A DNA stretch of 64,000 nucleotides from Herbidospora sakaeratensis. Lineage in GTDB: Bacteria > Actinomycetota > Actinomycetes > Streptosporangiales > Streptosporangiaceae. Below, one piece after another: positions 1 through 64,000 of the stretch. The stretch lies in assembly GCF_001570525.1 (NCBI RefSeq), contig NZ_BBXC01000011.1, positions 414,113 through 478,112 of the forward strand. The letters run 5' to 3'. How positions within the stretch are numbered: the first letter of the stretch is position 1; each line of letters begins with the position of its first letter. The notes below the pieces were generated by a model. It searched no databases and had not been told where the DNA came from. It saw only the letters and a list, made by a program, of their open reading frames with translations. Made by a program: the position numbers and the translations under genes.

Positions 1-709
1 CGGCCAGCACCATCAGCCCGCCCAGTTCGCGGGCCGCGACGGTGGAGACGAGGAGCACCCGCAGCCCGCTGGAGTCGCAGAACCCGACCCCGGACAGGTC
101 GGCCGCGATGTGGGTGCGGCCGGAGGTGAGCAGGTCGTTGACCACCGCGTGCAGCTGCGGCGAGGTGATCACGTCGAGGTCGCCGGAGACGGTCACCAGC
201 GGCCCGGCCGACCGGTGGGTCACGGCCACGCCGAGGCGCTGCTGCGCGCCGCCCCGGGGTTTGATCGAGTCGTCGTCGTTGACGTTCATGCGCATCTCCA
301 CCCGGGAGCCGCCGTCGCCCTGCTCGATCGTCAGCTGGTCGCAGACCTCGCTCATGAGCCACAGGCCGAAGCCGCGGCGGCCGTCGAGCGAGGGCCGGGC
401 AGGACTGAGGTGGGCGGGGGTGAGCCGGCCCGCCAGGTCGGTCACCTCCACGACGACCTGGCCGTCTTCCAGCCAGATCCGGACGGTGCCGTGCCCGTCG
501 CCGTGCTCCAGCACGTTGACCACCGCCTCGTTGGCGGCGAACACGAGGTCATGGAGCCGGGCTCCGGCGAGCCCGGCGCCCGAGGCGAACGCGTCGATGC
601 GGTCACGCATCGACCCGACGTCGTCGGTGATCGGCCAGGCCCCGGGCAGGTTCACGGGCACCTCAACGAGCTTCGCACCATTACACGACTGTATCGCGGG
701 CTTCGTCAC
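1..709 (-). CDS. Anti-sigma ATPase fused to STAS domain (partial at 3' end)
   Basis: Read on the minus strand, the protein begins with an RsbW-like HATPase_c domain: an N-box region (NEAVVNVLEHG) and a later FGLWLM glycine segment. After a short linker comes a STAS domain with the phosphorylatable CDSSGL loop. The gene runs off the left edge. Kinase and anti-anti-sigma domains are usually separate proteins, so this is a switch-protein fusion that probably controls an alternative sigma factor. The GTG at 709 overlaps the TGA of the upstream TetR gene (GTGA), which suggests coupling. GTG codons at 661 and 655 are alternative starts, the latter preceded by GAGG. Domain assignment is firm; the sigma-factor partner is unknown. 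Confidence 0.8.
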   Translation of the reverse strand, partial: MTKPAIQSCNGAKLVEVPVNLPGAWPITDDVGSMRDRIDAFASGAGLAGARLHDLVFAANEAVVNVLEHGDGHGTVRIWLEDGQVVVEVTDLAGRLTPAHLSPARPSLDGRRGFGLWLMSEVCDQLTIEQGDGGSRVEMRMNVNDDDSIKPRGGAQQRLGVAVTHRSAGPLVTVSGDLDVITSPQLHAVVNDLLTSGRTHIAADLSGVGFCDSSGLRVLLVSTVAARELGGLMVLA

Positions 710-1302
710 CGCACCCGGATCCCACCGAGGACGATGGTGACCAGGTCCTCCGCGAACCCCTCGGGCACCACGACCGGATCGCGCAGGGTGACCTCGTGAC
801 AGGCCCCGATGATCATCGTCGCGGCGGCCGCGACCGGCGCGTCCGCCGCGAGTTCCCCCGCCTCCTGCCGCCGCCACAGATAGGCGGCGAGCTGGTCGCG
901 CAGCCCCAGCCCACCCGCCGTGGGGTTGCCGAGCCCGGCGAACCGTTCGAGCACCTCGGGCGCCACGTTCGCGAACGCCGGCACGATGACCAGGTGCAGG
1001 TCAAGAGCCCTTTTCGTGTACGCGAGCAGCGCCCGCCCCACCTCCTCGCCGTCGCCGGGCAGCGGCGGCAGACCGCGCTCCGCGGCTTTGACGTGGCCGT
1101 GCAGACCGAGGGCGAGCAGCTCCTCCTTGTCGGCGAAGTGGTTGTAGAGCACCCCGGTGGCCACCTCGGCCTCCCGGGCGATCTCGCGCACGGTCAGCCC
1201 GCCGGCGCCGCGCCGGGCGATCAGCCGGGCGGCGGCGTCGACCAGGTGGTCGCGCAGATCGACCCCGGCCTCCACGGCCCGCGCCCGGCGCGGCGCCATC
1301 AC
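706..1302 (-). CDS. TetR-family transcriptional regulator
   Basis: This 198-residue protein has the TetR helix-turn-helix near residues 30-65 (LTVREIAREAEVATGVLYNHF) and a helical ligand-binding C-terminal half. Its start overlaps the stop of the upstream methyltransferase gene, and its end overlaps the start of the anti-sigma/STAS gene, so the three form a tight operon. The tandem ATGAAC-N4-GTTCAT palindromes upstream of the methyltransferase are the obvious candidate operator. The ligand is unknown. Confidence 0.9.
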   Translation of the reverse strand: MMAPRRARAVEAGVDLRDHLVDAAARLIARRGAGGLTVREIAREAEVATGVLYNHFADKEELLALGLHGHVKAAERGLPPLPGDGEEVGRALLAYTKRALDLHLVIVPAFANVAPEVLERFAGLGNPTAGGLGLRDQLAAYLWRRQEAGELAADAPVAAAATMIIGACHEVTLRDPVVVPEGFAEDLVTIVLGGIRVR

Positions 1303-2084
1303 GGCCGCACCGCGCCGACCAGCAGCGCCGCGCCGTCGAGCAGCACGCCGTCGGGGGTCTCGAAGGCGCGCAGCACCGGGAGCAGCCGCTCGGCCGCGCC
1401 CTCTCCGGCCTGGTGCCGGATCGGCCCCCAGGCCCCCAGGAACGCCGCCGCGTCGGCGGCGTCGGCGCCCCAGTTCTGCGGCGCGTGGACCGGACGGGTG
1501 ACGACGCCGGCGAACCCGGCCTCGGTGAGCACCCGTTCGACCGTCTCGGGGTCGCCCAGGGAGAGGGGTCCGGCGTCCGGCGGCCCGGCGGGGAGGCCGA
1601 GGGCCGCGACGACGTGGGCCAGGTCGCCGTAACCGCGCATCGACAAAAAGGTGAGCCGCCCGCCCGGCGCGAGCGCCCGGCCGATGTTGGCGAAGGCGGC
1701 GACGGGATCGCCGAAGAACATGATCCCGAATCTACTGAGGGCCAGGTCGAACGACGAATCGGGGAACGGGTGCACCTGCGCGTCACCCCGCACGTACGAC
1801 ACGTCTCCCTCGCCGGTGAGCTCGCGGGCGGTGGCCAGCATCGGCCCCGACAGGTCGACGCCCAGGGCGGAGGCCGCCGTGCGCGCGGCCAGCCGGGTGG
1901 TCCGCCCGGTGCCGCACCCGATGTCCAGGACCCGGTCGCCGGGCCGGACGGCGTCGAGGAGGAACGGGTTGAAGGCGTCGTTGACGGCGTTGTAGCGGTC
2001 GGCGTGGGCGGCCCAGTGGGCGCCCTCGTAGCCGTTCCAGGCTGCGGCCTGATGGGTGTTCACAATCGATGAACGCATGTTCAT
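1299..2084 (-). CDS. Class I SAM-dependent methyltransferase
   Basis: A protein of about 260 residues with the SAM-binding glycine motif VLDIGCGTG near residue 50, an acidic strand end (GVDLS), and the Methyltransf_11-type segment FPDSSFDLALSRFG. The substrate cannot be told from sequence. It is the first gene of an operon with TetR. The ATG at 2084 has no Shine-Dalgarno and lies inside the tandem palindromic operator. A leaderless transcript, the ATG at 2078 or the GTG at 2063 are therefore possible starts. Confidence 0.85.
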   Translation of the reverse strand: MNMRSSIVNTHQAAAWNGYEGAHWAAHADRYNAVNDAFNPFLLDAVRPGDRVLDIGCGTGRTTRLAARTAASALGVDLSGPMLATARELTGEGDVSYVRGDAQVHPFPDSSFDLALSRFGIMFFGDPVAAFANIGRALAPGGRLTFLSMRGYGDLAHVVAALGLPAGPPDAGPLSLGDPETVERVLTEAGFAGVVTRPVHAPQNWGADAADAAAFLGAWGPIRHQAGEGAAERLLPVLRAFETPDGVLLDGAALLVGAVRP

Positions 2085-2098
2085 GAACGTATGTTCAT
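2069..2098. promoter_or_regulatory. Tandem TetR-type operator
   Basis: Two 16-bp palindromes, ATGAACGCATGTTCAT (2069-2084) and ATGAACGTATGTTCAT (2083-2098), share two bases. Both fit ATGAAC-N4-GTTCAT with perfect arms. They sit between the methyltransferase-TetR operon and the divergent membrane glycosyltransferase gene, 26 bp before its start. Binding by the TetR protein at 706-1302 is inferred from position and arm symmetry. Confidence 0.6.
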
Positions 2099-2124
2099 CT
2101 TCACTTTCCGGTCAAGTGGTATGA

Positions 2125-3441
2125 ATGAGCGCCATGACGACGGCCCTGACCGAAGCCCCGGCCACACCGCTGACCAGGCGGCACGCCGAAGCGACGGCCG
2201 CCGTCGTCGCGCTGCTCGCCGGGTTGTGGAACGTCTGGGTGCCGTCGTTCTGGCGCGACGAGTCGGTCTCCGCGCTGGCCGCCTCCCGCCCGATCGGCGA
2301 GGTGTGGGACCTGCTCGGCCACATGGACCGGGTGCACGCCCTCTACTACCTGCTGCTGCGGCCGGTGGCGTGGATCTCCACGTCGGAGTTCGCGCTCCGG
2401 CTGCCCTCGGTGCTGGCCATGGCCGCCGCGGCCTACGGCATCGCCGCCATCGGACGCCACCTCGCCTCGGCCCGGGTCGGCCTGCTGGCCGGGCTGGTCT
2501 TCGCGGCGCTGCCGATGGTGAGCCGCTACGCCCAGGAGGCCCGGTCGTACGCGATCGTGACCGTGCTGGCGGTGCTGGCGACCTGGTTGCTGGTGACCCG
2601 GCGGCACCACGTGCTCTACGCGGTCGTCATCGTGCTGCTGGGGTGGTCGCACGTCTACGGGCTGCTGCTGGTGGTGGCGCACCTGTTCGTCGCGCCCGAC
2701 CGGCGGCGTTTCGTGCAGGCCATGCTGATCGCGGCCGCGGGGCTGGCGCCGCTGGCGGTGCTGGCGGCCGGGCAGCGGGGCGTGCAGCTCGGGTGGCTGA
2801 ACCCGCCCACGTGGGCGGCCCTGCCGGCCTTCGCCCAGGAGGTCATGGGCAGCAGGTGGGCGATCGTGCCGCTGCTGGGGCTGGCCGCGTTCGGCGCGCG
2901 GGGCGCGCTGGGCCGGGTCGCCGGGGCGTGGGCGCTGCTGATCCCGCTGTCGATGCTGATCTCGCTGGTCTATCCGATCTACAGCCCTCGCTACGTGTTG
3001 TTCGCCCTCCCCGGGCTGGCGCTGCTGGCGGGGGCGGGGCTCGACCGGCTGCGGCCGAGGCCGCTGACCTGGATCGCGCTGGCGCTGCTGGTGGCCCTGA
3101 CGGTGCCCAAGCATTTGTGGCTCCGCGCGCCCGACCACCGGCCCGACGACCTGCGGTCGATGGCCGCCGCCCTGCTCGAACGGGTGCGGCCGGGCGACCG
3201 GGTGCTGTACGTCGATCCCGCCTACGAGTGGTTCGTGGGGGTGTACGCGGAGCCGTACCGGAAACTGACTGCGCCGAGCGGGGAGGACGAGCGGGTCTGG
3301 GTGGTGTCCGGCGGGCGGCACCACCAGAACAGCGCCTTCGTCGAGACCGACCCGGGCTATCTCGACCTGCAGAAGCACTACCGGGCCCGCTACTACAAGG
3401 ACTTCGGGTATTCGTGGTTCGCCCTCTACCAGAGGCGATAG
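2125..3441 (+). CDS. Polytopic membrane glycosyltransferase (GT39/ArnT-like)
   Basis: A 438-residue integral membrane protein with many hydrophobic helices. Near residue 37 it has the motif FWRDESVSA, matching the Asp-Glu motif in the first periplasmic loop of GT-C enzymes that use polyprenyl-phosphate sugars. The helices around QEARSY fit the PMT_2/GT39 fold. It probably moves a sugar from a lipid carrier onto a cell-surface acceptor. Its position beside an exosortase, GT2 and WecB module fits a surface-glycosylation role, but the sugar and acceptor are unknown. ATG codons at 2125 and 2134 are both possible; neither has a strong ribosome site. Confidence 0.75.
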   Translation: MSAMTTALTEAPATPLTRRHAEATAAVVALLAGLWNVWVPSFWRDESVSALAASRPIGEVWDLLGHMDRVHALYYLLLRPVAWISTSEFALRLPSVLAMAAAAYGIAAIGRHLASARVGLLAGLVFAALPMVSRYAQEARSYAIVTVLAVLATWLLVTRRHHVLYAVVIVLLGWSHVYGLLLVVAHLFVAPDRRRFVQAMLIAAAGLAPLAVLAAGQRGVQLGWLNPPTWAALPAFAQEVMGSRWAIVPLLGLAAFGARGALGRVAGAWALLIPLSMLISLVYPIYSPRYVLFALPGLALLAGAGLDRLRPRPLTWIALALLVALTVPKHLWLRAPDHRPDDLRSMAAALLERVRPGDRVLYVDPAYEWFVGVYAEPYRKLTAPSGEDERVWVVSGGRHHQNSAFVETDPGYLDLQKHYRARYYKDFGYSWFALYQRR

Positions 3442-3450
3442 AGGGCGAAC
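3417..3450. terminator. Convergent hairpin terminator
   Basis: A 12-bp perfect stem (GTTCGCCCTCTA and its complement) with a 10-nt loop spans the stop codon of the membrane glycosyltransferase gene. It lies between two convergent genes and can serve both strands. There is no long U tract, as is common in actinobacteria. Confidence 0.6.
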
Positions 3451-3459
3451 CCGAAGGCG

Positions 3460-4176
3460 TCAGACCAGCTGACGGCGGCGGCGCAGCAGCATCGTGCCGC
3501 CGCCGGCGGCGACGAGGCCGAGGGCCAGGTAGAGGCCGGCGCCCGAGGCCAGCGGCACCGGGTTCGGCGGGTCGAGGGTGGCCGGGCCGCAGGTCGCCGA
3601 GCTCAGGATGATGTCGCCGTCGCCCGCCAGCGCCCGCACCCGCATGCCGTGCACGGTCAGGGTGCCGTCCCCGTTGGGGATCTGCTCGTTGAGGCGGACC
3701 TCGATGAGCGGCAGCAGCGGCGGGAACTGGAGCGAGGTGTTCGGGGCCGGGTTGCTCGTCAGCGTGGTGCCGAGGACCTGGGCGTTGGCCAGCAGCGTCG
3801 AGCCGGTCGTGGGCAGGCCCGTGGTCGCGGTGCACTCCGACTGGATCGAGCCCGCGCTGATGCCGATGCCCAGCAGGGTCGCGCTCAGGCCGTCGACCGA
3901 CGCGCGCGCCGCCTCGGTGCCGACGGTGGTGTTCTGCTCCACCTCCACGGCCACCACGCCGGTCGACACGGTCCCGACGTTGATCGACGCGACCGTCGCG
4001 GTCGGGTTGCCGAGGTTGGCCACCGGCGCGGGGCCGAAGTTGACGCCCAGCGGCAGGCTGATCGACGCGCCGTAGGCGTTGACCGTGTCGCTGCGCGCGT
4101 GGGCGGTGCTCGTCATCCCCATCAGCAGCGTCGTCGCCGCCGCGATGGAAACGGCGAAAGTACGTCCGAGAAACAT
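3460..4176 (-). CDS. Secreted choice-of-anchor P-like surface protein
   Basis: A 238-residue exported protein. An N-terminal signal peptide ends near AHA (residue 27). A Ser/Thr/Val-rich beta-type domain follows (repeated GTVSTGVVAVEVEQNT-like strands, two Cys). The C-terminus is a Pro-rich spacer (PNPVPLASG), one membrane helix and an RRRR tail. That tripartite tail is typical of proteins cleaved and anchored by sortase- or exosortase-type enzymes. The body resembles choice-of-anchor P family proteins; this is from memory of the family. GGAGG lies 8 nt before the ATG. It is a likely client of the exosortase-family protein at 7629-8132. Confidence 0.7.
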   Translation of the reverse strand: MFLGRTFAVSIAAATTLLMGMTSTAHARSDTVNAYGASISLPLGVNFGPAPVANLGNPTATVASINVGTVSTGVVAVEVEQNTTVGTEAARASVDGLSATLLGIGISAGSIQSECTATTGLPTTGSTLLANAQVLGTTLTSNPAPNTSLQFPPLLPLIEVRLNEQIPNGDGTLTVHGMRVRALAGDGDIILSSATCGPATLDPPNPVPLASGAGLYLALGLVAAGGGTMLLRRRRQLV

Positions 4177-4287
4177 ATGCAGGCCCTCCGCGGGCTTCCT
4201 ATATCAGTCGATGACGATCCAAGTTATGCGCAGGCCGAGTGGGAAACGGTAAGGGACCTGTCAGTTCACTCCAGAGAGTGAGTGTTG

Positions 4288-4343
4288 CGGCTCCTAAACG
4301 GCTCGATTCGCTCGTTACATTGAGCGTCGAAGAACAGGAGCCG
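4288..4343 (+). promoter_or_regulatory. Structured leader that can hide the SD of the LuxR gene
   Basis: CGGCTCCT at 4288-4295 is perfectly complementary to AGGAGCCG at 4336-4343, which contains the ribosome-binding site of the regulator gene starting at 4346. Inside the arc a second hairpin forms (CGCTC at 4309-4313 with GAGCG at 4322-4326, 8-nt loop). If transcription starts upstream of 4288, the SD would be sequestered. This is seen in sequence only; function is inferred. Confidence 0.4.
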
Positions 4344-4345
4344 AA

Positions 4346-5002
4346 ATGGTGACACGCGGAGCCGTCCGCCGGGAAACGTGCCAGATCGTCATAGTCGACG
4401 AGGGCCCGCTCGCGCATCTCGCATTGCGCGCCTTTTTCCGGCAGGCCCCCGCATTCACGGTCGCCGCCTCCGCCACGACGGGAGCGGAAGGCCGCCGGAT
4501 GATTTCTCGGCTTATGCCGGAAATCGTGATTTGCGAGACCCGGATCGGCGACGACTGCGGCCTGGAACTGTGCCGCTGGATCGGCCTGGAGCACCCCGGC
4601 GTGATGCCGGTGGTGCTCACCTCGGTCGACGACGTCAACCTGGCGCGGGCGGCGCTCGACGCGGGCGCGCACGCGTACCTGCTGAAGTCCTCGCCGCTGG
4701 AGGACCTGCTGTTCCACCTGGAGCGGGTGGCCGAGGGCCAGGTCATCGCCGACGACCGGCTCGGCCGGTCGGCCGCCGGGCGCGGCCATCGCACCCGGTT
4801 CGACCTCAGCCCGCGCGAGCACGAAGTGCTGGAGGAGATCATCCTGGGCCTCGACAACCGGGCCATCGCGGGGCGGTTGTGCATCGCCCACGAGACCGTG
4901 AAGACCCACGTCAAGTCGATCCTGCGCAAGATCGGCGCACGCGACCGGGCACACGCCATCGCGGTCGTGCTCGGCGACGCGCGGACCGGGAGCGGCTGGT
5001 GA
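4346..5002 (+). CDS. LuxR/NarL-type response regulator with pseudo-receiver
   Basis: A 218-residue protein: a receiver-like domain (about residues 12-130), then a LuxR helix-turn-helix (about 150-212; LSPREHEVLEEIILG and IAHETVKTHVKSILRKI). The acidic pair (VDE, near 18-19) and the conserved Lys (LLKSS) remain. The expected phosphoacceptor Asp is Glu64 (VICETRIGDD), so normal phosphorylation is unlikely and Glu may mimic the active state. No histidine kinase gene lies nearby. Its TGA overlaps the GTG start of wecB, so it heads an operon with wecB and the LPFTG protein. It probably regulates the neighbouring surface module. Confidence 0.85.
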   Translation: MVTRGAVRRETCQIVIVDEGPLAHLALRAFFRQAPAFTVAASATTGAEGRRMISRLMPEIVICETRIGDDCGLELCRWIGLEHPGVMPVVLTSVDDVNLARAALDAGAHAYLLKSSPLEDLLFHLERVAEGQVIADDRLGRSAAGRGHRTRFDLSPREHEVLEEIILGLDNRAIAGRLCIAHETVKTHVKSILRKIGARDRAHAIAVVLGDARTGSGW

Positions 5003-6075
5003 AGCGGGTCTGCGTGGTCGTCGGCACCCGCCCCGAGGCGATCAAGCTCGGGCCGGTCATCCCGGCGCTGCGGGCCTTCGCCGAGGTCGACGTCGTGCAC
5101 ACCGGGCAGCACGGCGCGGTGGTGGGCGAGGTGCTCGCGCTGTTCGGGGCCCGGGTCTCCCGGGGGCTGCGCCGCGAGGCGGCCACGCTGCCCGCGCTGA
5201 CCGCCGAGGTCGTGCTCGGGCTCGACGAGGTGTTCGAGCGGCTCAGGCCAGACCTCGTGGTGGTCCAGGGCGACACGACGTCGGCGTTCGGCGGCGCGCT
5301 GGCGGCCTACCTGCGGCAGGTTCCGGTCGCCCACGTCGAGGCGGGGCTGCGCAGCCACCGGGCCACGCCGTTCCCCGAGGAGGCCAACCGGCGGCTGATC
5401 GCGCCGCTGGCCGACCTGCACCTCGCGCCGACCGCCTCGGCCCGCGCCAACCTGCTGGCCGAGCGCATCCCGGCCGACCGGGTGCTGGTCACCGGGAACA
5501 CGGTGGTCGACGCCCTGGCCGCCGTGCTGACCGACCGGCCGGAACCCCGCGACCGGCCGGTGGTGGTGATCACCGCGCACCGGCGCGAGTCGTGGGGCGA
5601 GCCGATGCGGCGCGTCGCCCGCGTCGCCGACCGGCTCGCCGCCGACCATCCGGGCGTCGACTTCGTCGTCGCCACCCATCTCAACCCGGCGGTACGCCAC
5701 GTGTTCGACCAGGTCGTGCGGCCTCGGCCCAACATCGGGTGCGTGCCGCCGCTGCCCTACCGGGAGTTCGCCCGCCTGCTGGCCGTCAGCGCGCTGGCGA
5801 TCACCGACTCGGGCGGCATCCAGGAGGAGGCCGCCGCGCTCGGCCTGCCGGTGCTGGTCATGCGCGACTCGACCGAACGGGTCGAGGCCCTCGACGACGG
5901 CGGGGCCCACCTGGTCGGCACCGACGAGGAGCTGGTCGCCAAGACCGCCGGCCTGTTCCTCCAGTCGGCCGTGGCCGGCCGGGTCAGACACGTCGCGCCC
6001 TGCCACTACGGCGACGGCCACGCCGCCGCCCGCGTGGCCAGGGCGTGCGCCGAACTCATCCATTCCGAGAACTGA
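4999..6075 (+). CDS. wecB: UDP-N-acetylglucosamine 2-epimerase (non-hydrolysing)
   Basis: A 358-residue protein with the family hallmarks in order: GTRPEAIKL near the N-terminus, GDTTS, HVEAGLRS, PEEANRRL, GNTVVDAL and DSGGIQEE. It interconverts UDP-GlcNAc and UDP-ManNAc in the cytoplasm and supplies ManNAc for cell-wall or surface glycans. The GTG start overlaps the LuxR stop (GTGA). A longer reading of the same frame upstream is only antisense-like noise. It is followed after 9 nt by the LPFTG miniprotein gene, so the three genes should be co-transcribed. Confidence 0.92.
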   Translation: MKRVCVVVGTRPEAIKLGPVIPALRAFAEVDVVHTGQHGAVVGEVLALFGARVSRGLRREAATLPALTAEVVLGLDEVFERLRPDLVVVQGDTTSAFGGALAAYLRQVPVAHVEAGLRSHRATPFPEEANRRLIAPLADLHLAPTASARANLLAERIPADRVLVTGNTVVDALAAVLTDRPEPRDRPVVVITAHRRESWGEPMRRVARVADRLAADHPGVDFVVATHLNPAVRHVFDQVVRPRPNIGCVPPLPYREFARLLAVSALAITDSGGIQEEAAALGLPVLVMRDSTERVEALDDGGAHLVGTDEELVAKTAGLFLQSAVAGRVRHVAPCHYGDGHAAARVARACAELIHSEN

Positions 6076-6084
6076 GGTGTCATT

Positions 6085-6240
6085 GTGTACGGATCCTGGG
6101 GGCACGGCCCCCGCTGGCAGACCGGTGTCCCGCTGGCCGTTCTGCCGTTCACCGGAATTCCCCTGGCCGTGATCATCTTGCTGGCCGCCGTGCTCATCGT
6201 GGGCGGCGCGCTGCTGTTCAGAATGCACCAGGTGCGATAG
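6085..6240 (+). CDS. 51-residue LPFTG-anchored miniprotein
   Basis: This small gene has GAGG at 6074-6077, overlapping the wecB stop, followed after 7 nt by a GTG start. The product has about 19 N-terminal residues rich in Gly, Trp and Pro, then LPFTG (residues 20-24), a hydrophobic helix of about 22 residues and a basic end (FRMHQVR). That is a complete LPxTG-type sorting tail with almost no protein in front of it and no separate signal peptide. The single helix with a positive C-terminus would place the N-terminus outside. It may be a sortase or exosortase substrate that acts as a surface acceptor or signal. Function unknown. Confidence 0.7.
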   Translation: MYGSWGHGPRWQTGVPLAVLPFTGIPLAVIILLAAVLIVGGALLFRMHQVR

Positions 6241-6249
6241 CCGCAGAAA

Positions 6250-6278
6250 TGGCCCGGGAATTCACATCTCCCGGGCCA
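6250..6278. terminator. Convergent hairpin terminator
   Basis: A 10-bp perfect stem TGGCCCGGGA/TCCCGGGCCA with a 9-nt loop lies between the convergent LPFTG and GT2 genes. The GT2 stop codon sits in the loop. Confidence 0.6.
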
Positions 6279-7629
6279 CGGGCGTGCCCGCGACATGGGT
6301 CTCGGCGTTTCTCCGGGTTTTCGCCCAACCGCCCCGGCCGCGAATGATGCGCCAGCAGGCGCGCCACGACGTGAGATAGAAATTGTAAATGTAGAAGGCG
6401 TAGGCGAACCCGTAGAGCAGGCTTTTACCGAGCCCCACCCGGGGTTCGCAGCGCCACCAGTAGAGCGGCCCCCAGATGAGGAACGGCAGCAGGCCGAAGG
6501 TGGCGTAGATGGCGAAGAGGATCCAGCCGCCCTCGACCAGCCACCACGCCATCCCGGCCGGGTCGGCGACCACCCGGCCGGCCAGATAGATCATCGGGAT
6601 CGGGTAGATGAGCGTGCCGAGGAGCTGCATCCACGGCTGCGACAGGTAGTAGAGCACCTCCAGCGCGCCGAGGCTGCTGAACCGGGCCGAGCGCCAGATC
6701 TCCGGCAGGTACTTGGCGCACTGCATGGTGCCCTGCCCCCAGCGGGTGCGCTGGGTGATAAGCCGCCGGAACGACCAGAGGCCCTCCTGCTCGACCCACG
6801 TGTCGGGGGTGTACTCGTTGCGCTCCCCCGCCAGCAGCAGCTGCACGCCGAGCTCGAAGTCCTCCAGCAGCGAACCGCCCCAGGGCCGCCTCTCCGCGCC
6901 CGCGATCTTGTCGAGCGCGCTCAGCCGGGTGAGCTGGCCGTTGCCGCCCATCGCGACCGTGCCGCTGCGCCGGCGGCCCAGCTGGATCGCCGAGATCGGG
7001 CCGCGGAACTCCAGGTCCTGCATGCGGACCAGCAGCCGCCCGAACGCGTTGCGGAACCGGCCGCGCTCCGGGCACGGGTCGCGGTCGTCGCGGTTGATCA
7101 TCCACACGTCGATCTGGACCGCCCCGATCGCCGGGTCGGCGAACAACTTCTCGCCCGCGCACACGCTCAGCATGTTCGGGGCGGGCCGCCCGTCGGCGTC
7201 CAGGACGCAGACCACGTGCCGGGTCCGGTCGGCGTCCGGCGGGAGGAAGTCGTCGAGCGCGCGGTAGGCGGCGTTCAGCGCGTCGCCCTTGCCGGTCCGC
7301 GCCTCCGGGCGGCGGCGCGTCACCAGGTGGATCCGGGCGTCGTCGCGCGCCAGCTCCGCCACGATGCGGGCCGTGTCGTCGTCGGAGGCGTCGTCGACCA
7401 CCCACACGTTGACGTGCGAGAACCGTTCGCGCAGGTAGCGCAGGGTCGGCCCGATGACGGCGGCCTCGTCGCGGCACGGGATGAACAGGTGCCACTCGAA
7501 CGCGGCCGGGTTCCCGGCCGGGTCGGGCCGCTGCCGCAGATACGGCCGCACGATCGTCAGCACGTAGGTGAGGAAGGTGACGCTGAGGAACAGCGCGAAC
7601 GCCTGGGTCAGCCCCAGCAGGTAGCCCAT
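6262..7629 (-). CDS. Membrane-bound GT2 glycosyltransferase, exosortase-linked
   Basis: A 455-residue family 2 glycosyltransferase. It has an N-terminal membrane helix, a catalytic domain with VVDDASDDD, the metal-binding DAD of VLDADG, the acceptor motif LLEDFELG and the processive-type QRTRW, then several C-terminal helices. This matches cellulose synthase/hyaluronan synthase-like enzymes that polymerise or flip sugars at the membrane. The ATG at 7629 shares its first base with the last base of the exosortase stop, so the two genes are translationally coupled. In Firmicutes the XrtG exosortase is also paired with a GT2 enzyme (family knowledge). The product is unknown. Confidence 0.85.
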   Translation of the reverse strand: MGYLLGLTQAFALFLSVTFLTYVLTIVRPYLRQRPDPAGNPAAFEWHLFIPCRDEAAVIGPTLRYLRERFSHVNVWVVDDASDDDTARIVAELARDDARIHLVTRRRPEARTGKGDALNAAYRALDDFLPPDADRTRHVVCVLDADGRPAPNMLSVCAGEKLFADPAIGAVQIDVWMINRDDRDPCPERGRFRNAFGRLLVRMQDLEFRGPISAIQLGRRRSGTVAMGGNGQLTRLSALDKIAGAERRPWGGSLLEDFELGVQLLLAGERNEYTPDTWVEQEGLWSFRRLITQRTRWGQGTMQCAKYLPEIWRSARFSSLGALEVLYYLSQPWMQLLGTLIYPIPMIYLAGRVVADPAGMAWWLVEGGWILFAIYATFGLLPFLIWGPLYWWRCEPRVGLGKSLLYGFAYAFYIYNFYLTSWRACWRIIRGRGGWAKTRRNAETHVAGTPVAREM

Positions 7630-8132
7630 CAGCGCCGCACCCCCCGCATCGTCAGCAGCGTGTACGCCACCAGCGCCACCCCGATGCCGAACACGCTGAT
7701 CACCGAGCCGACCATGGTGTGCCCCCAGTAGTAGCCGGGCTCGAAGCCCAGCCCCTTGATCAGCACCACGACGGCGAGGATGCGCACCTGGTTGCTCGCG
7801 AACAACACCGCGACGGCGACGGCCAGCGCGACCAGCGGCCAGACGCTCGCCCGCCGCGACAACCAGAGGATCAGGATCGTGATCCCGAGCAGCGGCACGA
7901 TCAGGAACCCGGACGTGCACTCGGGCGAGATCCGCAACCCGACCGCGTCCCCGGTCTCCTCGTTGAACGACATGATCGCCATCACCGAGTTGACCGCCGT
8001 CTCGGTCCGCGCCACCAGCGCGACCACGTGGGAGGCCAGCACCGCCTCGAAGCCGCGCACCCGGTCGTCCACCAGCAGCACCGCCAGGAGCAGCGCCCCC
8101 AGCACCCCCGAAAGGGCCACCCGAACGGCCAT
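7629..8132 (-). CDS. Exosortase/archaeosortase-family transpeptidase
   Basis: A 167-residue polytopic membrane protein with about five helices. It carries the exosortase catalytic signature: Cys72 in PECTSG, Arg117 in NQVRI and His138 in GHTM. These enzymes cut C-terminal sorting tails outside the membrane and attach the protein to a surface molecule. The protein is short, like the XrtG type. GGGGGG precedes the ATG, and the downstream GT2 gene overlaps by one base. Likely clients in the window are the choice-of-anchor P-like protein (3460-4176) and the LPFTG miniprotein (6085-6240). The specific exosortase class is not assigned. Confidence 0.82.
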   Translation of the reverse strand: MAVRVALSGVLGALLLAVLLVDDRVRGFEAVLASHVVALVARTETAVNSVMAIMSFNEETGDAVGLRISPECTSGFLIVPLLGITILILWLSRRASVWPLVALAVAVAVLFASNQVRILAVVVLIKGLGFEPGYYWGHTMVGSVISVFGIGVALVAYTLLTMRGVRR

Positions 8133-8302
8133 GTTCCCCCCTTCAGAACGACCTGCAACCTAGCGGCCGCTCTCCGTCGACCGGCTCAGCCGCGCGTGGC
8201 GGCTCACTCGGCAGGGTCAGTCACCGCGCGCCCTCCGCGCCCCCGTACTGGTCGGCTTGTTACGGTGCCGCGAGTTTTCCCTGACGCCCCCGAGGAGGTC
8301 CC

Positions 8303-9019
8303 GTGGGCAAGGCCCTGGCGCTACTGCTCCTTACCGCGACGGCGTGCGCCGCCCCGGCGACCACGCACCCGAGCGCGGCGATGCCCGTCGGCAGCTGCCA
8401 CGTGATGTCCCAGCCGGAGGAGTTGTACGCCCTGAGCGACGTCCGGCCGCCCGTCCCGTGCACCCAGCCGCACCAGACGGAGACCTACCTGGTCACCCAG
8501 TTGACGGGCCCGCTGACCGACACCCCGGTCCGCCCGCCGCACGAACTGCTGGTCCCGATGGTCACGGCCGGCTGCGACTACCGCCCGATCCGCCCCTACC
8601 TGGCGGCCGGCCCGCACGACGCCCAGTGGGGCGTCTCGGTCTGGGGCAAGGTCCCGACCCCCGACGAGTGGGCCGCCGGCGACCGCACCCTGCGCTGCGA
8701 CCTGCTCGTGCCCACGACCCACCCGAACGGCGGCCCGGTCCTGACGGCCCCGCTGCGCGGCATCATGAACCGCCCGGAGTCGGCCGCCATCCGCCGCTGC
8801 AACCTGGAGGGCCGCGACGTCCAGTGCGCCCTCCCCCACGAGTGGGAGTGGGTCGAACCCCAGGGCCTGACGCGGAACGGCTGCCGCGCCAACGCGGCCA
8901 TGTTCGCGGGCCGCCTGCACGGCCTGCGCATCCGGCTGGGCCCGGACCGGTCGTGCTGGGTCGGCCGGGAACGCCACCGCATCACGGTCGGCACCCTGCG
9001 CGAGGGAAGGGCGGCATGA
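8303..9019 (+). CDS. Septum-formation-domain lipoprotein
   Basis: A 238-residue protein with a GTG start 4 nt after GAGGAGG and a short lipoprotein signal (TATAC; predicted lipidated Cys15). The body has the Cys-rich septum-formation pattern, including PVPCTQPHQTE and later paired cysteines (CDYRP, CDLL, CNLEG, CALPHEWEW), consistent with two related halves. These actinobacterial envelope proteins are linked to septation, but the biochemical role is unknown. The stop overlaps the ATG of the next membrane protein gene. Confidence 0.75.
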   Translation: MGKALALLLLTATACAAPATTHPSAAMPVGSCHVMSQPEELYALSDVRPPVPCTQPHQTETYLVTQLTGPLTDTPVRPPHELLVPMVTAGCDYRPIRPYLAAGPHDAQWGVSVWGKVPTPDEWAAGDRTLRCDLLVPTTHPNGGPVLTAPLRGIMNRPESAAIRRCNLEGRDVQCALPHEWEWVEPQGLTRNGCRANAAMFAGRLHGLRIRLGPDRSCWVGRERHRITVGTLREGRAA

Positions 9020-10647
9020 CCCTCGGCCAGAAGGACCCCGTGGCGTGGGGCGACCGGTTCCCCGAGAAGCCGGCGACGAAGCGACGCTGGTGGCGGTGGC
9101 CTGCGGGAACGGGCCCGCTGAGGCTCCGCGCGAAGTCATCCCGCCACGAACCGCGGCCCGGCTCCGGCCTTCTTTCCGGCCTCCACGAGCGGCCCGGTTC
9201 GCGCGCTGAGCCGGGGTCGCCGTCGCGGCCCCGGGTGGCCCGCGGTTCCCGGCAGGGCGGGGTTCGGCGGTTTCCGCTGGTGGCTCTGCTGGTCGGGGTC
9301 GGGTGGGCGGCCGTCATGCAGGCTCGGCTGTTCCTCGGGGGACATGTCGGGCTCGCCGGGTTCGGGGAGAACCTGCCGTGCCGGCTCGGGGTGGCCAACT
9401 TCCGCGATCCCGCGCTGGCCGGATGGGAGCACGTACAGCCGATCTGGACCGCGCACGCGTGGACGGGTGAGAACTGCCCGCCCGAGTTCTCCACCGCCCT
9501 GTTCGCGCAGGCCGCCGGGAAGTGGCTGACGCCGCTGCTCGGCTACCCGGGCGCGCTCGACCTGCGGGCGCTCGGGGTGCTGTTCGGGGTGCTCGTCGGC
9601 GTGGTCTGCGGGCTGCTGGTGGCGGTCACGCCGGGGCGGCCGCTGTTCCGGGTGGGGTTCGCCTCGGCGGCCGGGCTCGTCTACGCCGACGCCGGGTTCG
9701 CGGGCTATCTCGTCTCCCCCTACGCCGAGCCGACCGCGCTCGTGGCGGCCGGGTTCCTCGTGGTGGCGCTGCTGCTGTTGTGGGAGCGGCCGACGGCGCC
9801 GAGGGTGCTGGCGACGGCGGTCCCGGCGCTGCTGGTGGTCGGCGCGCGGCCGGAGTACGTGACGCTGGTGCCCGTGATCGGCTTCGCGCTGCTGTGGGTG
9901 CGCGGCCGCCGCGTCGTGGCGCTGATGGTGGCCACCTGGATCGCCGGGCTCGGCGTCTTCCACGCCGTCACCGAGGCGCGGTTCGACGACCACAGGGCCG
10001 TCTTCCAGACCATCCTGTACGACGACCCGACCGCCGCCGCCGACCTCGCCTCGCTGGGCCTCGACCCGGAACTCGCCCCCGCCGCCGGCCTGTCGCGCGA
10101 CGACCCGTCGTGGGTGGCGTTCGCCGACCGGTACCACCGCACCGCCCACCCCTCCCCGCTCCAGGTCGCCGGGTTCTACGCGACGCATCCGTGGCACGCC
10201 ATCCGTACCCTCGGATGGGGTTTCCAGGGCGTGGCCGGGCTGCGCCCCCACTACCTGGGCTCCTACCCGGAGGGCGCCGGGAAGCCGGCGGGCACGCAGG
10301 AGCACCGGGTCGCCGTCTACTCGGCGATCTGGGAGGTCTTCCGCAGGGGCCCGCTGCTGGTGCTGGTGCTCTGGGTCGCGACGGCCGGCGCCGGTTTTCT
10401 GGTGGTGCGCCGCCGCTCCCTGACCCCGTCGGAGAAGACGCTGGGACGCCTGGCGGTGGTGCTGCCGCTGGCCGCGCTGGCCCAGTTCGCCGTGGTCGTG
10501 CTGGTGCACGGCCGGGTCGAGACGGTCAGGCACATGGCGATGACGAACTGGCTCACCGCGATGTGCGTCCCGGTCCTGGCCGTTGCCGTGGCGCTGGTGC
10601 TGACCCGGCTGCGTCCCGTTCCGCGCTGGCAGCACCGCGACCAATGA
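9016..10647 (+). CDS. Large polytopic membrane protein, probable glycan transferase
   Basis: A 543-residue protein with a basic Arg/Pro-rich cytoplasmic N-terminus (about 85 residues), then ten or more hydrophobic helices with a large extracytoplasmic loop between about residues 315 and 430. The layout resembles GT-C enzymes and the WsfD-like hexose transferase group of actinobacteria; this similarity is recalled and not computed. The ATG at 9016 overlaps the septum-formation gene stop (ATGA). Upstream in-frame sequence is the shadow of that gene. It probably belongs to the surface-glycan module, though another polytopic function cannot be excluded. Confidence 0.6.
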   Translation: MTLGQKDPVAWGDRFPEKPATKRRWWRWPAGTGPLRLRAKSSRHEPRPGSGLLSGLHERPGSRAEPGSPSRPRVARGSRQGGVRRFPLVALLVGVGWAAVMQARLFLGGHVGLAGFGENLPCRLGVANFRDPALAGWEHVQPIWTAHAWTGENCPPEFSTALFAQAAGKWLTPLLGYPGALDLRALGVLFGVLVGVVCGLLVAVTPGRPLFRVGFASAAGLVYADAGFAGYLVSPYAEPTALVAAGFLVVALLLLWERPTAPRVLATAVPALLVVGARPEYVTLVPVIGFALLWVRGRRVVALMVATWIAGLGVFHAVTEARFDDHRAVFQTILYDDPTAAADLASLGLDPELAPAAGLSRDDPSWVAFADRYHRTAHPSPLQVAGFYATHPWHAIRTLGWGFQGVAGLRPHYLGSYPEGAGKPAGTQEHRVAVYSAIWEVFRRGPLLVLVLWVATAGAGFLVVRRRSLTPSEKTLGRLAVVLPLAALAQFAVVVLVHGRVETVRHMAMTNWLTAMCVPVLAVAVALVLTRLRPVPRWQHRDQ

Positions 10648-10769
10648 TGCGCATCGATTCATTCTCAAATGCGCGAGATAAAAGGTTGATACTCCGCCTC
10701 ATCCCGTATGTGAGAAACTAACGGGGCCCGAAGGGCGTCTTCGCGATTCGCTCTCGGAGGTCATGAGAA

Positions 10770-11507
10770 ATGGCTCAGGTATCACTGCGTCCGCAGAAGA
10801 CGGCCATGCTGGTCGCCCAGCGCATCGTGGCCGACATCAACCGCCGGGGCAACACCGTCGGCGACCGGCTGCCGCCCGAACGCGCCATGCTCGACACGTA
10901 TGAAGTCGGCCGCGGCACCCTCCGGGAATCGCTGCGTTTCCTCGAACTCCAGGGTGTGCTTTCGCTGAAGCCCGGCCCCGGGGGCGGCCCGGTCGTCCAG
11001 CGCCCCGACGCGACCAGCCTCGTCACGGCGCTGACCCTGCTGCTGCAGTTCGAGAACGCGCCCTTCCGCACGGTCGCCGAGGCCCGCGCCGCGCTGGAGC
11101 CGATGATGGCCCGGCTGGCGGCCGAGAGAATGGACGACGAACAACTCGCCGCCCTGAAGTCGAGCGTCGACGACATGCGCGCCGGCCTCTCCGACCAGAG
11201 CGTGTTCCTGGCCGAGAACAAACGATTCCACGACATCATCGCGCGCGGCTCGGGCAACACCATGTTCGGCTACCTGATCGACGCGCTACTGGGAATCCTC
11301 GACGCTTCCGCCATGGGATTCGACTATCCGGAAGTGCGCCGTTCGGCCGTCTGCCGCGCCCATGTGAAGATTTACGAGGCCCTGCGCGACCGCTGCCCCG
11401 AGAAGTCGGCGGCGGCCATGGCCGCCCACATCGACGAGTACGTCAAATACGCCGAACGCAAATTCCCCGAGGTGCTGGCCGCCCCGATCGTGTGGGGCAC
11501 GGTCTAG
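10770..11507 (+). CDS. FadR-subfamily GntR transcriptional regulator
   Basis: A 245-residue protein with an N-terminal winged helix-turn-helix (GDRLPPERAMLDTYEVGRGTL region, residues 30-80) and an FCD-type all-helical ligand domain with the metal-binding Asp/His pattern (ENKRFHDIIA and the later CRAHVKIYEAL). Such regulators respond to small organic acids. A TCGGAGG ribosome site precedes the ATG. The target is not obvious locally; the neighbours are convergent. It is a candidate, but unproven, partner for the GntR-type palindrome at 60698. Confidence 0.88.
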   Translation: MAQVSLRPQKTAMLVAQRIVADINRRGNTVGDRLPPERAMLDTYEVGRGTLRESLRFLELQGVLSLKPGPGGGPVVQRPDATSLVTALTLLLQFENAPFRTVAEARAALEPMMARLAAERMDDEQLAALKSSVDDMRAGLSDQSVFLAENKRFHDIIARGSGNTMFGYLIDALLGILDASAMGFDYPEVRRSAVCRAHVKIYEALRDRCPEKSAAAMAAHIDEYVKYAERKFPEVLAAPIVWGTV

Positions 11508-11818
11508 TGCACGCCGATCTCCAACCGTGAGATCAGCCCCGAGGCGTCGAGCCCGAAGCGGTGGTCGAGGTCGACCGGGCTCCCGGGGAAGTCGCCCTCG
11601 ACCCGGCAGGTGACCGTGGTGCCGTCGCCGCCGATCGGGGTCGAGGTGTAGTCGAACGCGGCCGAGGTGCGGCCGAGCCACTCCCTGATCGCCGCCCGGC
11701 CGTGGTGGTCGTGCCCGTCGTCGGTCACGTGGGCGTCGGCGGCGAAGGTCACCGCCGCCGAGGTCGGGTCGTCGCTCGTGGAGAGGATCAGATAGGCGCG
11801 GACGGCGTCGGGACGCAT
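11504..11818 (-). CDS. SnoaL/NTF2-like protein
   Basis: A 104-residue single-domain protein of the SnoaL-like fold: helix-rich start (AVRAYLILST), FAADAHVTDDGHDHHGRAAIREWL, then beta strands ending in DASGLISRLEIG. Members are isomerases, cyclases or ligand-binding proteins, so no substrate is assigned. It is encoded 12 nt downstream of the SDR gene and probably co-transcribed with it. Its stop overlaps that of the convergent GntR gene. Confidence 0.8.
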   Translation of the reverse strand: MRPDAVRAYLILSTSDDPTSAAVTFAADAHVTDDGHDHHGRAAIREWLGRTSAAFDYTSTPIGGDGTTVTCRVEGDFPGSPVDLDHRFGLDASGLISRLEIGVH

Positions 11819-11830
11819 GGTCGTTTCCTT

Positions 11831-12604
11831 TCAGAAGGTGGGGACGGTGCCGCCGTCGACCAGGTAGTCGGCCCCGATCACACTGGCGGCGGCGTCGGAG
11901 ACGAGGAAGCCGACGACCTCGGCCACTTCGTGCGGCTCGGCGAACCTGCCCAGGGGGACGCCGCCGAGGGAGTCGTACAGCGACGCCCAGGCCGCGTCGA
12001 GATCCCCGCCGAACTGGGCCGACAGCCGCTCGGCCAGGCGGTCGGCCGCCTGGGTGTGGATCCCGCCGGGCGAGACGGTGTTGACCCGCACGCCCTTCGG
12101 GGCCAGCTCGTTGGCCAGGCCCCGGCTGTAGGCGCGCAGGGCGGCCTTGGCGGCGGCGTAGCCGAGGGTGCCGTTCCAGAGCGGCAGGCGCGCCTGGATC
12201 GACGAGACGTGCACGATCGCGCCTCGCCCCTTCGCGACCATGCCCGGCACGAGGGCGCGGTCGAGCCGGACCGCCGACAGCAGGTTGAGGTCGAGCTCCC
12301 GCTGCCAGGTGTCGTCGTCGAGCACCGCGAACCCGCCGGCGGGCGCGCTCGACCCCCCGGCGACGTGCACCAGGATGTCGGGCGCCGGCACCTGGGCCGC
12401 GATCTCGGCCGCCGCGCCGGGCGAGGCCAGGTCGGCGGTGACGACCCGGTCGGCCGTGCTGCCGGGAGCGGCGGAGCGGGCGACCGCGACCACTTCGGCG
12501 CCGGCCGCCTTGAGCCGGTCGACGACGGCGGCCCCGGCGCCCTTGGTGCCCCCGGCGACCAGGGCCAGGCGTCCGTCGAGGGAGAAGCTGGGCAGGTATG
12601 TCAC
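11831..12604 (-). CDS. Short-chain dehydrogenase/reductase
   Basis: A 257-residue classical SDR with the nucleotide motif GGTKGAG near residue 18, the catalytic Ser in HVSSIQ, and YAAAK with Tyr and Lys four apart near residue 148. It is an NAD(P)(H)-dependent oxidoreductase of unknown substrate. It is divergent from the HxlR gene; the repeat-containing intergenic region suggests HxlR control. Confidence 0.9.
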
Positions 12605-12612
12605 GGTTACTT

Positions 12613-12653
12613 CTAACTTAGCAGTTACTAGGTGAGTGCTAACATAGCAGTGA
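12613..12653. promoter_or_regulatory. Direct-repeat operator of the HxlR regulator
   Basis: Two copies of CTAACWTAGCAGT (12613-12625 and 12639-12651) are spaced 26 bp apart, and each contains a CTAA/TTAG-like dyad. They lie in the short divergent region between the SDR and HxlR genes. HxlR proteins are known to bind tandem repeats, so this is the likely operator for both directions. Confidence 0.55.
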
Positions 12654-12672
12654 TTTGTGCGAGGAGTCCCCC

Positions 12673-13215
12673 ATGGTCAGCAAGATCCGGCTGGAAGACC
12701 GCGAGTGCCCGCTGTCGGCCACGATGAGCATCGTCGGCGAGTGGTGGACGGTGCTGATCCTGCACGACTGCTTCGACGGCTACACCCGCTTCGACGACTT
12801 CCAGGCCAACATCGGCCTGTCGTCGAGCATGCTGACCAGCCGCCTGAAGACCTTGGTCGACAGAGGCGTCCTGGAGCGGCGCCCCTACCAGGACCGCCCG
12901 GTCCGCCACGAATACGTCCTGACCGACCTCGGCCGCTCGCTACGGCCGGTCCTGGTCGCCATGGCCGCCTGGCGCAACTCCCAGCTCGCCCCCGGCGACC
13001 GCGCCATGATCCTCGTCGACCGCCGCACCGGCCAGGAGGCCGACCCGGTCGTGGTCGACGCCACCACGGGCGCCCGCGCCGACGGCGCCGACCACGTCTT
13101 CACGGCCGGCCCGGCGGCGGGCCCGACCATGCGCCGCCGCTACGAAGCCAGGAGCCCGAGTGGTACCATATCTGGTACCAAGGTGGAGGTTCCCGATGTC
13201 GATTACCGCAAGTGA
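12673..13215 (+). CDS. HxlR-family transcriptional regulator
   Basis: A 180-residue protein with the HxlR winged helix: [21 protein letters not shown] with the conserved Cys near residue 12, [22 protein letters not shown] and a wing near [16 protein letters not shown]. HxlR proteins sense electrophiles or redox changes, often through that Cys. The ATG at 12673 follows GAGGAG by 6 nt. The C-terminal tail is longer than usual. Its last codons overlap the promoter, operator and start of the downstream antitoxin gene. Confidence 0.88.
13161..13180. promoter_or_regulatory. Toxin-antitoxin operator inside the HxlR coding end
   Basis: Two copies of the 8-bp palindrome TGGTACCA are separated by TATC, so the whole 20 bp is nearly symmetric with dyad centres 12 bp apart. 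It lies 15 bp before the antitoxin ATG, within the 3' end of the HxlR gene. YefM-type antitoxins bind GTAC-centred palindromes (TGTACA in E. coli), which fits autoregulation here. Confidence 0.7.
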
Positions 13216-13456
13216 GGCGCGGCGCCGTCTGTTTCCCCTGATCGATGAGGTGAACGAAGACAGCGCGGCCGTGGAGATCGTCTCCAAGAGCAACCGCGCC
13301 TACCTGGTTCCGGCGGCCGAATACGAAGCGCTGCGGGAGACGGCCTACCTGCTGCGCTCCCCCGCCAACATGCGCCGGCTCATCTCCTCCTACCAGAAGG
13401 CCCTCGAGGGCCGTCACGAGATCCACGAGCTGATCGACGCAGACGACCACGAATGA
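13196..13456 (+). CDS. Phd/YefM-family antitoxin
   Basis: An 86-residue antitoxin. Its N-terminal DNA-binding fold shows the family pattern [20 protein letters not shown], then VEIVSKSNRAYLVPAAEYEAL. A C-terminal acidic/helical tail would wrap the toxin. It neutralises the adjacent YoeB-like RNase and represses the operon through the TGGTACCA operator. The ATG at 13196 follows GGAGG; the in-frame extension to 13160 would run through the operator and is rejected. Its last bases overlap the toxin ATG (ATGA). Confidence 0.92.
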   Translation: MSITASEARRRLFPLIDEVNEDSAAVEIVSKSNRAYLVPAAEYEALRETAYLLRSPANMRRLISSYQKALEGRHEIHELIDADDHE

Positions 13457-13707
13457 AGCTCTCGTTCACCCCCGAGGGCTGGGAGGACTACACCTCCTGG
13501 TTGTCGACCGACCGGCACGTCCTCAAACGGATCAACAAGCTGATCGAAGACACCCTGCGTGATCCCTACGCCGGCATCGGCAAGCCCGAACCGCTCAAGC
13601 ACGCCCTGCAAGGGGCCTGGTCACGGCGTATCACCGACGAGCACCGGCTCGTCTACCTTCCGCTCGACGACGAACTGGTGATCCTCCAAGCCCGCTACCA
13701 CTACTGA
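13453..13707 (+). CDS. YoeB/Txe-family ribosome-dependent RNase toxin
   Basis: An 84-residue basic toxin of the RelE/YoeB fold. It keeps the family landmarks: WEDYTSW near the start, KRINKLIEDTLRDP, GKPEPLKH, WSRRITDEHRLVY and the C-terminal ARYHY with the catalytic His/Tyr pair. YoeB toxins cleave mRNA in the ribosomal A site. It is translationally coupled to the antitoxin. A strong terminator follows, so the pair is a compact unit. Confidence 0.93.
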   Translation: MKLSFTPEGWEDYTSWLSTDRHVLKRINKLIEDTLRDPYAGIGKPEPLKHALQGAWSRRITDEHRLVYLPLDDELVILQARYHY

Positions 13708-13717
13708 TCGAAACCGA

Positions 13718-13754
13718 AAAGGGCCGGCCCGCGTGGAGCGCGGGCCGGCCCTTT
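13718..13754. terminator. Strong bidirectional terminator
   Basis: A perfect 16-bp stem (starting AAAGGGCCGG) with a 5-nt TGGAG loop, flanked by A and T runs, lies between the convergent toxin and katG genes and can terminate both. Confidence 0.85.
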
Positions 13755-13765
13755 CAGAATTCAGG

Positions 13766-15988
<2,223 letters not shown>

Positions 15989-15993
15989 CTATC

Positions 15994-16428
15994 TCAGCTC
16001 GCAGTGGCGGAACAGCTGGGGCAGCGGCCCCAATAGATGACCTCGGCCTCGTCGATCGTGAAACCGTGGGTCTCGGACGCGGTCAGACAGGGCACCTCAC
16101 CCACGGCGCAGTCGACGTCGGCGACGGCGCCGCACGACCTGCAGACGACATGGTGATGGTTGTCTCCGACGCGTCCTTCGAACCGGGCCGGGCTACCGGC
16201 CGGCTCGATCCGGCGGACCAGCCCCGCCGCGGTCAACGCGTGCAGGGCCTCGTAAACGGCTTGGAGGGAGACGTGACCGACTCGGTCACGGACGCCCGAG
16301 GCGATGTCTTCGACGCCGAGGTGGTTGCCACCCCGCACGGTCTCCAGCAGCGCGACCCGGGCTGCCGTCACCCGCAGTCCCGCCCCGCGCAACTCCTCCG
16401 CGATGGTCTGGCTCTTGGGTGCCGTCAT
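15994..16428 (-). CDS. furA: Fur-family peroxide-type repressor (FurA-like)
   Basis: A 144-residue Fur/CatR-type regulator with a winged helix (LRVTAARVALLETVRGGNHLGVEDIA), the metal-sensing HHHVVCRSCG segment and a second CPSC pair for structural zinc. It sits directly upstream of katG on the same strand and is expected to repress both. The ATG at 16428 has no clear SD; a TTG at 16437 or a leaderless start is possible. The AT-richer tract at about 16449-16490 upstream is the likely autoregulatory site. Confidence 0.92.
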   Translation of the reverse strand: MTAPKSQTIAEELRGAGLRVTAARVALLETVRGGNHLGVEDIASGVRDRVGHVSLQAVYEALHALTAAGLVRRIEPAGSPARFEGRVGDNHHHVVCRSCGAVADVDCAVGEVPCLTASETHGFTIDEAEVIYWGRCPSCSATAS

Positions 16429-16500
16429 GACGACCAACTTACCGCCCTAAACACGAACGATACAAGTTTATGAATCATCCAACTGTTAAGATCCCGGCTC

Positions 16501-17217
16501 ATGCCCCGACTCGCCGTCCTGCTCGTGCTCGCCCTGCTCACCGGGTGTGGCGCCGCCCCTGACAGCCCGCTCGCCGACCAGTGCGACACCGTGCCGCCCG
16601 GCGCCGAACGGGTGGTCCTGACGGCCGCGTCCGGCGTCCGGCTGGGCGCGGCGGTGGTCGGGCCGCCCGACGCCGCGGTCGGGATGGCCGTCGCCCACGG
16701 CGCGAGCCACACGCTCTGCGACTGGTTGCCCGAGATGTCGGCGCTCGCCGAGCGGCTCGAAGTACGGGTGATCGTCCCGGACCGGCGCGGCGTCGGCTCC
16801 AGCGAGGGCGACGGCGAGATCGGCGAGCTGGCCCCCGACCTGCACCGGGCGCTGACCTGGCTGCACGACCAGGGCGCGACCAAGCTGGCCGTCCTGGGCA
16901 GCTCCTTCGGCGGCCCGATCGCGGTGCTGGCCGCCCAGCGGGCGACCACCCTGCCGATGTGCGTCGCCATCGCGGTCTCCCCGCTGACCGGCATCGAGGG
17001 CGGCGTGGCGCCCCTCTCGGAGAACAAGCCGGTGGCGAGCCTGTGGGCGGTCGCCGAGACCGCCTTCGGCGCCAACGCGACGGCCCTGTTCGAGCAGGTG
17101 CCCCAGGTGAAGACGGGGCAGCTCAAGATCCTCCCGGTCGGCGACCACAGCCTCGGCCTGCTGCGCGGCCATCCCGAGGCGATGACCTTCGTCGACGACG
17201 CCCTGCGGACCTGCTGA
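16501..17217 (+). CDS. Alpha/beta-hydrolase lipoprotein
   Basis: A 238-residue exported lipoprotein: signal ending LLTGC (lipid on Cys16), then an alpha/beta-hydrolase domain with an HGASH oxyanion region, the nucleophile elbow GSSFGG, and a terminal His in VGDHSLGL. The acidic residue is less certain. It is a serine hydrolase of unknown substrate at the outer membrane face. It is divergent from furA and convergent with the interrupted hydrolase. Confidence 0.8.
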   Translation: MPRLAVLLVLALLTGCGAAPDSPLADQCDTVPPGAERVVLTAASGVRLGAAVVGPPDAAVGMAVAHGASHTLCDWLPEMSALAERLEVRVIVPDRRGVGSSEGDGEIGELAPDLHRALTWLHDQGATKLAVLGSSFGGPIAVLAAQRATTLPMCVAIAVSPLTGIEGGVAPLSENKPVASLWAVAETAFGANATALFEQVPQVKTGQLKILPVGDHSLGLLRGHPEAMTFVDDALRTC

Positions 17218-17964
17218 CTACAGGTGCTCGCCGAAGAAGGCCGCCACGATGGCGTCGACCTCGTGGACCGGCGCGTGCCCCATGTCCTCGACCACGACGA
17301 GTTCGGTCGGCGCGGTCCGCATCGCCACCAGCGCCTCGGCCGGGGTGCGGAAGGCGGTGACCAGGTCGTCCTCGCCGACCACGATCAACATCGGCGCCGG
17401 CCCGAGGTCGTCGGCCCGGGCCGGGAAGTCGAGCCGGCTGGCGACCTCGCTCGCGGGCGGGCTCCAGTCGTACGTCATGCCGTAGTGGACGGAGAGCCCG
17501 TCGATGACCGCGCGCAGCCGGGTCACCGGGCTGACCAGCGCGATCGCCGGCACGTCGAAGCCGCCCTCGGCCAGCACCAGCTGGGCGACGGCCGCACCGG
17601 CCGAGCCGCCCATCAGCGCGACGCGGTCGTGGCCGATCCCGAAGCGCTCCCGCAGCTCGGCTCAGGCCGCCGGGAACTCCGCCGCCGCCCCCGAGACGAC
17701 CGGCCAGTGCACGTCGAGCACGACGTCGCCGCCCATGAGCGACTCCAGCCCGCCCTCGGGGGAGCGCGAGCCCGACAACGGCAGGCCCAGGTAGAACCGC
17801 CACGCGTGGCCGAGGTCGCGCAGCGGCACGGCCGCCGCGAACGCGGTCTCGGTGCGGGGCTCGTCGAGCAGGTGCCAGGCCACCACGACCGGGCTGTCCG
17901 GCCGGGGCTCGGCGGGGCTCAGCGCCGCGAACGGCACTCCGGCGGCGACACCGGTGACGATCAC
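17218..17964 (-). pseudogene. Alpha/beta hydrolase interrupted by one in-frame TGA
   Basis: Two open segments in the same frame (17964-17662 and 17661-17218) together make one alpha/beta hydrolase of about 248 residues. The first part carries the oxyanion and lid region. The second has the nucleophile elbow GGSAGA, an acidic residue near VVGEDDLV and His in DMGHAPVHE. They are split only by TGA at 17664-17662, between FPAA and AELRERFG, where the family usually has Trp. A single TGG-to-TGA change would explain it. It is either a recent pseudogene or a sequencing error; no frameshift is seen. Confidence 0.75.
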
Positions 17965-17983
17965 GTCGGCTCCTCTCGACGCA

Positions 17984-18015
17984 GAAAGCGGGCCGCCGGT
18001 GGGCGGCCCGCTTTC
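17984..18015. terminator. Hairpin terminator after the metallopeptidase gene
   Basis: A 14-bp stem GAAAGCGGGCCGCC with its complement and a 4-nt loop sits just after the stop of the minus-strand metallopeptidase gene and before the interrupted hydrolase. Confidence 0.75.
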
Positions 18016-18027
18016 ACGCGGTTCCCG

Positions 18028-18801
18028 TCAGGCCACCCGCGAGCGCGGGGCGCTCCAGGTGTTGCACGACCCGGGGCTCGCGGTGCTCCAGCCCCGCTTC
18101 AGCCAGTAGGCGTTGTTCGGCCCGTTGCCGTGGTCGGGCGGCGCGCCCGCCTTGTCGCCGCCGTTCTTCACGTACCAGTCGAACTCGTAGTCCATGTTCT
18201 GGGCGATGCCCGGCAACGAACCGCCGACGCTGCGCAGGAACGCGCCCGAGAAGCACTGCGCCTGGAGTTCGAGGCGGCGCGAGGTCTCGTTCCCCGGCAC
18301 CTGCAGGGAGTAGGCCCGGATCCCGGCCAGCCCCTGGATGTGGTGGCCGTACTCGTGCGCGAGCAGTTCCGCGCCCCACAACCCGTAGCCGTTCTTGACC
18401 GGCGTGTTCCACAGGTAGATGTAGAGCGTCTCGGTGTTGTAGCAGTAGTAGCCCACGAACCGGGCCGGGAACTTGCCGCACGAGGTGTTGCCGCGCGTGT
18501 TGACGACCACCATCTTCGGCGCGCGGAACTTCTTGCCCGCCTGGGCGAACGACTTGCGCCAGGCGGTGGCCAGGCAGCTGTTCACCTTGATCAGGTAGGT
18601 GCGATATGAAGCACGGCTACCGGCCCGCGGCGACCCCGCACCGCAGCTGACCGTGCCGAACTTCGTCTTGTACAGCGGATTCGCCGTCGCCACGGACTTG
18701 GGCACGAACGCTTTGGCCTCGGCCTGAGCCGGAGACGCCAGCACGTCCCCCGCCGTGATCAGCATGGCGGCGACAACGAAATAGCGAGTAATTCTCGTCA
18801 C
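18028..18801 (-). CDS. Secreted neutral zinc metallopeptidase
   Basis: A protein of about 257 residues with a signal peptide (ITRYFVVAAMLITAG, cleavage near SPAQA) and a YpfJ-like neutral zinc peptidase domain. The zinc motif is HEYGHH, followed by a Glu-containing segment ETSRRLELQAQCF. Six cysteines suggest disulfides outside the cell. The GTG at 18801 gives a compact signal peptide; a TTG at 18837 would add 12 residues. The substrate is unknown. Confidence 0.8.
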   Translation of the reverse strand: MTRITRYFVVAAMLITAGDVLASPAQAEAKAFVPKSVATANPLYKTKFGTVSCGAGSPRAGSRASYRTYLIKVNSCLATAWRKSFAQAGKKFRAPKMVVVNTRGNTSCGKFPARFVGYYCYNTETLYIYLWNTPVKNGYGLWGAELLAHEYGHHIQGLAGIRAYSLQVPGNETSRRLELQAQCFSGAFLRSVGGSLPGIAQNMDYEFDWYVKNGGDKAGAPPDHGNGPNNAYWLKRGWSTASPGSCNTWSAPRSRVA

Positions 18802-18849
18802 GAGTCCGAAATGGTAGGGCTTACGACATAGATCCAACCTGCGAACACC

Positions 18850-21180
18850 TCAACCTGACACATCCAGGACAGCCCCGACGATGGCGTCCGCGTCGATCCC
18901 GTGGTACCGGTAGACCGACTCTAGATCGCCGGACTGCCCGAACCGGGTCACTCCGAGATGACGCGCCTTGACGTTGTTGATTCCGGCCAGGAACGCCAGG
19001 GTGTGCGGGTGCCCGTCCAGGACGGTGACCATCGGCGCGGCCCGGTGCGCCGGGAAGGCGGCGTCCAGCACCCAGGTCGCGCCGTCCTCGCGGCCGGCTT
19101 TGGCCTGCGTGGCGGTGAACAACAACCCCGGGCTGGTGACGCAGACGACGTCCGCGCGGATGCCGAGCCGCTGGAGCCGCTCGGCGGCCGAGAGCGCCTC
19201 GGGCACGGTCGCGCCCATCGCCACGATCGTGACCGCCGGGTTGTCGGGGGCCTTGCGCAGCAGGTAGGCCCCCGCGACCGCCTGCCGTCGCCGCCGCTCG
19301 CGGACCGCCGGGTCGGCGGGCACGTCGGCGAGCGACTGGTCGACCGGGCGGGTCGACAGGCGCAGGTAGGCCGACCTGCCGTCGGGGCGGCCCAGCTTGG
19401 CCAGGGAGGCCAGCAGGGTCCACTCGACGTCGATGGCGAACGCGGGCTCGTACGTGACGCAGCCCGGCTGTTCCAGGCCGAGCGACGGCGTGGTGATCGA
19501 CTGGTGCGCGCCGCCCTCCGGGGCCAGCGTGACCCCCGACGGGGTGCCGACCAGGATCGACTGGCCGCCGGCGTAGATGCCGAACGACCAGGGCTCGTGG
19601 GCGCGCTGGACGAACGGGTCGTAGAGCACCCCGATCGGCAGCAGCGGCTGCCCCCACCGCGACCAGGTCGCGCCGAGCTCGCCCAGCAGCCCGACGAGGT
19701 TGGTCTCGGCGATGCCGAGCTCGATGTGCTGGCCGGTGGGCCGCTCGCGCCAGTGCAGGATCGTCTCGGGGTCGTCGGCGAACCAGTCGACCTGCTCGGT
19801 GGCCGACCAGACGCCGACCTTGTTGACCCAGCCGCCGAGGTTGGTCGACGAACTGACATCGGGGCTGAGCGTCACGACCCTGCGGGCCGCCTCGGGGGCC
19901 GACCGGGTGAGGTCGAGCAGGGTCCGGCCCAGCGCGGCCTGGGTGGTCGCGGTGCCGGCCGGGATGCGGCCGAAGTCGGTCGGCACGTCGGGCGGCACCA
20001 TCGTGGCGACCGGCGGGCGCTTCAGCGCGGCGCTGACGTCGGCGCAGAACCGGGCCTCGGGCGAGTCGGCCGGGAAGGCCGCCCAGGGGTCGCCGGGGTC
20101 GGCGCCGACCCGGTCGGCGAGCTCGGCCAGCTGCTCGGCGGTCAGCAGCGAGCTGTGGTTCTGCGGGTGCCCCTCGACCGCGAGCCCGTGCCCCTTGATC
20201 GTGTACGCGAAGATGACCGTCGGCCGGGTGTCGTCGATCGCGGCGAAGGCCTGGTTGAGGGCCGGGAAGTCGTGGCCGCCGAGGTTCCTGATCGCGCGGG
20301 TGAGCGTGTCGTCGTCCAGCGTCGCGAGGAGCGCGTCGATCTCCGGGTCGCCGGCGGGCAGCCGCTCGCGGAGCTGGCCGGGGGTGCAGCGCAGCAGCCG
20401 CTGGTATTCGGGGTTGGGCATGGCGTCGATGCGGGTGCGCAGCGCCTCGCCGCCCTTCTCGCGGAACAGCGACTCCAGCAGGTCGCCGTACTTGACCGTG
20501 ATGACCTGCCAGCCCGCCGCGGCGAACATGCCCTGGAGGCGCGGGGCGCCCAGCGCCGGGACCACCCGGTCGAGCGACTGGCGGTTGAGGTCGACGATCC
20601 AGACGATCTCCCCCAGGCCGGCCACCATGGGGTCGCCGATCGCCTCCCAGACCGCGCCCTCGTCGAGCTCGGCGTCGCCGACCAGGGAGTACTGGCGGCC
20701 CCCGCCGCCGCCCGAGGTCATCGAGTCGACGTAGCGGCGGGCCAGCGCGCCCCAGATCGGGGCGGTGGCGCCGATGCCGACCGAGCCGGTCGAGTAGTCG
20801 ACCTGGTCGGGGTCCTTGGCGCGGCTGGGATAGGACTGCAGGCCGCCGAACTCGCGGAGGGTGGTGAGATAGCGCTTGTCGAGGTCGCCGAGCAGGTAGT
20901 TCACGGCGTGCAGGACCGGCGAGGCGTGCGGCTTGACCGACACGCGGTCTTCGGGTCGCAGGTGGCGGAACCAGAGCTCGGTCATGATGGAGACCATCGA
21001 CGCCGACGACGCCTGGTGGCCGCCCACCTTGAGGCCGGTGCGGTTGGGCCGCACCCGGTTGGCGTGGTGGACGATCGCCATCGAGAGCCAGAGAACCCGG
21101 CGTTCGACGGCTTTCAGGACATCAGTGTCGTTCGACCACAATTCTCGCTGCACGGGCGAAACTATGGCATCAACCAGCAC
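18850..21180 (-). CDS. Transketolase-like / homodimeric 2-oxoacid dehydrogenase E1
   Basis: A 776-residue ThDP enzyme resembling AceE-type E1. The first domain holds the ThDP-binding motif starting GDAELDEG and ending with Asn in VDLNRQS. The second pyrimidine domain has ELGIAETNLVGLLGELG and the EGGAHQS loop. A transketolase C-terminal-like domain follows. Expected chemistry is decarboxylation of a 2-oxoacid or ketol transfer; the substrate is not defined. No E2 or E3 gene is beside it. It lies 10 nt after a TetR gene, so it is probably in that regulator's operon. The start at 21180 (GTG) lacks a clear SD. Confidence 0.82.
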   Translation of the reverse strand: MLVDAIVSPVQRELWSNDTDVLKAVERRVLWLSMAIVHHANRVRPNRTGLKVGGHQASSASMVSIMTELWFRHLRPEDRVSVKPHASPVLHAVNYLLGDLDKRYLTTLREFGGLQSYPSRAKDPDQVDYSTGSVGIGATAPIWGALARRYVDSMTSGGGGGRQYSLVGDAELDEGAVWEAIGDPMVAGLGEIVWIVDLNRQSLDRVVPALGAPRLQGMFAAAGWQVITVKYGDLLESLFREKGGEALRTRIDAMPNPEYQRLLRCTPGQLRERLPAGDPEIDALLATLDDDTLTRAIRNLGGHDFPALNQAFAAIDDTRPTVIFAYTIKGHGLAVEGHPQNHSSLLTAEQLAELADRVGADPGDPWAAFPADSPEARFCADVSAALKRPPVATMVPPDVPTDFGRIPAGTATTQAALGRTLLDLTRSAPEAARRVVTLSPDVSSSTNLGGWVNKVGVWSATEQVDWFADDPETILHWRERPTGQHIELGIAETNLVGLLGELGATWSRWGQPLLPIGVLYDPFVQRAHEPWSFGIYAGGQSILVGTPSGVTLAPEGGAHQSITTPSLGLEQPGCVTYEPAFAIDVEWTLLASLAKLGRPDGRSAYLRLSTRPVDQSLADVPADPAVRERRRRQAVAGAYLLRKAPDNPAVTIVAMGATVPEALSAAERLQRLGIRADVVCVTSPGLLFTATQAKAGREDGATWVLDAAFPAHRAAPMVTVLDGHPHTLAFLAGINNVKARHLGVTRFGQSGDLESVYRYHGIDADAIVGAVLDVSG

Positions 21181-21190
21181 TAACGTCTAA

Positions 21191-21853
21191 TTAGGACCGC
21201 TTCCCGCGGCCGCCTTTCGCCGGCGCGACCGGCACCCGGTCGAGCGCCTCACGCGACCCCTTGAGCGCGATCGCGCTCTCCACCAACGAGATCGTCGACG
21301 ACACCATCACCTCGAACAACTCCCCCGGTGAGACCCCGCGCGCGCCGCGCGCCGCCTCCAGCCGGGAGGGGGCCGCCGCGTCGCCGAGGACCCGGGCCCC
21401 GACCTCCTGGAGGGCGCTGGTCACCGCGAGCAGTTCGAGGCTCTCGGTCACCGGCGCGATGATGCCGAGCGGCACGCCCTCGCGCTGCAACCGCGCCACG
21501 AGCGCCTCGGCCTCCGGGGTGCCGCCCATCGAGGCGCGGCGCAACATCACCGGGATCAGCCCCGGGTGCGCGACCAGCGCGGCGCGGGTGCGGTAGGCCG
21601 TCAGCGGTAACCAGACCCGCCAGCTCGGATGGTCGGTGACGGGGAACTCGACGCTGTCCAGCGCGAGCTGGGTGACCCCGTCGAGGATCTCGTCCTTGTT
21701 CCGGAAGTGATGGTAGAGGGATGCCCCGTTGACGTTCAGGGCCTCGCCCAGCCGGCGGATGCTGAGAGCGTCGAGCCCCTCCTCGTCGACGATCGCCAGC
21801 GCCGTTTCCAGGACCTTTCTCCGGGAGATCAGCGGAACCTTGGGCCGGGCCAT
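21191..21853 (-). CDS. TetR-family regulator with TetR-class C-terminal domain
   Basis: A 220-residue protein with the N-terminal HTH (ALSIRRLGEALNVNGASLYHHF) and a C-terminal domain like class TetR repressors (HPSWRVWLPLTAYRTRAAL). GAGG lies 5 nt before the ATG. The next gene downstream is the transketolase-like enzyme, which it probably controls. The 287 bp upstream, shared with a divergent LLM oxidoreductase gene, hold no other gene and no long perfect dyad that I can see. Confidence 0.9.
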   Translation of the reverse strand: MARPKVPLISRRKVLETALAIVDEEGLDALSIRRLGEALNVNGASLYHHFRNKDEILDGVTQLALDSVEFPVTDHPSWRVWLPLTAYRTRAALVAHPGLIPVMLRRASMGGTPEAEALVARLQREGVPLGIIAPVTESLELLAVTSALQEVGARVLGDAAAPSRLEAARGARGVSPGELFEVMVSSTISLVESAIALKGSREALDRVPVAPAKGGRGKRS

Positions 21854-22140
21854 GGCACCTCTTCTACTCTGTGAACTTTTGCCTTAGAGGGTAACGCCCA
21901 ACGCCGTTAGACAATGGCCCATCCGTTTGCCCGGATCAAATTGCAGAACAGCGATGAAATCGAATTCTCATCCACCCCTACCTGCGAAAAGGGCAGGCTC
22001 GCCACGTTCGGTAAGCGACAGGGTTGGATTCACCGATATTCACGACCGGAGGACGCCGAAGCGGGGTTAGGCAGCTGTTGATCACGGTACGTCACCAGGT
22101 AACGCCGTTCACCCCGGCGGGAACATACGAAAGAGGCGAC

Positions 22141-22992
22141 ATGAAACCCTACGGCGTTTGGGCCCGGGAGTTCCGGACCGACAACCCGGCCGAGGTCGGC
22201 CGGGCGGCGGCCGAACTGGAGAAGCTCGGCTACGGCGCGCTCTGGGTCCCCGGCGGGACCGACAGCGGTCTCGACACCGCCGAGAAGATCCTCGCCGCCA
22301 CGACCGACGTCACCGTCGCCACCGGCATCACCAACATCTGGTCCACCCCGGCCCGCGAGACCGCCGAACGCACCCGCGCCCTCGGCTCGGCCCACAGCGG
22401 CCGGTTCCTGCTCGGCCTCGGGGTCAGCCACGAGAGCATGGTCGACCGGTTCCGCCCCGGCGCCTACCAGAAGCCGCTCGCGGCCATGACCTCCTACCTC
22501 GACGAGCTCGACAAGGAGGGGGTGACCGCCGACCGCCGCGTGCTGGCCGCCCTCGGCCCCAAGATGATCGAGGTCGCCAAGAACCGGGCGGCGGGCGCCC
22601 ACCCCTATCTGGTGACGCCCGAGCAGACCGCCGCGACCCGGTCGGCGATCGGCCCCGGCCGCCTGGTCGCCAGCGAGCAGGGTGTCGTCCTGGAGACCGA
22701 CCCGGCCCGTGCCCGCCAGCTGGCCCGCGAGGCCCTGCACCCCTATCTGGCCATGCCCAACTACGTGAACAACTGGCGGCGCGGCGGCTTCACCGACGAC
22801 GACGTGAGCGGCCGGGGCAGCGACCGGCTGATCGACGCCCTGTTCGCGTGGGGCACGCCCGAGCAGTGCGCCGCGCGCCTCAACCAGCACCGCGACGCGG
22901 GCGCCGACCACGTGTGCCTCCAGGTGCTGGGCACCCCGGCGGGCGAACTGCCGCTGACGCAGTGGCGCGAACTGGCGACGGTGCTCTTCTAA
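22141..22992 (+). CDS. LLM-class F420-dependent oxidoreductase
   Basis: A 283-residue luciferase-like TIM-barrel protein. It has YGVWAREFRTDNPAEVGRAA at the start, GALWVPGG, TGITNIW, FLLGLGVSHE and a C-terminal WGTPEQCAARL segment, all typical of actinobacterial F420 (sometimes FMN) oxidoreductases. The ATG at 22141 follows AGAGG. The in-frame extension upstream is intergenic DNA. The substrate is unknown. It is divergent from the TetR gene. Confidence 0.88.
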   Translation: MKPYGVWAREFRTDNPAEVGRAAAELEKLGYGALWVPGGTDSGLDTAEKILAATTDVTVATGITNIWSTPARETAERTRALGSAHSGRFLLGLGVSHESMVDRFRPGAYQKPLAAMTSYLDELDKEGVTADRRVLAALGPKMIEVAKNRAAGAHPYLVTPEQTAATRSAIGPGRLVASEQGVVLETDPARARQLAREALHPYLAMPNYVNNWRRGGFTDDDVSGRGSDRLIDALFAWGTPEQCAARLNQHRDAGADHVCLQVLGTPAGELPLTQWRELATVLF

Positions 22993-23495
22993 CCGTCCGC
23001 CAATAGGCGCAGGTACATGACCGCCACCTGCGGATCGCGGACCTGCGCCAGTTCGGCCGGCCCCAGCCAGCGCGTCGTGGCCGAGCTCTCGTGCGCCGAA
23101 CCGTCGCCGAGCGCCTCACCCGGCGTCAGCCCGCTGACGTCGACCGCGTAGAGCGTGTAGACGGTGTCGGCCGACTTCGACGCGTAGGACTCCCCCAGCG
23201 GAACGAGGTCGGCCGTCCTGACGAGATAACCGGTCTCCTCTTCCAGTTCCCTGACCGCGTCGTCGGCGATGTCGCCGCCCTCGTAGCCGCCCGTCACCGC
23301 CGACAGGACGGGATCGGGCCCCCAGCAGGGCGTGATCTCCGACCGGACCAGGAACTCCCGTCCGCCGGGCGTCTCCCGATAGGGCAGCACCGCCACGATG
23401 CGTCCCTGGCAGCGGGTCTCGTGTGAGTACACGTAGCCGCCGACGTCCATGAGCGAGACCCAGGGATTCTCGTGAAGGATCACAGTCGTCAACAT
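22989..23495 (-). CDS. NUDIX hydrolase
   Basis: A 168-residue protein with a full Nudix box: GGYEGGDIADDAVRELEEET followed by GYL near residue 92. It hydrolyses a nucleoside-diphosphate-linked compound, probably NDP-sugar or ADP-ribose-like; the exact substrate is unknown. The ATG at 23495 with GGGGTG 6 nt upstream is preferred over a TTG at 23549. Its stop overlaps the end of the LLM gene. Confidence 0.87.
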   Translation of the reverse strand: MLTTVILHENPWVSLMDVGGYVYSHETRCQGRIVAVLPYRETPGGREFLVRSEITPCWGPDPVLSAVTGGYEGGDIADDAVRELEEETGYLVRTADLVPLGESYASKSADTVYTLYAVDVSGLTPGEALGDGSAHESSATTRWLGPAELAQVRDPQVAVMYLRLLADG

Positions 23496-23596
23496 ATCCG
23501 GCACCCCGGATGACTGGGATCCCACCTTAGTGGTCAGAGTGTCGCGCAAAGGTGACTATGGGCTGAGACGGTGACTACCGAGCGAAGGGGGCGCAC

Positions 23597-23968
23597 ATGC
23601 ACCTGGCGGTCGACATCACCGACATCGGCCACGGCACCGTGATCATGTCACTGGTGGGCGAACTCGACATGTTCACCCAGCCGGTCGTCGAGGCCACTCT
23701 GATCGGCCTGCACGCACGGAAGGTCACCCGCGTCGTCGTCGCCGCGGCCGGCCTGACCTTCAGCGATCTGGGCGGCATGCTCACCCTCCGCCGCGCCGAC
23801 GAGGAGTTACGCGGCCGCGGCGGGAGCCTCACCCTGGCCGCCCCGGCCCGGCAGGTCCTGCGCATCAACGGGCTGCTCGCCGCCGAGGGGCTGCGGGTCT
23901 GCGGCTCGGTCTCCGAGGCCCTCGGCGTACGTCACGCGCGCCGCCCCCATCGCACCCACCGCGCCTAG
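23597..23968 (+). CDS. STAS-domain anti-anti-sigma-like protein lacking the phospho-Ser
   Basis: A 123-residue STAS protein (VGELDMFTQPVVEATL, then VVVAAAGLTFSDLGGML). In SpoIIAA/RsbV proteins the loop reads DSSG and a Ser is phosphorylated. Here it is Asp57-Leu-Gly-Gly, so phosphorylation control is probably absent and the protein may be constitutively able to bind a partner. A basic His/Arg tail ends the protein. The ribosome site is AGCGAAGGGG before the ATG. Confidence 0.82.
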   Translation: MHLAVDITDIGHGTVIMSLVGELDMFTQPVVEATLIGLHARKVTRVVVAAAGLTFSDLGGMLTLRRADEELRGRGGSLTLAAPARQVLRINGLLAAEGLRVCGSVSEALGVRHARRPHRTHRA

Positions 23969-24351
23969 GAGAGCTCGACCACCACGTTGGTCGACTTCAC
24001 CACCGCCACCGCGACCGCCCCCGGCTCCAGCCCGAGTTCGTCGGCGGCCTGACGGCTCATCAGCGACACCACCCTGAACGGCCCGGCGGCGATCTCCACC
24101 TGGGCCATCACGGTGTCGCGCACGACCTCGGTGACGATCCCCCTGAACCGGTTGCGGGCCGACGAGGTGGCCCCGCCCGGCTCGCCGGCGATCTGGGTGC
24201 GGGCGAAGGCGGCCAGGTCGGGCCCGTCGATCAGCCGTCTGCCGTGCTCGTCACGGCTGGCGGCGAGCCGCCCCGAGTCGACCCAGCGGCGTACGGTGTC
24301 GGCGCTCACGCCGAGGATCGCCGCTGCCTCACTGATCCTGAACGTGGCCAC
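23965..24351 (-). CDS. HTH-TOBE molybdate-binding regulator
   Basis: A 128-residue protein. It has an excisionase/MerR-like HTH (ISEAAAILGVSADTVRRWVDSGRL), a linker, then one TOBE/Mop domain (SARNRFRGIVTEVVRDTVMAQVEI, ending STNVVVEL). The combination is typical of small actinobacterial molybdate- or tungstate-responsive regulators. No molybdate transporter is beside it here. Its stop overlaps that of the convergent STAS gene. Confidence 0.87.
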   Translation of the reverse strand: MATFRISEAAAILGVSADTVRRWVDSGRLAASRDEHGRRLIDGPDLAAFARTQIAGEPGGATSSARNRFRGIVTEVVRDTVMAQVEIAAGPFRVVSLMSRQAADELGLEPGAVAVAVVKSTNVVVELS

Positions 24352-24361
24352 GCGCGACAGC

Positions 24362-25315
24362 CTATTGCGGGTGGGCGTGCAGCCGCCGCAGCGCGAACGC
24401 CAACTGGAGCCGGAACCGCCCCTCGGGCCCGCGCACCTCCCATCCGAGCAGCTGTTCGGCCCGCCCGAGGCGGTCGACGAGCGTGGAATGGTGGAGGGTG
24501 AGGTGGGTCGCGGCGGTCCGCAGGCTGGTCGACGTGACGACCGCGTGCAGCGTCTCCAGCGCCCACGCGGGCAGCCCGCCGAGCGTGACCACGTCGGGCG
24601 CGGGGGCGGTCGCCGGGCCGATCGCCGCCGCGACGGCGGCCAGGCCGCCCAGGTCGTCGAACCGCACCACCGTTGGCCCGAGCACGTCGTCGGCGAACCT
24701 GAGCGCGACCCTCGCGTCGGCGTACGACTTCGGCAGCCGTCCCACCGGCACGACCGGCCCCACCCCGGCGCGGACCCCGCCCAGCGGGTGGCGGGCCGGC
24801 CCGTCGGGCTCGACCAGCACGACCCCGTCGGGCAGGGCGATGGCGCGGGCCCGTTCTCCCAGGCGCAGCCGCTTGGCGGCGTGGAGCCGGGCGGTCTCGC
24901 CCGCCGAGGCGTCGACGACCAGCTCCACCAGCGCGGGGTCGGGGGCCCGGCCCCGGGTCCGGTCGAGCACGTCGCGGGCCAGCGCCACGCCGCGTTCGAG
25001 CACCATCAGATCGACGGGAGAGGGCGGGCCGGGCTTCTCCAGGACCAGTTCGACCTCCCCCGACCGCACCCTCGGCCAGCCGGGGTCGTCGTCGGAGGGG
25101 TGGTCGTCGCGGTGGCCGTCGGCCAGCACCCGCAGGAAGACGGCGCGTTCCTCGTCGACCAGCCGGGCGGCGCACCCGGCCAGCACCGCGGCCCCGCGCA
25201 CGGTCGCCTCCAGCCCCGCCCGCCCTTCGGCGAGCCGGTCGAAGTAGGCGATGACCTGCACGGCGGCGCTGGCGTCAGGGTCGAGCGCGGCCAATCGTCC
25301 GACGAGCTCCCGCAT
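24362..25315 (-). CDS. PucR/CdaR-type transcriptional regulator
   Basis: A 317-residue protein ending in the PucR C-terminal HTH: TLHAVVTSTSLRTAATHLTLHHSTLVDRLGRAE followed by LGWEV near residues 255-300. The N-terminal two thirds is a helical and GGDEF-like sensor region (VPVGRLPKSYADARVALRFAD). These regulators often control purine, amino-acid or lipid catabolism. It lies 22 nt downstream of the alpha/beta hydrolase gene, so co-transcription is likely. Confidence 0.82.
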   Translation of the reverse strand: MRELVGRLAALDPDASAAVQVIAYFDRLAEGRAGLEATVRGAAVLAGCAARLVDEERAVFLRVLADGHRDDHPSDDDPGWPRVRSGEVELVLEKPGPPSPVDLMVLERGVALARDVLDRTRGRAPDPALVELVVDASAGETARLHAAKRLRLGERARAIALPDGVVLVEPDGPARHPLGGVRAGVGPVVPVGRLPKSYADARVALRFADDVLGPTVVRFDDLGGLAAVAAAIGPATAPAPDVVTLGGLPAWALETLHAVVTSTSLRTAATHLTLHHSTLVDRLGRAEQLLGWEVRGPEGRFRLQLAFALRRLHAHPQ

Positions 25316-25337
25316 CTCCCCAGTCTCCCTCAGAGGA

Positions 25338-26282
25338 TCAGTGGCCCAACAGGCGGCGCAGCCAGTCGAGCCGGGCCTGCTTGGCCCGCTGCGACAACGC
25401 CGCCTGCGGGACCATCACGTCGAAGCCGTGGAAGCCGCCCGGCCACACGTGGAGTTCGGCCTGCCCGCCCGCCTGCCAGATCGCGGTCGCGTAGGCGACG
25501 TCCTCGTCGCGGAACGTCTCGGCCGAGCCGACGTCCACGAACGCGGGCGGCAGGCCCGACAGGTCGGCGGCCCGTGAGGGCGAGGCGTAGATCGACACGT
25601 CGGGGCCGCCGCGGCGGTCGCCGAGGAGGGCCGACCAGCCGGTCTCGTTGGAGGTGTGGTCCCAGATGCCGAGCCCGGACATCTGGTGGCTGGAGACGGT
25701 GTCGTTGCGCTCATCGAGCATCGGGTAGATGAGCAGCTGGCCGAGCAGGCCGGGGCCGCCCCGGTCGCGGGCCAGCAGGGCGGTGCCCGCCGCCAGGCCG
25801 CCGCCGGCGCTGCCGCCCGCGACGACGATCCTGGCCGGGTCGACGCCCAGCTCGGCGGCGTTCTCGGCGAGCCAGACCAGGCCCCGGTAGCAGTCTTCGA
25901 CGGGCGCCGGGTCGGGGTGCTCGGGGGCGAGGCGGTAGTCGACGCTGACGACGACCAGCCCGAGTTCCACCGCCCACGCCAGCGGGTCGGCCAGGCCGAC
26001 CCGGTGGTCGCCCATGATCATGCCGCCGCCGTGGATCCAGTACACGACCGGCGCGGGCGTCGGCGCGGCGACCGGACGGCAGACGACCACCGACACCCCG
26101 TCGCCGAGGTCGACGTCGGTGAGGTCGACGATGCCGCCGAGGGTGAGGTCCTCGGCGGGCGCGAGGCCGGACATCCCCTGGCGGAGCAGTGGGATCATTT
26201 CGGGAGTGAGCGACGACGGCATGTTCTGCGAGATGACCGTGAGCGCGGCGGCGAGCTCGGGGTCGAACGGTACGGCTGTCAT
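25338..26282 (-). CDS. Alpha/beta hydrolase, hormone-sensitive-lipase type
   Basis: A 314-residue esterase with the HSL-family oxyanion motif HGGG (residues near 84), the nucleophile in GGSAGGGLA, an Asp in FVDVGSAETFRDED and His in GGFHGFD. It hydrolyses short-chain esters; the natural substrate is unknown. It lies just upstream of the PucR-type gene on the same strand. Confidence 0.9.
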   Translation of the reverse strand: MTAVPFDPELAAALTVISQNMPSSLTPEMIPLLRQGMSGLAPAEDLTLGGIVDLTDVDLGDGVSVVVCRPVAAPTPAPVVYWIHGGGMIMGDHRVGLADPLAWAVELGLVVVSVDYRLAPEHPDPAPVEDCYRGLVWLAENAAELGVDPARIVVAGGSAGGGLAAGTALLARDRGGPGLLGQLLIYPMLDERNDTVSSHQMSGLGIWDHTSNETGWSALLGDRRGGPDVSIYASPSRAADLSGLPPAFVDVGSAETFRDEDVAYATAIWQAGGQAELHVWPGGFHGFDVMVPQAALSQRAKQARLDWLRRLLGH

Positions 26283-26416
26283 GTCTCACATCCTGATCAG
26301 GGCTTACGTGAGTCCCAAGCGCCAAGCGGTGGGCGATTCCCGACGAGTGGCGGGAACGGCCCATATTGAGTAGGCGTACTCATTCCTCCGACTTCGAATA
26401 TCGGGATATTGGCGAC

Positions 26417-26809
26417 ATGGGTGTCGAATTGCCGAAAACCTCTGAGCTCGTGAAAGCCGTCGCCGTCGGCGCCGCTCTCCTTCCCGTCGCCGCCCTCCTC
26501 GGCCGCTTCATGTCCGAGACCGGGATCGGCGACGCCATCTGCTCAGGCGGCCTGGAGTGCATCCTCCCGTTGGTCGGCACCGCCTACGCGGTCGCGACGG
26601 CGCTCGCCTGGGTCGCCCTCGCGCTGCTGGGGGTCCGGCCCGCCGGGAGGGTGGCCCTCGGCGGCTCGGCGGCGACGGCCGTGCTCTTCCTCACGATCAC
26701 GGGCGTCACCCCACAGAGCAGTTTCGTGGTCTACGTCGTGGCCGCCGCCCTCTGCTTCGCCTTCGCGGCGTGGCTCTCCGGACGGTTCCGGCGTCAGCCC
26801 CAGGAGTAG
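26417..26809 (+). CDS. Small four-helix membrane protein
   Basis: A protein of about 130 residues with four hydrophobic helices separated by short loops and one external Cys pair (AICSGGLECILPL). No family is recognised. The ATG at 26417 is preferred; a TTG at 26366 in the same frame would add a polar head. The C-terminus is basic (SGRFRRQPQE). The end overlaps the convergent methyltransferase gene. Confidence 0.6.
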   Translation: MGVELPKTSELVKAVAVGAALLPVAALLGRFMSETGIGDAICSGGLECILPLVGTAYAVATALAWVALALLGVRPAGRVALGGSAATAVLFLTITGVTPQSSFVVYVVAAALCFAFAAWLSGRFRRQPQE

Positions 26810-27615
26810 CGCAGGATCTGGCCGATGTTCCGGAACCCGGGCAGGTGCGCCATGATCCACATCGCCGCGCGGCCGGCCGGCGGATAGTCCTCGACGCCCG
26901 GCATGTCGACCACCCGCTGGGCCTCCCGCAGCGTCAGCCCGGGATGCCACGACTCCAGCACGCGCGGATCGTCGATCGCCCAGTAGAGGGTCGCGCCGGC
27001 CTGCCGGACCGGCCGGTTGAACTTCTGGAGCCGGATCCCGGTCGAGTTCTGGCAGTCGAAGATGAGCTCGCCCGTCGCGAACCTGGCGGTCAGCCGCTCG
27101 ATCAGGCGGCGGCCGTCGTCCTCGCGCAGGTACATCGACAGGCCCTCGAACACGACCGCCGTCGGCCGGTCGTCGGGCACCGCGGTCAGCCACTTCTCGC
27201 TCGTGACCGACGAGGCGATGTTGTGATAGTCGCCGTCGGGCCGGTCGATCACCCGGTCACGCAGCTCCAGCACCTCGGGATAGTCGAGGTCGATCCAGCG
27301 CACGAGCGGACCGGGGTCGATGCGCTGGGCCCGGGTGTCGAGCCCGCAGGCGAGGTGTAACACGGTCGCGGCAGGGTGCCGCCGGAGGAAGTCCCGGGTC
27401 CACTCGTCGATGCGCAGGGCCCGCAGGGCGACCCCGGCCGCGGTCATGGGGGTGATGCCGGTCTTCGCGAAGTCGTAGTCGATCCGCTCGACGGCCTGCT
27501 GCGCGGTCTCGTCCTTCAGGATCGAGCGGGGGGAGCGACTGTCGAGAGCTCGGCTCCACAGGGTGGCGAGCATCGTCTCCTGGGCGCCGGCGAGTGAGAT
27601 TTTCTCGCGGTCCAT
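26794..27615 (-). CDS. Leucine-carboxyl-methyltransferase-like SAM methyltransferase
   Basis: A 273-residue member of the LCMT/TcmP-like family. The SAM motif is LHLACGLDTRAQRI, followed by WIDLDYPEVLELR and the VVFEGLSMYL segment. Actinobacteria carry many such O-methyltransferases, some in natural-product pathways. No pathway is evident here. It is divergent, with only 9 bp between its start and that of the esterase gene, so the promoters must overlap. Confidence 0.88.
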   Translation of the reverse strand: MDREKISLAGAQETMLATLWSRALDSRSPRSILKDETAQQAVERIDYDFAKTGITPMTAAGVALRALRIDEWTRDFLRRHPAATVLHLACGLDTRAQRIDPGPLVRWIDLDYPEVLELRDRVIDRPDGDYHNIASSVTSEKWLTAVPDDRPTAVVFEGLSMYLREDDGRRLIERLTARFATGELIFDCQNSTGIRLQKFNRPVRQAGATLYWAIDDPRVLESWHPGLTLREAQRVVDMPGVEDYPPAGRAAMWIMAHLPGFRNIGQILRYSWG

Positions 27616-27624
27616 TACTCCATT

Positions 27625-28815
27625 GTGTACGTTCGCAACGTGGCAGATCGTCTGGATGTATGGACATATGAAATAGATGGCGAATTAGAGGCCGCCTACG
27701 ACCATGCCGTCACTGACGATGAGCGCGCCGCCGCAGGTCGTGAGACCGTCGCCCAGCATCTGCGGTCGCTCGTCACCGCCAACAAGCTCAGAGCGGCCGA
27801 GAACTGGACCGAGAAGTTGCCGCCCGACGCCGAGATCAGGCGGGTCTGGACCCCGCGTGACCCCGCCGCCCTGCGTGCCCGCCTCGACGACGACGACCTG
27901 GCCGTCTGGTCGGAGGACGACGTGCTGCACATCGTCTGGCGCGGGTCGTGCGACCATCCCCGGATCTCCGGCGGCGTCCAGTTCCTCATGTGGCCGGTCG
28001 ACGGCGCCGACGACCTCTGGGAGGCGTCGCTGCGCATCCGCCGCCTCGACGAGTCGGTGATCAGCGTGTACGTCTGCCCCGACGCCCCCACGATGGTGGC
28101 CGAGCGCGAGTGGCGCGGGAAGCTGGCGCCTCCGGCGCTGCCCGAGGTCGCCGAGCTCCGCGGCACCCTGGAGGAGCACCGGCTCGACTTCCTCGGCGAA
28201 CCCCGCACGATCGCCCTTTACGTACCGCCCGGAATTCAGGGCCTGGTGCCGGCGGTCTGCCTGGCCGACGGCCAGATGCTGGCCGCGTTCGCCCCGGTGA
28301 TCGAGGCGGCGATGCTGGCCGGCACCTGCCCGCCGGTGGCCGTGGCGGGCGTCTTCTGCGCCGAGTCGGGCGACGGCGACCCGAGGTCGCACGAGTACCT
28401 CCCCGCCCACGACCCCGAGCGCTTCGCCGCCCACCTCGCCTTCGTCACCGACGAGGTGATCCCGTGGGCCGACGAGCGGTTCCCCGCCTCGGGCGTCTGG
28501 CTGACCGCCGGGGCGTCGAGCGGCGCGGTCTGGGCGCTGAACGCGGCCCAGCGGCGGCCCGACGTCTTCTCCGGCGCGCTCGGGCTCAGCCCCGGCATCC
28601 CCCCGGAGACCGAGCTGCACGCCCTGACCCGGAACTACGTCGGCGGCGGCACCCTCGAATCGGGTTTCCGGTGGGCGGCCGACGACTGGGCCGTGAAGCT
28701 GACCGCCGCCGGCGCGAAGGTCCGCCACGTCGAGTGGGCCGGCGGCCACGACATCTACTGGTGGTCGCAGCACTTCCCGCCCGCTCTAACCTGGCTGACC
28801 GTACGCCCTGAGTGA
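27625..28815 (+). CDS. Enterochelin-esterase-like alpha/beta hydrolase
   Basis: A 396-residue protein. Its N-terminal beta-rich domain (residues 1-180) resembles Fes/IroD, and its C-terminal putative-esterase domain has the nucleophile elbow GASSGAVWA, the YVPPGIQG entry strand and His in GGHDIYWW. Fes-type enzymes hydrolyse ferric-siderophore esters; a siderophore role here is only inferred. The GTG at 27625 lies against a small dyad (ACGTT-CGC-AACGT, 27629-27641), so the GTG at 27640 is an alternative. Confidence 0.75.
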   Translation: MYVRNVADRLDVWTYEIDGELEAAYDHAVTDDERAAAGRETVAQHLRSLVTANKLRAAENWTEKLPPDAEIRRVWTPRDPAALRARLDDDDLAVWSEDDVLHIVWRGSCDHPRISGGVQFLMWPVDGADDLWEASLRIRRLDESVISVYVCPDAPTMVAEREWRGKLAPPALPEVAELRGTLEEHRLDFLGEPRTIALYVPPGIQGLVPAVCLADGQMLAAFAPVIEAAMLAGTCPPVAVAGVFCAESGDGDPRSHEYLPAHDPERFAAHLAFVTDEVIPWADERFPASGVWLTAGASSGAVWALNAAQRRPDVFSGALGLSPGIPPETELHALTRNYVGGGTLESGFRWAADDWAVKLTAAGAKVRHVEWAGGHDIYWWSQHFPPALTWLTVRPE

Positions 28816-28833
28816 AGTTCGCCTATCGCGTAT
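28816..28833 (+). promoter_or_regulatory. ClgR-like box in the clpC promoter
   Basis: CGCCTATCGCG at 28820-28830, preceded by T and followed by TA, fits most positions of the actinobacterial ClgR consensus core CGC-YNANR-GCG. It lies 77 bp before the clpC start. ClgR activates clp genes in Streptomyces and Corynebacterium, so the position is sensible. One core base (C for R) deviates. Confidence 0.45.
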
Positions 28834-28906
28834 TCGGTACCCATCACTCCAATTACCGCGTTCTATGGAGTAACAGGGCCCCCCGGACTCCATGGAGCGG
28901 CGAGAG

Positions 28907-31408
<2,502 letters not shown>

Positions 31409-31420
31409 CAGCGGAAGACC

Positions 31421-31447
31421 AAGGGCCGGGTGATCCACCCGGCCCTT
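31421..31447 (+). terminator. Rho-independent terminator of clpC
   Basis: A 12-bp stem AAGGGCCGGGTG and its complement, a 3-nt loop and the following CGGTTTT tract lie 13 bp after the clpC stop. Confidence 0.9.
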
Positions 31448-31531
31448 CGGTTTTGCCGGACCCAGGAAATATCCACCCCCAGGCATGCCGTTTGTCAAGA
31501 AATGTCTTATTCGGGGGAGGTGGATACCCGC

Positions 31532-32641
31532 ATGCCGGAACGTCTGACGTCGATCGCCCGCCTGGTCGTCACGGCCATGGCCGCGTACGTGATCGCGCTC
31601 GTGCTGCTCGACACCAGGGCGCCCACGCTGGCCCCGCTGACCGCGATGCTCGTCGTCCAGGTCTCGTTCTTCCGGACGCTGAAGCACGCCGGAGGGCGGA
31701 TCGTCAGCGTCGCGGCCGGAGTCCTGGTGTCGGTGGTGATGAGCGGGCTGTTCGGGCTCAGCTGGTGGAGCCTCGGGTTGTCCGTCGCCGTCGCCCTGAG
31801 CCTCGGCCACCTGCTGAAACTGCGGGAGCACCTGCTGGAGGTGCCGATCAGCGCGATGCTGATCCTCCAGTTCGGCACCGGCCCGGCCGCCGCCGACCGG
31901 ATCGTGGAGACCCTGATCGGCGCGGCCGTCGGGCTGGTCACCGTCTTCGTGGCCACCCCGGCGCGGCTGCGCCCGGCCGAGCGGGCCATCGCCGACTTCG
32001 GCGGCCGGGTGGCCGGGCTCCTCGACGACATGGCCGCCGGGCTGGCCGCCGAACCCGGCCCGGAGGCCGTCGCCCGCTGGACCGACCAGGCCAGGAGGCT
32101 CACCGCGGAGATCCACCGGGTCGAGGCGGCCGTCGACACCGCCGACGAGACCGCCCGGCTGCGCGGAGGCGCCGGCTCCGGCCACAGCCGCGCCCTGCGG
32201 GAGGCCCTCGACACCCTGGAACGCGCGATCCCGACCGTACGCGGCCTGGCCCGGAGCATCAGCGACCGCACCGGCCTGCGGATGTGGGAGCCCGAGGTCC
32301 GGGAGCGCCTGGCCGGGGTGCTGCACGACCTGGCCCAGACCACCCGCGACTACGCCGAGGCGGCCACCACCTGCTGCCCCGAGGAGGCCGAGCGCCTCAC
32401 CGGCGAGCTCGACCGCTCACTGGCCGAGGGCCGCCGCCTGCGCGGCGAACTCGGCGCGGTGCTCCGGAACGACCCCGGCCACTGGCACCTGCACGGCGAG
32501 CTGCTCGTCCACCTCGACCGCCTGCTCGACGGCCTGCGCGACGGCCAGGGCCCGGTGGCCTACCGCCGCACCCGCCCGATGGTCAGCAGAGCCGCCGGTA
32601 GGGCTGACCGGGTACGTGCGCGCGCCACTCTTCGGGTGTGA
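31532..32641 (+). CDS. FUSC-family aromatic-acid-exporter-like membrane protein
   Basis: A protein of about 369 residues. It starts with a FUSC/ArAE membrane domain of about six helices (residues 1-145; LAPLTAMLVVQVSFFRTLK, GAAVGLVTVFVATPARLRP) and ends in a soluble helical domain. These proteins export aromatic acids or are putative transporters. The ATG at 31532 is preceded by GGGGGAGG (11 nt). Its last 59 nt overlap the end of the convergent WD40 gene. Confidence 0.8.
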   Translation: MPERLTSIARLVVTAMAAYVIALVLLDTRAPTLAPLTAMLVVQVSFFRTLKHAGGRIVSVAAGVLVSVVMSGLFGLSWWSLGLSVAVALSLGHLLKLREHLLEVPISAMLILQFGTGPAAADRIVETLIGAAVGLVTVFVATPARLRPAERAIADFGGRVAGLLDDMAAGLAAEPGPEAVARWTDQARRLTAEIHRVEAAVDTADETARLRGGAGSGHSRALREALDTLERAIPTVRGLARSISDRTGLRMWEPEVRERLAGVLHDLAQTTRDYAEAATTCCPEEAERLTGELDRSLAEGRRLRGELGAVLRNDPGHWHLHGELLVHLDRLLDGLRDGQGPVAYRRTRPMVSRAAGRADRVRARATLRV

Positions 32642-35600
32642 GGGTGCGACCGGCCTGGTCGCAGACGAGGTCGCGGGCGTCCACGCCGTAGAGCGTCGAG
32701 TCCCAGATCTCCAGGGCCGGCTGGCCCGGCGCGGTGAACCGGCCGCCGCCCACGAGGGTGCCCCCGTCGGGGCTGAACGCCAGCGCGCTCGCCGCGAACG
32801 CCGGGGCGCCGTCGGCCGGGGTGCGGCCGTGGTAGGCGCCGAGGGGCCGGCCGGTCGCGATGTCCCAGAAGCGGACCACCCCGCTGACGTCGCCGCTGGC
32901 CAGCACGCTGCCGTCGGGGCTGAACGCGACCGAGAGCACGTCGCCGGTGTGCCCCAGCAGGGCCGGACCGGCGGCGACGGCCTTGACCGGGTCCCACAAC
33001 CGGATCACCCGGTCGGCGCCCCCGGTGGCCAGCAGCCGCCCGTCGGGGCTGAACGCCACCGCGCGCACGTCGCCGTCGTGGCCGCCGAGCCGCCCGGTCA
33101 GCCGCCGGGTCTGGTTGTCCCACAACTCCACGCCCGGCCCGTAGGCCAGCGCGAGCGTGCGGCCGTCGGGGCCGAGCACGCCGTGGTTGGTGACCTCCTG
33201 CGGCGGGTTGGCCCACAGGGGCTGGCTGGTGCGGCTGTCGACGTCGAGCAGGCTGATCACGTTGTCGGCGCCCAGCACGACCAGGCCGCCGGTCGTGGGG
33301 TCGAACACCATCGAGTGCACCCCGGAGGCGCCCGTCTTGATCGGCACCCCGAGCGGGGTCCGTGAGGCGGTCCGCCAGAGGCGCACCGTGCCGGCGGCGT
33401 CGCCGGTGGCGAAGATCGAGCCGTCCTGGCTGAAGGCGATGGCGTCGACCGTGGCGAACCGGCCGTTCTTCGGGTCGGCGACCCGGATGGTCAGGTCGAG
33501 CACGGAGTCGTACGCCGCCATGTTCCAGACCCGGACGGTCCGGTCGGTGGCCGCGGTGAGCAGGGTGTGCCCGTCGGGCGTGAAGGCGACCGCGACGACC
33601 GTGCCGGTGTGGCCGGTGATCGTGTCGCCGACGCGGCGGCGGCCCGCGGTCTCCCAGATCCGCACCGCCTCGTCGCCGCCCCCGGTGGCGAAGGTGCCGC
33701 CGTCGGGGCTGAACGCGACGGCCTCGACCGCGCGGTCGTGGGCGGCCACGTGGCCCCGCAGCACGAACTCGCGCTCCCCCACGCCCCAGATCTCGACGAC
33801 GCCGTCGGCCCTGCCGACGGCGAGGGTGCGCGTGTTGGGGGTGAGCGCGGCCGAGGTGACCCCCTCGGAGGGCAGCAGGCGCAGCCGTTTCCCGCTCGGC
33901 AGGTCGAAGACCTCCAGGCCGCGGGCGGTCGTGGTGTAGAAGGTGTCGCCGTCGTTGCTGAACAGCACCAGCGGACGCGCACCCGCCGCCGGGAACCGCG
34001 CCACCGGCTGGGCCGTGGTGGTGTTCCAGATGGTGACGGGCCGTCCGGCCGCGGCGACGGCGATGGTCCGCCCGCCGGGGCCGAACGCGACGGCCTTGCG
34101 CCCGAGGCCGCCGTCGTCGACGGCCGCCAGCAGGTCGCGGGCGGCGGTGTCCCAGATCCGCACCGAGCCGTCGGAGGCCGCGGTGGCGAACCGGCGGCCG
34201 TCGCGGGTGAAGGCCAGCGCGCTGATCGGGTCGTCGTGGGCGTGCACGACCGCGAGCCGGACGCCGCCCTGCCAGAGCGTGACGTCACCGCCCGAGGTGG
34301 TGGCCGGCATGCCGGTGGCGCTGACGACCATGGTCTCCACGCCCGGCGGGCGCAGCACGTCGAGCGCGGGATGCGCCGCCGACGCCCGCAGCCCCGCCGC
34401 CGACTCGGGCAACCCGGGCGCGATCTCGGCCCCGGCCAGCCGCAGCAGCCGGGCCAGCACCGGCTGGTCGGCGGCCAGCGCGTCACCCTGGGCGAGCAGA
34501 TGGCGGGCCACGGCGACCGTGCCGCGGTCGACCGCCTCGTCGCGGTCGCGGGTGGCCCCGCTGACCAGCAGCGCCAGCGCGCCGGTGGCCCCGAAGCTGA
34601 GCACGAGCAGCGCCACGGCCGCGATCGAGACCAGGCCCCGCACGAAGGTGCGTTTGTCGTCGGCCCGCCGCCCCGCGAACTCCTGGGCCGCGCTCGCCTC
34701 CAGGAACGCCACCTCGGCCGGGGTCAGCTCGCGCCGGATGCGCCGCACCGCCGCCCGCGCCGCCGCGAGCCGGGCGCCGGTGTAGAGGTGGGGCGCGGCG
34801 AACCCGCTGAGCACCCACCGGTCGGCGTCGGCGGCGAACTCCCGCCGCACCTGACCGGCCGCCCGATCGGCCTCCGTCCACGCCGTGAACCGGGGCCAGG
34901 CCCGGATCACCGCCTCGTGGGCCAGCTCGGCCGTCTCGCCGTCGGCCCGGACCAGCCCGGCCACCGCGAACGGTTCGAGCTCGGGCGTCATCGGGCCCGG
35001 CCGCAGCGTGCCGTGGGGGCCGGCCAGCGCCGACAGCGCCGCCCTGGCGTCGTTGCCCACCAGCGCCCGCTCGGCGCTGCGCGGGATCGCGCCGGTCACC
35101 CGGCCGGTGGCCCGGTAGCCCTCGAACGTCATCGGGCCGCCCGCGCGCCGGTCCCACATCACCCGCAGCGTGTGGGCCAGCAGCGGCAGGTCGCCGTTGT
35201 GGTCGGCGAGCATCTCGTCGACCAGGCCCTCCTCGAAGGTCACCCCGCGGGTCAGGGCGGGCCTTTCGACGGCCGTGCGGAGGTCGTCCGGAGAAAGAGG
35301 AGAGACCAGCAGCGGCCGGGAGAGGGCCGCGACCAGCTCGGGGAAGGCGGCGGCGTCGCCGGTGAAGTCGGCCCGCAGCACCAGCACCACCCGGGCCCGC
35401 GTGGCGGCCAGCGCCCCGATGAAGGTCTGCCGCGCATCGAGGTCGCGGCAGGCCGCGAAGACCTCCTCAAACCGGTCGACCACGATCAGCCCCGGGTCGC
35501 CGAGCTCGTCGAGGTGGTGGGGCGCGGCGGCCAGCCGGTCGTGGTCCATCGTGGCCCCGAAGGCGGCCAGCAGCGCGCCGACCGGATCACCACCCGGCCG

Positions 35601-35792
35601 CAGGCGCAGCCCGCCGAGCCCGACGTCGACCAGGGAGGTCTTCCCGGCCCCCGAGGCCCCCGTGACGACGACCAGCTTCTCGCTCCCGGTACGCCGCCGC
35701 AGGTCGGCAAGGAGGTCGTCGCGGCCGAAGAACACGGCGGCGTCCGCAGCGTCGAACGCCGCCAGCCCCGGATAGGGAGGCCTGCTGGTCAC
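32583..35792 (-). CDS. Membrane-spanning nSTAND ATPase with WD40 propellers
   Basis: A 1069-residue protein in three parts. First is an nSTAND1-type NTPase (PYPGLAAFDAADAAVFFGRDD; Walker A GASGAGKTS at residues 45-53; Walker B near LIVVDRFEE; winged-helix region to about 360). Next is a linker with one membrane helix (about 397-420, ending ALLVSGATRD). Last are about twelve or more WD40 repeats to the end (VRIWDTAARD, VRVWNMAAYD, IRLWDPVKAV and others), enough for two propellers. STAND proteins are ligand-triggered switches in signalling, cell death or phage defence. No effector domain is seen. GTG at 35792 is the chosen start. Confidence 0.85.
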   Translation of the reverse strand: MTSRPPYPGLAAFDAADAAVFFGRDDLLADLRRRTGSEKLVVVTGASGAGKTSLVDVGLGGLRLRPGGDPVGALLAAFGATMDHDRLAAAPHHLDELGDPGLIVVDRFEEVFAACRDLDARQTFIGALAATRARVVLVLRADFTGDAAAFPELVAALSRPLLVSPLSPDDLRTAVERPALTRGVTFEEGLVDEMLADHNGDLPLLAHTLRVMWDRRAGGPMTFEGYRATGRVTGAIPRSAERALVGNDARAALSALAGPHGTLRPGPMTPELEPFAVAGLVRADGETAELAHEAVIRAWPRFTAWTEADRAAGQVRREFAADADRWVLSGFAAPHLYTGARLAAARAAVRRIRRELTPAEVAFLEASAAQEFAGRRADDKRTFVRGLVSIAAVALLVLSFGATGALALLVSGATRDRDEAVDRGTVAVARHLLAQGDALAADQPVLARLLRLAGAEIAPGLPESAAGLRASAAHPALDVLRPPGVETMVVSATGMPATTSGGDVTLWQGGVRLAVVHAHDDPISALAFTRDGRRFATAASDGSVRIWDTAARDLLAAVDDGGLGRKAVAFGPGGRTIAVAAAGRPVTIWNTTTAQPVARFPAAGARPLVLFSNDGDTFYTTTARGLEVFDLPSGKRLRLLPSEGVTSAALTPNTRTLAVGRADGVVEIWGVGEREFVLRGHVAAHDRAVEAVAFSPDGGTFATGGGDEAVRIWETAGRRRVGDTITGHTGTVVAVAFTPDGHTLLTAATDRTVRVWNMAAYDSVLDLTIRVADPKNGRFATVDAIAFSQDGSIFATGDAAGTVRLWRTASRTPLGVPIKTGASGVHSMVFDPTTGGLVVLGADNVISLLDVDSRTSQPLWANPPQEVTNHGVLGPDGRTLALAYGPGVELWDNQTRRLTGRLGGHDGDVRAVAFSPDGRLLATGGADRVIRLWDPVKAVAAGPALLGHTGDVLSVAFSPDGSVLASGDVSGVVRFWDIATGRPLGAYHGRTPADGAPAFAASALAFSPDGGTLVGGGRFTAPGQPALEIWDSTLYGVDARDLVCDQAGRTLTPEEWRAHVPGQPYRRLC

Positions 35793-35902
35793 CTGACAAG
35801 CATGGCCGGAAATCCGAAAAAAGTAACCGGCGGCTGTCGAAACACCCGCCGGCCGTTCGTGGAGGGGTCGTAGGTTCGCACGAGAACGAACGGAGAACAC
35901 CC

Positions 35903-36250
35903 ATGCGCTACCTGATCACACTGACCCGCACCGCCCAGCCCGAGACCCCGCCGCCCGCCGAGCTCATGTCGGCGATCATGCGGCTGGGCCAGGAGGCCAC
36001 CGAGGCCGGCGCCCTCGTCGACCAGAGCGGCCTGCGCGGGCTGGCCGCCGAGGTCGAGGTCGTCGGCGGCAAGCTGACCGTCTCCGACGGCCCGTTCGCC
36101 GAGGCCAAGGAGCTGATCAGCTACGCGGTCTACGAGGTCCGCGACGAGGCCGAGGCGGTCGAGTGGGCCAACCGGTTCATGAAGCTGCACCGGGAGATGT
36201 GGCCCGGCTGGGAGGGCGTGTCCCGCGTCTATCCGCTGATGACATTCTGA
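35903..36250 (+). CDS. YCII-related DGPF protein
   Basis: A 115-residue single-domain YCII-fold protein carrying the eponymous DGPF motif (VSDGPFAEAKE). DGPF genes are regularly found beside ECF42 sigma factor genes, as here, where the sigma gene starts 4 nt after the stop. It may regulate or be regulated by the sigma factor; its biochemical function is unknown. A GGAG ribosome site precedes the ATG. Confidence 0.9.
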   Translation: MRYLITLTRTAQPETPPPAELMSAIMRLGQEATEAGALVDQSGLRGLAAEVEVVGGKLTVSDGPFAEAKELISYAVYEVRDEAEAVEWANRFMKLHREMWPGWEGVSRVYPLMTF

Positions 36251-36254
36251 GGGC

Positions 36255-37451
36255 GTGGGCAGCGTCGATCCGATCCGCACCGTAGAGGCCGTCTGGCGCA
36301 TCGAGTCGGCCAAGGTCATCGCGACCGTGGCCCGGATGACCGGCGACCTCGGCCTGGCCGAGGAGTCGGCTCAGGACGCCTTCGTGCTGGCCCTGGAGTC
36401 GTGGCCGGCCGAGGGCGTGCCGGCGAACCCGGGCGGCTGGCTGACCACGACGGCCAAGCGGAAGGCGATCGACCAGCTGCGGCGGCAGGGCGTCTACGAG
36501 GAGAAACTCCGCGAACTCGCCCTGCGGCCGCCGCCCGGCCCCGAGCCCGAACTGCTGACGCTGATCTTCACGGCCTGCCATCCCGAGGTGGCCGTCGAAG
36601 GGCGGCTGGCCCTGACGCTGCGGCTGCTCGGCGGGCTCACCACGGCCGAGATCGCCCGCGCGTTCCTGGTGCCCGAACCGACGGTCGGGCAGCGCGTCTA
36701 CCGGGCCAAGACGGCGCTCCGGAAGGTCCCGATCGAGCTGCCACCCGCCGAGGAGCTGCCGGCCCGCCTTGCCTCCGTCCTCGAAGTGATCTATCTGATC
36801 TTCAACGAGGGTTACGCGGCGACCTCGGGCGAGTCGTGGACCCGCACCGACCTGTGCTTCGAGGCGCTGCGGCTGGCCCGGGTGCTGGCCGCGCTGATGC
36901 CCGCGTCCTCCGAGGCGGCGGGGCTGCAGGCGCTGCTGGAGATCCAGTCGTCCCGCCTGGCGGCCCGCGTCGGCCCCGGCGGGGAACCGGTCCTGCTCGC
37001 CGACCAGGACCGCTCAAGATGGGACCGGCTGCTGATCCGCCGGGGTCTCGAGGCGCTGGCCCGCGCCGAGTCGACCGGGGTCCTCGGCCCGTACGGCCTC
37101 CAGGCCGCCATCGCCGCCGTCCACGCCCGGGCCCTGACCTTCGCCGACACCGACTGGGCCCGGATGGCCGACCTCTACCGGCTGCTCGCCCACGTGGCCC
37201 CCTCGCCGATCGTCGAACTCAACCGCGCCGTGGCCGTCGGCATGGCCGAAGGGCCCGAGGCCGGGCTGGCGATCCTCGACGGCCTGCCCCTCACCGGCAA
37301 CCCGCACCTCGCGGCCGTACGCGGCGACCTGCTCGAACGCGCCGGCCGGGCGGAGGAGGCCAGGGCGGCCTTCCGCGAGGCGGCCGGGCTCACCCGCAAC
37401 GCCCGCGAGAAGGCCCTCTACGAGCGCCGCGCTAACCCCGGATCTTCCTGA
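36255..37451 (+). CDS. ECF42-type RNA polymerase sigma factor
   Basis: A 398-residue sigma factor, much longer than a minimal ECF factor. Region 2 (AEESAQDAFVLALESWP, NPGGWLTTTAKRKAIDQLRR) and region 4 (GGLTTAEIARAFLVPEPTVGQRVYRAK) lie in the first 170 residues. A helical TPR-like C-terminal extension follows (GYAATSGES, HVAPSPIVELNRAVAVGM). That extension and the DGPF partner define the ECF42 group, which lacks an obvious anti-sigma factor. The start is GTG at 36255. Its end overlaps the convergent epoxide hydrolase gene by about 20 nt. Confidence 0.92.
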   Translation: MGSVDPIRTVEAVWRIESAKVIATVARMTGDLGLAEESAQDAFVLALESWPAEGVPANPGGWLTTTAKRKAIDQLRRQGVYEEKLRELALRPPPGPEPELLTLIFTACHPEVAVEGRLALTLRLLGGLTTAEIARAFLVPEPTVGQRVYRAKTALRKVPIELPPAEELPARLASVLEVIYLIFNEGYAATSGESWTRTDLCFEALRLARVLAALMPASSEAAGLQALLEIQSSRLAARVGPGGEPVLLADQDRSRWDRLLIRRGLEALARAESTGVLGPYGLQAAIAAVHARALTFADTDWARMADLYRLLAHVAPSPIVELNRAVAVGMAEGPEAGLAILDGLPLTGNPHLAAVRGDLLERAGRAEEARAAFREAAGLTRNAREKALYERRANPGSS

Positions 37452-38616
37452 ACGTCCGCCGCAGGTCGTCGACCCATTCGTCGGGGATCTCCCACGGGAT
37501 GAAGTGGCCGCCCCGGTCGTGGGCGGTCAGGTTCACGTGGTTGTACCAGCCGCCCCGGTCACCGGCCGCGAAGGCGGCCACCCGCCGGCCGGTGGTGACG
37601 CCGGGCGGGTTCTCGTAGCCGACGAACGTGATGCCCGTCGGGGCCTCGACCTGCGGCACGCGGTCGTGGGAGGGGGTCCAGGGGTGGCGGTTGGCGTTGG
37701 CGTAGTAGCGCATCGACGTGCCGATCGAATTGTTCACCCAGTAGATCATCGTGTGGGTGAGCAGGTCGTCGGGGGTGAAGGCGTCGCCGTCGCTCCAGCC
37801 GTCCCACCGTTTGAGCAGCCAGGCCAGCAGGCCCGCCGGGGAGTCCGACAGGGCGTGGGCCAGCGTCGAGGAGTCGAGCACGTGCACGGCCAGGTGGGAG
37901 GCGAACCGCCGGTCGAGCGCGACGATCCGGTCTCTGATCTCCGGCGGCAGGTCGTCGGGCAGCACCTGGCCCTGGGCCAGGTCCCACCCCCGGTCGCCGT
38001 TGAACAGGGTGAGCTTCTGGCCCGAGCCGATGTGGATGCCGTAGAGGCTGCCGGCGTACTTGTGGCCGAGTTGCCCGCTGATCAACGCGCCGATGTCGCA
38101 ACCGGCCGCGGCGTAGCGCTCGTGGCCGAGCACCTCGGTCATCAGGGTGTGCCAGAGGTCGGCGACCATCCAGAAGTTCAGGTCGGGCCGGTCGTGCAGC
38201 GGCCCGGGGAAGCCGAAGCCGGGCAGCGACGGCACGATGACGTCGAACGCGTCGGCCGGGTCGCCGCCGTGCGCGGCCGGGTCGGCGAGCGCGTCGACCA
38301 CCTTCGACCAGTGCCAGAACGTCCACGGCCAGCCGTGGGTGAGGATCAGCGGCGTCGGGTCGGGCCCGACGCCGGGGCGGCGCATGTAGTGGACGGGCAC
38401 GCCGTCGACCTCGACCTGCTCGTGGTCGTAGGCGTTGATGGCCGCCTCGGCCTTACGCCAGTCGTAGCCGTCGAGCCAGTAGCCGACCAGCTCCCGCACC
38501 CGGGCGACGGGCACCCCGTAGAACCCGTCGTCGTTGCCCTCGTCGGCGGGCAGCCGGGTCAGTTCGAGCCGCCGCCGCAGGTCGCCGAGCACCTCGTCGG
38601 GCACGTGGATCTTCAT
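37432..38616 (-). CDS. Epoxide hydrolase (EHN-type alpha/beta hydrolase)
   Basis: A 394-residue protein with the N-terminal epoxide-hydrolase domain (VPDEVLGDLRRRLELTRLP), the oxyanion HGWPWTFWHW, nucleophile Asp in AAGCDIGALIS, and catalytic His in DRGGHFIPWE. It should open epoxides to diols in the cytoplasm; the substrate is unknown. Its ATG overlaps the stop of the PIG-L gene, so the two are coupled. Confidence 0.9.
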   Translation of the reverse strand: MKIHVPDEVLGDLRRRLELTRLPADEGNDDGFYGVPVARVRELVGYWLDGYDWRKAEAAINAYDHEQVEVDGVPVHYMRRPGVGPDPTPLILTHGWPWTFWHWSKVVDALADPAAHGGDPADAFDVIVPSLPGFGFPGPLHDRPDLNFWMVADLWHTLMTEVLGHERYAAAGCDIGALISGQLGHKYAGSLYGIHIGSGQKLTLFNGDRGWDLAQGQVLPDDLPPEIRDRIVALDRRFASHLAVHVLDSSTLAHALSDSPAGLLAWLLKRWDGWSDGDAFTPDDLLTHTMIYWVNNSIGTSMRYYANANRHPWTPSHDRVPQVEAPTGITFVGYENPPGVTTGRRVAAFAAGDRGGWYNHVNLTAHDRGGHFIPWEIPDEWVDDLRRTFRKIRG

Positions 38617-39416
38617 CGCAGCCCCGCGAACAGGTCGTCCTCGTGGTCGGGGGCCGCCACCTTGCTGAACACCCGGATGAAGTGTTCGGCCGACATGGCC
38701 AGCCGCTGGGTCTCGGGCGGCATCGAGAGCAGCGAGATGCTGTCGCCCTGGCTGCCGTGCGCCCGCAGCGCGGCCAGCTTCACGTCGGCCTGCTCGTGGG
38801 TGTCGACCACCGTGGTGATCAGCTCGTCGGGGGTGCCGAAGTCGTCGGGCAGGTCCCAGCCCGGGTCCATGCCCTGCTCTTTCATGGCGGCGTACGACGC
38901 CTGGATGATCCGCCGCGGCACGGCCGTGTAGTAGAACTTCGCCGGGATCCCGGTCGCCTCGGCCGCCGCCACCGCGACCCGGTGGGCCTGGATGTGGTCG
39001 GGGTGGCCGTAGTTGCCGTTCGCGTCGTAGGTCACCACGACCTGTGGCCGGTAGTGCTCCATCAGCGCCGCCACCTTGGCCACGGCCTGGTCGAAGTCGG
39101 CGTTGGCGAACGCCTCGGGGCGGTGGTTTCCGGCCCAGCCGTCCATGCCCGAATCGTGGTATCCGAGCAGTTCGAGGTGGGTGATGGTCAGGTGGCCCAC
39201 CGACTCGGCCAGCTCGGCGAGCCGCTGCTTGGCCACCTCGTCTTCGGAGTGCCCCGGCTCCCCCGGCTTCACCCCGCCGGGCCCGTCGCCCTGCTCCCCG
39301 TTCGTGCAGGTCACCAGGACCGTGCGCACCCCTTCGGCGGCGTATTTCGCGAAGCTCCCCCCGGTGCCCATGACCTCGTCGTCAGGGTGGGCGTGCACCG
39401 CCATCAGCGTCAGCAT
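38613..39416 (-). CDS. PIG-L/MshB-like N-acetylglucosamine deacetylase
   Basis: A 267-residue zinc deacetylase with the metal motif AHPDDE near residue 9, the CTNGEQGD loop, and the second motif GHPDHIQAHRVA. The family includes MshB and Mca of mycothiol metabolism and other GlcNAc-conjugate deacetylases. The sequence does not let me choose among these. It is the first gene of a two-gene unit with the epoxide hydrolase; a mycothiol-linked detoxification pairing is an inference. Confidence 0.88.
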   Translation of the reverse strand: MLTLMAVHAHPDDEVMGTGGSFAKYAAEGVRTVLVTCTNGEQGDGPGGVKPGEPGHSEDEVAKQRLAELAESVGHLTITHLELLGYHDSGMDGWAGNHRPEAFANADFDQAVAKVAALMEHYRPQVVVTYDANGNYGHPDHIQAHRVAVAAAEATGIPAKFYYTAVPRRIIQASYAAMKEQGMDPGWDLPDDFGTPDELITTVVDTHEQADVKLAALRAHGSQGDSISLLSMPPETQRLAMSAEHFIRVFSKVAAPDHEDDLFAGLR

Positions 39417-39529
39417 GGCTCAACGCTACGGCAGGGCCGGTTCCCCCAGGGAAGCACAGTCGCACCTTCGCGTGACATCTCGGATCACGTACCGGCGCGT
39501 CTTCTTTGCGCAGTCATCGAGGAGGACGC

Positions 39530-39994
39530 ATGAACGGTTCGGGGAACGTCACCACACTCGACTCCATCGACACGACTAGGGTCGCCCGGCTCGCGGGCGG
39601 CCGCGACCAGGTCGTCTTGGCCCGCCGGCTGGTCTCGGCCACGATCGGCCGCGACCACCCGCTGCACGACGACTCCGTGCTGCTCACCAGCGAGATCGCC
39701 ACGAACGCGGTCGTGCACTCCAGATCGGGCGACGGCGGCGTGTTCACCGTGACGGTCTGGTTCTCGGCCGACGAGGTGCGGGTGTGCGTCCAGGACGAGG
39801 GTTCGCCCGACCCCCCCTGCGCCCGCCACGCGACCGCCACCGCGACGAACGGCCGCGGCCTCCCGCTGCTCGACGCCCTGGCCGACCGCTGGGGGATCGT
39901 CAGGGAGGGCGGCCGCAACAAGGTCTGGTTCGAGATCTCGCTGACCACCACCCCGCCGACGGCCCTCGCCCTCCCGCTGCCCCGATCGGCCTGA
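39530..39994 (+). CDS. RsbW-like anti-sigma ATP-binding protein
   Basis: A 154-residue HATPase_c protein. It has ARRLVSATIG, the N-box VLLTSEIATNAVVHS, the metal/ATP motif VQDEGSP and the late GRGLPLLDALADRWG. Such small kinases are abundant in actinomycetes and act as anti-sigma or regulatory kinases. No STAS partner is adjacent. The ATG at 39530 follows GAGGAGG; the in-frame ATG at 39506 lacks an SD. Confidence 0.88.
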   Translation: MNGSGNVTTLDSIDTTRVARLAGGRDQVVLARRLVSATIGRDHPLHDDSVLLTSEIATNAVVHSRSGDGGVFTVTVWFSADEVRVCVQDEGSPDPPCARHATATATNGRGLPLLDALADRWGIVREGGRNKVWFEISLTTTPPTALALPLPRSA

Positions 39995-39998
39995 GCCC

Positions 39999-41891
39999 CT
40001 AGTCGTCGAGGCCGCCGAGCTCCCGGGCCAGGAAGGCGAGCATGTCGGCGGCCAGGCCGGCCGCCCGGTCGGCCGAACGGCCCGCGTGGCCGACCCCGGT
40101 CTCGTGCCGGAACAGGATCGGGCGCACCCCCGAGGTCGCCCCCTGCAGGGCCGCGCACATCTTGCGGGCGTGGAGGGGGTCGACGCGGCTGTCGCCGTCG
40201 AAGACCGTGAAGAGGGTCGCGGGGTAGTCGACGCCCTCCTTGACGTGGTGGTAGGGCGAATAGGCCAGCAGCCAGGCGAACTGCTCGGGGTCGTCGACCG
40301 ACCCGTATTCCGGCACCCACGAGCTCCCGAGCCCCGACTTCCCGAACCTGATCATGTCGAGCACCGGCGCCGAGCACACGGCGGCCGACACCAGCTCGGG
40401 CCGCTGGGTGACCAGCGCCCCGACGAGCAGCCCGCCGCCCGACTCGCCGGTGACCCCCAGCAGGTCGGGGGTGGTCCAGCCCGCCGCGATCAGGGTTTCC
40501 GCGGCGGCGGCGAAGTCGTCGAACGAGTTCTGCTTGCGCCCCCGCATGCCCGCCCGATGCCACCCCTCCCCTTCTTCGCCACCCCCTCTGACCTGGGCGA
40601 ACGCGAAGACGCCGCCCGCCTCCAGCCACGGCAGCACGTAGGAGGAGTAGGAGGGCGTGAGCGGCACCCCGAACCCGCCGTAGCCGTAGAGGACGCACGG
40701 CCGGGGGCCCGGCAGCCCCCTGCCGAGCACGACCATCCGGACCGGCGTGCCGTCGGCCGACTGGTAGACGACCTGGTGCGACTCGATCTCGGGCAGTTCG
40801 GCCCGGCCCGGGGCCGCCTCCCAGAGGGAGGTCTCGCCGGTGCGGGCGTCGTAGCGGTAGACGCTCTCGGGGGTCACGTAGTCGGAGTAGGTGAACCAGA
40901 CCTCGTGGTCGCGGGCCGACATGCGCCCGATGGAGCCGAGACCGGGGAGCGGGACCGCTCCTTGACGCTCCCCGGTCTCGGGATCGTGGACGGAGATCTC
41001 CCCGATCGCGTGGCGCACCCACGCCACCAGGAGAACCCCGTCGAGCAGGGCGAAGTCGGCGATCACGGCCTCGGGGTCCTCGGCCACCAGCTCGCGCAGG
41101 TCGTCGGGCGTGGCCGGGTCGGCGACGAGCAGCCGCCCCCGGGGGGCGTCGAGGGTCGTGATCATGTACGCTCTCCCGTCGCCCCCCACCGCCATCGCCG
41201 ACCGGGCCGCGACGTCGTGCTGGACCACCCGCCGGGCCGGGCTCACCAGGTCGCACAACCACACGTCGTTGCCCGGCCCCCGGTTGACCGAGAGGGTCAG
41301 CCAGCGGCCGTCGGCGCTGAGGGCGATGCCGTCGGCGGCGGCCACGTCGAGGTCGTCGCCGCCGAGGCGGTGGATGCGGGCCCGGCGGTCGCGGACGTAG
41401 TAGAAGCCGTCGCCGTCGGGCAACCAGGCCACCGGCGAGTGGCGCAGGCCCCCGATCGGCCCGTCGACGAGCCCGCCGGTCTCGGCGTCGAGGACGTAGA
41501 GCTCCGACCGTTCGTCGCCGCCCCGCGACAACTGGCAGGCGACGAGCCGCCCGTCGGGCGAGGGGTGCCAGGCGTCGAGCAGCGTGGTCGCGCCGGGGTC
41601 GATCGCCTCGGGGTCGAGCACGACCCGGTCGCCGGCGTAGAGGACCGGCAGGCGGCGGCCCGGATCGCGGCGGACGCGGAAGGCGGTGCCCGCCCGCCAG
41701 ACCGGGGCGCCCACGACGCCGGTGTCGCTCAGCTCCTCGATCCGGGCCCAGAACCGGTCGCGGCCGGGGAGGAGCTGGCTGCGCCAGACGACCTCCTGCT
41801 GCGCCTGCCAGGCCCGCGTCTCGTCTGAGCCGGGGTCTTCCAGCCAGCGGTAGGGGTCGGAGACGACGTGCCCGTGGATGATCTCGATCAT
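39999..41891 (-). CDS. Prolyl oligopeptidase (S9), candidate lanthipeptide leader protease
   Basis: A 630-residue serine peptidase. It has the family entry HGHVVSDPYRWLED near the start, a beta-propeller region (about 60-380) and an alpha/beta-hydrolase catalytic domain. The triad is Ser484 (TGESGGG), Asp567 (DGDSRV) and His602 (GVGHAG). POPs cut after Pro in short peptides. Its ATG overlaps the stop of the second ABC gene (ATGA), so it is the last gene of the lanthipeptide operon. In flavipeptin biosynthesis a POP (FlaP) removes the class III leader, and the precursor here has Pro12 at the end of its leader. The leader-protease role is inferred. No signal peptide is seen. Confidence 0.85.
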   Translation of the reverse strand: MIEIIHGHVVSDPYRWLEDPGSDETRAWQAQQEVVWRSQLLPGRDRFWARIEELSDTGVVGAPVWRAGTAFRVRRDPGRRLPVLYAGDRVVLDPEAIDPGATTLLDAWHPSPDGRLVACQLSRGGDERSELYVLDAETGGLVDGPIGGLRHSPVAWLPDGDGFYYVRDRRARIHRLGGDDLDVAAADGIALSADGRWLTLSVNRGPGNDVWLCDLVSPARRVVQHDVAARSAMAVGGDGRAYMITTLDAPRGRLLVADPATPDDLRELVAEDPEAVIADFALLDGVLLVAWVRHAIGEISVHDPETGERQGAVPLPGLGSIGRMSARDHEVWFTYSDYVTPESVYRYDARTGETSLWEAAPGRAELPEIESHQVVYQSADGTPVRMVVLGRGLPGPRPCVLYGYGGFGVPLTPSYSSYVLPWLEAGGVFAFAQVRGGGEEGEGWHRAGMRGRKQNSFDDFAAAAETLIAAGWTTPDLLGVTGESGGGLLVGALVTQRPELVSAAVCSAPVLDMIRFGKSGLGSSWVPEYGSVDDPEQFAWLLAYSPYHHVKEGVDYPATLFTVFDGDSRVDPLHARKMCAALQGATSGVRPILFRHETGVGHAGRSADRAAGLAADMLAFLARELGGLDD

Positions 41892-43531
41892 GACACCTGC
41901 CTGAGTCGGGGGTCCCAATGCCCGGCCAGATCCGCGTACAGGGGGGAGGCGGCGAGGAGTTCCTGGTGGGTGCCGGCGACGACCCGGGTGCCGTCCATGA
42001 CCAGCACCTTCCGGGCTCGCAGGGCCGAACTGATGCGGTGGGCGACCACGATGAGGGTGCCGCCGCGCCCGGCGAAGGCCTGCTCGACACGGGCCTCGGC
42101 CGCCGGGTCGAGACGGGAGGTCGCCTCGTCGAGGATGACCAGCGGGGCGTCGGCGAGATATGCCCTGGCCAGCGCGACGAGCTGCCGGTCGGCCGGGCCG
42201 AGCTCGGTGGCCTGGAGCTGCACGTGGCCGGCCCCGATGGCGTCGAGCGCCTGCCGCATGCGCCGGGGGTCGTGGTCGCCCAGGTTCTCGGCGACGGTGC
42301 CCCGGAAGACGTACGCCTCCTGCGGGATCAGCGCCCGCTGCCCCCGGTCGAGCCGGGCGGCCGGCACCCCGCCGACGGTCACCCGCCCCTGACCGGGCAC
42401 GATCAGCCCGGCGATCAGCGCGGCGAGGGTGGACTTCCCGATCCCGCTCGGCCCGACGACGGCGAGGTGCTCCCCTTCGGGGATGACCAGGTCGAGGCGG
42501 TCGACGACCGGCAGCGCCCGGGGCCCGTAGGCGAAGGTGACGCCCTGCAGCTCGGTGTGCACCCCCTCGGCCCGGCGGGTCTCCGGCCGGGCCGGCGGCA
42601 GCGCGGCCCGCAGGCGCGACAGCGTGACCCAGAGCCGCACCCCGCTCTCCCCCAGCCCACTGGCCAGGTTGAACAGCGCGGGCGTGAGCGACTGCATCAC
42701 GTAGGCGAGGGTGCCGAGCACCACCCCCGGGGTGGCCCCCAGCCGGGGCGCGTAGGCGAGCACCAGCAGGATCGGCGCCCACGCCCCCGCTCCCAGCACG
42801 ACGGTGCGGAGCGTGGTGACCGTCGCCAGCCTTCGGGCCGCGTGGCGCTGGCCGTCGAAGCGGGCCCCGGCGTATCGGGCGGCGTGGTCTTCGTCGCCGG
42901 ACGCGGCGATGTCGCCCAGCGCGGCGGTGACCGTGACCAGGCTCTCGGCGGTGGCCTCGTCGGCGAGCAGGTAGGCGTGCTGCCGCCTGGCGAGCGCGGG
43001 CAGCGAGAAGAGGAAGGCCCCCAGGCCGAGCAGCAGCGGCGGCAGCACCAGCAGGAGCAGTTCGGGCATCAGCGCGGCCACCCCCGCGACGACCCCGAGG
43101 AAGGCGAACACGAACGCCTTCACCGACCCGATCACCCCGGTGAACGCGTCGCGCGCCACCTCGACCTGCAGGTTGGCCCGGGTGACGGCGGCGGGGTCGT
43201 CTTCTCCGGCCTCCAGCGCGCCCCGGACCGTCGCGGTCAGCAGCTCCTCGCGGACGGGCTCGACGATGCCCGCCAGCGTGACGACCACCTGCCGCGCCCC
43301 CACGGCGGCGAAGACCCAGGAGACCCCGAGCAGGAACGTCCATGAGAGCCCCGCGACGGCCTGGCGGGCGGCGAACGCGTCGACCGCCCGTGCGACGGCC
43401 AGCCCGATGACGAACGCCGGCGCCGCCTCGACCAGCGACCAGAGCACGAACCGCCGCACCTGGCCGGGCTGTGCCTGGAAGGCGCGCCAGAGGAACACCC
43501 CGACGCGGGTCCGGTGCCCGAAGGAGATCAC
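41888..43531 (-). CDS. ABC exporter half-subunit with intact ATPase residues (lanT2)
   Basis: A 547-residue half-transporter: six membrane helices (residues 1-300) then an ATPase domain. Walker A is canonical (GPSGIGKS, Lys366), as are Walker B with catalytic Glu469 (LVILDEATS) and His498. The signature is degenerate: LGPADRQ at 444-450 instead of LSGGQ. This complements the upstream subunit, so the two should form a heterodimer with one working site. It corresponds to RamB in the SapB operon. GTG at 43531 has GGAGGA 6 nt upstream. It overlaps the POP gene downstream. It probably exports the modified peptide. Confidence 0.9.
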   Translation of the reverse strand: MISFGHRTRVGVFLWRAFQAQPGQVRRFVLWSLVEAAPAFVIGLAVARAVDAFAARQAVAGLSWTFLLGVSWVFAAVGARQVVVTLAGIVEPVREELLTATVRGALEAGEDDPAAVTRANLQVEVARDAFTGVIGSVKAFVFAFLGVVAGVAALMPELLLLVLPPLLLGLGAFLFSLPALARRQHAYLLADEATAESLVTVTAALGDIAASGDEDHAARYAGARFDGQRHAARRLATVTTLRTVVLGAGAWAPILLVLAYAPRLGATPGVVLGTLAYVMQSLTPALFNLASGLGESGVRLWVTLSRLRAALPPARPETRRAEGVHTELQGVTFAYGPRALPVVDRLDLVIPEGEHLAVVGPSGIGKSTLAALIAGLIVPGQGRVTVGGVPAARLDRGQRALIPQEAYVFRGTVAENLGDHDPRRMRQALDAIGAGHVQLQATELGPADRQLVALARAYLADAPLVILDEATSRLDPAAEARVEQAFAGRGGTLIVVAHRISSALRARKVLVMDGTRVVAGTHQELLAASPLYADLAGHWDPRLRQVS

Positions 43532-43590
43532 GACGTTCCTCCGCCCAGGCTCGGCCGCGCGGGAAAGCCGGAGATCGAAGCGCGTGTCAT
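43528..43590 (-). other. 20-codon bridging ORF between the two ABC genes
   Basis: An ATG at 43590 overlaps the TGA of the first ABC gene. It opens a 20-codon frame whose TGA overlaps the GTG start of the second ABC gene. It contains no Cys. It may only carry ribosomes across the gap, or be chance; the second ABC gene has its own strong SD. Not proposed as a functional protein. Confidence 0.25.
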
Positions 43591-45188
43591 CGCGCCTCCC
43601 CGCCCTGGAAGACCGCCCGGTAGGCGGGGTCGTGCCAGAGGGCGAGGTGGCGGTCGTAGCCGCGCAGCCGCCCGTCGTGCAGCCAGACCACCCGGTCGGC
43701 CCGGGCGGCGACGGCGGCCCGGTGGGTCACCATGACGCGGGTGCGCGGGTCGGCGGACAGGGCCGTGGAGACCTGGCGTTCGGTGATGGTGTCGAGGCTG
43801 GAGGTGGCGTCGTCGAGCACCAGCAGGCGGTTTCCCTTCGCGAAGGCCCTGGCCAGGCCGAGCCGCTGGCGTTCGCCGCCCGACATGGGGGCCTCGGCGA
43901 GCGGGGTCTGGTAACCGTGGGGCAGGCGGCGGATGAAGTCGTCGGCCCCGGCGGCCACGGCCGCGGGGCAGGAGCCGCCGGTCGCGTCGGCGACGGTGTC
44001 GCCGACCAGGTGGGGCCGCGCGACGGCGTAGCCGATGGCGGTTCTGAGCGACTCCCGGGTCAGCGACCGCAGCGGCACGCCGTCGAGCAGCACCTCACCG
44101 GTCTCGGGGTCGTCGAGACGCGCCGCGAGACGCGCGAACCGGGAGGCCCCGGCGCCGACCACGGCCACCGAGGCGCCGCCCTGGATCTCCAGCGCGAGGC
44201 CCGGCACGTCGCGGAAGCTGAGGGTTCCGGGGCCGGGCGGCAGCACGCGCACCCCGTGGACCCTCGGGCACTCGTCGAGGACGTCGGCCAGCCGGGCGCC
44301 GGCCGAGCGGGCGCGGGCCAGCCGGCCCAGTGATCCGATCGCGGGCCCCAGACCCGCGCCGATGACCACGTAGCGGGCGGCGGCGTAGAGCTCGCCGACC
44401 GACAACTCACCGGCGGCCAGCCGCCAGCCGCCCACGGCCAGCACCAGCACCTCCAGCAGCGGCACCACGATCGCGGCCCGCACCCCGGCGTCGGCGTTGG
44501 CCTTCCAGAGCGCCATCGCGTGGCCGCGCACCACCGGGAGGGCGGTCAGCACCCGCCGGGTCTCCTGTTCGGCGGTGCCGGCCGCCGCGATGGTGCGGGC
44601 GCCGCCGACCGCCTCGACCAGGCGCGCGGCGATGTCGGCCTGCGCCTCCTGGTAGCCCCCCGCGATCACCGTGGAGACCTTCAGGAACCGCTTCAGCACG
44701 AAGGCGATGGCGACCAGCCCGCCCGCCAGGGTCAGCGCCAGCCACGGATCGATGAGCACGAGCAGCACCAGCGCCCCGGCCGACGGCACCACCAGCGCCA
44801 CCGACGCGACGACGGCGTCGGCCGCGCGCCCGGCCTCTTCGGCGTTGAGGCCGAGCCGGGTCACCAGGTCGCCCTCGGGAATGCGCCGGGTCACTCCGGG
44901 ACCGGCGCCGAGCAGATGGGAGAGCGCCCGGTGGCGCAACCAGGCCGCCGCCCGCGCGCCGCCTGTGGCGCTCATGAGGACACCGAGACCGTCGCAGGCG
45001 ACGAGGAGCACCACGACGGCCCCGGCGCAGACCACCCACGTCAGCGAGAAGGTGTCGACGGCGCGGCCGAGCACGAACGGCAGTGCCAGCTCAAGGCCGG
45101 CGCCGACCAGCGCGACAGCGGCGAGCACGCCCGCCGCGGGCCCGCTACGCCTGATCGCCTCGGTTGTCAGCCGGTCGGCCGTCCGCAA
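43587..45188 (-). CDS. ABC exporter half-subunit with degenerate Walker A (lanT1)
   Basis: A 533-residue half-transporter with six membrane helices and an ATPase domain. The P-loop is destroyed: GAGASRFA at 345-352, with Phe351 where the Lys should be, and the Walker B Glu is Asp460 (LLVLDDATS). The signature MSGGERQ (435-441) and His489 are intact. It can therefore supply the signature for the partner's ATP site but not hydrolyse ATP itself. It corresponds to RamA in ramCSAB. The TTG start at 45188 is preceded by GAGGG. A hairpin separates it from the precursor gene. Confidence 0.88.
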   Translation of the reverse strand: MRTADRLTTEAIRRSGPAAGVLAAVALVGAGLELALPFVLGRAVDTFSLTWVVCAGAVVVLLVACDGLGVLMSATGGARAAAWLRHRALSHLLGAGPGVTRRIPEGDLVTRLGLNAEEAGRAADAVVASVALVVPSAGALVLLVLIDPWLALTLAGGLVAIAFVLKRFLKVSTVIAGGYQEAQADIAARLVEAVGGARTIAAAGTAEQETRRVLTALPVVRGHAMALWKANADAGVRAAIVVPLLEVLVLAVGGWRLAAGELSVGELYAAARYVVIGAGLGPAIGSLGRLARARSAGARLADVLDECPRVHGVRVLPPGPGTLSFRDVPGLALEIQGGASVAVVGAGASRFARLAARLDDPETGEVLLDGVPLRSLTRESLRTAIGYAVARPHLVGDTVADATGGSCPAAVAAGADDFIRRLPHGYQTPLAEAPMSGGERQRLGLARAFAKGNRLLVLDDATSSLDTITERQVSTALSADPRTRVMVTHRAAVAARADRVVWLHDGRLRGYDRHLALWHDPAYRAVFQGGEAR

Positions 45189-45234
45189 CGCCGAGTCCCT
45201 CTCTTCACGTGGGCGGAGACTTCGAAAACCGGGA

Positions 45235-45264
45235 GGGCCCTGGGCTCCCGCGAGCCCAGGGCCC
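45235..45264 (-). terminator. Hairpin between precursor and transporter genes (attenuator)
   Basis: A 13-bp perfect stem (GGGCCCTGGGCTC and its complement) with a 4-nt loop lies 12 nt after the precursor stop and 46 nt before the transporter start. There is no T tract. It probably allows partial read-through and protects the upstream mRNA, giving more precursor than transporter. This arrangement is common in lanthipeptide operons. Confidence 0.75.
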
Positions 45265-45275
45265 CGATCGGGTGC

Positions 45276-45425
45276 CTAGTGGCAGAGCAGCAGGCTCAGG
45301 TTGCTGGGCGTCTGGGACGCGCAGCCGAGCAGGGTCAGCGTGCTGCCGCCGCCACCGTGGCCGCCGCCGCCGTGACCGCTGCCGCCGCCGGGAAGCTCCA
45401 TCGCCTGAAGGTCGAGAAGAACCAT
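45276..45425 (-). CDS. Class III lanthipeptide precursor (SapB-like)
   Basis: A 49-residue peptide gene. The leader begins MVLLDLQAMELP with the LLDLQ helix motif recognised by LanKC. Residues 13-27 are a Gly-rich stretch with His18 and His23. The core has two class III motifs: Ser28-x2-Thr31-x3-Cys35 and Ser41-x2-Ser44-x3-Cys48, ending in His49. Each can become a lanthionine or labionin ring. Length, motif spacing and Leu-rich rings resemble SapB and catenulipeptin. The ATG at 45425 has GGAG 7 nt upstream; an ATG at 45431 is too close to that SD. It lies 64 nt after lanKC and before the exporter genes. The His/Gly segment is unlike the usual leader. Confidence 0.92.
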   Translation of the reverse strand: MVLLDLQAMELPGGGSGHGGGGHGGGGSTLTLLGCASQTPSNLSLLLCH

Positions 45426-45489
45426 GGTCATGCTCCTTTGTGAAAGTTTCTCTATCGGGAGGACATTCGAGATCTTTAGAAAGGTGGAG

Positions 45490-48000
45490 CTAGCTGTTCG
45501 GGGCCCCGATCACCTCCTTGGCCGGCGGGCGAAGGGGGACACCACCGGGCGCGGCGTAGGGCTCCGCGCCAAGTGGATGTGTGAAGGGCAACGGGGTGCC
45601 GCTGAGGGCGTAGAGGACGCCGGCGGTGCCGGTCGCGAAGTCCATCGACAGCCGGAGCAGCTGGTCGCCGGGGAAGGCGATCCCGTCGCGGTAGGGCAGG
45701 ACGTGCCAGTCGAGGCCGGGGATCAGGGTCCGGTCGGCCAGCACCATCCCGGCCCGCCCCGAGAACAGGCCGGGCTGCACGAAGAACCGGCAGCGGCCCA
45801 CTTCGAGCAGGTCGGGCAGGGCGGCGGCCAGCGGCGAACCGGGCCGCTGGCGCAGCAGGTCGGCCAGCACGATCGCGATGCCGACCGAGCCCTCGTCGAG
45901 GTAGGGCAGGGTGCGCCAGCCCTGGTCGACCTGCAGCGATCCGTCGGACGTGGTGACGCAGCGCTTCAGGTCGAGGCGCAGCGCCCGCTCGGCCAGGTCG
46001 AGCAGCGCCGGGTCGCGGGTGTGGTCGTAGGCGCGCAGGAACAGCAGGGCGGGGCCGCTCAGGCCGTAGAGGAGACCGGCTCTGGGGTTCGCGCCGCCCG
46101 AGGTCGCGGGCACGTCGTCGGGCAGCCGATCGGCGCACAGCTCGACCAGCGGGCGGGCGTCGAGCCCCAGGTGGAGCAGGTTGAGCCCGATGCCGGCCAG
46201 CCCCGACCACAACCCGAGGTCGAGATCGCGCCACGGGCCCGCCATCGCCCGGTCGACGAGGTCGAGCGCCCGGTCGACGTGGCCGAACCGGTCGAGCACG
46301 TAGGCGACGCCGTGGAGCCCGTCGTAGAAACCGGGCGGCGCGTCGGGCCGCTGCCGGAGCAGCCATTCTTCGAGGTCGGGGAAGCGCCCGGCCCCGGCCG
46401 CGTCGAGCGCGAACAGCACCCCGGCCGCGCCGTGGGCCAGGTTGACGCCGCCGCCGGGCCGGAACTGGGCGATGTCGCCGGGGAACAGCCGGTCGGCCCG
46501 CTCGGGCGTGGCGCTGGCCAGGATCGCCCGCGCCATCGCCGCCATCGGATCGCCCAGGGTCACGCTCGCCGTCGGGCCGCCCCCGATGGGCCCGCTGATC
46601 GTGTGGACGGCCCGCTTGATCAGCTCGGGCGGCACCGGGAAGGTGTCGACGATCAGGCGCCCGAGCTGGCCCGCCTTGGCCCGCGCCAGCGGCACGGTGA
46701 TCGTGAGCTGCGGGGCGAACAGGCCCAGCGTGAGACAGGCGAGGGCGTAGTGGTCGACGTCGGCGCCCCGGCGGTCGGCCGGCGCCTGGAAGGCCGGGTG
46801 GGCCAGCGCCGACCGTCCGCGGTCTTCGATGAAGGTGGCGACCTCGAAGTCGATGAGGACGAGCCGTCCTTCTGGCGTGATCAGGATGTTGTTGGGGTGG
46901 AGGTCGCAGAAGACGACCCCGCGTTCGTGCAGGGCCTCGATCGCGGCCCGCACCTTGGGCAGCGTGTCGAGCGCCCAGACGGTGTAGGCGGCGATCGACT
47001 CGGCGCTCGCGTCGGCCTTCGTCAGCGGGAAGGTGCGGACCAGCGTGCGCTGGAGCGGGGTGGCGTCGACGAACTCCATCACCAGGAAGTGGTGGTCGCC
47101 GAGCACGAAGTAGTCGCGGTAGCCGGGGGCGCAGTCGAGCCCGTCGAGCCGCCGCAGCACCTCGCGTTCGTGCTGGAGCCGCGCCACCGCGTCGCGCTCG
47201 GCGGCGTCGAGGCCCGCCATCGGCCGGGCCTCCTTCAGCACGACCCGCTCGCCGGTCCGCCGGTCGGTGGCGAGGTAGACGCCGCCGCCGTTGGAGAAGT
47301 GCATGACGGAGTCGACCGTGTAGGGCAGCTCGGTCGTGGTGACCGCGTTCCTGGCCTCCAGGTGGGGCCTCAGGAAGTCGGGCAGCTCGACCCAGTCGGG
47401 CACCGTGAACGACGGCCCTCTGACATCGGGCACCAGTTCGCCGCGGTCGTTCTCCATCGCCGGGACGAGGTCGCCGTTGGCGGCGACGCAGCGCCGGGCC
47501 GTGAACCCGCCGTAACGGACGAACAGGGGCCCGTCGCCGTAGCGGAGATCACTCAGGATGTAGGGGCCGCGCACCCCCGTCAGCAGACCGTCGAGCTCCT
47601 TGAGCGTCAGCTCCAGGCAGTCGTGGCGGGGGTAGATGGTGACCAGTTTGCCGCTCGCGCCCCGCTGCGCCCCTTTCGAGTTGAGCATCGTGACAACCGA
47701 ACGGCTGCGCAGGAATTTGAATGGGATATCACGTTCGACGCAATAGTCCCAGACGATTTCCAGCACCCGCGCCGCGTCGGCGAGCCCGGCCGACACGTGG
47801 ATCTTCCAACCCTGCGGCGGAACGTCGTGGCCGGTCGGGGCGTAGTGGAACCAGGTGTCGGACGGCTGGTGGGACCAGCCACGCGGGACCTCACGGCCGG
47901 CCATGGCGAAATCCGGAATCTCGGTTCCGCGCCGGTCGGCGGTGTCATAGAAAAGCCGGTCCGCGAGGCAATAAAGCTCATACTGGTCATTCACTGCCAT
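45490..48000 (-). CDS. Class III lanthipeptide synthetase LanKC
   Basis: An 836-residue three-domain enzyme. Residues 1-215 are the phospho-Ser/Thr lyase. Residues about 225-480 are a Ser/Thr kinase with glycine loop NGGGVYLATD, Lys256, catalytic Asp366 (CDLHPNN) and a DFE segment at 384-386. Residues 510-836 are the LanC-like cyclase, with GLHGVAY, GLAGIG and GSVGIA repeats but none of the Cys-Cys-His zinc ligands (LFSGRAG in place of CHG). The missing zinc site marks class III, not class IV. It phosphorylates, eliminates and cyclises the adjacent precursor. The ATG at 48000 abuts GGGAG; a GTG at 47994 is better spaced. An upstream frame to 48306 is rejected. Confidence 0.94.
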   Translation of the reverse strand: MAVNDQYELYCLADRLFYDTADRRGTEIPDFAMAGREVPRGWSHQPSDTWFHYAPTGHDVPPQGWKIHVSAGLADAARVLEIVWDYCVERDIPFKFLRSRSVVTMLNSKGAQRGASGKLVTIYPRHDCLELTLKELDGLLTGVRGPYILSDLRYGDGPLFVRYGGFTARRCVAANGDLVPAMENDRGELVPDVRGPSFTVPDWVELPDFLRPHLEARNAVTTTELPYTVDSVMHFSNGGGVYLATDRRTGERVVLKEARPMAGLDAAERDAVARLQHEREVLRRLDGLDCAPGYRDYFVLGDHHFLVMEFVDATPLQRTLVRTFPLTKADASAESIAAYTVWALDTLPKVRAAIEALHERGVVFCDLHPNNILITPEGRLVLIDFEVATFIEDRGRSALAHPAFQAPADRRGADVDHYALACLTLGLFAPQLTITVPLARAKAGQLGRLIVDTFPVPPELIKRAVHTISGPIGGGPTASVTLGDPMAAMARAILASATPERADRLFPGDIAQFRPGGGVNLAHGAAGVLFALDAAGAGRFPDLEEWLLRQRPDAPPGFYDGLHGVAYVLDRFGHVDRALDLVDRAMAGPWRDLDLGLWSGLAGIGLNLLHLGLDARPLVELCADRLPDDVPATSGGANPRAGLLYGLSGPALLFLRAYDHTRDPALLDLAERALRLDLKRCVTTSDGSLQVDQGWRTLPYLDEGSVGIAIVLADLLRQRPGSPLAAALPDLLEVGRCRFFVQPGLFSGRAGMVLADRTLIPGLDWHVLPYRDGIAFPGDQLLRLSMDFATGTAGVLYALSGTPLPFTHPLGAEPYAAPGGVPLRPPAKEVIGAPNS

Positions 48001-48160
48001 CTCCCTGCTTTCTGCTAACAGGAAGACTTCCGGATAACCCCAAGAGCTTCTAGTTACAAGTTCAATCAATCCGTTGTGGGCAAACGTCACGGGTGCCGTC
48101 GTGAAAGCGGCCCTGACCTGTGCCGGAAGAGACCCGGTGATCGGCTTGTTGCACCAAGAC

Positions 48161-48574
48161 ATGGGAGATCGTTTCGCCGACCTGACGGTCATCAGACGCC
48201 TGCTGAACGACACGACGACCTGGGCCTTCGTCGGCCTTTCCGGCGACCCCGGCCGGACCGTCTTCAACCAGGCGAAACTGCTGAAACAGCGCGGCAAGCG
48301 CATCATCCCGGTGCACCCCGGCGGCGGCCCCGTCCTGGGCGAGACGACCTACCGGACCCTCGCCGAGGTGCCGGTCCCGATCGACGTGGTGGCGGTCTAC
48401 CGGCGCACCGCCTTCGCGGGCGGCGTGATCGACGAGGCGATCGCCGTGGGCGCGGGCGCGGTGTGGTTGCCCCTCGACGTCTACGACGAGGAGGCCGGCG
48501 ACCGGGCGCTGGCGGCCGGGCTCGACGTCGTCATGAACCGCTGCCCGGCGGTCGAGTGGGCGCTACGCCGCTGA
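48161..48574 (+). CDS. CoA-binding (YccU-like) protein
   Basis: A 137-residue Rossmann-fold CoA_binding_2 protein: WAFVGLSGDPGRTVFNQAKLLKQRG, then IIPVHPGGG and VWLPLDVYDEEAGDRALAAGLDVVMNRC. The length matches the family. Its function is not established; it binds CoA or a nucleotide. The ATG at 48161 is chosen by length, as upstream codons extend into the lanKC promoter. The 160 bp between it and lanKC hold divergent promoters and a small GGAAG-A-CTTCC dyad at 48021-48031. Confidence 0.8.
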   Translation: MGDRFADLTVIRRLLNDTTTWAFVGLSGDPGRTVFNQAKLLKQRGKRIIPVHPGGGPVLGETTYRTLAEVPVPIDVVAVYRRTAFAGGVIDEAIAVGAGAVWLPLDVYDEEAGDRALAAGLDVVMNRCPAVEWALRR

Positions 48575-48955
48575 CCGCAGCAGCCGCACGAGCCGGAGCC
48601 CGGCCAGCGCGCTCAGAATCAGATGCCCCGTGATCAGGGCGATCTGGAACGCCCGCTGGCCCGGGGTCAGGTCGGCCGCGTAGCCGCCGTCGAAGAACCC
48701 GGAGACGAACGCCAGCACCCCGGCGACGGCCAGCAGCGCGGCGGCCGGGACCGCGACGGCCCGCCGTTCCCTGGTGACCGCGAAGGCGAGCACCGCCTGG
48801 GCGGCCATCATCGGGAGCGGGGCCGACAACCGGGCCGTCGGGCCGAGCGCCTCGAAGAACGTGTTGCTGAGCCCGGCGGACACTGACATGACGGCGCCGA
48901 CCAGATCCATGACGAGCAGGGTGCCGATGGTGACGACGATGGTCTTGGATGACAT
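48563..48955 (-). CDS. Small four-helix membrane protein
   Basis: A 130-residue protein with four hydrophobic helices (TIVVTIGTLLVMDLVGAVMS, PMMAAQAVLAFAV, AAALLAVAGVLAFVSGFF, IALITGHLILSALAGLRL) and a basic end. No specific family is recognised. GAGGAAG lies before the ATG. Its end overlaps the convergent CoA-binding gene by 12 nt. The 169 bp upstream to the LacI gene hold nothing I can name. Confidence 0.7.
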   Translation of the reverse strand: MSSKTIVVTIGTLLVMDLVGAVMSVSAGLSNTFFEALGPTARLSAPLPMMAAQAVLAFAVTRERRAVAVPAAALLAVAGVLAFVSGFFDGGYAADLTPGQRAFQIALITGHLILSALAGLRLVRLLRSAA

Positions 48956-49124
48956 GGTGCTTCCTCGTGCGGGGTGGCGACCCTCCGAGGATCCACGCCG
49001 GGACGTGCGGCTGTCGTGAGGCGACGGTCCCGACCTGGGCGGGACATGACGACCCGCGTCGAGAGGCGGTGCCTGGACCGACCGCGATCCTGGTCCCGCC
49101 TCGAGACACGACGCGAGACCCGGC

Positions 49125-50120
49125 TCAGCTCGACTCCCGGACCACCAGTTCCGTCGGCAGTATGACCGGGTCGGTGCGCCCGTCTTCGAACAGTCCCAGC
49201 AGCAGGCTGACCACCGCCAGGGCCTGGTCGGCCATGGGGCTGCGTACCGTCGTGAGCGGCGGGTCGGTGTAGAGGGCGGCCTCTATGTCGTCGAACCCGA
49301 CCACGGCCACGTCGTCGGGGACCCGGCGGCCGGCCCGGCGCAGGGCGTGGAGGGCGCCGATCGCCATCAGGTCGTTGGCGGCGAAGACGGCGTCGAGGCC
49401 CGGGTCGTCTTCGAGGAGCTGGCACATGGCCTGGTCGCCGGAGACCCGGGTGAAGTCGCCGACCGCGATGATCGACCGGCGGCCGGTGTCGCGCAGCGTC
49501 TCCCGGTAGCCGGTCAGGCGGTCCTGCGAGGCGATCATGTCGAGCGGGCCCGAGATGGTGGCGATCCGCCGCCGGCCCCGGCTCAGCAGGTGCTCGACCG
49601 CCTGGCGGGCTCCCCCGAGGTTGTCGTTGTCGACGTAGGGCACCGATGGGGCCGAGACGGGCTTGCCGAACGACGCCATCGGCAGGCCCATCCGCATCAG
49701 GGCGGCGGGCAGCGGGTCGGCCCCGTAGAAGGACACCAGCATCACGCCGTCGACGTGCCCGGCCGCGACGTACTCCTGAACCCGCACCCGGCTCTCGTCG
49801 GACCCGGCGAGCATCAGGACCACTTGCTTGGACGCCGCTTCCAGCGCCCGCGACGCCGAGCGCACCACGGCCGAGAACATGGGGTCGTCGGAGAACAACC
49901 CGGCGGGCGGGTCGGAGACCACCAGCGCGATCGAGTTGGTCCGCTGGGTCACCAGGCTGCGGGCGACCGAGTTGGGCACGTAGCCGAGCTCGTTCACCGC
50001 CCGCAGCACCAGCTCGCGGAAGTTCGGCGTCACGGTCGTGTCGCCGTTGACCACCCTTGAGACGGTCGACTTGGACACGCCGGCGCGGGCGGCGACCGCT
50101 TCCAAGGTTGGACGTTTCAC
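49125..50120 (-). CDS. LacI-family repressor of the sugar operon
   Basis: A 331-residue regulator with an N-terminal LacI HTH (TLEAVAARAGVSKSTVSRVVNG) and hinge helix (PNSVARSL), then a periplasmic-binding-protein-like sensor ending LPTELVVRES. Its GTG overlaps the stop of the GH1 gene (GTGA), so it is the last gene of the operon and is co-induced. It most likely binds the palindrome at 54747-54768 and is released by a beta-glucoside. Confidence 0.93.
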   Translation of the reverse strand: MKRPTLEAVAARAGVSKSTVSRVVNGDTTVTPNFRELVLRAVNELGYVPNSVARSLVTQRTNSIALVVSDPPAGLFSDDPMFSAVVRSASRALEAASKQVVLMLAGSDESRVRVQEYVAAGHVDGVMLVSFYGADPLPAALMRMGLPMASFGKPVSAPSVPYVDNDNLGGARQAVEHLLSRGRRRIATISGPLDMIASQDRLTGYRETLRDTGRRSIIAVGDFTRVSGDQAMCQLLEDDPGLDAVFAANDLMAIGALHALRRAGRRVPDDVAVVGFDDIEAALYTDPPLTTVRSPMADQALAVVSLLLGLFEDGRTDPVILPTELVVRESS

Positions 50121-51490
50121 TCGATGCCGTTCCGCTGGATGACGTCCCGGTACCACAGAGCGCTGTCCTTGGGGAGGCGGCGCTGCGTGGCGTAGTCGAT
50201 CCGCACGATACCGAATCTCTGGTGGTATCCCTCCGCCCACTCGAAGTTGTCGAAGAGCGACCACACCAGATAGCCGCGCAGGTCGGCCCCCTCGGCGATG
50301 GCCTCGTGGCAGGCGCGCAGGTGTCCGTCGAGGTAGGCGACCCGGTCGTCGTCGGGGACGCGGTCGCCGACGACCTTGTCGTGGAAGGCCGCGCCGTTCT
50401 CGGTGACCAGCAGGCCGACGTCCGGGTAGTCGCGCGACAGCCGCACCAGCAGCCGCGACAGGCCCGAGGGGATGATCGGCCAGCCCATGGCGGTCTGCGG
50501 TCCCTCGATGGAGACGAAGTCGACGCCGTCGGCGCCGGGCCAGGCCGGCGGCGCCGCCGCGCCGGGAGACGCCTGGATCACGCACGGGTTGTAGTAGTTG
50601 ATGCCGAGCAGGTCGAGCGGCTGGTTGATGATCTCCAGGTCGCCGTCGCGGATGTGGTCGAGGCCGCCGTGCCGCTCCACGATCTCCAGGACCTCGGCCG
50701 GGTAGGTGCCCTTCAGCGCCGGGTCGAGGAACTGCCGGTTGAGCAGGGCGTCGACCAGCCTGACGGCGTCGGAGTCTCCCTGCGACAGGGCGATGCCCGC
50801 GTCGAGGATCTGCGCCGGGGTGACCACCGGGGCCATGTTCAGCGTCAGCGCCAGGGTGCCGGTGAGGTTCTGGGCGGCCAGGCCGTGGGCGAGCAGCAGG
50901 TGGTGGGCCGCCTTGAAGGCGGCCGAGGGGTCGGTGACGCCGGGGGCGTGCACGCCGCTGCCGTAGCCGAGGAACGCCGAGACCCACGGCTCGTTCAGGG
51001 TCGTCCAGGTGGAGACGCGGTCGGCGAGCCGGGCGTGCACGGCCGCCGCGTAGTCGGCGAAGTAGTAGGCCGTGTCGCGGTTGGCCCAGCCGCCGCGGTC
51101 TTCGAGGTTCTGCGGCAGGTCCCAGTGGTAGAGGGTCACGTACGGCGTGATCCCGGCGCCCAGCAGCTCGTCGACCAGGCGCTCGTAGAAGTCGAGGCCG
51201 CGCGGGTTGGCCGGGCCCGAGCCGTCGGGCACGACCCGGGGCCAGGCGGTGGAGAAGCGGTAGACGCGCAGGCCGAGATCGGCCATCAGGCGCACGTCCT
51301 CCGGGTAGCGGTGGTAGTGGTCGCAGGCGATGTCGCCGGTGTGGCCGTCGGCGACCTTGCCGGGGGTGCGCGCGAAGGTGTCCCAGATCGACACGCCGCG
51401 GCCGTCTTCCCGGGCGGCCCCCTCCACCTGGTACGACGCCGTGGCGGCACCCCAGATGAACCTCTCGGGAAACTGGATTTCCGGCGTCAT
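50117..51490 (-). CDS. GH1 beta-glucosidase
   Basis: A 457-residue glycoside hydrolase family 1 enzyme with the N-terminal signature FIWGAATASYQVEGA, the acid/base Glu in TLNEPW and the nucleophile Glu in VTENGAA. It lacks a signal peptide and so acts on imported beta-glucosides such as cellobiose in the cytoplasm. It overlaps the permease gene upstream (ATGA) and lacI downstream, which places it firmly in the uptake operon. Confidence 0.96.
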   Translation of the reverse strand: MTPEIQFPERFIWGAATASYQVEGAAREDGRGVSIWDTFARTPGKVADGHTGDIACDHYHRYPEDVRLMADLGLRVYRFSTAWPRVVPDGSGPANPRGLDFYERLVDELLGAGITPYVTLYHWDLPQNLEDRGGWANRDTAYYFADYAAAVHARLADRVSTWTTLNEPWVSAFLGYGSGVHAPGVTDPSAAFKAAHHLLLAHGLAAQNLTGTLALTLNMAPVVTPAQILDAGIALSQGDSDAVRLVDALLNRQFLDPALKGTYPAEVLEIVERHGGLDHIRDGDLEIINQPLDLLGINYYNPCVIQASPGAAAPPAWPGADGVDFVSIEGPQTAMGWPIIPSGLSRLLVRLSRDYPDVGLLVTENGAAFHDKVVGDRVPDDDRVAYLDGHLRACHEAIAEGADLRGYLVWSLFDNFEWAEGYHQRFGIVRIDYATQRRLPKDSALWYRDVIQRNGIE

Positions 51491-52311
51491 CCCTTGACCG
51501 CCCCCTGCATGATTCCTCCGATGATGTGCTTGCCGAGAAGTGCGAACACGATGACGAGCGGGAGCGTGCCGAGCGCGGTCCCGGCGAGGCCCATCACGTA
51601 GTCGTTGACGTAGCCGGCGGCCAGGGTCGACAGCGCCACCTGGACCGTCGGGTTCTCCGGGGTGAGCACCATGAGCGGCCACATGTAGTCGTTCCAGGCC
51701 GTCATGAAGGTCAGCATGCCGAGCACGGCCGCCGCCGGGCGGGCCGCCGGGAAGACGACGTGCCACACCAGGCCCCAGGTCGTGCAGCCGTCGACGCGGC
51801 CCGCTTCGAGCAGTTCGGTCGGCAGCGCGCGGGACAGGAACTGCGTCATGAAGAACACGCCGAACGCGTTGACCAGGGCGGGCACGACGACGGCGTACAG
51901 GGAACCGACCCATTCCAGCTTCACCATGAGGATGTAGAGCGGGATGATGCCGGCCAGGGTCGGCACCATCATCGTGCCGACGGTCATGAGCAGCAGGATG
52001 TTGCGGCCGCGGAAGCGCAGTTTGGCGAAGGCGAAGCCGGCCAGGGTCGAGAAGAACATGACCGAGATCGAGATCGAGCCCGCCACCAGGACCGAGTTGA
52101 CCATGGCGAGGCCGAAGGGCACCGTGTCGAAGACGCGCGAGACGTTCTCGAAGAAGTTGCCGCCGGGGAAGAGCGGCGGCGGCACCGACGCCAGTGAGGC
52201 GTTGTCGCGCGAGGCCACCACGATCGAGTAGTAGAGCGGGATCGTGAAGAAGAACGCGACCGCGGTCAGGGTGAGATAGGTCAGCCGGTTGTTGACCCGA
52301 CGGCCGGTCAT
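51487..52311 (-). CDS. Sugar ABC transporter permease (MalG-type)
   Basis: A 274-residue inner-membrane permease with six helices. The EAA loop is ELLEAGRVDGCTTWGLVWHV near residue 170, which contacts the ATPase. It pairs with the preceding MalF-type permease, whose stop overlaps its start. No ATPase gene lies in the operon, so a shared MsiK-type ATPase elsewhere is expected, as for cebEFG in Streptomyces. Confidence 0.94.
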   Translation of the reverse strand: MTGRRVNNRLTYLTLTAVAFFFTIPLYYSIVVASRDNASLASVPPPLFPGGNFFENVSRVFDTVPFGLAMVNSVLVAGSISISVMFFSTLAGFAFAKLRFRGRNILLLMTVGTMMVPTLAGIIPLYILMVKLEWVGSLYAVVVPALVNAFGVFFMTQFLSRALPTELLEAGRVDGCTTWGLVWHVVFPAARPAAAVLGMLTFMTAWNDYMWPLMVLTPENPTVQVALSTLAAGYVNDYVMGLAGTALGTLPLVIVFALLGKHIIGGIMQGAVKG

Positions 52312-53273
52312 CGGATGCTTCCCTTCATCCGGTTGGTGAGCAGGTAGTTGATCCCGGCGATGATCAGAATGAAGACGAAGATCATCCAGGAGATGGCCGA
52401 CGAGAAGCCGAAGTCGAGGCGCATGTAGTTCTCGTAGAAGAACAACGAGAGCGTCTGGTACTGCCGGTCCTGGCCGCCGGTGAGGGTGTAGGCGCCGAAC
52501 AGCAGCGGCTCGGCGAAGATCTGCATCGAGCCGATGGTCGAGGTGATCACCACGAAGGCGATGGTGGGCCGGATCATCGGCACCGTGACCTTGCGGAGCT
52601 GGGTGAAGCTCGACGCGCCGTCGATGGTCGCGGCTTCATAGAGCTCTCTCGGTACGGCCTGCATCGCGGCCAGCAGGATGAGCGCGTTGTAGCCCGTCCA
52701 CCGCCACATGATCATCGTCGAGATGGCCACATGGGAGCTCAGGGTGCCGTCACGCCAGGCGATGCCGTCGAACCCGAAGCTGGTGATGACCCAGTTGATC
52801 AGGCCGAAGTCGCGGCCGAAGATCTGCGAGAAGATCACCACGACCGCCACCACACTGGTCACGTTGGGCAGCAGCAGGGTGATCCGGAAGAAGTTCTGGG
52901 CCCGCAGCGGCCGGTTCAGCAGATGGGCCAGCCACAACGCGAGCAGCAGCTGCGGCAGCATCGACAACAGGCCGATCGACAACGTGTTGAACGTGGCGTT
53001 CCAGAAGTACGAGTCCGCCAGCAGGACCCGGAAGTTCTCCAGGCCCACGAAGGTGTGCTCGTCGTCCAGCAGCGTCCACTCGTGCAGGCTCACCCAGAGC
53101 GTGTAGCCGATGGGGAACAGCCCGAAGGCGCAGAACAGCAGGAAGAACGGGGCGACGTACGCGTACGGGGAGGCTTTGACGTCGACCGCGTGCCGCCAGT
53201 GGCGGGCGGTCAGCCGGCGCTTGCCTCCCGGTCGCCGTGGCGGCGCTGCACGTTCCGGGGCACGCGTGGCCAT
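52308..53273 (-). CDS. Sugar ABC transporter permease (MalF-type)
   Basis: A 321-residue permease with a basic Pro/Arg-rich N-terminus, six helices and an EAA loop (ELYEAATIDGASSFTQLRKV, near 220). It forms the membrane channel with the MalG-type protein. The ATG at 53273 follows AGGAG; an in-frame start at 53315 lies within the upstream hairpin. It is second in the operon after the binding protein. Confidence 0.94.
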   Translation of the reverse strand: MATRAPERAAPPRRPGGKRRLTARHWRHAVDVKASPYAYVAPFFLLFCAFGLFPIGYTLWVSLHEWTLLDDEHTFVGLENFRVLLADSYFWNATFNTLSIGLLSMLPQLLLALWLAHLLNRPLRAQNFFRITLLLPNVTSVVAVVVIFSQIFGRDFGLINWVITSFGFDGIAWRDGTLSSHVAISTMIMWRWTGYNALILLAAMQAVPRELYEAATIDGASSFTQLRKVTVPMIRPTIAFVVITSTIGSMQIFAEPLLFGAYTLTGGQDRQYQTLSLFFYENYMRLDFGFSSAISWMIFVFILIIAGINYLLTNRMKGSIR

Positions 53274-53294
53274 GGCGCTCCTCTCAAGGGAAGG

Positions 53295-53319
53295 CGGGGT
53301 GGCCGGTCCGGCCACCCCG
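53295..53319 (-). terminator. Hairpin between binding-protein and permease genes
   Basis: A GC-rich inverted repeat (CGGGGTGGCCGG and its complement) lies in the 56-bp gap after the binding-protein stop. It probably lowers permease expression relative to the binding protein, as intercistronic hairpins do in mal-type operons. Confidence 0.6.
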
Positions 53320-53329
53320 CGGCGTACGG

Positions 53330-54637
53330 CTACTTGATCTTCTCGGAGTCCGCGACGGCCTGCTTCCAGGCTTCTTCGGGGTCCTGGCCCTGGAGCTCGA
53401 TGCGGCCGAGGCCGTTGCCCATGGCGACGTTCACGTCACCCGACTTGGGGCCGGTGTACTGCGGCTTCAGCGCCTTGGCGGCGTCGGTGAAGATCTTGCC
53501 GATGGGGGCGTCGCCGAAGTAGGGGTTCACGAAGGTGGCGACGGCCGGGTCCTCGTAGAGGGCGGGCAGCGACGGCAGGGCCGAGGCGTCCTTCCACAGG
53601 GTGAGCTGGCTCTCCTTGCTGGTCAGGAAGTTGATCAGCTCGGCGGCCTCCTTCGGGTGCTTGCCCTGCTTGGGGGCGAGCAGGTGGGTGCCGCCCTGGT
53701 TGCCGCCGCCGCCGGGCACGGCCGCGATGTCCCAGGTGCCCTCGCCGGGCTTCTGGTCCTTGATCACGCCGGTCTTCCAGGCGGGGCAGACCATCGTGGC
53801 GAAGGTGCCCTTGGCGATGCCGGTGGTCCACTCGGGGGTGAACGCGGTGAGCTTGCCCGACAGCTTGTTCTGGATCATCGAGACCGCGACGTCCCAGGCC
53901 TTGCGCACGTCGGGGTTGCTGCCGACGACGACCTTGTCGCTGGTGTCGTAGAAGCCGACCGGGGCCTGCTCGACCATGGCGCGGAAGTGCTCACCGGGGC
54001 CGTCGGTGAAGGCGGCCTTGCCGCCGGCGGCGACGAACTTCTTGCCGGTCTCGACGTACTGCTCCCAGGTCGGCCACAGGGCGCTGACCTCGTCGCGGTT
54101 GGTGGGCAGGCCGGCCTCCTTGAAGAGGTCGGGCCGGTAACACATGGCCAGGCCGCCGACGTCGGTGCCGAGGCCGATGAGCTGGGAGCCGTCCTTCGAC
54201 AGGCCCAGCTGCCACTTCCAGTCGAGGTACTCCGACTGGCGCGAGTTCAGGCCGTAGTCGTTCAGGTTGTGGAACTTGTCGGCGACCTCGCGGAAGGTGG
54301 CGATGAAGCCGCCCTCGACGGCCACGATGTCGGCGGCGCCCGCGCCGGTGGCGACCTGGGTGACCAGGTTGTTGTGGTGGTCGTTGAACTGCGCCCGGCG
54401 CTCGGTGATCTCGACGTTCGGGTGGGTCTTCTTGAACTCCTCGTACAGCGGCCCGTAGTGGAAGTCGCTGAAGAGGGCCACGGTCAGCTTGACCGGTTCG
54501 GCGGGGGCGGCGGCGCCGCCGCTGGCGGCTCCGGGGGCCGGCGTGCTCTCCCCGCCACCACAGGCGGCGGCCAGGAGGGAAGCGGCGATCAGGGGTGCCA
54601 GCAGCCGCGCGGCACGGCGGCGAGGGGGGTGAGACAT
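53330..54637 (-). CDS. Sugar-binding lipoprotein of the ABC importer
   Basis: A 435-residue extracellular solute-binding protein (family 1) with an RRR-rich lipoprotein signal ending LLAAAC (Cys26), a Ser/Ala/Pro linker, and the bilobal body (LTVALFSDFHYGPLYEEFKKTHPNV by its first strands). It captures an oligosaccharide outside the cell and delivers it to the permeases. The downstream GH1 suggests a beta-glucoside such as cellobiose. The ATG follows AGGAAGG by 9 nt. LacI-type palindromes lie upstream. Confidence 0.94.
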   Translation of the reverse strand: MSHPPRRRAARLLAPLIAASLLAAACGGGESTPAPGAASGGAAAPAEPVKLTVALFSDFHYGPLYEEFKKTHPNVEITERRAQFNDHHNNLVTQVATGAGAADIVAVEGGFIATFREVADKFHNLNDYGLNSRQSEYLDWKWQLGLSKDGSQLIGLGTDVGGLAMCYRPDLFKEAGLPTNRDEVSALWPTWEQYVETGKKFVAAGGKAAFTDGPGEHFRAMVEQAPVGFYDTSDKVVVGSNPDVRKAWDVAVSMIQNKLSGKLTAFTPEWTTGIAKGTFATMVCPAWKTGVIKDQKPGEGTWDIAAVPGGGGNQGGTHLLAPKQGKHPKEAAELINFLTSKESQLTLWKDASALPSLPALYEDPAVATFVNPYFGDAPIGKIFTDAAKALKPQYTGPKSGDVNVAMGNGLGRIELQGQDPEEAWKQAVADSEKIK

Positions 54638-54669
54638 GCCGATGGAACCTTCCTATTTTTGATCATGAA

Positions 54670-54768
54670 GAGAACGTTCCCTGGAGTGAGGGTCGAGCTG
54701 GGCCCGGGGGGTTGTCAATGGGCTGAGAGATAACGATCGTCGTGACCTCCAGGGAACGTTCCCTGGAG
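54670..54768. promoter_or_regulatory. LacI-type operators of the sugar operon
   Basis: A perfect 22-bp palindrome occupies 54747-54768 (CTCCAGGGAAC joined to its reverse complement, centred on ACGT/CG as in LacI-family sites). A second, half-degenerate copy lies at 54670-54687 (GAACGTTC core followed by CCTGGAG). The two centres are about 82 bp apart, both upstream of the binding-protein start, so looping or cooperative repression by the local LacI is likely. Confidence 0.75.
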
Positions 54769-55240
54769 TTTTCACACGTTTCAGCAGCTCAAAGACTTGA
54801 TCCAAGGATCTCCTGAATCAGGTAGAGCGCTTTCTCAAAAGTCTCACGGGTTTCCTGCAAGTTAAACCTAGTCTTGACAAAAGTCCAGAAGTGGCAGGAC
54901 GATCCGATCGCGAGAGCGCTTTCTGTTCTCTCAGGTACGGTTCGACGACCGTCTCCGCCCAGGAGGTTTCCATGTGGGGATCGACCCAGGTGAGGGGCGC
55001 GCGAACCCGGAACGGAACGCGCGACAGGGCCCGATGCAGGGCAAAAGGCAGGGCCCGAGGCGGGACGCCCTCCGGGCGCACCGCCGGGTGCGTGGCAAGA
55101 AGGTGCAGGCCGACGGTGCCGGGAGGGTCGCGCCGGACCCGAACGGCACCGAAGGCCGTCGGCCTCCGGGTCCGAATCCCGGGTGGCATCGAGCCCCGGC
55201 CGTCGACCGGGCGTCATCCACCGGCGATCGCGCTCGGGTG
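54769..55240. other. Gene-poor region with repeated elements
   Basis: No convincing protein gene is seen in these 472 bp. A 12-bp element AGAGCGCTTTCT occurs twice (54824-54835 and 54913-54924), 89 bp apart. It resembles a second LacI-type half-palindrome (AGCGCT core). The first 130 bp are notably less GC-rich than the surroundings, consistent with promoter DNA, and hold a TTGACA at 54873 on the plus strand. Positions 55116-55190 can fold like a tRNA (see findings). Confidence 0.5.
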
Positions 55241-55444
55241 TCAGCCCTGGGACTTCAACCTTTCGCGGCGGCCTTCCAGTTCCTCGGCGAGGGTGTCGAG
55301 CTGATCGGCGTTGGCGATGAGGGTGGACAGCTCCGCCGAGTCGGCCGGGCCGTCACCCGCCCGGTCGCCGATCTGCTCCCGCAGGGAACGGGCCTCCGCG
55401 CGGATGCGGGCGATCTCCTCTTCCACCTGCTGCAGCTCACTCAT
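55241..55444 (-). CDS. Small coiled-coil protein
   Basis: A 67-residue acidic helical protein (LQQVEEEIARIRAEARSLRE heptads, then LDTLAEELEGRRERL). AGGGGA lies 5 nt before the ATG. The codon pattern is strongly GC3-rich, unlike the flanking non-coding DNA. No domain is recognised and the function is unknown. The 227 bp to the next gene hold no gene that I can support. Confidence 0.65.
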   Translation of the reverse strand: MSELQQVEEEIARIRAEARSLREQIGDRAGDGPADSAELSTLIANADQLDTLAEELEGRRERLKSQG

Positions 55445-55671
55445 GGAAATCCCCTACCCGGGCAAATGGAGTTAATAGGCCACCCCGTGCAAAACTGGGG
55501 ACGGCGCCGTCTCGCGCCCCACCTCCTGACCGGCGGTCCACGCCCGCCGGCGTCGCGGAGGCAAAGGGGACCGCTGTCCTCGGGGCATCGACATCGGCGT
55601 GCCTGATCCGGCCGGCGTCACCCGAGGGGCGTGGAACCCTGCGGTGACGCGGCCGTTGAGGACAGGCGGCG

Positions 55672-56865
55672 ATGACCGACCACAAGACCTTCAAGAAGCG
55701 CGTGCGCGACCGCATGGCCCGGACCGGCGAGTCCTACACGACCGCCCGGCGGCACGTGCTCTCCGCCGGCGCTCCCCCGCGATCGGCCTCCGGAGGCGGC
55801 GTCCACCACCCCTCGGCGCTGCTCAGCAGGGTGCTGAAACGCGCCGGGATCGACTACTCCGAGGCGATGTGCGCCGGTCTGGGCGGCGGCATCGGCTTCA
55901 TGTACGCGATCTTCGAGTACCCCGCCGCCACGACCGTGACCATCGTGACGCAGCACCACCCCGACCCCTTCATCCCGGCGGCGCTGAAGCGGGCCCGCGT
56001 CCCCCATCACCACATGGAGATCCGCTCCCCCCGGCGCGCCATGGGCTACCTGTCCGAGCGGCTGAGAACCGGAACGCCCGCCATCTGCTGGGTCGACCGC
56101 CATCGGCTGCCCTGGCATCCGGGCATCCCGTTCGGCGACCCCTACCCGGTCGCGGTGATCGGCAGGGACGGCGACGACCTCCTCATCGACGACGAGTGCG
56201 TGACCCCGCTGCGCCTGCCCATGACGGACTTCGCAGCCGCCTGGGGGCCCGGCGGCCGGCGCCCCTGCCAGATCCTGACCGTCGCCGGGCCGCCGGAGGG
56301 CGCCCCGGACGTCCAGGACGCGCTCACCACCACGGCGGCCCATCTCACCGGCCCGGTTTTGGGCCACGCCTTCGACGTCAACTTCGGCCTGTCGGGCATG
56401 CGGAGACTCGCCGCCCAGCTCGGCGACCTCACCACCCGCAAGGGCTGGCACCGGCGCTTCCCCGGCGACCTGTTCCCGCCGCTGGCCCGGCTGCACGTCT
56501 GCCTGGAGATGGAGTACGGCGCTCCCGGCGCCACCCGCCCGGTCTACGCCGACTTCCTGGACGAGATCGGCCGCCCCGAGGCCGCGACCGCCTATCGGGA
56601 GGCCGGCGCGGCCTGGAGCGCCCTGGCCTGCCACCCCCTCACGCTCCCCGGCCTGGACCGGTTCGGCGAACTGCTGGAGGAGTTCATGACCCTTCAGGTC
56701 ACCGGCGGGCCGGTCGGGCGGATGGCCGCGCTCGCGGCGGAGACGTACACCCTGCGGACTGAGCTGGGCGAATCGGATCGGCGGGAGCTGCTCACCACCC
56801 TGGCCGGGCTGGCGGAGGCGGCGGCCACGCTGGAGGAGCGGGCCCTCGCGCACATGAACCGCTGA
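55672..56865 (+). CDS. BtrH-like N-terminal domain protein
   Basis: A 397-residue protein. After a basic 30-residue head (HKTFKKRVRDRMARTGESY) comes a BtrH N-terminal-like domain with a Cys-containing motif, AMCAGLGGGIGFMYA (Cys near 66), and later HRLPW and VIGRDGDDLLIDDE strands. A DUF4872-like helical C-terminal part follows. BtrH is an acyltransferase that moves an acyl chain from a carrier protein in butirosin synthesis; the Cys region is its papain-like active site. No acyl-carrier or aminoglycoside genes are nearby, so the role is open. It may act with the downstream membrane protein. Confidence 0.75.
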   Translation: MTDHKTFKKRVRDRMARTGESYTTARRHVLSAGAPPRSASGGGVHHPSALLSRVLKRAGIDYSEAMCAGLGGGIGFMYAIFEYPAATTVTIVTQHHPDPFIPAALKRARVPHHHMEIRSPRRAMGYLSERLRTGTPAICWVDRHRLPWHPGIPFGDPYPVAVIGRDGDDLLIDDECVTPLRLPMTDFAAAWGPGGRRPCQILTVAGPPEGAPDVQDALTTTAAHLTGPVLGHAFDVNFGLSGMRRLAAQLGDLTTRKGWHRRFPGDLFPPLARLHVCLEMEYGAPGATRPVYADFLDEIGRPEAATAYREAGAAWSALACHPLTLPGLDRFGELLEEFMTLQVTGGPVGRMAALAAETYTLRTELGESDRRELLTTLAGLAEAAATLEERALAHMNR

Positions 56866-56917
56866 TTCCGGGGCAGAGCGGAGGTCCACGCCACATCTGC
56901 ATTCGAGGTGAGAACAC

Positions 56918-57346
56918 ATGGTTCTTCTGGGCCTTCTCCTGATCGTGGTCGCGGGTGCAGTCTTGATCGAGATCTCCATTCAGGACACGACCGCGACGGC
57001 CACCACCCCCATCACCGTGCTCGACTGGAACTTCACGCTGACCTCCTTCGAGATGTTCCTGCTCGGCGCGGCCACCGCCGCGGGCGTCCTCATCGGGCTG
57101 GCGATGGTCAGCGGCGGCATGCGCCGCGGGGTCGCCAAGCGCCGCCGGATCCGTGAGGAGCGGCTGGCCGAGCGCGACCGGGTCTCGCGGCTGGAGAGCG
57201 AGAAGCGGGATCTCGAGCAGCAGCTCGTCGACCAGAACCACAACGGCGTCGACGACCGCGACGAGACCCGTCCCGCCGACCGGGTCGAAGACGGCGACCG
57301 GCTCGTGGCCGGCGGACGCCACTCGCGCCGCGACGACGCCTTCTGA
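56918..57346 (+). CDS. LapA-like two-helix membrane protein with coiled coil
   Basis: A 142-residue protein with one helix at the N-terminus (MVLLGLLLIVVAGAVLIEI), a second at about 46-68, then a basic stretch and a coiled coil (LAERDRVSRLESEKRDLEQQ) ending in a charged tail. The topology matches small LapA-type or DUF1049-like envelope proteins. Function unknown. A strong terminator follows at once. Confidence 0.7.
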   Translation: MVLLGLLLIVVAGAVLIEISIQDTTATATTPITVLDWNFTLTSFEMFLLGAATAAGVLIGLAMVSGGMRRGVAKRRRIREERLAERDRVSRLESEKRDLEQQLVDQNHNGVDDRDETRPADRVEDGDRLVAGGRHSRRDDAF

Positions 57347-57358
57347 CCGCGCATCCCT

Positions 57359-57397
57359 CGATCGGCCCCCGCCTCGGGACAAGGCGGGGGCCGATCG
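57359..57397 (+). terminator. Strong hairpin terminator
   Basis: A perfect 16-bp stem (CGATCGGCCCCCGCCT and its complement) with a 7-nt loop lies 13 nt after the LapA-like gene. Confidence 0.85.
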
Positions 57398-57458
57398 GCG
57401 TTCCCCCGTTGGAACGGTTCTGCCATGCTTTTCCCGATCAGCTGCGGAGAAGAGTGCG

Positions 57459-58334
57459 ATGACCGATCTGTTCACGCTCGGCGAGGTGCTGGGCGTCGTG
57501 ACCGCCGACCGAATCCGGCATGACATGTCCGCCCGGCTCGACCTGGAGGGCCCGGAACTGACCGTGGCGGTCGGCCTGGCCCGGCTCGGGCACTCGGTGG
57601 CCTTCGTCGGCCGGGTCAGCGACGACGAGATCGGGGTGCGCACCACCACGGTGCTGCGGGGCGAGGGCGTGGACGTCTCCCACGTGCGGGTCGACGAGAC
57701 CGCCGCCAGCGGCCTGGCGCTGCGCCAGCGCCGGATCGGCCGGGTCGCGCACGCGGTCTTCTACCGGGGCGGTTCGGCCGGGTCGCGGGTGTCGACCGGC
57801 GACGTGCCGGCGGAGCTCCAGGACGCCCGCATCCTGCACGTCACCGGCATCACCCCCGCGCTGAGCGGCTACGCGTGGAGCGCCGTGCACCACGCGGTGA
57901 AGCTGGCCAGGGACGCCGGGGTGCTCGTCTCGGTCGACGTGAACCACCGCGCGAACCTGTGGGAGAGCGTGCAGGAGGCCCGCGACGGGCTGCGCGAGCT
58001 CGCCGCCTCGGCCGACGTCCTGTTCGCCAACCAGGACGAACTGGGCCTGGTCGAGAGCGCCATCGCCCAGGTGCCCGAACTCGTCGTGATGCGCGGCTCC
58101 AAGGGCGCCAGCGCCACGGTCGAGGGTTTCCGGTACGACACCCAGGCCGCCCCCGTGACCGTTGTCGACGCGACCGAGGTCGGCGGCGCGTTCGTGGCCG
58201 GATACCTGAGCGCGCTGCTCGACGGGGTGCATCCCTCCGACCGGCTCAAGCGGGGCATCTCGGTGGCGGCCTTCGCGGTGGCCGCCCACTCGACCTGGCA
58301 GGGGCTGCCCACCAGGTCAGAGCTTCCCCCGTGA
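57459..58334 (+). CDS. PfkB-family carbohydrate kinase-like protein lacking the catalytic Asp
   Basis: A 291-residue ribokinase-fold protein by its overall pattern: LGEVLGVV, ARLGHSVAFVGRVSDDEIG, ILHVTGITPAL, VSVDVNHRANLW, FANQDELGLVE and VVMRGSKGA. The PfkB C-terminal signature DTTGAGD is DATEVGG here (237-243), with Gly243 in place of the catalytic base. The N-terminal GGxxxN sugar motif is GPELTVA. It is therefore probably a non-catalytic or altered-function member, perhaps a sugar-binding regulator. The ATG is at 57459. Its end overlaps the convergent oxidoreductase gene by 18 nt. Confidence 0.8.
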   Translation: MTDLFTLGEVLGVVTADRIRHDMSARLDLEGPELTVAVGLARLGHSVAFVGRVSDDEIGVRTTTVLRGEGVDVSHVRVDETAASGLALRQRRIGRVAHAVFYRGGSAGSRVSTGDVPAELQDARILHVTGITPALSGYAWSAVHHAVKLARDAGVLVSVDVNHRANLWESVQEARDGLRELAASADVLFANQDELGLVESAIAQVPELVVMRGSKGASATVEGFRYDTQAAPVTVVDATEVGGAFVAGYLSALLDGVHPSDRLKRGISVAAFAVAAHSTWQGLPTRSELPP

Positions 58335-60656
58335 TCTGACGCGGGTGTTCGCGGGGTCGTACACGGGACCCTTGACGACCTCGGCGCCCACCCAGCCGCC
58401 GTTCACGCCGACCTCGGCCCGGGTGGCGCCCGTGGGCAGGTAGGCGTAGGCGATCGACTTGTCGACCCGGTGGCCGTAGCCGCCCGAGGTGACCCGCGAC
58501 GTCGGCACGCCGTCGACCCGGACCGGTTCGCCGCCGAGACAGACCTCCGACGGGTCGTCGACGACCAGGCAGGCGAGCTCCACCGCCGACTCGGTGCGCG
58601 GCACCGACTTGCGCACCGCGAAGCCCAGGCCGGCCTCGAACGGGGTCGTCTCGGGGGTGATGTCGGCCCCCCAGACCCGGTAGCCCTTCTCCAGGCGCAT
58701 GGAGTCGATGGCCTTGTAGCCGCCGGGCCGCACGCCGGTCCCGGCCAGCAGGTCCCACAGGGTGAGCCCGAACTCGACGGGCGTGTAGAGCTCCCAGCCG
58801 TACTCGCCGACGAAGGTGACCCGCTGGGCCCGCACCGGCACGAAGCCGACGCTGATCTCCCGCGACCGCATGTAGCCGAAGCTCAGGTCGTCGTCGGTCA
58901 GGCTGCTCAGGATGTCGTGGGAGTCGGGCCCCCACAGGCAGTAGCAGGCGTAGGCCGAGGTCACGTCGGTGACGTCGACGCCGTGGCGGCGCAGCAGGGC
59001 GGCGTCGTGCCCGCCGAAGGCGGTGCCGGTGACCAGCCGGAACCGGTCGTCGCCGAGGCGGGCGACGGTGACGTCGGCCTCGATGCCGCCGCGCGCGTTC
59101 AGCAGCTGGGTGTAGACGACCGTGCCGACCGGGCGGTCGAGGTCGGCCCCGGCCAGGGCCTGGAGCCGGTCGAGGCCGCGCAGGTCGAACTTGGCGAACG
59201 AGGTCTGGTCGAACAACCCGGCCGCGTCGCGGGTGGCCAGGCACTCCTCGCGGACGGCGGGCGACCAGATCCGCCCGGCCCAGCCCTTCGGCCGGGGGGA
59301 GTCGTCAGAGCGGGCCCGATACCAGTTGACCCGCTCCCACCCGGCCTTCTCGCCGAACTCCGCGCCGAGTTCGGCGTGCCGGGCGTAGGCGGGCGAGCGG
59401 CGCAGCGGCCGGGCCGCGGTGCGCTCCTGGCCGGGGTAGACGATGTCGTAGTAGGCGCTGTACGCGTCCAGCACCTTCGCCCGCGCCCAAGAAGAAGACC
59501 GGGCGTGCGGTCCGAAGCGGGCGACGTCCATGGCGAACATGTCGTATTCGGGGGCGCCGTCGACGATCCACTCGGCGGTCACCTTGCCCACGCCCCCGGC
59601 GGCGGCCAGGCCGTGCACGCAGAACCCGGCGGCGACCCAGAGGCCGCGTACCGTCGTCTCCCCCAGCAGGAACTCCCCGTCGGGGGTGAACGCCTCAGGC
59701 CCGTGGACGACCTTGCCGATCTCGCCCCGTTCGCGCAGGTGGGGCAGGCGGTGGACGGCCGACGTCCACGACTCCTCGAACTTCGGCATGTCGGGCTCGA
59801 ACAGGTGGCGCGGCGTGGTCAGCGGGTCGGGCTCGTCCCACACCTGCGGCGTGCGGACGTAGCCGCCGACCAGGATGCCGCCGCCCTCCTCGCGGAAGTA
59901 GACGATGTTGTCGGGGTCGCGGACGGTCGGCATGTCGACCGAAACACCGGTCGATTCGGTCACGACGTATTGGTGCTTGATCGGCACGATCGGCAGGTCG
60001 ACCCCGGCCATGCGCCCGATCACGCCCGACGCCGCCCCGGCCGCGTTGACGACCGTCTCGGTCCTGATCACGTGGTCGCCGAACCGGACGCCGGTGATCG
60101 CGCCGTGCGCCGTCTCCAGCCCGGTCACGGCGGCACCGGTGAAGATCCGCACGCCGAGCTTGCGCGCCCCCTCGGCCAGCGCCTTGGCCAGCCGCGCCGG
60201 GTCGAGCCAGCCGTCGCCGGGCAACCAGAGCGACGAGACGACGTCGCGGGTCTCCAGCAGCGGCAGGCGGTCGCCGGTCTGCCCGCCCGTCAGGAGTTCG
60301 AGGTCAAGGCCGTAGGTCTCGGCCGCGCCGGCCTGCCGGACCAGCTCCTCGTGGCGTTCGGGCGTGGTGGCGAGCCGGAGCCCGCCGACGCCGTGCCAGC
60401 CCGGGTCGAGACCGGTGAGGTCGCGGAGTTCGGGGTAGAGACCGGCCGAGTACATGATCATGCGGGTCTGGGTGACCGTCGAGCGCAACTGCCCGACGAA
60501 GCCCGCCGAGTGCCAGGTCGTGCCCTCGGTCAGGTCGTGCCGTTCGACGAGGACGACGTCCTGCCAGCCGAGTCGCGCCAGGTGGTAGGCGACCGAACAG
60601 CCGGCCACCCCGCCCCCGATGACGACCGCTCGGGCGTCTGCGGGAAGTTGCACCAT
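58317..60656 (-). CDS. FAD-dependent dimethylglycine/sarcosine dehydrogenase-like fusion
   Basis: A 779-residue two-part enzyme. The N-terminal half is a DAO-type FAD oxidoreductase (VVIGGGVAGCSVAYHLARLG; EGTTWHSAGFVGQLR typical of the DMGDH/SDH group). The C-terminal half (about 420-779) is a GcvT-like folate-binding domain (KGYRVWGADITPETTPFEAG). It oxidises an N-methyl amine such as dimethylglycine or sarcosine and passes the C1 unit to tetrahydrofolate. The ATG at 60656 is chosen over the upstream in-frame ATG. It is divergent from a kinase-permease pair across a palindromic operator. Confidence 0.87.
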   Translation of the reverse strand: MVQLPADARAVVIGGGVAGCSVAYHLARLGWQDVVLVERHDLTEGTTWHSAGFVGQLRSTVTQTRMIMYSAGLYPELRDLTGLDPGWHGVGGLRLATTPERHEELVRQAGAAETYGLDLELLTGGQTGDRLPLLETRDVVSSLWLPGDGWLDPARLAKALAEGARKLGVRIFTGAAVTGLETAHGAITGVRFGDHVIRTETVVNAAGAASGVIGRMAGVDLPIVPIKHQYVVTESTGVSVDMPTVRDPDNIVYFREEGGGILVGGYVRTPQVWDEPDPLTTPRHLFEPDMPKFEESWTSAVHRLPHLRERGEIGKVVHGPEAFTPDGEFLLGETTVRGLWVAAGFCVHGLAAAGGVGKVTAEWIVDGAPEYDMFAMDVARFGPHARSSSWARAKVLDAYSAYYDIVYPGQERTAARPLRRSPAYARHAELGAEFGEKAGWERVNWYRARSDDSPRPKGWAGRIWSPAVREECLATRDAAGLFDQTSFAKFDLRGLDRLQALAGADLDRPVGTVVYTQLLNARGGIEADVTVARLGDDRFRLVTGTAFGGHDAALLRRHGVDVTDVTSAYACYCLWGPDSHDILSSLTDDDLSFGYMRSREISVGFVPVRAQRVTFVGEYGWELYTPVEFGLTLWDLLAGTGVRPGGYKAIDSMRLEKGYRVWGADITPETTPFEAGLGFAVRKSVPRTESAVELACLVVDDPSEVCLGGEPVRVDGVPTSRVTSGGYGHRVDKSIAYAYLPTGATRAEVGVNGGWVGAEVVKGPVYDPANTRVRSRGKL

Positions 60657-60697
60657 CGGTACCGTCCTGTAACAACTGACGCCCAAAATGCGATCAA

Positions 60698-60715
60698 TGG
60701 TCTAAACGTAGACCA
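60698..60715. promoter_or_regulatory. GntR/FadR-type palindromic operator
   Basis: A perfect inverted repeat TGGTCTA-AACG-TAGACCA lies in the 72-bp divergent region between the dehydrogenase gene (start 60656) and the kinase gene (start 60729). The half-site TGGTC...GACCA is typical of GntR/FadR-family proteins. It probably co-regulates both directions. Confidence 0.65.
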
Positions 60716-60728
60716 AAAGGAGCAGCGC

Positions 60729-61634
60729 ATGCCAGATCCCGTCGCGTCCGCGCTGGGTCTGGTCGCGTCCTGGGCCGGCCGCCCGGTCACCCACACGAGG
60801 ATCAAGGGCGGGCTGAGCCACTACATCGCCCGCGTGGAGACCGACGACGGCGACCGCTGGCTGCTGCGGGTGCTCGACCCGAAGATCGCCGCGACCGGCC
60901 TCGGCCTCCCCCTCGACCAGGAGATCGCCAACACGGTGGTCGCCGCCGAGGCCGGCGTGGGCGCGCGGGTGCTGCACGAGCTGCCGGGCGCGCTGATCCT
61001 GGAGTACATCGACGGCCTGACCCTCGACGCGCCGGCCGTGCGGGCCCGAATCCCCCGGGTCGCGCAGGCCGCCCGCGCGCTGCACGCGGGCCCGCGCTTC
61101 GCCAACGACTTCTCGATCTTCCGCAAGTACGACGGCTTCGTCGCCCTCTGCCGGGACCACGACCTGCCGATGCCCGAGGGCTTCACCGAGTGGACGGGCA
61201 CCGTCCGGGCCATCCAAGAAACCCTGGCGAAACGTCACATAACGGACGTACCCTGCCACAACGACCTGCTCCCCGAGAACTTCATCGAGGCGCACGGCCG
61301 GGTCAGAATCGTCGACTACCAGCTTTCCGGCAACAACGACCCCTGCTTCGAACTGGGCGACATCGCCGCCGAGGCCTCCTTCGACCCCGACGACGTCGAA
61401 CGGCTCACGCGAGCCTACTTCGGCACCCATGACGAGGCGCTGATCGCCCGCGTACGACTGAACGCGATCATGTCCAACCTGACCTGGACGCTCTGGTTCG
61501 TCGTACACCACGGCCTGGTGGCCCAGCAGCGCGACTTCGACTACAACGCCGAAGCCGCCACGAAGTACGCCAAGGCGACGGGCGATCTCACGGACCCCGG
61601 CTTCGGTTCCCTCATGGACGCCGCTGGCCGGTAA
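60729..61634 (+). CDS. Choline/aminoglycoside-kinase-like phosphotransferase
   Basis: A 301-residue APH/choline-kinase-fold protein with catalytic CHNDLLPENF (Asp near 180), metal motif VDYQLSGNND and an ILEYIDG hinge. Its close resemblance to choline/ethanolamine kinase-type enzymes, and a neighbouring permease and methylamine dehydrogenase, suggest phosphorylation of an amino alcohol. This is inference. AAAGGAG lies 6 nt before the ATG at 60729. The permease gene starts 30 nt after its stop. Confidence 0.85.
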   Translation: MPDPVASALGLVASWAGRPVTHTRIKGGLSHYIARVETDDGDRWLLRVLDPKIAATGLGLPLDQEIANTVVAAEAGVGARVLHELPGALILEYIDGLTLDAPAVRARIPRVAQAARALHAGPRFANDFSIFRKYDGFVALCRDHDLPMPEGFTEWTGTVRAIQETLAKRHITDVPCHNDLLPENFIEAHGRVRIVDYQLSGNNDPCFELGDIAAEASFDPDDVERLTRAYFGTHDEALIARVRLNAIMSNLTWTLWFVVHHGLVAQQRDFDYNAEAATKYAKATGDLTDPGFGSLMDAAGR

Positions 61635-61664
61635 CCCCCCACTGCACGGCATGAGGAGGCCTCG

Positions 61665-63194
61665 ATGGCTCAATCCCTCGACGACGACGCCAAGCGACTC
61701 GCGGAACTCGGCTACAAACAGGAGTTGTCGCGAACGTGGAGCGGCTTCTCCAACTTCGCGATCTCCTTCTCCATCATCTCGATCCTGGCCGGGTGTTTCA
61801 CCACGTTCGGCCAGGCCTGGAACAACGGCGGCCCCATCGCGATCTCCTGGGGCTGGCCGATCATCTCGATCTTCATCCTGATCATCGGCCTGTGCATGTC
61901 GGAGCTGGTGTCGGCCTATCCCACGGCGGGCGGCATCTACTGGTGGGCCGCCAAGATGGGCAAGCCGATCCACGGCTGGTTCACCGGGTGGTTCAACCTG
62001 ATCGGCCTGGTGGCGGTGACCGCGTCGGTCGACTACGGCTGCGCGACGTTCATGAACATCACCCTCGACCGGTTCTTCGGCTTCGAGGTGTCACTCACCA
62101 ACACCTTCATCCTGTTCGCGATCATCCTGGCGCTGCACGCGCTGATCAACATCTACAGCCACCGGCTGATCTCCCTGTTGCAGAACGTCTCGGTGTGGTG
62201 GCACGTCTTCGGCGCGGCGGTGGTCGTGCTGATCCTGATCTTCGGGCCCGACTCGCACCAGTCGATGTCGTTCGTCTTCACCGAGACGATCAACAACTCG
62301 GGCTTCGGCGACAACAGCTTCTGGTTCTTCGTGCTGCCGCTGGGCTTCCTGCTCACCCAGTACACGATCACCGGGTTCGACGCCTGCGCGCACGTGTCGG
62401 AGGAGACCCAGGGCGCGTCCACGGCGGCGGCGCGCGGACTGTGGCAGTCGATCTTCTACTCGGCGATCGGCGGCTGGGTCCTGCTGCTGGCGTTCCTGTT
62501 CGCGGCGACCAACGTCGACGAGATCAACAACCAGTTCGGCTTCGTCGGGGCCATCTTCGACACGGCCGTGCCGGGCAACCTGGCCAACGCGATCTTCGCG
62601 ATCTCCACGATCGGGCAGTTCTTCTGCGGCATGAGCTGCGTGACCTCGATGTCGCGGATGACCTACGCGTTCTCCCGGGACGGCGCCGTCCCCGGGTGGC
62701 GGCTCTGGTCCAAGGTGGACAAGAACCGGACACCGGTGAACGCGATCATCCTGGGCTGCGTGGCCGCGCTGGTGCTGACCCTGCCGGCGCTCTGGGAGGC
62801 CCCGACGGGCACCCCGCTCGCGTTCTACGCGGTCGTCTCGGTCGCCGTCATCGGCCTCTACATCGCCTTCGCCATCCCGATCTACCTGCGGCTGCGCATG
62901 GGTGACCGGTTCCAGCCCGGACCATGGACGCTCGGGCGCAAGTACAAGGTGATGGGCTGGATCGCGATCGTCGAGATCGCGGTCGTGTCGATCTACTTCA
63001 TCATGCCGCTGGCCCCCGCCGGGGTGCCGTTCACCGCCGACTTCACCTGGACGGCCGTGAACTACGCGCCGATCGTAGTGGGCGTGATGGTGCTCGGCGT
63101 CGGCCTGTGGTGGCGGCTCTCGGCCCGCCGCTGGTTCACCGGCCCGCGCCGGACCGTGGACGAGCCGGAACAGGGGGCCTACTACAAGCCCTGA
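61665..63194 (+). CDS. APC-family amino acid/amine permease
   Basis: A 509-residue transporter with twelve predicted helices. It has the APC N-terminal motif (ELSRTWSGFSNFAISFSIIS), YPTAGGIYWWAAKMGKP, and an ITGFDACAHVSEETQGA segment near 230 typical of GABA/choline-like permeases in this family. It imports an amine or amino acid, probably the substrate of the local kinase or dehydrogenase. GAGGAGG precedes the ATG. It is followed by convergent lipB. Confidence 0.92.
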   Translation: MAQSLDDDAKRLAELGYKQELSRTWSGFSNFAISFSIISILAGCFTTFGQAWNNGGPIAISWGWPIISIFILIIGLCMSELVSAYPTAGGIYWWAAKMGKPIHGWFTGWFNLIGLVAVTASVDYGCATFMNITLDRFFGFEVSLTNTFILFAIILALHALINIYSHRLISLLQNVSVWWHVFGAAVVVLILIFGPDSHQSMSFVFTETINNSGFGDNSFWFFVLPLGFLLTQYTITGFDACAHVSEETQGASTAAARGLWQSIFYSAIGGWVLLLAFLFAATNVDEINNQFGFVGAIFDTAVPGNLANAIFAISTIGQFFCGMSCVTSMSRMTYAFSRDGAVPGWRLWSKVDKNRTPVNAIILGCVAALVLTLPALWEAPTGTPLAFYAVVSVAVIGLYIAFAIPIYLRLRMGDRFQPGPWTLGRKYKVMGWIAIVEIAVVSIYFIMPLAPAGVPFTADFTWTAVNYAPIVVGVMVLGVGLWWRLSARRWFTGPRRTVDEPEQGAYYKP

Positions 63195-63198
63195 GGAT

Positions 63199-63834
63199 CT
63201 AGCGAGCCTCGAAGGCCGCCGCCACGGCGGCGGCCACCGTGGCCATGTCTCCCGCGCGCGTCTCGCGCGACACCGACGTCATGTCGACGTCGGGCATGCC
63301 GCAGGGCACCGCCAGATCCCACGGGGACAGGTCGCCGTCGACGTTGACGGCGAACCCGTGGCTGGTCACACCCTTGGAGGCGCGCATGCCGATCGAGACG
63401 ACCTTCCGGCCGGTGTCGCGGGTCCAGACCCCGGTGAGCAGCTCGGAGCCGGGCGGCGTGTCCCGCCGCTCGGCCGCGACGCCCACCGCGGCGAGGGCCT
63501 CGACCAGCCGGAGTTCCACCTCGCGGATGTAGTCGACGACCCCCTCGCCGGTGCGCAGCTTGACGATCAGATAGCCGACCAGCTGCCCGGGGCCGTGGTA
63601 GGTCAGCTGCCCGCCCCGGGTGGTCGTCACCACGGGGATGCCGTGGGAGGGGTCGGGCAGGTGTTCCGTCAGCGTCCGCCGGCCGACCGTGAACACCTTC
63701 GGGTGGCTGAGCAGCCACAGGGTGTCGGGGCGGCGATCCTCCTGCCGGTCGGCGATGAGTTCGTCCATGGTGGCCATGGCCTTCTCGTAGTCGACCAGCT
63801 CGTCGTGGATCAGGGTCAGCGGCCGTGCGTCCAT
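63199..63834 (-). CDS. lipB: Octanoyltransferase (lipoyl biosynthesis)
   Basis: A 211-residue LipB with the family motif TRGGQLTYHGPGQLVGY near residue 72, the Lys in KVVSIGMRASKGVTSHG and the catalytic Cys in VPCGMPDVDMTS. It moves octanoate from acyl-carrier protein to lipoyl domains of 2-oxoacid dehydrogenases and the glycine cleavage system, fitting one-carbon metabolism nearby. The ATG at 63834 is preferred over an in-frame start at 63897. The usual lipA partner is not in the window. Confidence 0.95.
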   Translation of the reverse strand: MDARPLTLIHDELVDYEKAMATMDELIADRQEDRRPDTLWLLSHPKVFTVGRRTLTEHLPDPSHGIPVVTTTRGGQLTYHGPGQLVGYLIVKLRTGEGVVDYIREVELRLVEALAAVGVAAERRDTPPGSELLTGVWTRDTGRKVVSIGMRASKGVTSHGFAVNVDGDLSPWDLAVPCGMPDVDMTSVSRETRAGDMATVAAAVAAAFEAR

Positions 63835-63848
63835 GGACCGAGGATAGG

Positions 63849-64000
63849 TCAGCGGTGCGCGTACTTCTGCGCCGGAGCCTTGGGGAAGACCACCCACATG
63901 ATCAGGTACGCGATGAACTGCGGACCGGGGATGAGGCAGGACGCGAGGAACAGGAGCCGGACGACCGTCGGGGACATGTTGAACCGCTCGGCGATACCGC
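63849..64000 (-). CDS. PspC-domain membrane protein (partial)
   Basis: The last 49 codons of a minus-strand gene that begins beyond the right edge. The visible part reads GGIAERFNMSPTVVRLLFLA, then a membrane helix with PGPQFIAYLIMWVVFP and a basic tail. This is the PspC domain core of small stress-related membrane proteins. Confidence 0.75.
   Translation of the reverse strand, partial: GIAERFNMSPTVVRLLFLASCLIPGPQFIAYLIMWVVFPKAPAQKYAHR

Follow-up and report, generated by a model that had tools for sequence, protein, structure and literature searches.

Does a 49-codon reading frame that lies between a LanKC gene and two exporter genes of Herbidospora sakaeratensis encode a lanthipeptide precursor, and how would its product be modified, released from its leader and used? 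The frame lies in a 64-kb window (the whole stretch of DNA that was analysed, 64,000 nucleotides). We read the locus with high confidence as a five-gene operon (LanKC, LanA, ABC, ABC, and prolyl oligopeptidase) predicted to yield, by FlaP-type processing, a class III lanthipeptide with two rings that belongs to the RamS/SapB-AmfS family. The gene set, its order and strand, an ATGA overlap and the conserved grammar of the precursor are read directly from the sequence. In class III lanthipeptide systems the protease is usually described as lying outside the cluster (PMC7268733, PMC8960859); if our reading is correct, modifying enzyme, substrate and protease stand together in one operon, which is unusual for class III and would allow tests of how ring formation gates leader removal.

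The precursor gene and its relatives

The features of the precursor gene, lanA, are:

45276..45425, minus strand: lanA, a 49-aa class III lanthipeptide precursor plus stop, RamS / SapB-AmfS family (translation, PF19402, NF033212)
45405..45425, minus strand: MVLLDLQ leader recognition motif, codons 1-7 (alignment of 18 precursors)
45390..45392, minus strand: Pro12 codon, predicted prolyl oligopeptidase cut site (Pro in 86 precursors at 59 loci; co-occurrence with a linked protease)
45345..45389, minus strand: Gly/His-rich spacer, codons 13-27, 15 aa, with GG at its end (spacers of relatives, 8-15 aa)
45279..45344, minus strand: predicted core STLTLLGCASQTPSNLSLLLCH, codons 28-49 (conserved grammar, 86/86)

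The translation of 45425..45276 on the minus strand is MVLLDLQAMELPGGGSGHGGGGHGGGGSTLTLLGCASQTPSNLSLLLCH. A 49-codon gene with its own SD had been placed at 45276-45425 in an earlier note; these coordinates are right, and the strand, which the note did not give, is minus. AAAGGAG stands 7 nt ahead of the ATG at 45425, and 64 nt separate the LanKC stop from the lanA start. An in-frame ATG at 45431, only 1 nt from GGAG, was rejected as the start; 45425 is the better choice because of its AAAGGAG spacing and because the two extra residues that 45431 would add are missing in some relatives. The leader is of the LLDLQ type, as the note had it, and L3, L4, D5, L6, and Q7 are without variation among 18 aligned precursors. 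Both motifs that it reported at 28/31/35 and 41/44/48 are exact in the translation (S28-x2-T31-x3-C35 and S41-x2-S44-x3-C48) and are separated by the five residues 36-40. The leader holds a single Pro, at position 12; the sole other Pro of the peptide, Pro40, lies inside the core.

lanA is short and Gly-rich, and GC-rich DNA often leaves frames open, so that a chance reading frame has to be weighed against a gene. All six frames of the whole 64-kb window and of 60 dinucleotide-preserving shuffles of it were searched for frames ending in both motifs: the real window holds one, lanA, and the shuffles hold none, whether or not an LxLQ leader is demanded. The shuffles, the matches to curated family models (Pfam RamS, NCBIfam SapB/AmfS) and the occurrence of the same grammar beside LanKC 86 times all contradict a chance frame, the probability of which we regard as negligible. 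lanA matches Pfam RamS (PF19402) at 53.8 bits (cut-off 24.3) and the NCBIfam model of SapB/AmfS family lanthipeptides, SapB_AmfS_lanti (NF033212), at 52.8 bits (cut-off 25), in both cases over the full model length; a further model for class III precursors, NF038159, gives 22, under its cut-off of 30. Pfam RamS at E <= 1 has one match across the whole 8.6-Mb genome. Judged by its sequence, lanA is a real gene for a class III lanthipeptide precursor and a new member of the SapB/AmfS family.

That a class III precursor stands here with a LanKC gene and exporters is thus what the earlier note claimed and what the family models bear out; its further description of the precursor as unreported-looking and hidden fails against PF19402, NF033212 and the 86 precursors that share its pattern. 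The family is catalogued and not hidden, because two curated models recognise lanA far above their cut-offs. The peptide itself, though its kind is known, appears uncharacterised, because the open literature searched contains none of six short strings taken from the cores of this group.

The relatives were gathered by a LanKC search of named genomes, from which 75 loci were fetched; precursors beside LanKC were picked on two features, an LQ leader and a single loose Ser/Thr-Ser/Thr-Cys motif, with no demand for a mid-ring Thr, a final His or GG. Pro occupies the place of Pro12 in 86 precursors, at 59 of the 75 loci. Every one of these 86 ends in S-x2-T-x3-C-x5-S-x2-S-x3-C-H with GG directly before it, and ring 1 is therefore taken always to use Thr. 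Core residues 1, 3, 4, 8, 10, 13, 14, 17, 21, and 22 never vary among the 86, whereas the spacer varies in composition as well as in length (8-15 residues). More than one precursor is present in 19 of the 59 loci; among the 36 precursor pairs within loci, the core is the same in 24, the spacer in 17 and the leader in 19, as against identical cores in 65 of 3,619 pairs drawn between loci. Such repeated identical cores fit dosage of one product more than diversification; recent duplication also explains them.

The nearest LanKC relatives are those of six Herbidospora species (90-97% identity), and all 7 genomes of the genus, that of the window among them, carry the precursor at 96-100% identity. 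A profile of the group matches 37 of 120 genomes of the window's family at E 1e-6 or better. A hand count puts 21 of these matches across the full profile, with E 2.4e-18 or lower, and the other 16 as weaker or partial. Loci of the Pro12 type come mostly from Streptosporangiaceae-type genera and Actinomadura, with one from Amycolatopsis and one from Jiangella (L071, L035), a concentration that is due partly to the search having begun from this LanKC. PMC7268733 mentions Herbidospora once, for a class II cluster of H. mongoliensis.

The operon and predicted ring formation

The remaining features of the operon are:

45490..48000, minus strand: LanKC, class III lanthionine synthetase, 836 aa if the start is the ATG at 48000 (NF038151; RamC_N and Pkinase domains)
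45235..45264, minus strand: perfect 13-bp inverted repeat 3' of lanA, an mRNA hairpin with a putative role as transcript end or stabiliser (fold against shuffles)
43587..45188, minus strand: ABC half-transporter 1, start uncertain (PF00664 and PF00005)
41888..43531, minus strand: ABC half-transporter 2, start uncertain (PF00005 only)
39999..41891, minus strand: prolyl oligopeptidase (S9), candidate leader protease, 630 aa (PF02897, 181.2 bits; PF00326, 152.2 bits)

The position of lanA between a LanKC gene and two exporter genes, as first described, is confirmed by family models, which for the second ABC gene recognise the Pfam ATPase domain only. The prolyl oligopeptidase gene was overlooked in that first reading, as were the conserved Pro12 and GG and the Thr in the middle of ring 1 of every counted relative. 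LanKC scores 1005.7 bits against NF038151 (cut-off 575) and is the sole locus in the genome above that cut-off. The ATG of the oligopeptidase gene overlaps the stop of ABC 2 as ATGA. Three longer frames were rejected: the first 102 residues of a 938-aa LanKC frame as coding (the NF038151 match starts at residue 109, just past the ATG at residue 103), a 1114-aa frame as a whole gene (oligopeptidase content begins only at the ATG at 41891), and an 858-aa frame as a whole gene (Arg/Pro-rich and judged to be out-of-frame translation). The hairpin that follows lanA stands out only moderately, its fold having z -1.95 relative to 200 shuffles, of which 7 do equally well; an intrinsic terminator was rejected there, a scan for T-run terminators being negative despite the 13-bp hairpin.

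Elsewhere in the genome, a second lanthionine-synthetase-like gene (L085; contig C8, 846734-849208) scores 451 bits against the class III model, below the cut-off, and is possibly class IV. Within the window, 49125-54637 on the minus strand holds a LacI-type regulator, a beta-glucosidase-like enzyme, two ABC permeases and a binding protein, as read from the translations, and is a probable sugar-use operon.

In the proposed pathway LanKC would bind the LLDLQ leader and dehydrate Ser28, Thr31, Ser41, and Ser44, after which ring A would close on Cys35 and ring B on Cys48. Ring A, with Thr at its mid-position, should be methyllabionin, or methyllanthionine/lanthionine, and ring B, with Ser there, should be labionin, or lanthionine; a methyl group is predicted in ring A because the mid-ring residue is invariantly Thr. 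Depending on the peptide, the same Ser/Ser(Thr)/Cys motif is reported to yield either lanthionine or labionin (PMC7268733), and methyllabionin is known from NAI-112 (PMC10885120). If the proposal holds, this operon could show whether a mid-position Thr gives methyllabionin.

The leader motif, the two tandem Ser/Ser(Thr)/Cys motifs and the order LanKC-LanA-ABC-ABC are common to this locus and to RamS / SapB-AmfS (PF19402, NF033212; make-up of the ram cluster as described in PMC4255298). The locus differs in Pro12 and the Gly-rich spacer, the Thr of ring A, the C-terminal Cys-His and the linked prolyl oligopeptidase and, compared with the ram cluster, in that the window's contig has no match at E 1e-20 to a NarL-type response regulator. 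Durhapeptin of Streptomyces durhamensis shares the LLDLQ leader and two tandem SxxSxxxC motifs but has another core, a transporter gene durT, and flanking ABC-domain and response regulator genes; a durhapeptin variant is reported to induce aerial hyphae, and the text consulted names no oligopeptidase (PMC13380574). NAI-112 (AplA/AplKC/AplP) is likewise class III and carries both labionin and methyllabionin (PMC10885120); it is, however, glycosylated (PMC12328550) and its cluster is described with an M1 protease (PMC10885120), whereas the five genes of this operon include neither a glycosyltransferase nor an M1 protease.

Predicted removal of the leader

The oligopeptidase (P0007) has Ser489, Asp572, and His607 at what we take to be the catalytic positions of its family, and it aligns to solved prolyl endopeptidases (2bkl at E 4.9e-117). 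Flavipeptin (FlaA/FlaP, Kribbella flavida) is, by its published descriptions, also of class III, with a clustered prolyl oligopeptidase and a leader Pro (PMC10885120, PMC5719810). FlaP cleaves the modified precursor FlaA after the leader Pro, and metalloproteases acting as aminopeptidases probably take away the residues left by that cut (PMC10885120); Amycolatopsis and Jiangella are reported to have FlaA homologues together with correlated FlaP-like proteases (PMC8960859). By analogy, Pro12 is the likely cleavage site of the linked oligopeptidase, and Pro40, within the core, could be an additional one. The two ABC half-transporters would export the peptide, the oligopeptidase would cut after Pro12, probably in the modified peptide only, as published for FlaP, and an aminopeptidase would trim the Gly-rich spacer up to the ring at Ser28 to leave an amphipathic 22-mer. 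The calculated mass of residues 28-49 is 2271.160 before modification and 2199.118 after loss of four waters ([M+2H]2+ 1100.566); residues 13-49 less four waters come to 3244.525. Three M1 peptidases encoded on contigs C26, C12, and C9, with none on the window's contig C11, are candidates by sequence for the trimming enzyme.

The 60 of 75 loci that have a precursor and at least 5,500 bases downstream divide into 52 with Pro12 plus a linked protease, 7 that lack the two, a single one (L043) where only Pro12 is present, and no case of a protease without Pro12 (Fisher's p 2e-8, relatedness ignored). A quick LanKC tree gives two independent contrasts, both in the expected direction, and the association cannot reach significance on the tree because there are just these two. 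The protease gene directly follows the precursor in five loci (L031, L035, L040, L045, and L071) and the second ABC gene in 47; its position thus differs among loci, and the linkage therefore survives rearrangement. One locus without the pair is L025 of Planomonospora sp. ID67723 (8852-13229), whose LanKC groups within those of Planomonospora/Streptosporangium loci that bear the protease. Its core is different, Pro12 and any oligopeptidase match are lacking, and an antisense NarL-type response regulator immediately follows the exporters; the locus is perhaps a natural swap of processing mode. L043, from Actinomadura sp. J1-007 (8538-13410), has a Pro12-type precursor with no oligopeptidase match within the 6 kb examined, fragmentary exporter matches and an antisense response regulator at the usual place of the protease.

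An unlinked M1 protease of the AplP type might take off the leader while the linked prolyl oligopeptidase serves another job, a reading that would make use of the three Peptidase_M1 matches in the genome and would suit L043, which retains Pro12 without a linked oligopeptidase. AplP reportedly processes several class III precursors, including that of flavipeptin (PMC10885120, PMC12328550). In Brevibacterium, weak flaP homologues are described in 6/7 predicted class III clusters and a leader Pro in 1/6 precursors (PMC5719810); with the leader Pro absent from most of these clusters, the presence of an oligopeptidase does not by itself imply cleavage at Pro. Against this reading stand the ATGA overlap that joins the oligopeptidase gene to the exporter gene and the co-occurrence of the linked enzyme with Pro12; moreover, both enzymes may act in sequence, the endopeptidase first and the aminopeptidase second. 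We consider removal by an M1 protease alone quite unlikely and retain cleavage at Pro12 by the linked oligopeptidase. This enzyme is only a candidate for a dedicated protease, because a second close oligopeptidase (56% identity) is encoded elsewhere in the same genome and a quick tree does not separate the linked proteases from that copy.

Possible role and regulation

The mature 22-mer may be a SapB-like surface-active peptide that aids aerial growth or sporulation. This morphogen role is the most likely one, yet it is the weakest step of our reading and we hold it tentatively, as a nearly even call based on family, gene order and spread in filamentous genera. The operon has the gene set and order of ramC-ramS-exporters, and morphologically complex genera are the main reported source of SapB-like clusters (PMC4255298). 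A ramS-like gene is also described in Kribbella flavida, termed a simpler actinomycete (PMC4255298), which counts a little against a morphogen; the lack of a NarL-type regulator match on the window's contig, described below, also speaks against it. If the role is correct, the operon would help to test SapB-like peptides as drivers of aerial growth outside Streptomyces.

The same biosynthesis might instead deliver an antagonistic or signalling peptide, bacteriocin-like or a species-specific signal, with no function as a surfactant morphogen. Other activities exist among class III products, NAI-112 being antinociceptive and others antiviral (PMC12328550), and inter-ring core residues 9, 11, and 12 vary between loci while the ring residues are constant. 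The core is identical, however, in six named Herbidospora species, and the mean difference between the cores of different loci is 5.2 residues out of 22, which is not the pattern of a diversifying weapon; as read, the operon has no sixth gene. An antagonist or signal therefore seems somewhat unlikely to us, and the morphogen remains the preferred role. In its most extended form, the proposal would have a dedicated, ring-sensing prolyl oligopeptidase release a deeply conserved, mixed methyllabionin/labionin morphogen of aerial growth, the counterpart of SapB in Streptosporangiales and some neighbouring filamentous actinomycetes, with the Gly-rich spacer as a disposable tether trimmed to the first ring; taken whole, this is rather improbable.

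The cluster as a whole is not filed as an orthologue of the ram cluster, because that would require a linked ramR-type response regulator and none was found. With the NarL-type regulator of L025 as query and 150 of 184 candidates scored, the genome has at least 46 response-regulator matches at E 1e-20 or better, none of which lies on contig C11 and none of which could be named a RamR orthologue. According to a 2013 review, ramR is reported in streptomycetes only (PMC4255298). Of the 52 loci that bear the protease, 20 match a NarL-type response regulator on the strand opposite the cluster, in most cases truncated where the locus ends; the 20 include L039, L051, and L072, with the regulator at the downstream end. 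Its absence from the other loci means little, because few bases are available beyond the protease; for the window, the genome search is the stronger test. Three protease-free loci also have response-regulator matches, two of which (L025, L043) are the query proteins themselves. In the window, an anti-sigma-type HATPase gene (PF13581; 39542-39994, plus strand) converges on the oligopeptidase gene, at a place where several relatives have a response regulator.
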